Virus record (IMG/VR): IMGVR_UViG_3300006737_000228
Span: 1-23,297 of that record
DNA from: a virus
Reading direction: 5' to 3' (one strand)
Length of the DNA stretch: 23,297 nucleotides
The notes beneath the pieces were generated by a model. It was given only the letters and a program-made list of their open reading frames with translations, was not told the DNA's origin and did not search any database. How positions within the stretch are numbered: the stretch's first letter is position 1; each line of letters starts with the position of its first letter. A program made the position numbers and the translations under genes. Below, piece after piece: positions 1 to 23,297 of this stretch.

Positions 1-642
1 ACCAGACTTGGAAAGTATCCCGAATCTAGCATCGGAAGATATTGTAGCTTGATTGACAAGTTCTGCGCTTGACATAAAAGAGAATCCAGAACGTCTGTTT
101 TTAAGATAACACATTCCGTAGGATCTGTGATCTGCTTTGCATGCTTCCCAAAATATAAAGAAGAGTCTGTTTGCTTCTCTAAAGTCTGGCGCTCCAATGT
201 CGATCTTTGACCACTGCAAGTACATGTAATGAGTACCAGTAATATATATAGGATCGCCATTATTGTAGAAATGAAAACCTTGTTCTCTACGCTTAAATTC
301 TTCATCAATGTAATCATACCATTTTTCTTTAAAACTTACAGGGTATTCTTCCCAGTCAAACCTAGTTTTAATTCTTTGTAATTCTTTTGGATATTCAAAC
401 TGTTGCCAGCGTTGATCCTCTTTTTTTTCGCTTCGTTTATACGGTTCATCGATTGCTGGTAAAGCAATTCTGAGATTTTGTATTTCAATGATCTGCCCAA
501 TTTTACCTGTTTTACTAATTACTACAAAGTCATATTCTATATTGTATCCATAATCCCACTTCTTATACCTATTTTGCTTTTTAAGTATTTTAGGATTTAC
601 TACATCTTTTAATTCTTTAACTAATGTTTGCTGGTAACTCAT
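1..642 (-). CDS. Terminase large subunit, N-terminal part (runs off left edge)
   Basis: The 214 visible residues start at an ATG that overlaps the stop of the upstream small gene by 4 bases (ATGA), which fixes the start. The large terminase is the ATPase/nuclease motor that packages DNA into the prohead. Visible signs are ITGTHYMYLQW at residues 134-144 and KNRRSGFS at 181-188, read here as an Arg-rich Walker A-like (adenine/phosphate-binding) segment, followed by a Ser/Ala-rich helix. The same arrangement is known from terminases of marine and crAss-like phages. The rest of the ATPase domain and the whole nuclease domain lie outside the window. The position next to a terminase-small-like gene supports the call. 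It was recognised by motif pattern only, not by alignment. Confidence 0.7.
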   Translation of the reverse strand, partial: MSYQQTLVKELKDVVNPKILKKQNRYKKWDYGYNIEYDFVVISKTGKIGQIIEIQNLRIALPAIDEPYKRSEKKEDQRWQQFEYPKELQRIKTRFDWEEYPVSFKEKWYDYIDEEFKRREQGFHFYNNGDPIYITGTHYMYLQWSKIDIGAPDFREANRLFFIFWEACKADHRSYGMCYLKNRRSGFSFMSSAELVNQATISSDARFGILSKSG

Positions 643-914
643 TTACTTCTTCCTTCCGCAAAGCCTTTAAACGATCTAGAACTTTTATTATCATTGCTAT
701 TAAGAATATTTTCTTCTTCTTCTACTCTTTGTAATATTTCAAAAGCGTCCATTATACAAAGCTTTTTTGTGGCTGCAGCATTTTTCAAACGATCAGCTGC
801 TAAGTCGTCATTACCTGTTTCTGTAATTATTTCTTCTTCAGCTACTTTAATTAACTCGTCTACTGCTTTACGCCCAGCTCGGATTATATTCTTTCTCGTT
901 TCCTTCGTGCTCAT
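639..914 (-). CDS. Small charged helical protein, terminase small subunit candidate
   Basis: This 91-residue protein is predicted to be largely helical and charged. It has an acidic middle and a core segment around residues 40-62 (DRLKNAAATKKL, then MDAFEILQRVEEEE). Its last codon overlaps the terL start (ATGA), so the two are translationally coupled. Small proteins of this kind sit directly before terL in many phages, and position is the main reason for proposing a small-terminase role (DNA recognition at packaging). Its start lies 47 bases inside the upstream gene, a longer overlap than its neighbours have. No DNA-binding motif can be identified with certainty. Confidence 0.5.
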   Translation of the reverse strand: MSTKETRKNIIRAGRKAVDELIKVAEEEIITETGNDDLAADRLKNAAATKKLCIMDAFEILQRVEEEENILNSNDNKSSRSFKGFAEGRSK

Positions 915-1452
915 GAGTTAATGCTATGTCATTTGATTTCATACAATACAAGCGCTCATTATCTATTACAAATTCAAACTCGGAGTTTGGTGTAAATGTA
1001 ACAAGCGTTCCAGGTGTTATTTTAAGAGCTTCTAAAGAACTATTAGAATATTTAACTATACCAACATTAGGTTGTTCTTTTTCTGTACTTAAAATATCTT
1101 TATTTAAAATAGGTTTTACAAAACAATAATCTAAATTACACTTACCATTGTACATGTATATTTGAGAAATGTTACAAAAATATAAATCATCTTTAAAATA
1201 CGTACTACTGTTTCGTTCTCTACCTTTTTGATCATACCATCTTCTGAATAAGTTATGATGAACATACACTTTGTCACCCACTTTTATACGTGAGCTATAA
1301 GCAGCTGGCACCGAAACAACAACTGCCTCCTTGCTCACAAATCGGTGGTTTTCTATGGTGGTATTTATAATAAGTGTTTTATCACCTATTTGTTTTTTAT
1401 TGTTATACCTTGTAGTTAAAGGCTTTACAATAAAATTATATAAACTTTTCAT
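868..1452 (-). CDS. Double GroES-like (co-chaperonin fold) protein
   Basis: The protein has 194 residues. Two successive segments each look like a GroES beta-barrel. The first, at about residues 35-100, contains AVVVSVP and IKVGDKVYVHHNLFR. The second, at about 105-178, contains GIVKYSN, ITPGTLVTFTPNSEFEF and RLYCMKSNDIAL. In GroES the corresponding order is a GxVxxVG strand, a 'VGDxVxF' strand, a 'Y' turn and a C-terminal 'xESDIL' strand. No GroES mobile loop is obvious, so partnership with GroEL is not shown. A role in capsid or packaging assembly is inferred from its place just upstream of the terminase genes. It is distinct from the single-domain GroES at 9393-9662. Confidence 0.5.
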   Translation of the reverse strand: MKSLYNFIVKPLTTRYNNKKQIGDKTLIINTTIENHRFVSKEAVVVSVPAAYSSRIKVGDKVYVHHNLFRRWYDQKGRERNSSTYFKDDLYFCNISQIYMYNGKCNLDYCFVKPILNKDILSTEKEQPNVGIVKYSNSSLEALKITPGTLVTFTPNSEFEFVIDNERLYCMKSNDIALTHEHEGNEKEYNPSWA

Positions 1453-1676
1453 TAGTACTTTAAGTCGTACTCAACTGCGATAGCCATTTGATTATTAAAC
1501 CTTTTCCAGGGTAGTACTTCATTATTTTTTTTAATATATATTGAATACTCACCGTTCTGTTCATTGCTTAATATATCACAAATAGTATGACCTCCATAAA
1601 CCTCTTGACCTATAGAATAATGCATTGCATCATTTTTATAATCAGAACCTATACTGATTTTTCTAATGTTAGACAT
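1452..1676 (-). CDS. Conserved-looking small phage protein
   Basis: This 74-residue protein has no confident family. It reads as a small beta-rich domain: RKISIGSDYK at the N-terminus, a YSIGQEVYGGHTI turn, then NGEYSIYIKKNNEVLPWKRF and a final strand. Similar small proteins occur beside terminase genes in marine phages, but I cannot assign a function. Its stop shares a base with the start of the downstream double-GroES gene, and its own start overlaps the stop of the upstream gene by 8 bases, so it belongs to the same tight operon. Confidence 0.6.
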   Translation of the reverse strand: MSNIRKISIGSDYKNDAMHYSIGQEVYGGHTICDILSNEQNGEYSIYIKKNNEVLPWKRFNNQMAIAVEYDLKY

Positions 1677-1920
1677 CTGCTTTTTCTAGTTTAGGTTCTT
1701 CTATAGGCGTTATAACACCATCTTCAAGATTAATGTTAACAGATCCATATTTCTTTTCAAGTTTCTTTTTTAATGAATCAACATCTTTGTGTAGTTGTTT
1801 TAATTCATCTAGTTTTAAACTTTTGTTTAGTTCAATAGATCCTATTTGATTATATAAATTTCCTAATTTACTTTGTTGAGCTATAATATTTTCTAGCTCT
1901 TTATTTGTTATTTTTTTCAT
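1669..1920 (-). CDS. Small coiled-coil protein
   Basis: The protein has 83 residues. Residues 1-60 are a predicted coiled coil with heptad-like Leu/Ile spacing (KELENIIAQQSKLGNLY, then LDELKQLHKDVDSLKKKLEKKYG). A short tail follows, with the pattern KYGxVNINLEDGVITP, which is common in small phage proteins of unknown function. It may be a scaffold or adaptor; nothing in the sequence decides this. The leader is A-rich without a Shine-Dalgarno sequence, as is usual in this window. Confidence 0.6.
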   Translation of the reverse strand: MKKITNKELENIIAQQSKLGNLYNQIGSIELNKSLKLDELKQLHKDVDSLKKKLEKKYGSVNINLEDGVITPIEEPKLEKADV

Positions 1921-1949
1921 TTAATTAAATTTAATTGTTGTTTGTTTTT

Positions 1950-2549
1950 TTATGTATATTGGCAGTCTAAAAACACCCCTATATCCGCACTTGTTGGAGT
2001 AACAGTACCACTTTCTACACTATACAATAGTATTATATCTCCTGCTGTAACTTGAAGAGGAGATGCAAAAGTATGAGTGACTAAAGGCCAAGTTCCATTA
2101 TCAGCTGCTGTTATTTGATAAAAAGCTGTAGCATCTGCAAAGTTAGTTTTTGCTGATTGGTTAGAATTAGCAGCATTTGGAGTATCTAGTTTTGCAATGT
2201 TAAACGTAGCTGACTCAGCTCCTGTTAGCAAAACAGGATTTGCTGTTTGTCCTTCATATCTAATACTAGCTTTTATTATTTTAAAATTTGCTGGAGCATA
2301 AAAACCTCCAAAGCTAATACTCGAACCAGAACCTTTCTGACCACCATGCCAGCTATAATAAGTTTCAGCTCCAGATCCTCCACTAAAAGGAGCATCAGTA
2401 CCAGCTTGAAGCATAAACCTACCAATACCTAAACCTTCTTTTAATTGAGTTATATCGTATCTTGTGTTTGCACCACCATCAAAACCTACTAGCTCTGAAC
2501 TAGCAGTCATTGCTTGATTTGTAAATGCTGAAAATTTCTTATTTGCCAT
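1950..2549 (-). CDS. Virion appendage / fibre-like structural protein
   Basis: The protein has 199 residues. The N-terminus (FSAFTNQAMTASSELVGFDGG, about residues 6-26) resembles the anchor segments of phage fibre and collar proteins, in which a short 'surrender to solvent' stretch names a value or token before a repeat region. The rest is rich in Gly, Ser, Ala and Thr and predicted beta, with FYAPANFKIIKASIRYEG and a C-terminal strand ending in VFLDCQYT. No catalytic motif is visible. Neighbouring spike and holin genes fit a late structural role. The exact position in the virion is unknown. Confidence 0.55.
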   Translation of the reverse strand: MANKKFSAFTNQAMTASSELVGFDGGANTRYDITQLKEGLGIGRFMLQAGTDAPFSGGSGAETYYSWHGGQKGSGSSISFGGFYAPANFKIIKASIRYEGQTANPVLLTGAESATFNIAKLDTPNAANSNQSAKTNFADATAFYQITAADNGTWPLVTHTFASPLQVTAGDIILLYSVESGTVTPTSADIGVFLDCQYT

Positions 2550-2559
2550 AATTATTTAT

Positions 2560-2721
2560 TTAAGGTGCATCTTCTGTTACCATATTATCTTCGCTACCTA
2601 TAGGTTCTTCAGTTATACAGAAGTCTCCGTTTTCTGCTAAAATAAAAAACGTAGCAGGAGGTGCACCACCACCTACTGGGTTTTTTGATTGCGGTATTGT
2701 GTAACCTATACCTATAAACAT
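2560..2721 (-). CDS. Small 53-residue protein between two structural genes
   Basis: An ATG-started frame fills the gap between the two structural genes, starting one base after the upstream stop. It contains a Gly/Pro-rich turn (NPVGGGAPP, residues 14-22), a short strand (ATFFILAENGDFCI, about 23-36) and an acidic tail. It has no recognised family. Its coding nature rests on its snug fit in an otherwise gapless operon and the absence of internal stops. It could be a minor structural peptide. Confidence 0.5.
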   Translation of the reverse strand: MFIGIGYTIPQSKNPVGGGAPPATFFILAENGDFCITEEPIGSEDNMVTEDAP

Positions 2722-2722
2722 C

Positions 2723-3274
2723 TTAGTAAAGTGCTATTAAACCTGAAGCGGTAGTTCCTGAATTAAATACTTTTTTAACTAATATTGGTAAAAAAGATCC
2801 TGCAACAACACCTGTAAAGGTAATTTCATTATCACTTTCCATTGTTACTTTTATATTTGTACCTCCGCTAATATCTCCAACGTATATACAACAACCTCTT
2901 TCTTGAGTGTTTGGTACATCGTTGTTAACTACTGAAGCTGCAAAGTCTACACCAGTACCTGAAGTAAGAGCTTGAGTTACTGCTTCTGGTGTTGGTTCGC
3001 TTACATATTTAGCTCCTACAACGGTTACACTATAATCAGATACTACACCGCCTGCAGTAATAGCCAGTACTGTTACAACTGCTCTATCACCTACAGCACC
3101 TGCTGCTGGAGTAGATAATGTTATAGTATCTCCAACTGCATATCCAGTACCACTGTTAGTTACTGTTAAACCGTCGTCTACTGCAGTATTGTTTATAGCT
3201 CCTGGAACTATTAGTACAGCATCATGAGCAAAAACCCTAGGTTGCGCTTGAAAGTTTCCTTCTAATCCTCTCAT
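2723..3274 (-). CDS. Phage spike-base-like structural protein
   Basis: The protein has 183 residues. The N-terminus is a short anchor. Residues about 38-95 form a Gly/Thr/Val-rich strand region (TNSGTGYAVGDTITLS and VGAKYVSEP). The C-terminus reads RGCCIYVGDISGG, then a strand, TFTGVVAGSFLPILVKKVF and NSGTTASGLIALY. This order is typical of the C-terminal domain of phage spike-base or gene-transfer-agent head-spike proteins. The GTGYxVGD segment is a repeat type common in marine phage appendages. It probably acts in host attachment, at the base of a head or tail spike. The assignment is by pattern. Confidence 0.5.
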   Translation of the reverse strand: MRGLEGNFQAQPRVFAHDAVLIVPGAINNTAVDDGLTVTNSGTGYAVGDTITLSTPAAGAVGDRAVVTVLAITAGGVVSDYSVTVVGAKYVSEPTPEAVTQALTSGTGVDFAASVVNNDVPNTQERGCCIYVGDISGGTNIKVTMESDNEITFTGVVAGSFLPILVKKVFNSGTTASGLIALY

Positions 3275-3275
3275 T

Positions 3276-3725
3276 TTATTTATTTATTTTTGTTATTTTT
3301 TCTGCGCCTCTAGAACCAAAGTACGCTACATAAACTGTTATTAATAATGTTTTTAATAGTTCTACCCACGCTTCATCTACGTCAAATGTAGTATGAAACG
3401 AATCTATCACCATTAAACTTGTAGCAGCAAACGTTAAATATATAAGTGTAAGTGGTCGAGTGTTCTTACTCAACCAAGAATCACTTTTCATATCGCTACT
3501 CCACCTACTAGAAATATTCTGCATTTCAGCAATATCTTGTTCTAATAGCTTCATAGCCATCTCTTTATCTTGTGGCTCTATAGTACTATCACTTGTTATT
3601 AAATTTTTTACTATACCTAAACCACCTTGGTCAGGCAAAAACTCGCCTACTGCATTTAAAATATTAGGAGCTTTGTCTTTTAAAAAAACTCCAACTTTTG
3701 TTTCTTTAAATTTTTTCTTAGACAT
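3276..3725 (-). CDS. Holin-like protein with transmembrane helices (gene-transfer-agent type)
   Basis: The 149-residue protein has an N-terminal soluble part with a helical segment around residues 50-75 (PQDKEMAMKLLEQDIAEMQ), then SRWSSDMKSDSWLSKNTRP leading into membrane helices at about 91-108 and 119-136, and a basic tail. This order, with a Trp/Arg-Pro entry before the first helix and FGSRGAEK at the end, is characteristic of the three-transmembrane holin family described from gene transfer agents. Holins permeabilise the inner membrane so that endolysin can reach the wall. The stop abuts the spike gene and the start shares a base with the 484-residue gene upstream. Confidence 0.6.
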   Translation of the reverse strand: MSKKKFKETKVGVFLKDKAPNILNAVGEFLPDQGGLGIVKNLITSDSTIEPQDKEMAMKLLEQDIAEMQNISSRWSSDMKSDSWLSKNTRPLTLIYLTFAATSLMVIDSFHTTFDVDEAWVELLKTLLITVYVAYFGSRGAEKITKINK

Positions 3726-5179
3726 TACTCACTTCTTTTAGTTCCTTTGTATACATTTGGAAACTCAGACTGTAGTTCCGACAAAGCTTGACTATTTGCT
3801 AAGTAATCATTTAAATTTACATTACTTTGAGCTTTATAAAAATTCTGTTTAAAATTACTAGGCATATCTCTTAAATCAGTAGTAGCTCCAGCTCCGATTG
3901 GATTTGTGCTCCCTGCTTTAAATTTAGTAGTAGTAACTCTTAAGTTATCAAGATTATCTAAATAAGATATATTATCATCGTACTCATAAGGTGCAAAAGC
4001 ATAATCTGTTCTATCGCCAGTTTTCTTATCTGTATATGATACTTGTCTATTGCCTGTAAAATCTTGACTGAACATATCTCTAAATGGTTTAGTATATGTA
4101 TTATCTACATCCATTTGATCTCTTTCTTTTTTAACGTTCTGCAGCTTATTTTTAAAATTTTGATTATAGTCTCTTAAACCTTGATTAGTATATCCACCTT
4201 TATTATCAAAATCTCCAGCATAACTTTTTGAGGTACTCATGTCTTCAATTTTACCTTGCCAATTCTTAACAGCTCTAGAACCTTGATCAAAAGGATTAAC
4301 TTTACCATCTCCATCAACATCTTGTAAGTAATTACCTGTGCTTGTTTGAAACTTTTTTACATCAGTATCATAGTAAAGTTGATTACCTTGTACTTGTTTT
4401 TTAACTTCTGCTTCTCCACTAGGATCTACGTCTGGTTTTTTAGGAGCCCAATCACCGTGCTTGTATCTTTCTTGAAAACTATAATCTCTTCCTTTTAAGT
4501 GAGGATAACCTTTAGAGTCATAACCTTCTTTACCAGCGTTTTCTGGATTAGGAGGATCTGTTTGAGCTGGTGCTCCCCACATTTTTATAGGACTCTGTAA
4601 TGAAGAACCTTTTTTCATTTCTTTTATATGGTTGCCAATTGCTTTAGCTTGTTTACCATGAGCTATAACTGCACCTTCAAGTTGCTCTTGAACCTCATCT
4701 AGCTCCATTGATGGGCCAAAATCTTCATTCATATTAACTTCGTTTTCGTCTAAAGATTGGAATGGAGATGACGTGTTGTCAACTAACAAAGGTTTACCAT
4801 CACTCATAGCTGGAGGTCCCGTTAATTTTTCTTTTTTAGGAGTTAAGTCAAATTGCTTTCTTTGTTTTCCAGCTGCATAAGCAACTTTTTCCCATGGTAA
4901 GTTTTGATTACCTTCATCAAAGGTATCTCTATTGTAACGCTTACCTTTAAAAGTTACACTTAAATTATCATAATCTAAGTTACCATCTTTCATATCTTTT
5001 AAATGCTGTTTCTCATGACTCATAGCTTCGTCCATTAATTCCTTGTCATGAACTCTATCTTTATTAACTATTATAGTACCATTTTTATTTGCTTTAGCAA
5101 CTAAATCTGGATTGTCAAAAGGAACCTCATATATAGGTGTAGGTTCAGACGTGTAAGGTGGTTTTATTTTAAATCCCAT
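3725..5179 (-). CDS. Large virion-associated protein with HExxH metalloprotease-like motif
   Basis: The protein has 484 residues. Near the N-terminus SHEKQHLKDMKDG gives H55, E56 and H59, the HExxH zinc-binding pattern, with a Glu-containing PWEKVAY at 95-101 as a possible third ligand. Residues about 106-260 are low complexity, Pro/Lys/Gly-rich and probably disordered. DVDGDGKVNPFD at 287-298 matches a calcium-binding EF-hand or dockerin-type loop (D at 1, 3, 5; D at 12). The C-terminal third is charged and aromatic-rich and not recognised. Plausible roles are a virion protease or a tail-associated cell-wall or envelope-processing protein. Activity is not shown. Confidence 0.55.
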   Translation of the reverse strand: MGFKIKPPYTSEPTPIYEVPFDNPDLVAKANKNGTIIVNKDRVHDKELMDEAMSHEKQHLKDMKDGNLDYDNLSVTFKGKRYNRDTFDEGNQNLPWEKVAYAAGKQRKQFDLTPKKEKLTGPPAMSDGKPLLVDNTSSPFQSLDENEVNMNEDFGPSMELDEVQEQLEGAVIAHGKQAKAIGNHIKEMKKGSSLQSPIKMWGAPAQTDPPNPENAGKEGYDSKGYPHLKGRDYSFQERYKHGDWAPKKPDVDPSGEAEVKKQVQGNQLYYDTDVKKFQTSTGNYLQDVDGDGKVNPFDQGSRAVKNWQGKIEDMSTSKSYAGDFDNKGGYTNQGLRDYNQNFKNKLQNVKKERDQMDVDNTYTKPFRDMFSQDFTGNRQVSYTDKKTGDRTDYAFAPYEYDDNISYLDNLDNLRVTTTKFKAGSTNPIGAGATTDLRDMPSNFKQNFYKAQSNVNLNDYLANSQALSELQSEFPNVYKGTKRSE

Positions 5180-5385
5180 TATTTTCCTTTTATTGCGTTA
5201 TCAATATCAGATATTTCTTCTCCTACTTTTTTTATAGCACTTGCTACATCAGATAGTTCTTTTGCAGTTAGGTTATATCTACGTTTAATTTCTTTGATAG
5301 TATTTATAGTCTTTTCGTCTATATCTGTTTTGCTCCATAATAAATTCCATACGTCTGCAAAATATTGTTTAGTTAATTTCCACAT
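5179..5385 (-). CDS. Small helical protein
   Basis: The protein has 68 residues. An N-terminal amphipathic aromatic helix (residues 1-18, WKLTKQYFADVWNLLW) is followed by a charged helix with regular Ile/Leu spacing (about 24-68). It shares a base with the start of the downstream gene. No family is recognised. The amphipathic start could associate with membrane, and the location between lysis genes and virion genes allows either role. Confidence 0.6.
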   Translation of the reverse strand: MWKLTKQYFADVWNLLWSKTDIDEKTINTIKEIKRRYNLTAKELSDVASAIKKVGEEISDIDNAIKGK

Positions 5386-5394
5386 AATATTTTT

Positions 5395-5661
5395 TTAACA
5401 TTTCCATCTTTTCCTAGCTGCCTTACCTCTTTCACTAGTCCAAGACTTTGAACGAGCACAAAAGGACTTTCTTCTTTTAGCTGCTTTACTACCTGGTTTA
5501 ACTTTTCCAGTTACTGGTGCTGATAAAGTGCTACCGGGGTTTTGTTTTTTATATGCTGCTCTACCTTTAGCAGTCATACCGCCACCTTCTTTAGCACTAA
5601 GAAAATGCCTTCCCTTACCTTTGGTAGTTTTTCTTAATCTTGCTAGTGGTGATACGTCCAT
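5395..5661 (-). CDS. Small very basic Lys/Arg-rich conserved phage protein
   Basis: The 88-residue protein is highly basic (about a third Lys/Arg). The recognisable core is HFLSAKEGGGMTAKGRAAYK at about residues 19-38, then GKVKPGSKAAKRRKSFCAR, and a C-terminal WTSERGKAARKRWKC. This pattern is widespread in marine phages as a small protein of unknown function. It is too small and basic for an enzyme and probably binds nucleic acid or acts in DNA condensation. Its start touches the stop of the membrane protein upstream. Confidence 0.6.
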   Translation of the reverse strand: MDVSPLARLRKTTKGKGRHFLSAKEGGGMTAKGRAAYKKQNPGSTLSAPVTGKVKPGSKAAKRRKSFCARSKSWTSERGKAARKRWKC

Positions 5662-6071
5662 TATCTACGTCCTTTTTTGTCTACTTGAACCTCTTTAACT
5701 ATGATAGTTTGTTTAGGTTTTTGATTTTTAATTTCTTCTAGTTGTCTATTTAGTTCTTCTAGCTTGCCATCATTTTCAGTTCCGTCTTTTACCAACGTGC
5801 CTATTACTTGTATTTCTTCAAAAACAACATCGTCTACTTGTTCAAGCATTTCAACTCGTTCTTTTAACTGTATAATCATTTTTTCGTTCCACTCTTCTTT
5901 GAGTTCATACTCTAAACGGGTAACTTCTATAGGTGGTAGTTTTTTAGCTTCTTCAATGTCAGCTTGTAATGTATAATACATACCTACGAAAGAGGCAGTT
6001 ACCATTATTATAGCTATTACAGTTTTTAAATCAAGTTGTATATTAGTGTTTTCAGAGATCTTTGTACTCAT
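5661..6071 (-). CDS. Membrane-anchored coiled-coil protein, lysis-associated
   Basis: The chosen start gives 136 residues. An in-frame upstream ATG at 6113 would overlap the amidase by 62 bases, so the internal ATG at 6071 is preferred (20-base overlap). A single membrane helix lies at about residues 16-33 (TVIAIIMVTASFVGMYYTL). A long charged coiled coil (about 45-120) and a basic tail follow. The layout and the position right after the amidase suggest a holin- or spanin-like lysis accessory, or an anchor that reaches into the periplasm. No signal-peptidase site is evident. Confidence 0.6.
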   Translation of the reverse strand: MSTKISENTNIQLDLKTVIAIIMVTASFVGMYYTLQADIEEAKKLPPIEVTRLEYELKEEWNEKMIIQLKERVEMLEQVDDVVFEEIQVIGTLVKDGTENDGKLEELNRQLEEIKNQKPKQTIIVKEVQVDKKGRR

Positions 6072-6465
6072 TAGTTGCGTCAAATGATGGGCATGCTTTG
6101 TTAGCAAACTCATTGTGTGAATATATAATAGCGTTTGGATACATGGCTCTTAACGTTTTAAGTACATGTAACAAACCTTCTTTTTGTTCTTGTGTTCTAG
6201 TATCCTTCGGAGTCTTACCATCTGCCTCAACGCCACCACAATAGCAGATACCTATTGAATTACGATTATGCCCTTTGCAGTGAGCTCCGATTTTAGCTAT
6301 ATCTCTACCTTTTTGTATTTCACCATTTATATCTATGTAGAAATGATAGCCTATGTCTGACCAACCACGGCCTTCAGTGTGCCACTTCTTAATAGTGTCC
6401 ACGCTTATATCTTGACCTTCTCTTGTGGCTGAACAGTGAATAATTATTTCTGTAATTTGTCTCAT
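6052..6465 (-). CDS. N-acetylmuramoyl-L-alanine amidase (T7 lysozyme-type endolysin)
   Basis: This 137-residue amidase_2 domain cleaves the bond between N-acetylmuramic acid and L-alanine in peptidoglycan, releasing phage from the cell. Zinc ligands are visible: H10 (IIIHCSA), H117 (YSHNEF) and C125 (KACPSF). Y40 (GYHFYI) and K123, two before the Cys, match the catalytic Tyr46 and Lys128 of T7 lysozyme. Other signature stretches are WSDIGYHFYI and NRNSIGICYCGG. It lacks a cell-wall-binding domain and signal peptide, as T7 lysozyme does, so export needs a holin. The start overlaps the upstream membrane gene by 4 bases (ATGA), giving translational coupling. Confidence 0.9.
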   Translation of the reverse strand: MRQITEIIIHCSATREGQDISVDTIKKWHTEGRGWSDIGYHFYIDINGEIQKGRDIAKIGAHCKGHNRNSIGICYCGGVEADGKTPKDTRTQEQKEGLLHVLKTLRAMYPNAIIYSHNEFANKACPSFDATNEYKDL

Positions 6466-6620
6466 TTCTTATTTTTCAATTTCCACCATTTGTGTGCAGT
6501 ATATCCAATAGTTACTAATAATAGTATTATCTTTAAAGCTGGCTCTAACCAGTCCATACTTGCAATAGTAAAAGATGTTATATTTAAACAATAAAGTTTA
6601 AGATCGTCTAAGCCAATCAT
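6462..6620 (-). CDS. 52-residue membrane peptide coupled to the amidase, holin candidate
   Basis: The frame is unbroken, begins with an ATG that overlaps the previous stop (ATGA), and ends overlapping the amidase start (ATGA). Residues 1-22 form a weak amphipathic helix. About 26-42 (EPALKIILLLVTIGYTA) form one membrane helix, followed by a basic HKWWKLKNKK tail. One helix with a positive C-terminus, directly before the endolysin, is the classic small-holin arrangement, and translation is tightly coupled to that of the amidase. It is not a recognised family member by motif. Confidence 0.6.
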   Translation of the reverse strand: MIGLDDLKLYCLNITSFTIASMDWLEPALKIILLLVTIGYTAHKWWKLKNKK

Positions 6621-6787
6621 TTGTTTGCCATTAATACCGCGTTACCTTTGTATTCGATATTATCGATTTTTTTTAACGTAGGTGTAATAGTAGAATTATT
6701 AGAAACCATAACTCTAGTTCCTAAAGGCTTCATATTACACTTTAATTTTTTACCTGCTGGCTTTTGTTTTTCTCCGTAACTTGGCAT
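6617..6787 (-). CDS. Small 56-residue basic protein at head of lysis group
   Basis: The protein starts with MPSYGEKQKPAGKKLKC (residues 1-17), continues with a Met/Val-rich strand segment (GTRVMVSNN, about 24-32) and ends in a second strand segment (YKGNAVLMANK, about 46-56). It has a cysteine but no recognised fold. It ends with an ATGA overlap into the next small gene, so it is part of the same coupled operon. It may be an accessory or capsid cement peptide; there is no evidence for either. Confidence 0.55.
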   Translation of the reverse strand: MPSYGEKQKPAGKKLKCNMKPLGTRVMVSNNSTITPTLKKIDNIEYKGNAVLMANK

Positions 6788-6829
6788 AATTTTTATTTTT
6801 TAATTATTAATAAATGTGTACTATTATAA

Positions 6830-8248
6830 TCACACATTATCGTACTTTCTTCCGTGTTTTTCTTTATCATACTTCAGATCTCCAGCTAATTTAGATATAT
6901 GTTTCTCATCATCTGTCATTTGCCTGTCACTTCCACCATGTTTAGCATCATATTTAACGTCTCTTTTTAGATAATCCATATGTGCAGCGTCATCTTTTTC
7001 TGTAGCTCTAAGATTTTTAGAAGTAACCTTAGTATGAGCATGATCCATAGAGTGCATACCAGCTCCTTTACTTCTAGCTTTTTGAGCAGCTGTTGGTCCT
7101 GATCCAGCACCTTTCATTTTAGCATTAGCTACAGATCCTGCTATCTTAGTTGCAGCTTCTTTAGATTTACCTTCTGATTCTAATTTTTTAACTAAACTAT
7201 CAAATGATGAAGGACCTTTAGCATTATACATACCCGGTGCATCTTCAATAGCTTGCTTTAAATGATCAGGTAATTTATCTTGATCACCCACTAAAGCTTT
7301 GCTTGGCCCATGATGCATAGACATACCTTGCATTTGGTTCTGTCCTTGCATTTGAGTTTGATAAGGATTATATTGAGGAGTAGGCGTACCAGTGCTACTA
7401 GCTATTGTATTAAACTGCTGTGCAGTGTTCTCTCGTTGAGCAGATACTTTACTAGGATCTAACATATTATTAGGATCATTAGTTAACATACCACTGTTTA
7501 ATGGTCTACCACCCATTTGCATTGTACCTTTAGCCGGTGGTGTAGGCTGTGGGTTTCCTATTGGATCTTGTTGAGGGTTTACCATTGGAAAACCTTTACC
7601 TTTTGTTTTTACTTGTCTCATTTGCGTTCCTTTATTGCCTAAGTTTGGACCTATATTTAAGTTTTGATAATACGGGTCGTTTTTTCTTTCGTTAAATAAT
7701 CTTTCTTGTTCTTTCTTTTCTTCTTCTGCTTTTTCTTTTTGAGCTGCTGCTTCATTCATTACAGCTTGCTCTACACTTATATTATCTTTTCTAGCAGATT
7801 TATCGAATTTTCTTTTATCTTTTAAAGTAGCTACAACATCTGCAGATTCCTGTCTTTGATCATCAGTAAGAATATTACCTTTATCTTTCTGCATTCTTTT
7901 AGCTTCTTTAATGTCTTGTTTTAAATCTTTACGTCTTTCTTTATCTTCGTTTTTAAGATCTTTATAAGTTTTTTCACTAGAAGGTTTATCTCTATTAGCT
8001 AATTCGTCTATACTACCTTTAGGTGGAGTGCCATCAACTTTACCTTCATCTGATGTTCCAGTCTTTACATCATTAGTTTTATCTTCAGTAACAGTTTCCC
8101 CATCCGCTGTTTTATTAAGTATATTACTTAAATCAGGCATTTGAAATTGTAAAGCGTTAAAATTACTAGTCCCTTTATTTTTTGGATTTTTAAAACCTGC
8201 TGGACCTTCTGATCCGCTAAATGGATTTTTATTTTGTTTATATGACAT
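6830..8248 (-). CDS. Long disordered charged virion-type protein
   Basis: The protein has 472 residues. The N-terminal half is polar and Lys/Glu/Asp-rich, with a coiled-coil stretch at about 95-200 (many KDKRKFDK/EEEKKEQE blocks). The middle is Pro/Gln/Gly-rich with QMQGQNQMQGMSMHHGPSKA. Then comes FDSLVKKLESEGKSKEAATK, a short helical motif common in marine phage proteins, and the C-terminus has a charged HxxD-rich segment. No enzymatic motif is visible. It is probably a structural or scaffolding protein. Its start overlaps the upstream gene by 11 bases. Confidence 0.55.
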   Translation of the reverse strand: MSYKQNKNPFSGSEGPAGFKNPKNKGTSNFNALQFQMPDLSNILNKTADGETVTEDKTNDVKTGTSDEGKVDGTPPKGSIDELANRDKPSSEKTYKDLKNEDKERRKDLKQDIKEAKRMQKDKGNILTDDQRQESADVVATLKDKRKFDKSARKDNISVEQAVMNEAAAQKEKAEEEKKEQERLFNERKNDPYYQNLNIGPNLGNKGTQMRQVKTKGKGFPMVNPQQDPIGNPQPTPPAKGTMQMGGRPLNSGMLTNDPNNMLDPSKVSAQRENTAQQFNTIASSTGTPTPQYNPYQTQMQGQNQMQGMSMHHGPSKALVGDQDKLPDHLKQAIEDAPGMYNAKGPSSFDSLVKKLESEGKSKEAATKIAGSVANAKMKGAGSGPTAAQKARSKGAGMHSMDHAHTKVTSKNLRATEKDDAAHMDYLKRDVKYDAKHGGSDRQMTDDEKHISKLAGDLKYDKEKHGRKYDNV

Positions 8249-8684
8249 TTGATCTTTGTTTATCTTGATTAACGAAGCTTATAGCTTTAGCTGTAACCTT
8301 CCATGAGTATTTATTATTATCACTCAAATATTTAGTAGGCATATCTTCTTCGCCTAACATAAAACGGTACATACGTGAGATTAGCTGTTTGCACTTATAG
8401 GAAACTTTATATATATGATATTTTTGAGTAGTGCGATTTCTCTCTCTCCACACCTTTATCCACTCTTGTTTCAATAATCTGTTCCAGCGTCTATTGTCCC
8501 AGCTATATGAGTAAGTACCTTTTTTAAAATCATCTTTATTAAACAAATCTATAGCATCTAGATATATTAATAATTCTAAATCTGCATCGTTTATGCCATA
8601 AGTTTTGCACGCCCACTTTCTAATTATTCTATAGTGTTTAAGTAGATTTAACTCTTTTAAATCATTAGAACTTACTCTTCTCAC
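8238..8684 (-). CDS. Winged-helix-like protein, possible DNA-binding regulator
   Basis: The protein has 148 residues. LLKHYRIIRKWACKTYGINDADLELLIYL (about residues 14-42) is a helix-turn-helix-like opening. SYSWDNRRWNRLLKQEW follows, then a 'WRERNRTTQKYHIYKVS' strand pair (about 79-95) that would form the wing, and a helix. This is the layout of MarR-like winged-helix proteins and of a family known from marine phages. Binding DNA near the late promoter is possible, but residues cannot be proven. It starts 1 base after the stop of the upstream gene. Confidence 0.45.
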   Translation of the reverse strand: MRRVSSNDLKELNLLKHYRIIRKWACKTYGINDADLELLIYLDAIDLFNKDDFKKGTYSYSWDNRRWNRLLKQEWIKVWRERNRTTQKYHIYKVSYKCKQLISRMYRFMLGEEDMPTKYLSDNNKYSWKVTAKAISFVNQDKQRSNVI

Positions 8685-8685
8685 G

Positions 8686-9396
8686 CTATTTACCTTTCTT
8701 TTTTCTATTTTTCTTTTTAGCTTTTCTATTATCCTTCTTTGCTGCTTTTTTATTTTGTCTTATAGATTTTTTATCTTCTCTAAATTCTGTTCTAGAAGCT
8801 TTTTTAGCTTTTCTACGTTCTTTACCTTTTAAACCTGCAGTATCCTCTTCCATTTGTTTTCTCTTCTCTTCTTTGGCAGTTGCTTTAGCATCTTTCTTAG
8901 CGTCACGTATTTGCTTTTTATTTTCTCTAGATTCTTTTCTTCGGTCTTTGCCTGACATGTCATCTTCATACTCAAGCTCATAGCTATCTTCTATATTCTC
9001 ACCTCTACTTGTTGCTTCTCTTTCAGCTTCAGCTTCTTCAGCTTCTTGTTCTCTTTGTTTTTCTAGTGCTTCTTTTTCTGCCTCTTCTTTTATTCTTTCA
9101 CCTTCTTGTTTAGCTCTAGTTTTCCAGTTCTGTCTTTCAGTTCTTCTAGCAGATGATCCTTGTTTTTCATCTATAACATCTTCAAGTTCACTAAGAGCGG
9201 GTGGTGTTCCGTCTAAATTATCTAGAGTATTTGTAGCATCGTCTGCTGAATCCACAGCATCTTCTGCTATACCTTCTGGACTGTCATCACCAGCTACAGC
9301 AACAGCAAACATAGGGCTTTGCATAGCAAGTCCTTGTTTAAATTGACTAGCGAATGAACCCTGTTTATACTTACCACCTTTTCTTGTTCTACTCAT
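8686..9396 (-). CDS. Highly charged coiled-coil protein
   Basis: The protein has 236 residues. An N-terminal segment contains LAMQSPMFAVAVAGDDSPEG (about 24-43), followed by an acidic stretch. The rest is Glu/Lys/Arg/Ala-rich coiled coil ending in a very basic Lys-rich tail (KKKNRKKKGK). It overlaps groES by 4 bases (ATGA), so its translation is coupled to the chaperonin genes. It may be a head scaffold or internal protein, but no family is recognised. The basic tail could bind DNA or RNA. Confidence 0.5.
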   Translation of the reverse strand: MSRTRKGGKYKQGSFASQFKQGLAMQSPMFAVAVAGDDSPEGIAEDAVDSADDATNTLDNLDGTPPALSELEDVIDEKQGSSARRTERQNWKTRAKQEGERIKEEAEKEALEKQREQEAEEAEAEREATSRGENIEDSYELEYEDDMSGKDRRKESRENKKQIRDAKKDAKATAKEEKRKQMEEDTAGLKGKERRKAKKASRTEFREDKKSIRQNKKAAKKDNRKAKKKNRKKKGK

Positions 9397-9662
9397 AATA
9401 TTATAACTACATCATGTTCTTTAATTACTTTCCAAAGTTCGCCTTTAATTTCTATATTAAATCCGGCTGCTTTATCATAGTATATTTTATTATCTTTTTT
9501 TAAACCTTTAACATCAGATCCTACAGCAACCACATCAGCTTCTCTATATCTTACGTCTTCTCGCTGATCTTCGCCTAATATTAAACCAGCTTTAGTTTTT
9601 ACAGATACTTCTTTTTTAGGACTTATTACTATATACTTACCTACGGCTTTCATCTCTAACAT
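9393..9662 (-). CDS. groES: Phage GroES co-chaperonin
   Basis: The protein has 89 residues. It matches GroES order: an N-terminal strand (GKYIVISPKKE), a mobile loop with the hydrophobic triplet AGLILG (L27 I28 L29, corresponding to the E. coli IVL motif), a strand VVAVGSD (45-51), IYYDKAAG and an ELWKVIKEHDVVIIL end strand (75-89). It caps the GroEL ring, making the folding chamber. The start overlaps the groEL tail by 26 bases (or 17 if the internal Met4 is used), so groES follows groEL here, the reverse of the bacterial groESL order. It probably helps fold phage structural proteins. Confidence 0.85.
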   Translation of the reverse strand: MLEMKAVGKYIVISPKKEVSVKTKAGLILGEDQREDVRYREADVVAVGSDVKGLKKDNKIYYDKAAGFNIEIKGELWKVIKEHDVVIIL

Positions 9663-11195
9663 TATTTATTATACAGTCAGTAGATATTATAGTTGTAGCT
9701 ACAGAAGCCGCGTTTTTAAGTGCGCTTTTAGTTACTAATAAAGGATCTATTATTCCGGCACTTACCATATCCACCGTATTTCCTGTAACCACATCGTATC
9801 CTATACCTTCTTCACTTGGAACTTCATCATATTCTATTCCAGCGTTTTTCATTATAACCTCAAATGGTTTTTTGATAGCACAATATAATACTTCTTCACC
9901 TACATTTTTAGGTATTAAATTTTGAGAAGCATTTAACAAGGCTATACCACCACCTGGTAATATACCTTGTTTTATCGCGGCTTTTGTAGCACAAATAGCA
10001 TCTTCCGCCCTATCTCTTTTTTCTTTTAATTCTACTTGAGAATTAGCACCTACTTTAACTATGGCAACTTTACCAGTGTAAAAAGCTAATTTTTTTTCAA
10101 GTTTAATTAATAAATTAGGGTCTTTAGTTGTATTTATTTTATCTTTAACTCTATTTATATTTGTTGCAAGAATCTCATTGTTTGACAAATCACATTGCAA
10201 TATAGTATTTTCTTTGTTAGTAGTAGACTTTAAACAGGTACCTAAATCATCTATTGATATTAAGTCCATATCATCACCTAAATCTTCATTTATAACCCTA
10301 GCGTTAGTAACTAAAGCCAAATCTTCTAGTATTGATTTTTTATTAACTCCATATACTGGAGCATCAATACATTAACATTTAAATTACCTTTTACTTTATT
10401 CATGGCTAGAGCTGTGCTTACCTGATGATCTACTTCGGCTATTATCAGTAAAGGTTTTTTATTTGTAATAACATATTCTAATACTTTTTGTATTTTTCTT
10501 ATGTTTAAAATTGCAGATTCACATATTAAAACCAAAGGATTATTTAGTTCACAACTACCTTGAGTTTTGTTATTTATAAAATGATTACTTTTTAAACTAG
10601 CTGGATACTCTACGCCTTCAATAAAATCAACATATGTTCTTTCATCATCACTAGTCTCTAACATTACAACCCCTGTTTTGTCTACACTTTTAAAAGCATT
10701 CGATATTATTGATCCTAGCTCTGTATCATTGTTAGCTGATATGGTAGCTACTTGATCTATTTTTTTGCCATTAATTTTTTTTGCTTTTTTGTTTAAATAT
10801 GCTATTACGTTTTCTACTCCATTATTTATTCCTAACTTTATATTTCGTAAATAGTCTATTTGATCGTGTTTAATAGCTTCATCTAATATAGCCTGAGCTA
10901 GAACAGTAGCAGTTGTAGTTCCATCACCTGCTTCTTGTACTGTTCTTTGAGCTGCTTGTTTTATTAATGTAGCTCCAATATTTTCTATGGGTTCACGTAA
11001 CGTTATCGCATTTGCTACACTTACTCCATCTTTAGTTATTATAGGTTCACCATTTGAATCCTCTAATATTACACATTTACCACTAGCGCCTAACGTAGAT
11101 GAAACTGCGTTAGTTAATTTATTTACGCCAGTTAGCAACTGACCCTGGGCTAAATCACCAAAGGCCAGTTCTTTTACTAACTTAACTTCTTGCAT
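9637..11195 (-). CDS. groEL: Phage GroEL chaperonin, one-base frameshift
   Basis: A chaperonin of about 519 residues if one base is restored. The upstream piece (11195-10326, 289 residues) has DSNGEPIITKDGVSVAN (D56, the E. coli D52 equivalent) and the ATP-binding DGTTTATVLA (91-100), then an apical domain. The reading frame breaks near 10362-10367. Beyond it the other frame continues with the conserved APVYGVNKKSILEDL, and the C-terminal piece (to 9637) has RAEDAICATKAAIKQG (D398 equivalent), PGGGIALL and GIIDPLLVTKSAL. The C-terminal GGM tail of bacterial GroEL is absent. It forms the ATP-driven folding ring with groES. The break could be a real mutation or a base-calling error. Confidence 0.85.
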
Positions 11196-11229
11196 TTTAT
11201 TTAATTTAATATTATTTGTTTGAATACTT

Positions 11230-11520
11230 TTACTCGAAGGTTTTAACTACTTTCGGTCCTTTGGTAAATTCTAACTTTTTCTTATAGTGTTCAATTGAAC
11301 TATCTATTGCTTGTTCAGCTCCAGTTATCGTTTCTCTTCTGGTAACATCATGCCACTCATTTGAGTTCATGTCTTTGTATTCGGTTTGTAAAAATCCATT
11401 AGGTAATTGAACAATTCTCCAGTTTTTCTTCTGTGTAATATGTTCCCATAATTTAATGGTCTCTTCGTTTGGTTGTGGTGCACTAGTCCACGAGTTAGTG
11501 CGGGTATATAAAAACGTCAT
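11230..11520 (-). CDS. Unrecognised small protein upstream of groEL
   Basis: The protein has 96 residues. The first part contains a Trp-rich segment (SWTSAPQPNEETIKLWEH, about residues 10-27) and a second WRIVQLPNGFLQTEYKDMN. The remainder is charged and helical (ITGAEQAIDSSIEHYKKKLEF). It has an A-rich leader typical of the window. No family is recognised. Its position between the fibre cluster and groEL gives no strong hint. Confidence 0.55.
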   Translation of the reverse strand: MTFLYTRTNSWTSAPQPNEETIKLWEHITQKKNWRIVQLPNGFLQTEYKDMNSNEWHDVTRRETITGAEQAIDSSIEHYKKKLEFTKGPKVVKTFE

Positions 11521-11557
11521 TGTATTTGGTTTTTAGTTATTATTGGTTGTTATTTAT

Positions 11558-11573
11558 AGTATCACTTGATACT
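11558..11573. repeat. Inverted repeat between fibre gene and small gene
   Basis: A perfect seven-base inverted repeat (AGTATCA, two-base loop, TGATACT) lies in the 62-base gap. It has no U-run on either strand, so it is a weak terminator candidate at best. It might instead be an RNA-processing or regulatory site separating the fibre genes from groEL. Confidence 0.3.
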
Positions 11574-11582
11574 TAATAGGTT

Positions 11583-11816
11583 TTACTCTTCGTAAGCTAA
11601 GTTTCTCCAGAATAGGGTTCCTCTTTCAGGATCAACTGTAACTACTTCTACTTTATCAGTGCTGGTATTATATCTTATCATACCCTCTACTGCTGTTGGT
11701 CTTTGTGCTGTAGTACCTACCGGCAACTGTATGTAACCGGTAGAGTCTACTTTTAAATTACCTTCTACTTCTAGAAAGTCAGATATGTTTACTTGTTGCA
11801 GAAAAACTATAGGCAT
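11583..11816 (-). CDS. Short fibre-like protein, mini-paralogue of the next gene
   Basis: The protein has 77 residues. Its N-terminus (MPIVFLQQVNIS) parallels the N-terminus of the upstream 472-residue fibre protein (MAIQFLQDIDLN). Its middle GYIQLPVGTTAQRPTAVEG followed by MIRYNTSTDKVEVV is a strand-turn motif common in phage fibres. It appears to be a shortened or split fibre module. Stop and start lie within 1 base of the upstream gene, so it is the end of a coupled fibre operon. Confidence 0.5.
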   Translation of the reverse strand: MPIVFLQQVNISDFLEVEGNLKVDSTGYIQLPVGTTAQRPTAVEGMIRYNTSTDKVEVVTVDPERGTLFWRNLAYEE

Positions 11817-11817
11817 C

Positions 11818-13236
11818 TTATCCTATTTTAATACACATTACTCTATATCTACCCGATGTAATAGTGCTTGCGTAGTTTACAGTAACTGCGCTTGTACTTG
11901 TTCTTACTACGTCAGCATATACAGTTTGTCCATATGAAGATAGCTCATTATCATTGTCATATATTTGAACTACCACATCTCTAGTACCTAAGTTATGTGT
12001 GTATATTACTGATGATGTACTTGTATTACCTTCTGTAGCTATAACACTTTGTGATCCTGCAGTTATTGATGATGTACTAGCAGCTGTTATTTGACCACGA
12101 GCATTAACAGTTATAACTGGTATTGCTGTAGCACCACCATAACTTCCAGCACTTACTGTTGTATCACTTATATCTACTGCACCTGCAGCATCTACAGTTA
12201 AACCTGAGTTAGAAGCAAATGAAGCTATACCAGGCGTAGTTGCAGTAGCAAGTCCAATGTTTTTGTTAACTACAACATAGTCTGTTAAAGCTACCGAGTC
12301 ACCAGAACTTTTAGCTACTTCTGATATAATTAAATCACCAACCTCAACAGTGTCAGTAAAGAAACTACCTGCAACAGTTACTACATAAGTATCACCTATT
12401 GCAATGTCTATACCTAGTGTTGCATCACCAATATCAGGTGTATTAAGAGTAGCGTTGTATCCACCTTTAAATGTCATACCACCTGAACCAGGAGACACAT
12501 AGGTTTTTAAAGCTGCTAATGTAGTTTCTACTACGGTAGTATTACTAGATTCACCAGCTTGACTCACTATCATAGTATCAGCATCTTCTAACGCACTTGC
12601 AGCAGTTGCATTTGTAATAAGAGTATTACCAGTAGTTGGACCATATTGAAGGTTAAGATCTATTCTAGATGAAGTTGAACTAGGATTAGTTTGAGTAGGT
12701 ATTACTACTCCACTCTGAGATCTAAAATCAACAGTATTTCTAGTAGCATCTATTGTTTCAGTAGTTGCTGTAGAACCATTGTTACTTGATAAAGTCCACG
12801 ATGTGAAAGAACTTCCTGAACCACTTGAAGCGGCGGTAATTAAACCTTTTGCGTTAACAGTTATGTTAGCATTTGTAAACGAACCTACGTTACTGTTTAC
12901 TGTCTTTAATGTAGAAGTTAAAGATAATGAACCACCACCTGCGTTAGCAGCTACGTAGTCAATATCACTACTTGTAAAAGTAACTGTATTAGTACTTTCT
13001 ACATTTTCCGAGTTAGGAGTACCTGCATTGTCTTTTAATACCCATCTATTATAATCTGCTACTAGTTGTACCCAAGCACTGCCATTAAAATATCTTAATT
13101 GATTAGATGAGGTTTCATATATTAATCTACCGGTTACCTGTCCTGATCCACCAGGATTACCAGATACGCTATCAACTACAACTTCTTTTATTTCTGCTAA
13201 GTTTAAGTCAATATCCTGTAAAAATTGTATTGCCAT
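11818..13236 (-). CDS. Tail-fibre/appendage protein
   Basis: The protein has 472 residues and is Ser/Thr/Val/Gly-rich, the usual composition of beta-repeat fibres. Features: N-terminal anchor (about 1-50) with GRLIYETSSNQLRYFNGSAW; two copies of a 'xVNAxGxITAAS' element (NITVNAKGLITAAS around 124-137 and VITVNARGQITAAS around 372-385); and a C-terminal THNLGTRDVVVQIYDNDNE strand segment, a motif shared with the next fibre protein. It is probably host-receptor binding. No depolymerase catalytic motif was seen. Confidence 0.6.
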   Translation of the reverse strand: MAIQFLQDIDLNLAEIKEVVVDSVSGNPGGSGQVTGRLIYETSSNQLRYFNGSAWVQLVADYNRWVLKDNAGTPNSENVESTNTVTFTSSDIDYVAANAGGGSLSLTSTLKTVNSNVGSFTNANITVNAKGLITAASSGSGSSFTSWTLSSNNGSTATTETIDATRNTVDFRSQSGVVIPTQTNPSSTSSRIDLNLQYGPTTGNTLITNATAASALEDADTMIVSQAGESSNTTVVETTLAALKTYVSPGSGGMTFKGGYNATLNTPDIGDATLGIDIAIGDTYVVTVAGSFFTDTVEVGDLIISEVAKSSGDSVALTDYVVVNKNIGLATATTPGIASFASNSGLTVDAAGAVDISDTTVSAGSYGGATAIPVITVNARGQITAASTSSITAGSQSVIATEGNTSTSSVIYTHNLGTRDVVVQIYDNDNELSSYGQTVYADVVRTSTSAVTVNYASTITSGRYRVMCIKIG

Positions 13237-13246
13237 TTTTATTTTT

Positions 13247-13807
13247 TTAGTTTAGATACGCAAAACCAGCTACAGCTGACTTAAACGTTATTGTTAAATT
13301 GTTTTTATCCGTATATACCAGAGCACCGTACATTTCTTCGTTACTGGTATTTACTGTTATAACTGATGGATATTTATCTAAGTTATGATTTATACTCCAA
13401 GTCGCAGTAGCTGATCCACCTCCTACTGTGAATATAAAAGTATCAGAAGTTATATCTGCTACACTAGAGTTGTTTGTTACTTTAAAAAGTCCTTTATAAT
13501 TTATAGTACTTGTAGTTACTACTGAAGATCCGTCTTGTTGTACATCTACACTTCCTGCTCCTCCTCCTTTAGCTACAAAATTACTATCAGCTACACCACC
13601 CTGAAACCAGTATTCTACTATATTACTACCGCTTGCTATTAAACCTGCCGTTAAACCTTCAAATCTAAAACCAGCTGTTATATTAGTTAAGGCATCATTT
13701 TTAGCATCTGTTAAAGTTGCACCTGTAAAAGGTCCATACTTAGAGTCTACAGGCTTTGTTGTACCTACTAATATACTCGACGATAATTCTATTCCTGGTA
13801 AACTCAT
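13247..13807 (-). CDS. Short fibre / fibre-tip-like protein
   Basis: The protein has 186 residues. Early residues contain a KYGPFTGATLTDAKNDAL segment and ITAGFRFEGLTAGL. The C-terminus has SINHNLDKYPSVITVNTS, then GALVYTDKNNLTITFKSAVAG and FAYLN, a strand motif common at the ends of marine phage fibre and appendage proteins and also present in diverged form in the downstream 472-residue protein. Receptor binding is inferred. It starts 1 base from the stop of the upstream large gene. Confidence 0.55.
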   Translation of the reverse strand: MSLPGIELSSSILVGTTKPVDSKYGPFTGATLTDAKNDALTNITAGFRFEGLTAGLIASGSNIVEYWFQGGVADSNFVAKGGGAGSVDVQQDGSSVVTTSTINYKGLFKVTNNSSVADITSDTFIFTVGGGSATATWSINHNLDKYPSVITVNTSNEEMYGALVYTDKNNLTITFKSAVAGFAYLN

Positions 13808-13808
13808 A

Positions 13809-15371
13809 CTAACTATTTCTTAATTGCATCGTTGAACCTGTAAGAGTTAACGAAGAGTTTGACGTATGTATTTTAAAAGATATACCAGACCATAAGCCTG
13901 TAGGTGAGTTTGCTGAAGATGTAGCTACAGCGTTAAACACTACTGTTATTGCGCCTTGATCTAGGCTAGTTACAAAATACTTTGTTTTAGTTGTGTTTGT
14001 TGCAGGATATGCTACAGCTAAAAATTCATTGTTTATTGCTAGTGGTATATTTATAGTGCCTGATGCCGAAGCAACAATAGCAACTGCTGTACCATTTTGT
14101 ATAGCTGTAACCATATCAGCTGTTGATATAGCACCAGCTTGTCTAAAATGATAAAATGGATATAAACCTGTTATAGTTCTATTAACACTATTAAAGCCAG
14201 TACTAGCAGCTTGAGGATTATTAACTGATCTTACTGCTGCAGGTCTAGTATCATCTACACCTTTACTATCTTTCAAAGCTAAACCAGCATCATAGTTTGC
14301 GGTTGATCCATAAACCACAGATGAGGTAGAACCACTTGCTGGAGCTGGTATTACTAAACCTGTGTCTGTAAAAGATTTTCCGTAACTTTTGTTAGGGTTA
14401 TTAGCATTGGCAAATCCAAACTGAGATGGTAAGTTAGATGCTGAACTTTCAATAGGTGCTCCAGAAATTAATGTAGAAGCTGATCCATTTACTGTTTTAG
14501 TTATTGATATATCAGTGTATATACCTGCATCATTTTTATTACCGCCTGCCGTTAACGCTGGACTATGTGTAGTTCCAACTTCTTTTGTTCCTGTTACTGT
14601 AGAACTTAAAGTTCTAGTTGGTATTGTATATAATGGTAGTGCAGTTGGAAATAGTAGCTCATCAAATATAGAAACAATTGTATCTCCTTTTAAATCTGCT
14701 ACTGTAGTTCCTGAAGGTATACCACCTAAATCACTTGTAGTTGCTATAGCATCTCCTAACGATGTATTATATACTGCGTTTACATCTACTTTACCTGCGG
14801 TACCTGCGTCGTCTACCGCTGCAAAACCACTTATAAAGTTTAAATCTGTTACATCTGTATCTACTGCAATACCGCCTTGCGATACTGTTAACGCGGATCC
14901 AGATCCGCCTGTAGATTCTATCTGTATTTCAGTAGAACTTACTTGAGTTAGTGTTATATTACTACCTTCTGATAGTTCTACTAAAGAGTTATCTGTACCT
15001 GAACCAGATGTTAAATTCAAAGGTACTTTAATTCCTGATTTAGGACCTGCATTTAAATCATATGTGTCACCAGGTGTTCCACTAGATGCAGCAATAGTAA
15101 TCTGGGCAGAATTATCACGCGTTAAGGTGATATTCGACCCAGCTACTACTTTAATTTGGGAATTATCTACTCCAAGACTGGACGTAAGATTTAAATCTAC
15201 GTTTGATCCGTCTGCAGTGGCATTTAAATCGTAATCATTAACACCTATTGCCGGTTTTAAACTCGATAGTGTAGCTTTTTTAGTATTTAAATTGTCTGAA
15301 CTATCGGATAATATGATTAAATCCGCGGCAACTGGCGTTAATTTACTAGGGTACGTGTAAATTATAGCCAC
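13809..15371 (-). CDS. Fibre-like protein with tandem 50-residue repeats
   Basis: The protein has 520 residues. Residues 47-96 and 104-153 are two tandem copies of one module that start YDLNA, pass a NLTS-D-NS turn, reach GSNITLT and end ITIAAS or IQIES. The same module is frequent in marine phage fibres. The rest is Thr/Ser/Gly/Ala-rich, with a probable beta-helix or trimeric body and a C-terminal STMQLRNS strand. No enzyme motif was seen. Together with the next three genes it forms the host-contact cluster. Confidence 0.6.
   Translation of the reverse strand: MAIIYTYPSKLTPVAADLIILSDSSDNLNTKKATLSSLKPAIGVNDYDLNATADGSNVDLNLTSSLGVDNSQIKVVAGSNITLTRDNSAQITIAASSGTPGDTYDLNAGPKSGIKVPLNLTSGSGTDNSLVELSEGSNITLTQVSSTEIQIESTGGSGSALTVSQGGIAVDTDVTDLNFISGFAAVDDAGTAGKVDVNAVYNTSLGDAIATTSDLGGIPSGTTVADLKGDTIVSIFDELLFPTALPLYTIPTRTLSSTVTGTKEVGTTHSPALTAGGNKNDAGIYTDISITKTVNGSASTLISGAPIESSASNLPSQFGFANANNPNKSYGKSFTDTGLVIPAPASGSTSSVVYGSTANYDAGLALKDSKGVDDTRPAAVRSVNNPQAASTGFNSVNRTITGLYPFYHFRQAGAISTADMVTAIQNGTAVAIVASASGTINIPLAINNEFLAVAYPATNTTKTKYFVTSLDQGAITVVFNAVATSSANSPTGLWSGISFKIHTSNSSLTLTGSTMQLRNS
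14913..15233 (-). repeat. Two tandem 150-base coding repeats in the fibre gene
   Basis: Repeat 1 (15084-15233) and repeat 2 (14913-15062) encode the two similar 50-residue modules of the fibre protein, separated by a 7-codon linker. They agree at the protein level but much less at the DNA level, which suggests an old duplication. They mark a modular fibre shaft. Confidence 0.65.
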
Positions 15372-15383
15372 AATTAATTATAT

Positions 15384-16454
15384 TTATTTTTTCTTTCCGC
15401 CTTTGTTATGAGCCATGTGTTTACTTATAGAACTTCCCATCATGGATAGTCCTTTTCCACCTGTACCTGTTTTAACTTCAGGTCTTTCGTACATTCCGTA
15501 CTGTATTTTACCCATTGATGGTCCTTTGTATAGTCCACCTGACTTATGTAAACGTGACATCATTGGAGCATCTCCTTTATCCATAGCTTCTTTAGTTCTA
15601 TCTACTACCGGATTGTCTTTTAAATCAGCTTTTCTTTTTTCGCTTGCTGATTCCATGCTTAAAGCTTTCTTAACAGATTTAGCATCATCTTTAATAGGCT
15701 TAACGATGTTGTCTTCAAAAAAGTTTTTACCAAAAGTTTTGTTTTTAGCATCTACCACCGCGTCAACACCTGGCTTAATATACTTTTTGTAACTAGCTTT
15801 AGCGTCATCTTTTAAAGATTTAGCTCCATATTCAAAACCAGCTGCTACATTTTTAGCTGCTCTTTTCAAATCATCGCCAATACCCTCTTTATGTGGGCCT
15901 TTACCATGCTTCATTGCTGGTGCATAATCTTTCTTACCTGGTTTAGTTTTAGATTTATCACCTTTGTTTCCACCTAATACTACTCTATCGTATTTTGCTG
16001 GTCCTTGTGCTGCTTGTTTAGCCGCGCCTGCTACTGCAGCTCCAACTTTCCCAGCTTTTTTTACAGCTCCTTTTACTTTAGCTCTAGTTTTTTTAGCTGC
16101 TCCTGCTGCTTTTTTAGCTGCTTTTACTCCAGGTGAATTTTTTACAGCTTTAACTCCTACTTTTACTGCTTTCTTAGCTAACTTCTTAGCTCCTGCTTTA
16201 ACTTTACCTTTAACTGCTTGTCTTTTTTCTACTCTTGCAGTTTTCTTATCTTGTCTTGCAGCTTGTCTTCCTGCTTTTGCAGCAGACTTAGCTTCCTTAG
16301 CTCCAGCTTTAGCAGTTTTTACCGCTGCCTTAGCCCTTGTTTTAGCAGCTTTACCTGCTTTACCTCGAGCTTCTTGTCTATCTGCTCGGGCTTCTTTACG
16401 TGCTGCTTTTCTTTTTAGCTTATCAGCCTTAGCAGCGGGTGCTTTATAATCCAT
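15384..16454 (-). CDS. Lys/Ala-rich histone H1-like protein
   Basis: The protein has 356 residues. About residues 1-155 are almost entirely Lys, Ala, Arg and Gly, with repeated KAA/AKA/KAG blocks (for example KAAKTRAKAAVKTAKAGAKE), the composition of histone H1 C-terminal tails and bacterial histone-like proteins. The C-terminal half is more normal, with YKKYIKPGVDAVVDAKN at about 225-241 and a Met/Gly-rich end. It is the first left-arm gene after the switch region, so a role in DNA condensation or in shielding phage DNA is plausible, as is a disordered virion scaffold. It was not recognised as a defined family. Confidence 0.5.
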   Translation of the reverse strand: MDYKAPAAKADKLKRKAARKEARADRQEARGKAGKAAKTRAKAAVKTAKAGAKEAKSAAKAGRQAARQDKKTARVEKRQAVKGKVKAGAKKLAKKAVKVGVKAVKNSPGVKAAKKAAGAAKKTRAKVKGAVKKAGKVGAAVAGAAKQAAQGPAKYDRVVLGGNKGDKSKTKPGKKDYAPAMKHGKGPHKEGIGDDLKRAAKNVAAGFEYGAKSLKDDAKASYKKYIKPGVDAVVDAKNKTFGKNFFEDNIVKPIKDDAKSVKKALSMESASEKRKADLKDNPVVDRTKEAMDKGDAPMMSRLHKSGGLYKGPSMGKIQYGMYERPEVKTGTGGKGLSMMGSSISKHMAHNKGGKKK

Positions 16455-16552
16455 TTTAAAATGTTTTAGTTGTTTTATAATTAATTGTGACTACGAATCG
16501 TGTACAATATATAGATGTTACATGTTATTACTATTTTTTACATTTACATTTA

Positions 16553-16596
16553 GTGACACTTGCCCCTTATTAAGTAACTTATAAGGCTAATGTCAC
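16553..16596. repeat. Long imperfect hairpin in the switch region
   Basis: Arms GTGACA and TGTCAC (6 bp) enclose a second stem, CCTTAT with a bulged T and AAG, pairing with CTTATAAGG around a TAA loop. The stem is strong for such an AT-rich region. No U-run follows on the plus strand within 5 bases, and none on the minus strand, so a simple intrinsic terminator is not indicated. It may be a regulator-binding or bidirectional-termination structure. Confidence 0.45.
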
Positions 16597-16640
16597 ATTT
16601 ATTTTTAGAAGTATTGGAGTTTTTCATTGCACTACCACAA

Positions 16641-16709
16641 TATAATTTTGTTATAAATAAAAAACGATATATATAATTGCGGGCCCCCGTATGTTTTTAT
16701 AATTTTGTT
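16641..16709. repeat. Direct repeats flanking a GC-rich palindrome
   Basis: TATAATTTTGTT occurs at 16641-16652 and again at 16698-16709. Between them lies GCGGGCCCCCGT (16679-16690), a GC patch with palindromic GGGCCC core in very AT-rich surroundings. Direct repeats plus a GC palindrome occur in origin or regulatory regions, but no other origin signs (such as DnaA-box-like repeats) were found. Confidence 0.4.
16677..16707 (+). promoter_or_regulatory. Possible Bacteroidota-type host promoter for right arm
   Basis: TAATTTTG (16700-16707) fits the Bacteroidota minus-7 box TAnnTTTG, and a TTG (16677-16679) lies 20 bases upstream, the usual distance for the minus-33 element. It faces the right arm and could be the first host-read early promoter. 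The sequence is a loose match and the AT-rich context makes chance likely. Confidence 0.35.
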
Positions 16710-16766
16710 TTATATATTTTGATTTTCCCATAATATTATTGTGTGTCTTTAAAATCGCATATGATA

Positions 16767-16798
16767 GTACAAACTAACTACGATGCATGTTGGATAAT
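16767..16798 (+). promoter_or_regulatory. Bipartite promoter-like element, copy 1
   Basis: GTACAAACTAACTACGA, then eight variable bases, then GGATAAT (16792-16798). It is one of eight copies with a constant spacer and lies upstream of the 38-residue membrane peptide, 23 bases before its ATG. The conserved half contains ACTACGA rather than AATACGA. See the findings for the two models of its function. Confidence 0.6.
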
Positions 16799-16821
16799 AA
16801 TATCAAATAACAATTAACAAT

Positions 16822-16938
16822 ATGAAAACTTTACAAAACATTTTACCATTAATATTTATCACAACATTAATTACTTTGATAACATATAACATAATAGTAA
16901 ACGGAATAATTAATTATATTTCTTTTAACGGAATTTAA
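16822..16938 (+). CDS. 38-residue membrane peptide
   Basis: The frame is unbroken and starts at an ATG 23 bases after promoter-like copy 1. It is almost wholly hydrophobic (ILPLIFITTLITLITYNIIV, residues 7-26), so it is probably one membrane helix with a polar NGIINYISFNGI tail. No family is recognised. It is one of several tiny membrane peptides in this arm, as often seen in early phage takeover genes. Confidence 0.5.
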   Translation: MKTLQNILPLIFITTLITLITYNIIVNGIINYISFNGI

Positions 16939-16939
16939 A

Positions 16940-16971
16940 TTACAATATTACTACGATACTAAATGGATAAT
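16940..16971 (+). promoter_or_regulatory. Bipartite promoter-like element, copy 2
   Basis: TTACAATATTACTACGA, eight variable bases, GGATAAT (16965-16971). It begins 2 bases after the stop of the 38-residue peptide gene. The ATG of the 85-residue gene follows 25 bases after GGATAAT. Confidence 0.6.
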
Positions 16972-16996
16972 ATAATAAACAATTAAACTAATAATA

Positions 16997-17254
16997 ATGA
17001 ATATAAATAACTTACCTACATTACTAAACGAATATAAAAACGGAAATGGCTATATAGAATACCTCATCGATAATGAAGAATATTCTGACCAGCATGACAA
17101 TTACACAATTGAAAATAGTCTAATAGTATATGAATACATTCATAACATAAACGAAATAGTAATTGAACTAATAAATAACAACATTGAATTTACTCATCAC
17201 ATAGATGATTCTGATATGTCTTACTTACTAATTAATAAAAACTTATTTATATAA
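16997..17254 (+). CDS. Unrecognised 85-residue protein
   Basis: It reads as a helical, acidic and Asn-rich protein (NNLPTLLNEYKNGNGYIEYLI at the start). An IEIxxxxEFTHHID-like segment occurs near 62-73, with D and H residues that could bind metal but no defined motif. The leader is a run of A/T without a Shine-Dalgarno sequence. It lies after promoter-like copy 2 and before the next membrane peptide. It was not recognised. Confidence 0.55.
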   Translation: MNINNLPTLLNEYKNGNGYIEYLIDNEEYSDQHDNYTIENSLIVYEYIHNINEIVIELINNNIEFTHHIDDSDMSYLLINKNLFI

Positions 17255-17314
17255 ATAGAAATACAGTTTAACACATACTAACTAATTTTAACTAATAAAC
17301 AAATATACACTCTT

Positions 17315-17395
17315 ATGATACTAATAATTTTACCAATACTAATAATAACTACAATAATCTTAATTGATATTATAAATGAAATTATTACAAACTAA
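17315..17395 (+). CDS. 26-residue membrane peptide
   Basis: The peptide is nearly all Ile, Leu, Thr, Pro and Val (LIILPILIITTIILIDII, residues 3-20), so it is a single membrane helix. Its final codons and stop (TTACAAACTAA) are the first bases of promoter-like copy 3. Because the DNA serves both roles, the coding function could be a by-product of the element, so confidence is limited. Confidence 0.4.
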   Translation: MILIILPILIITTIILIDIINEIITN

Positions 17396-17416
17396 AAACG
17401 AACGTAATTGGATAAT
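17385..17416 (+). promoter_or_regulatory. Bipartite promoter-like element, copy 3
   Basis: TTACAAACTAAAAACGA, eight variable bases, GGATAAT (17410-17416). The first 11 bases supply the C-terminal Thr-Asn codons and the TAA stop of the preceding peptide. The next ATG (17462) is 45 bases further, after an AAAAT-repeat leader. Confidence 0.6.
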
Positions 17417-17461
17417 ATAAACAACTAAACTAAATTAATAATAAAATAAAATAAAATAAAT

Positions 17462-17701
17462 ATGAAAACTAATAAACTAACAACAAAAAGATTTGTAATC
17501 AGAAAAAGTTTACTTAATACAAATACAGTAATCACTTTCACTAACAATAAAAATGTAACTTTTACTTATGACCATGATGAAATTTACTCAACATTTCAAG
17601 AAAAGTTTGAAAGTATGCCGTGTTTTCAAGAGTATAAATCTTACACAAATAGTAATACTGTTCCAAAATTCTGCAGAGAATTATCAGAAATTACTCAGTA
17701 A
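17462..17701 (+). CDS. Unrecognised 79-residue protein
   Basis: It has a basic N-terminus (TNKLTTKRFVIRKSLL, residues 3-18), then strand-like VITFTNNKNVTFTY, and a helix with a C residue pair (MPCFQEYKS, CRELSEIT). Some small single-domain phage proteins look like this, but no family is identified. It lies downstream of copy 3 and upstream of the structured non-coding segment. Confidence 0.55.
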   Translation: MKTNKLTTKRFVIRKSLLNTNTVITFTNNKNVTFTYDHDEIYSTFQEKFESMPCFQEYKSYTNSNTVPKFCRELSEITQ

Positions 17702-17710
17702 TATAATAAA

Positions 17711-17821
17711 GTCCAGTTAGTTCTACTCGTTTACTGGTAAATCAAAAATGAACGAGTGTATATAGCCGACGAGTATATAAATACTTGGGAAAGAGGTGAG
17801 GTTCGACTCCTCACTCGGTTA
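17711..17821 (+). ncRNA. Structured non-coding RNA-like segment with T-arm-like hairpin
   Basis: A first hairpin pairs ACTCGTT (17725-17731) with AACGAGT (17751-17757), and a nested TTTAC/GTAAA (17730-17741) sits in its loop; CCAGT (17713-17717) with ACTGG (17733-17737) is an alternative pairing. The 3' end (TGAGG, TTCGACT loop, CCTCA, 17797-17813) matches the GTTCRANYC signature of a tRNA T-arm, with CTCGGTT as an acceptor-like 3' strand. The best 5' partner (AGCCGAC, 17764-17770) pairs 6 of 7 but leaves only 26 bases for the D and anticodon parts, so it is not a normal tRNA. It ends inside promoter-like copy 4. Confidence 0.4.
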
Positions 17822-17850
17822 CAAACTAAATACTATCCAAAGTGGATAAT
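17819..17850 (+). promoter_or_regulatory. Bipartite promoter-like element, copy 4
   Basis: TTACAAACTAAATACTA, eight variable bases, GGATAAT (17844-17850). It differs from consensus at the last two bases of the first block. The first two bases are shared with the acceptor-like 3' end of the structured segment. The ATG of the next gene (17878) follows 27 bases later, after an A/T-only leader. Confidence 0.6.
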
Positions 17851-17877
17851 ATAATAAACTAAATAAAATAAATAACT

Positions 17878-18075
17878 ATGTATAATCCTAATTCCCCTTC
17901 AAACTGGTCTTGGTCTAAAGCTTTCGCTGAAATGGAAAAGACAGTAAATCAAGCTGAACTCACTCAGCAAATTATAAATCACTTACACAACTATGATGGT
18001 GGTGAAAAAGTATTCAAACAACTTGACAAAGAAAATCAAGAAGAAATGTATAACATCTTAACTCAAATATTATGA
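17878..18075 (+). CDS. Small 65-residue helical protein
   Basis: The N-terminus is Trp/Ser/Asn-rich (SNWSWSKAF), then a helix runs through MEKTVNQAELTQQIINHLHN and EKVFKQLDKENQEEMYNIL. It has no recognised family. Its stop overlaps the start of the next gene (ATGA), so the pair is translationally coupled. Confidence 0.6.
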   Translation: MYNPNSPSNWSWSKAFAEMEKTVNQAELTQQIINHLHNYDGGEKVFKQLDKENQEEMYNILTQIL

Positions 18076-18284
18076 ATAATTTAAATACTACAATAGATAA
18101 AATAGCAATGTCAGAATTTGATATGCACTATCATCAACTCGGTGACAATGAAAAACAATGGTGTCATGATGAAATGGTAAATAATAAAAAGTGGTTAAAA
18201 AAAGACTGGGAAGACCCATTGTGGTCTGTATCCGCGAAGTGGAAAGCTGGTTTACCAATATATAAAACTTATATAAATGAATAA
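18072..18284 (+). CDS. Small 70-residue protein
   Basis: The protein is helical and acidic at the start (NTTIDKIAMSEFDMHYHQLG) with a Trp-rich C-terminal half (WLKKDWEDPLWSVSAKWK). The start is set by the ATGA overlap with the upstream gene, and its own end overlaps the next start by 8 bases. No family is recognised. It is part of a run of four coupled genes (17878-18575). Confidence 0.6.
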   Translation: MNNLNTTIDKIAMSEFDMHYHQLGDNEKQWCHDEMVNNKKWLKKDWEDPLWSVSAKWKAGLPIYKTYINE

Positions 18285-18477
18285 TTTTCCTCAACAAACA
18301 TTAACTATATTAGATTTTGGTAGTGGTGAAGTACATCAATATCATAATGTAAACTACGAGAAATATGAAATGGAACTTGACGAGTTTGTTTCTGTACAAC
18401 TCGGATATAATCTAAATGAAGTGGACTATATGTTCCATACTGATAATACTATTTACGATTTAACTAATGAACTATGA
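18277..18477 (+). CDS. Small 66-residue acidic protein
   Basis: It reads as beta-alpha (LTILDFGSGEVHQYHNVN, about 8-25), with many acidic residues and a YMFHTDNTIYDLTNEL end. It was not recognised. Overlaps with both neighbours (8 bases upstream, ATGA downstream) support translation as part of a coupled string. Confidence 0.6.
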   Translation: MNNFPQQTLTILDFGSGEVHQYHNVNYEKYEMELDEFVSVQLGYNLNEVDYMFHTDNTIYDLTNEL

Positions 18478-18575
18478 AAAAAAGAACTGATTTTACAACA
18501 GATAGTAGCGAAGTAATGTTATACTTTATAATATGTGCAATAGTAACAATACTATGGGCTTACGTTACAAACTAA
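18474..18575 (+). CDS. 33-residue membrane peptide
   Basis: A polar N-terminus is followed by a hydrophobic helix at about 14-31 (VMLYFIICAIVTILWAYV). It starts at an ATGA overlap with the preceding gene. The last codons (Val-Thr-Asn) and stop overlap the first bases of promoter-like copy 5. It is a candidate host-membrane modulator. Confidence 0.5.
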   Translation: MKKRTDFTTDSSEVMLYFIICAIVTILWAYVTN

Positions 18576-18596
18576 ATACGATAACTTATGGATAAT
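18565..18596 (+). promoter_or_regulatory. Bipartite promoter-like element, copy 5
   Basis: TTACAAACTAAATACGA (the consensus form), eight variable bases, GGATAAT (18590-18596). The next gene's ATG (18603) is exactly 6 bases later. Its first bases also encode the C-terminus and stop of the 33-residue peptide. Confidence 0.65.
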
Positions 18597-18602
18597 AAAA
18601 AT

Positions 18603-18857
18603 ATGAAATATATAATGACAGATAACTTAGAAATAATTGACTATGGTGATGGTAGTGGCAAACTACAAATCTACAACAAGTACAAATCTCCGTACGGTTG
18701 GTCACCACGTAAGCTTATCGTCTCTCATTTAGGTAAACCACTAAAAGAAATTACGTATGACTACGTACAAAAAGAAGTAGACAAAGTGTATTCTACTTTC
18801 AACTATGACGAAATACACGAACTAATAAACAAAATAAATAAAACAAATGATAACTAA
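18603..18857 (+). CDS. 84-residue protein, start set by promoter-like element
   Basis: An upstream in-frame ATG at 18588 lies inside the promoter-like element, so the ATG at 18603, 6 bases after GGATAAT, is preferred. The protein reads YIMTDNLEIIDYGDGSGKLQ at the start, then KYKSPYGWSPRKLIVSHLG and a helix. It is beta-rich and unrecognised. Its end overlaps the next start by 11 bases. Confidence 0.6.
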   Translation: MKYIMTDNLEIIDYGDGSGKLQIYNKYKSPYGWSPRKLIVSHLGKPLKEITYDYVQKEVDKVYSTFNYDEIHELINKINKTNDN

Positions 18858-19002
18858 AACACTTAACAAAATAGGTACGTTCTTAGTAGAATGGTACATG
18901 CTAAAAATATATGCTACAATAATGACAATATTCTTTTTGTCAATATGGATTCCAGCAATGGTAATGATATTCAAAGAAATAATTGCTACATTCTGGTTAT
19001 AA
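18847..19002 (+). CDS. 51-residue membrane protein
   Basis: Unbroken frame ending in Trp-Leu. A basic N-terminus (MITKTLNKIG) is followed by hydrophobic stretches around 16-33 and 36-50 (IYATIMTIFFLSIWIPAMVM), so one or two membrane helices. Its start overlaps the upstream gene by 11 bases. It was not recognised. Confidence 0.5.
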   Translation: MITKTLNKIGTFLVEWYMLKIYATIMTIFFLSIWIPAMVMIFKEIIATFWL

Positions 19003-19004
19003 TT

Positions 19005-19175
19005 ATGACTGAACAAGAAGTAATATACAAAGTATGTGACAGAGTTGTCAATACTATATACAATGAGCTAGACTACTATATGTTTGAAGAACTAGGTTAC
19101 ACTGAAACTGATGACAAGTATGTTGAAGATGCAGATAAATTAATAATCAAAGTATTAAAAGAATTAACTAAATAA
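19005..19175 (+). CDS. 56-residue acidic helical protein
   Basis: The ATG at 19005, just after the stop of the membrane gene, is preferred because a longer in-frame start at 18891 would run through that gene. The protein is an acidic helix, TEQEVIYKVCDRVVNTIYNE, followed by a Tyr/Asp-rich segment (EELGYTETDDKYVEDADKLI). It was not recognised. Confidence 0.55.
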   Translation: MTEQEVIYKVCDRVVNTIYNELDYYMFEELGYTETDDKYVEDADKLIIKVLKELTK

Positions 19176-19176
19176 T

Positions 19177-19371
19177 ATGGCAAATATGAGTTACTGCAGG
19201 TTTGAAAATACTGCAAGAGATTTAGTAGACTGTGTAAACGCTATAAGACAAGGTGAAATACACGAGTTAAACAACTACGAGCTAGATGGTTTAAAAGATA
19301 TACTAGATCTAGCTGAACAAATAGTAGAAGATAAAGAATATATACAAAAAATAATAGAAAATTATGAATGA
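19177..19371 (+). CDS. Conserved-looking small protein (MANMSYCRFENTA type)
   Basis: The start MANMSYCRFENTARDLVDC (1-19) is a pattern that recurs in small phage and bacterial proteins of unknown role. The rest is a helix rich in Glu, Leu and Ile (LNNYELDGLKDILDLAEQIV). It may be a conserved early gene of many phages. Its stop region overlaps the next gene's start (8 bases). Confidence 0.6.
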   Translation: MANMSYCRFENTARDLVDCVNAIRQGEIHELNNYELDGLKDILDLAEQIVEDKEYIQKIIENYE

Positions 19372-19534
19372 ATTAAGAGCCATTGAGGCAATAACAAAAG
19401 ATATATTATCTGGTTTGTATGGAACTATACAACAAGCAGGTACAGAAACACAAAAATATGCTTATGCTTATTTACAAGCTAAGCAAATATATAATGGCGA
19501 CTTAATAATAGATTTAGAAAATGGCTTTGATTGA
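19364..19534 (+). CDS. 56-residue helical protein
   Basis: It starts at an ATG 8 bases before the upstream stop, within the chain of overlapping genes. The N-terminal helix is LRAIEAITKDILSGLYG. TETQKYAYAYLQAKQIY follows, then an acidic end. It overlaps the next gene by 14 bases. It was not recognised. No other frame is open in this interval. Confidence 0.55.
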   Translation: MNELRAIEAITKDILSGLYGTIQQAGTETQKYAYAYLQAKQIYNGDLIIDLENGFD

Positions 19535-19700
19535 ATTTAATGGCGGTGAGTATCAAGAACTAGAAGACGCTAAAACACTGAAAGCAGTAATGTTTCTAAT
19601 GATACAAGAGCATGTGAGAAGTATACCTAATGATCAAGAATTAGGTGCAAGAATAAGACAAATAATACTAAAATTTAACAAAAATAATGAAAACAATTAA
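19521..19700 (+). CDS. 59-residue small protein
   Basis: Starts MALIEFNGGEYQELEDAK with a helix (TLKAVMFLMIQEHVRS, about 19-34) and a charged helix ending KFNKNNENN. It overlaps the genes on both sides by 14 bases, so it is in a coupled string. It was not recognised. Confidence 0.55.
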   Translation: MALIEFNGGEYQELEDAKTLKAVMFLMIQEHVRSIPNDQELGARIRQIILKFNKNNENN

Positions 19701-19830
19701 ATTCTACCCAAGTAATAGGTCTATTATAAGATTAGACGGAAAAATGTATAAAGGTTATACTTTAAATGATGTTCCATATGAAAGAAATGCGTGGTTTAAC
19801 TACAAAGGTTTAACTTTTGTTACAGACTAA
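19687..19830 (+). CDS. 47-residue small protein ending at promoter-like element
   Basis: Reads MKTIKFYPSNRSIIRLDGKM (1-20), then YKGYTLNDVPYERNAWFNYK. Small and beta-like, it may be an SH3-like or OB-like mini-domain, unproven. Its last codons and stop (TTACAGACTAA) are the first bases of promoter-like copy 6. It overlaps the upstream gene by 14 bases. Confidence 0.55.
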   Translation: MKTIKFYPSNRSIIRLDGKMYKGYTLNDVPYERNAWFNYKGLTFVTD

Positions 19831-19851
19831 ATACGATAAATGTTGGATAAT
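19820..19851 (+). promoter_or_regulatory. Bipartite promoter-like element, copy 6
   Basis: TTACAGACTAAATACGA, eight variable bases, GGATAAT (19845-19851). The ATG at 19858 lies exactly 6 bases later. Its first 11 bases code for the end of the upstream protein. Confidence 0.65.
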
Positions 19852-19857
19852 ATATAC

Positions 19858-20091
19858 ATGAATACAACAATACAAACAAAACTATGTAAATGTGGCAAAC
19901 AAGAGCTACATCCAGTAAGAATTAAGTATGGCTATGACACTTGTGTCAGCTGTAGTACCGCCGAGAAGTACGGGTGCGTTGATATTATACATCACAAAAC
20001 AGGTAACAACATACAAATACTATCAAGAGAAGATGCAGATACTATCGCTAAACTCACCCGTAGACGCGGTTACGGTACATATCTAAGATAA
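19858..20091 (+). CDS. Zinc-ribbon-like small protein
   Basis: A potential start at 19840 lies inside the promoter-like element, so the ATG 6 bases after GGATAAT is chosen (77 residues). Cys residues C10, C12, C29 and C32 form a CxC/CxxC zinc-binding pattern (LCKCGKQE, CVSCSTAE). The C-terminus is basic (LTRRRGYGTYLR). It is probably a small metal-binding protein, possibly DNA- or polymerase-binding like DksA/TraR-type fingers, but the family is not identified. Structured RNA element A starts on the base after its stop. Confidence 0.6.
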   Translation: MNTTIQTKLCKCGKQELHPVRIKYGYDTCVSCSTAEKYGCVDIIHHKTGNNIQILSREDADTIAKLTRRRGYGTYLR

Positions 20092-20156
20092 CACGAATAG
20101 CAAGAAGCTTAAGACATCGCTTGCAGCTCATACTTGATCAGTATGGGCTTTTCGTG
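20092..20156 (+). ncRNA. Structured RNA leader, element A
   Basis: Closing stem CACGAA (20092-20097) with TTCGTG (20151-20156), inner stem GCAAG (20100-20104) with CTTGC (20120-20124), and GCTCATACT (20126-20134) with AGTATGGGC (20140-20148). The third stem is followed by TTTT, so it also resembles an intrinsic terminator. The ATG of the next gene lies 2 bases after the closing stem. Element B has the same layout with compensating base changes. No tRNA T-arm is present, so it is not a tRNA. Confidence 0.5.
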
Positions 20157-20158
20157 GT

Positions 20159-20323
20159 ATGAGTAATAAACAACAAACAATTACCAAACAATTACAAAAT
20201 TTGTATTCTTGGACACAATTCTATCAAAACAGAGGTAATAAAGATCAAATAAGAAAGTGTCAAACTCAGATCGCCGAGTTAAAAAAGGCGTATAATCAAA
20301 CTAAAACTAAGAAAAATGGCTAA
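20159..20323 (+). CDS. 54-residue helical protein behind RNA leader A
   Basis: Starts at the ATG 2 bases after the closing stem of element A. The protein is Gln/Asn/Lys-rich helical (QTITKQLQNLYSWTQFYQNR, about 6-25) with a basic C-terminus (NQTKTKKNG). It overlaps the next start by 8 bases. The first codons ATGAGTAAT resemble the ATGAATAAT of the gene behind element B, though the proteins are otherwise unrelated. Confidence 0.55.
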   Translation: MSNKQQTITKQLQNLYSWTQFYQNRGNKDQIRKCQTQIAELKKAYNQTKTKKNG

Positions 20324-20729
20324 AGAAAGAGATATAAATGAGCTAAGACAAACTAAAGATGCTCACTATGTTCACCCAACTTTTAATCTTAAATCAGGTT
20401 TTCAAGGCGGTGACTTTATAAAACCAACTGATAAACCAGCTAAAACAACAAAAGAAATATTGGAAGAAAGAATTATTGAACTAGATGATCTAGAACAAGC
20501 TAAATGTTCTATAGCAGAAAAAATAACTAAACACTTTGATGATGTAATGTTTGAAATGGTAAATGAAGAAATGAGTAAAAACTTTTTATTCCAGTCAGAC
20601 AACTACTTAACTGAAGCAGGATATGATATGTTTGAAGATGAGTGGTTTGAATTTTACCACGAGCATCACGGAGATATTATGCACCAAGTTATGCAGAATA
20701 TTACAGCCACAACCTATATCAAGCACTAA
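20316..20729 (+). CDS. 137-residue acidic protein
   Basis: N-terminal AKERDINELRQTKDAHYVHP, then a polar stretch and helices rich in Glu and Phe (FDDVMFEMVNEEM, DMFEDEWFEFYHEHHGD). HEHHGD near residue 116 is histidine-rich but not a known metal motif. It was not recognised. It continues the chain after the gene behind element A. Confidence 0.55.
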   Translation: MAKERDINELRQTKDAHYVHPTFNLKSGFQGGDFIKPTDKPAKTTKEILEERIIELDDLEQAKCSIAEKITKHFDDVMFEMVNEEMSKNFLFQSDNYLTEAGYDMFEDEWFEFYHEHHGDIMHQVMQNITATTYIKH

Positions 20730-20733
20730 ATAT

Positions 20734-20934
20734 ATGAAGAAATTTAATAAAATGGAGTCTAATCTTATACTTGATTCAATTAATTATTATGTAGCAAACT
20801 TAGAACAAGAAATAAAAGAAATGGAAAAAACAGGTAGAAGTTCAATATTTGCACCTGGTTTCTATTCAATGTTTGCTGATGAATTAATAGAAAAAGTAAA
20901 GACCATGACTAAAAAAGACAAATTTACAAGCTAA
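20734..20934 (+). CDS. 66-residue small protein
   Basis: The start at 20734 fits the 4-base gap behind the preceding stop; longer in-frame starts further up would overlap that gene heavily. Basic N-terminus (KKFNKMESN), a helix with LEQEIKEMEKTGRSSI, then FAPGFYSMFADELIEK. Its last codons and stop (TTACAAGCTAA) are the first bases of promoter-like copy 7. It was not recognised. Confidence 0.55.
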   Translation: MKKFNKMESNLILDSINYYVANLEQEIKEMEKTGRSSIFAPGFYSMFADELIEKVKTMTKKDKFTS

Positions 20935-20955
20935 ATACGAACACTAAAGGATAAT
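20924..20955 (+). promoter_or_regulatory. Bipartite promoter-like element, copy 7
   Basis: TTACAAGCTAAATACGA, eight variable bases, GGATAAT (20949-20955). The next ATG (20962) is exactly 6 bases later. The first 11 bases encode the end of the preceding protein, including its stop. Confidence 0.65.
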
Positions 20956-20961
20956 ACAAAT

Positions 20962-21183
20962 ATGTTATACGATAAATTAAAACCACATATCAAAGCTAAG
21001 ATGAAAGAGAATGCTGAACAGTATCCCTCTGTAAACTTCCTCTTTGATACAATTAAAACCAAATACCTTTACTCTGAATTAACTATTGAAGAAATAAGAT
21101 CTATCTGTACATTTGGCGATGTATGGTATTATGATCTTACACAAAAAGACTTAATATGGGGTGAATGGTTAGTAAATAAATAA
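20962..21183 (+). CDS. 73-residue protein
   Basis: Helical, starting LYDKLKPHIKAKMKENAEQ. The second half is aromatic (TFGDVWYYDLTQKDLIWGEW). It was not recognised; the aromatic C-terminus suggests a small folded domain. It lies 6 bases after GGATAAT, which fixes the start. Confidence 0.6.
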   Translation: MLYDKLKPHIKAKMKENAEQYPSVNFLFDTIKTKYLYSELTIEEIRSICTFGDVWYYDLTQKDLIWGEWLVNK

Positions 21184-21185
21184 AT

Positions 21186-21533
21186 ATGAACGAAGAACAA
21201 CTAGCAATAAATACGCTTAAAGCACTAGGTGCTAAAGATACAACAAGTAATGCACAAAAAAATCATGGCACAACTTGTTTTACATTACCAACAGGTAGAT
21301 GTGTATCTGAACATAAAACAGGTTATATAAGAGTAAATATGTTGAATAAAAACGGCAGTATTTACACCTGTTATCAGCTAAATCCACAATATAAAGCTCC
21401 ATACAAAGTTATAGCAAGAAATGGAGACAAGTATGAGTGGCATCATAACAAAAGAATGTTGATAATGAACCGAGCTGAAAGGCTAAAAAGACTTGTATTA
21501 TATGCAATTAAAGATATAAACTCTAGCAAATGA
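21186..21533 (+). CDS. 115-residue protein
   Basis: Begins NEEQLAINTLKALGAKDTTS, then two Cys-containing strands (TTCFTLPTGRCV) and GYIRVNMLNKNGS. The C-terminal part has RNGDKYEWHHNKRMLIMNRA, basic and His/Trp-rich. Possible nucleic-acid-binding; no family is recognised. Its stop overlaps the next ATG (ATGA). Confidence 0.55.
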   Translation: MNEEQLAINTLKALGAKDTTSNAQKNHGTTCFTLPTGRCVSEHKTGYIRVNMLNKNGSIYTCYQLNPQYKAPYKVIARNGDKYEWHHNKRMLIMNRAERLKRLVLYAIKDINSSK

Positions 21534-21619
21534 GCAATGAATTAAGACAAGCGATTTTTATAGCTACGCTTAGTGTAGCTGTATTAATCGGTATGGTAAT
21601 AATATTTTTAACAAACTAA
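21530..21619 (+). CDS. 29-residue membrane peptide
   Basis: Single hydrophobic helix (IFIATLSVAVLIGMVIIF, 9-26) with an SNELRQ start and Leu-Thr-Asn end. The ATGA overlap with the preceding gene supports translation. The end has the first block of the repeat in degenerate form (ACAAACTAAAT) but lacks GGATAAT, so no promoter is claimed there. Confidence 0.45.
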   Translation: MSNELRQAIFIATLSVAVLIGMVIIFLTN

Positions 21620-21629
21620 ATTAAATAAA

Positions 21630-22079
21630 ATGGAATCAAAAGAACCAGATCATGAAAAAATAATAGAAGCTGTAAAAAAGTATTATGGCTTAGAAATAGA
21701 TGCTAATGCTTTTCAACATGCAGATGTGTATGCTTACGAAGAATCTACAACTGATGGTTATTCTTTATTTGTGGTAACACACGACATGAGAGAAGTATGT
21801 ATACCTGAAGATGTATATTACTACGATCATGGTGTAGCTGAAAGAATAATGGAATTAGTAGGATACTGTAATGGTCACTGTACTTTATATGCAGATGATT
21901 ACTTCTTAGATGATATATGCTTTGATGATGCACTATTAGAAGCATTTCCAGAAATAGCAGATAAGATATATGACAATATTGTAAATGATGAAGAAAATTA
22001 TGACTTTGACGAAGCAGAATTGCAATGGCTTAAAGAAGAATATACTGAATCAGAAGAAATTAATCAGACTGTTAGTTAG
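21630..22079 (+). CDS. 149-residue very acidic protein
   Basis: Glu/Asp-rich throughout (DIDADAF-like ELIDAN segment near 21, YYYDHG, DDYFLDDICFDD). Helices alternate with short strands. Strong acidity and small size are typical of phage proteins that mimic DNA or inhibit host proteins, but this is speculation. It is the largest complete gene in the right arm. Non-coding until element B. Confidence 0.6.
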   Translation: MESKEPDHEKIIEAVKKYYGLEIDANAFQHADVYAYEESTTDGYSLFVVTHDMREVCIPEDVYYYDHGVAERIMELVGYCNGHCTLYADDYFLDDICFDDALLEAFPEIADKIYDNIVNDEENYDFDEAELQWLKEEYTESEEINQTVS

Positions 22080-22097
22080 TTAATAGTAGTTTAGTTT

Positions 22098-22163
22098 CCA
22101 CGAATAACAATTAGGATAGCGCAGCGGCGTAGCTCGTACTCAAAAGGTACGGGCTTTTCGTGG
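22098..22163 (+). ncRNA. Structured RNA leader, element B
   Basis: Closing stem CCACGAA (22098-22104) with TTCGTGG (22157-22163), a small inner stem GCGC/GCGT (22119-22122, 22127-22130) and GCTCGTAC (22132-22139) with GTACGGGC (22147-22154) around TCAAAAG. TTTT follows. In comparison with element A the third stem changes as paired bases (CG to CA and CG to TG), supporting RNA structure. The GATAGCGCAGCGG part resembles a tRNA D-arm but a T-arm is missing. Confidence 0.5.
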
Positions 22164-22164
22164 T

Positions 22165-22380
22165 ATGAATAATATAAATATGATGAAAGCGTTTATGTTG
22201 TTAGGTGATCTATCAACTAAACAAGGCGACGAGCTATCAGATATGGCCGTCAAATACCAAGAAAGAATAGCTTTTGCTACAATGAGAGCTAGCATACCTG
22301 ATTGGCAACCACCAAAAGACTGGGATAATTTAAGTAATGAAGAAAAAAATAAAAGACTTAAAAAACTACAATCAGTGTAA
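22165..22380 (+). CDS. 71-residue protein behind RNA leader B
   Basis: Starts at the ATG one base after the closing stem of element B, parallel to the gene behind element A. N-terminal NNINMMKAFMLLGDLSTKQ, then a helix (DELSDMAVKYQERIAFATMRA), a Trp/Pro turn (IPDWQPPKDW) and a basic helical end. It was not recognised. A downstream in-frame Met exists at 22180, but the symmetry with element A favours this start. Confidence 0.55.
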   Translation: MNNINMMKAFMLLGDLSTKQGDELSDMAVKYQERIAFATMRASIPDWQPPKDWDNLSNEEKNKRLKKLQSV

Positions 22381-22412
22381 TTACAAACTAAATACGATTA
22401 CTAACGGATAAT
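22381..22412 (+). promoter_or_regulatory. Bipartite promoter-like element, copy 8
   Basis: TTACAAACTAAATACGA, eight variable bases, GGATAAT (22406-22412). The ATG (22419) is exactly 6 bases later. This copy lies just after, not inside, the upstream gene's end. Confidence 0.65.
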
Positions 22413-22418
22413 ATTAAT

Positions 22419-22739
22419 ATGAAAGAAGATGCAATTGAAAAACTAGCACAACTATTATTTGATAAAATAATGGAAAAGCAAGAACAAGCAGATATAGAAT
22501 ATGCCGAACAAATACAAAAACTGTACAATGAAGGTTATACTATATCATCTAAAACAGCAGAAAAATACAAAGATGAGCTCGGTTTAAACCAAGAAGAAAG
22601 ACTTGTTGGTGAACTAGCTAGGCTGCAAACTATCATGATGATATTTGAAGATAAAGAAGAATATGAAAAAGCAGCCATAATTCTTAAAAAAATAGATAAA
22701 ATAAATATACAATTAAACAATGGAAGTGGAAAATATTAA
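22419..22739 (+). CDS. 106-residue helical protein with UVR-like motif
   Basis: Almost entirely helical: EDAIEKLAQLLFDKIMEKQEQ, then EQIQKLYNEGY, and a C-terminal LVGELARLQTIMMIFEDKEEYEKAAIILKKI-type segment (about 63-93). The latter resembles the UvrB/UvrC interaction motif (L-x-x-A-x-x-x-x-DxExA), a helix pair for protein contacts. It overlaps the ligase start by 20 bases. The function is unknown; it could partner the ligase or a repair factor. Confidence 0.55.
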   Translation: MKEDAIEKLAQLLFDKIMEKQEQADIEYAEQIQKLYNEGYTISSKTAEKYKDELGLNQEERLVGELARLQTIMMIFEDKEEYEKAAIILKKIDKINIQLNNGSGKY

Positions 22740-23297
22740 AGCAATGCTTGCTCACAAATACAATGAGGACAAAGCAGATTATCCAGCATTCATTCAACCA
22801 AAACTAGATGGCGTACGCTGTTTATTTACTGCCAAAGGCGCGTTCTCTCGCGCTAATAACAGGTTTATGAATGTAGACCACATTGAACAGGCATTAAAGC
22901 CGTTCTTTGCAAAAAACCCTACAGCTGTACTCGATGGCGAGCTGTACAATCACGGACTAAAAGATGACTTTGAAAAGATTATCTCATTAGTTAAGAAAAG
23001 AAAACCAACAGATGCTGACAAAGCAGAAGCTGCAGAACTAGTACAATATCATGTGTATGATATAGCTAGTATGACAATAGGTACTTATAGTACTAGGCTA
23101 AGTTACATTACTACAAACTTAACTTACACATATCCTATATGTAAAGTTGAAACTAAAGTTGTTATGGACTTTGACGAAGCTGCAAAGTATCATGCTAAAA
23201 ACCTTAAACTAGGTTACGAAGGCTCTATATACAGATCATTTTCAGGCAAATACAAAGGTACAAGATCATGGGATCTTATGAAGTTTAAAGACTTTCA
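22720..23297 (+). CDS. ATP-dependent DNA ligase, N-terminal part (runs off right edge)
   Basis: 192 complete residues are visible. Nucleotidyl-transferase motifs are in order: motif I KLDGVR with catalytic Lys28 (accepts AMP), motif III DGELYN (72-77), motif IV YEGSIYR with Glu167, and motif V LMKFKDF with K188 and K190. It seals nicks in phage DNA during replication. The OB-fold domain should continue past the window edge. Its start lies 20 bases inside the upstream gene. Confidence 0.9.
   Translation, partial: MEVENIKAMLAHKYNEDKADYPAFIQPKLDGVRCLFTAKGAFSRANNRFMNVDHIEQALKPFFAKNPTAVLDGELYNHGLKDDFEKIISLVKKRKPTDADKAEAAELVQYHVYDIASMTIGTYSTRLSYITTNLTYTYPICKVETKVVMDFDEAAKYHAKNLKLGYEGSIYRSFSGKYKGTRSWDLMKFKDF

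Follow-up and report, generated by a model that had tools for sequence, protein, structure and literature searches.

A bipartite element recurring in uncultured phages is a putative promoter for a phage-encoded sigma70-family factor

Phage-encoded sigma factors that act on private promoters form an established class of regulator. The middle promoters of phage SPO1 have the form AGGAGA-N17/18-TTTNTTT, and the late promoters of T4 consist of TATAAATA with no -35 element. At T4 MotA middle promoters and in PhoB-type class II activation, a box around -30 is combined with a sigma-type -10. The SPO1 proteins gp28 and gp34 and the T4 protein gp55 are phage sigmas that reprogramme the host core RNA polymerase for a temporal class of genes (PMC9429907). 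The podovirus-type phages phiEco32 and 7-11 encode their own sigma and use well-conserved, low-copy private promoters; host-type promoters have been proposed to start their programme, and phage promoters located upstream of the sigma gene provide positive feedback (PMC4331800). Here we describe an element that is probably (we estimate about 0.85) a promoter for the host RNA polymerase core associated with a phage-encoded sigma70-family factor.

The window analysed is the whole of a 23,297-base IMG/VR record and represents a phage fragment. Leftward virion and lysis genes (terminase orthologue, amidase, holin, tail-fibre-like proteins) and GroEL/ES occupy positions 1-16454, and small genes run rightward from 16.8 kb onward. 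The original prediction listed eight copies of a bipartite element, TTACAAACTAAATACGA-N8-GGATAAT, in this right arm, and all eight positions were confirmed (Table 1). GGATAAT and the 8-base spacer are unbroken in every copy, each copy lies on the plus strand a short way upstream of a right-arm ORF, and no copy was found in the left arm of the window. The literal motif did not hold as an exact string, being perfect only in copies 5 and 8. When up to four mismatches were allowed, 8 sites were found in the window compared to a total of one in 100 dinucleotide-preserving shuffles of it. The ORF that follows copy 1 has a counterpart in the closest relative, G013, and the ORF that follows copy 3 is kept in four relatives.

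Table 1. Putative promoter elements and neighbouring features of the window (+1, predicted start site)
Feature	Position	Strand	Remarks
Promoter element copy 1 (2 mismatches)	16767..16798	+	predicted +1 at 16805; upstream of 38-codon ORF from 16821
Promoter element copy 2 (4 mismatches, weakest)	16940..16971	+	predicted +1 at 16978; upstream of ORF 16997-17254
Promoter element copy 3 (1 mismatch)	17385..17416	+	predicted +1 at 17423; upstream of ORF 17462-17701
Promoter element copy 4 (1 mismatch)	17819..17850	+	predicted +1 at 17857; upstream of ORF 17878-18075
Promoter element copy 5 (exact)	18565..18596	+	predicted +1 = ATG at 18603 (leaderless)
Promoter element copy 6 (1 mismatch)	19820..19851	+	predicted +1 = ATG at 19858 (leaderless)
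Promoter element copy 7 (1 mismatch)	20924..20955	+	predicted +1 = ATG at 20962 (leaderless)
Promoter element copy 8 (exact)	22381..22412	+	predicted +1 = ATG at 22419 (leaderless)
ATP-dependent DNA ligase gene, 5' part, cut by contig end	22720..23297	+	HTH and sigma genes next on same strand in relatives
Weak candidate host-type promoter, TTG-N20-TAATTTTG, upstream of first element	16677..16707	+	sequence match

The anatomy of the element was derived from 636 non-redundant copies gathered from 170 related loci around a linked sigma gene, numbered so that +1 is the base seven positions past GATAAT, i.e. the element start plus 38. The layout comprises a box at -38 to -22, eight bases with almost no conservation, position -13 (G in 68% and A in 25% of copies), GATAATA at -12 to -6 and a purine at +1. 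Every base of GATAATA, including A-11 and T-7, reached a frequency of at least 0.99 (179 copies). A-11 and T-7 are the bases flipped out by sigma70 region 2. A purine was present at +1 in 627 of the 636 copies (98.6%; A in 395, G in 232), compared to a purine share of 48-79% at +2 to +8 in the same set, and this constraint stands exactly at the sigma70-family start position. The element thus has both a -10-like hexamer in which A-11 and T-7 are conserved and, 7 nt further on, a purine at the start position; judged by sequence, this signature is that of a sigma70-type promoter with a longer box in place of the -35 element. Another repeated signal placed before genes, such as an operator, a translation-initiation site or an RNA-processing site, would be consistent with the A-rich region and with the four window copies that have only 6 nt between GGATAAT and ATG. 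We consider this very improbable, since the distance to the ATG ranges from 0 to more than 70 nt, in contrast to a constant spacing between box and core, the purine constraint falls right at a sigma-type +1, and the element is strongly linked to a sigma gene, as described below.

Of 551 copies, 115 (21%) had an ATG precisely at +1, compared to 29 copies at the runner-up offset; this set was restricted to copies with a +1 purine and a downstream ORF of 35 codons or more, and the purine filter was not applied to the set of 636. In the window this was the case for four of the eight copies (5 to 8). Leaderless mRNAs are therefore predicted, and approximately one promoter in five probably makes an mRNA that begins at the start codon. 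The ORF calls at 18588 and 19840 have their starts within copies 5 (ATGGATAAT) and 6, respectively. Start codons that gene callers set inside the promoter, as at ATGGATAAT, can thereby be corrected, and start sites are predicted to the base. For comparison, only ~3.7% of 5' UTRs in B. thetaiotaomicron are shorter than 10 nt (PMC7366714). The copies with ATG at +1 are thus relevant to how translation is initiated in a phylum whose use of Shine-Dalgarno sequences is weak.

An exact scan for TACAANNTAAATACGAN8GGATAAT detected the element in at least 117 IMG/VR stretches, many of them on contigs of 40-70 kb. Among 11.3 million prokaryote contigs, the same pattern matched only seven stretches, for the most part in Flavobacteriaceae MAGs, and the element is nearly missing from 85,000 prokaryote genomes. 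In at least three of the seven, right-arm genes like those of these phages are present, and the contigs are therefore likely to be phage contigs. The element thus belongs to phages and is no general promoter of the host. The test in related phage genomes that had been proposed with the original prediction showed that the element recurs there: five fully read relatives (63-70 kb) have 5-12 copies each, all on one strand and only in the non-structural arm, and across the complete or near-complete relatives it is limited to the strand of that arm with rare exceptions. The outcome named as refuting the original prediction, with spaced pairs dispersed over coding DNA in unrelated phages, was looked for and did not occur; the element instead follows a sigma gene. 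Collectively, the copies look like switches by which many related, uncultured marine viruses of flavobacteria use their own sigma factor to redirect the RNA polymerase of the host. The group is mostly aquatic, we infer Flavobacteriia as its hosts, and no cultured member was found among reference phages.

The original prediction had noted a resemblance to T7-class promoters. Like the promoters of T7 (Autographiviridae), the element has AATACGA and then GG after a fixed gap, and its 5-12 copies per genome would suit a single-subunit RNA polymerase of the phage with its start at the GG. In contrast to T7, the gap is one base shorter (8 bases) and lacks CACTATA, so that the conserved sequence does not end at a +1 GG with T7 spacing. 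The G at -13 is not invariant, the AATACGA block is missing in some lineages, and the conserved start-site purine lies 13 nt downstream of the GG, seven past GATAAT. The search for a single-subunit RNA polymerase that the prediction had proposed gave no PF00940 match in any of 13 relatives of 62-70 kb (T7 positive control, 1e-109), the window itself being a fragment. A T7-class promoter is therefore the reading to which we give the least credence, close to none. The alternative offered alongside it, a sigma-type -10 GATAAT with an upstream site for a phage activator, fared better in its -10 and its upstream recognition site, with the amendment that these phages encode a sigma70-family factor.

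This factor, found in near-complete relatives, is a protein of 249-254 residues that is present in all five fully read relatives, with 54-66% identity to the copy of G013. It matches sigma70 regions 2 and 4. Among 40 orthologues, Pfam detected region 2 in 35 and region 4 in 30, with weak region 4 scores in some members, and PDB sigma matches were obtained at 2e-8. The predicted fold was modest (pLDDT 78, pTM 0.48), and the domain assignment is therefore based on sequence profiles. In an alignment with SigA, W433/W434 of the E. coli protein correspond to K100/R101, Q437 to G104 and T440 to R107, and K100, R101, G104 and R107 are invariant in the 40 orthologues. T440 of sigma70 faces -12, and an arginine at the equivalent R107 would fit the invariant G-12.

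The gene order in G013 is element, small gene, DNA ligase, HTH protein, sigma, ERF recombinase, exonuclease, 105-aa protein and primase/helicase. Copy 8 of the window stands before a small gene and a ligase orthologous to those of G013, and the contig ends within the ligase. By synteny, copy 8 would head the run of small gene, ligase, HTH protein and sigma; since the latter two follow the ligase on the same strand in relatives, the sigma gene of this phage is expected just beyond the contig end. Of 35 records with the motif, 30 contained the sigma, and the other five, of 49-61 kb and possibly fragments, gave no match. Conversely, the fetched DNA of 66 of 80 sigma loci contained the element, with 272 sites on the sigma strand, 2 on the opposite strand and none in reversed controls. 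In two loci (L214 and L279) the sigma gene itself begins at the +1 of such a promoter, which suggests positive feedback. The linkage to the sigma gene, the +1 signature and the failure to detect a T7-type polymerase in 13 relatives together argue well for a sigma-dependent promoter. The promoter-like nature of the element, and the phage-encoded factor that it had been taken to imply, were thus both supported.

Two sister genomes served as negative cases. The terminases of Elemovirus elemoF (a Flavobacterium phage, NC_055853) and Podoviridae sp. ctfjg026 (MW202828) share 46-65% identity with those of this group, and both phages likewise have GroEL/ES and divergent gene arms. No match to the sigma was found in either, and neither contained the element at up to six mismatches (the elemoF scan covered all but the last 10 kb, which lie inside a structural gene). 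MW202828 has instead ~12 copies of a palindrome, GTGTCGTTAACGACAC, mostly in the right arm. Element and sigma are thus inherited together, the element being absent from these two genomes in which no sigma was matched.

The upstream box is less constant than the -10. Some sigma loci have other boxes at the same spacing with GATAATA kept: TTCGAAACnTAATACGA in L157, L187, L204, L241 and L243, CACGGACTTAATA in L178, L228 and L229, CCCC..AACTAATTAC in L214, and TTACAAACTTAACACGA in L307. The box differs even among phages with nearly identical sigma proteins, while the -10 is fixed. A TACRA direct repeat with 11-bp spacing is seen in the canonical box; it is not preserved in other lineages and was dropped as a box feature for that reason. 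In most loci the gene of an HTH protein overlaps or abuts the sigma gene, and the 30 of 35 records with a sigma are also those in which it was detected, which makes this protein the first candidate for the box reader in most lineages.

Activators of the MotA/PhoB style bind near -30. The box described here is likewise centred near -30 and varies across lineages beside a constant sigma-type -10, and a phage protein such as the HTH neighbour, encoded next to the sigma in most loci, could bind it at -38 to -22 and activate host RNA polymerase with a host sigma, leaving the phage sigma to serve another promoter class. We regard this as unlikely. The HTH gene is absent from records with the TTCGAAAC box, three of which are 62-69 kb, and from L294, which still uses TTACAAAC; the same absences led us to reject the HTH neighbour as sole box reader. 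The element also goes together with the sigma gene and hardly occurs in host genomes. Its -10 is GATAATA, compared to a host -7 consensus of TAnnTTTG (PMC7366714), and TAnnTTTG at -7, the mark of promoters for the Bacteroidota host sigma (ABfr), was not found in the element, so that the mismatch noted in the original prediction is upheld. Host TAnnTTTG promoters were also rejected as the main system in the window, where matches occurred at chance level with one weak candidate (Table 1).

The sigma-4 recognition helix was in turn rejected as sole box reader, as L294 and L241 have an identical helix and different boxes. When sigma and HTH columns were scanned for mutual information with promoter positions, the top columns lay mostly outside the DNA-reading helices and were probably driven by clade. 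A fold search of the HTH protein gave no match at E<=0.001, and a comparison of gene content between phages with different boxes revealed no clear replacement DNA-binding protein. Tentatively, and with more doubt than confidence, we suggest a modular promoter code in which sigma and -10 would stay fixed and boxes (TTACAAAC..., TTCGAAAC..., CACGGAC... and CCCC..AAC) would be swapped between related phages through exchange of a separate recognition partner, perhaps separating the transcription of co-infecting phages, together with systematic leaderless mRNAs. Natural box variation on a nearly constant sigma makes the reader of the -35 region directly testable.

For the preferred sigma-dependent promoter, we infer from these data how the sigma would bind its elements, where transcription would start, and its timing, feedback and leaderless translation. 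Region 2 of the sigma would recognise GATAATA at -12 to -6, and the 17-bp block at -38 to -22 (TTACAAACTAAATACGA) would replace the -35 element and be read by region 4 and/or a phage cofactor. Transcription would begin at the conserved purine 7 nt past the -10, and at about one-fifth of promoters this would be the A of the start codon, giving a leaderless mRNA. Host RNA polymerase may make the first transcripts, after which the sigma would amplify the non-structural arm, its own gene run included, in positive feedback. The first sigma may come from a host-type promoter, for which Table 1 lists a weak candidate, or be brought in with the virion. No element was found upstream of the structural arm, and late transcription must therefore rely on something else.

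No published description of the element was found in the open-access literature, and this sigma/promoter family, the long box in the -35 region and the leaderless design appear to be undescribed. Together they yield a transcription programme that can be tested across this large group of predominantly aquatic, uncultured phages, as well as a sigma/promoter pair that is a candidate for orthogonal use in Bacteroidota. The element shares with MotA and PhoB-type promoters a box around -30 and a sigma-type -10, and differs in having GATAATA as its -10 and in the presence of a phage sigma. The sigmas of SPO1 (gp28 and gp34) and T4 (gp55) similarly act on the host core polymerase; the phages described here differ in promoter sequence, host phylum and phage family. 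The design also resembles that of phiEco32 and 7-11, with a podovirus-type phage, its own sigma, private low-copy promoters, a proposed host-type start and promoters before the sigma gene. The phage promoters of phiEco32 and 7-11 also drive structural genes (PMC4331800), in contrast to the present phages, in which no element was found before those genes and which further differ in their motif, in the 17-bp box that forms the -35 part and in the many predicted starts at ATG.

The bipartite promoter-like element (an upstream box, eight bases and GGATAAT) is not the only recurrent feature of the right arm. A distinct module consists of a hairpin followed by TTTTCGTGGTATG (GCTCGTACTCAAAAGGTACGGGCTTTTCGTGGTATG). 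Across the fetched loci 24 distinct copies were identified, and in 19 of these the position of the ATG was identical. The hairpin of the second window copy folded well (z -4.0), and that of the first was less clear. The module resembles a terminator that runs right up to the following start codon.

Table. Coordinates of the module copies, the HTH protein gene and the lone element copies
Feature	Location	Strand	Context
Hairpin-then-TTTTCGTGGTATG module, copy 1	20125-20168	+	window
Hairpin-then-TTTTCGTGGTATG module, copy 2	22131-22174	+	window
HTH protein gene, 206 aa	L121:3354-3971	-	plus orthologues
Lone element copy	L141:322	+	large flavobacterial MAG contig
Lone element copy	L142:181	-	large flavobacterial MAG contig
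Lone element copy	L143:4273	+	large flavobacterial MAG contig

Upstream of the virion genes, neither a copy of the element nor any other repeated promoter was found in the window (1-16454, minus strand) or in the structural arms of its relatives. The divergent junction between the arms (window 16500-16600) carries an interrupted inverted repeat, GTGACAC...CCTTAT...ATAAGG...TGTCAC, which is conserved at the junctions of the closest relative, G013, and of two further relatives, G012 and G001. Folding of this sub-stretch alone gave no significant structure. In the window, groEL is divided between two minus-strand ORFs, 10326-11195 and 9637-10320 (span 9637-11195); in G013 it is a single ORF of 515 aa. 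The two-ORF form reflects either disruption of the gene or an error in sequencing.

In most loci, the sigma gene overlaps that of an HTH protein by 14 or 4 nt. The HTH is located C-terminally in the L121 protein and its orthologues. The fold of the 206-aa protein was predicted confidently (pLDDT 88), with no PDB match at E<=0.001.

The element also occurs singly in three flavobacterial MAG contigs, from which the phage sigma is absent. One copy lies 5' of a 293-aa gene adjoining parA/parB, and in two MAGs the same secreted-protein-like start lies downstream. These copies may be due to chance, or the host genes behind them may be open to activation by a phage sigma. In the sister podovirus MW202828 the palindrome GTGTCGTTAACGACAC recurs about 12 times, chiefly in the right arm. 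Its annotation includes a repressor gene, and the palindromes are possibly operators.
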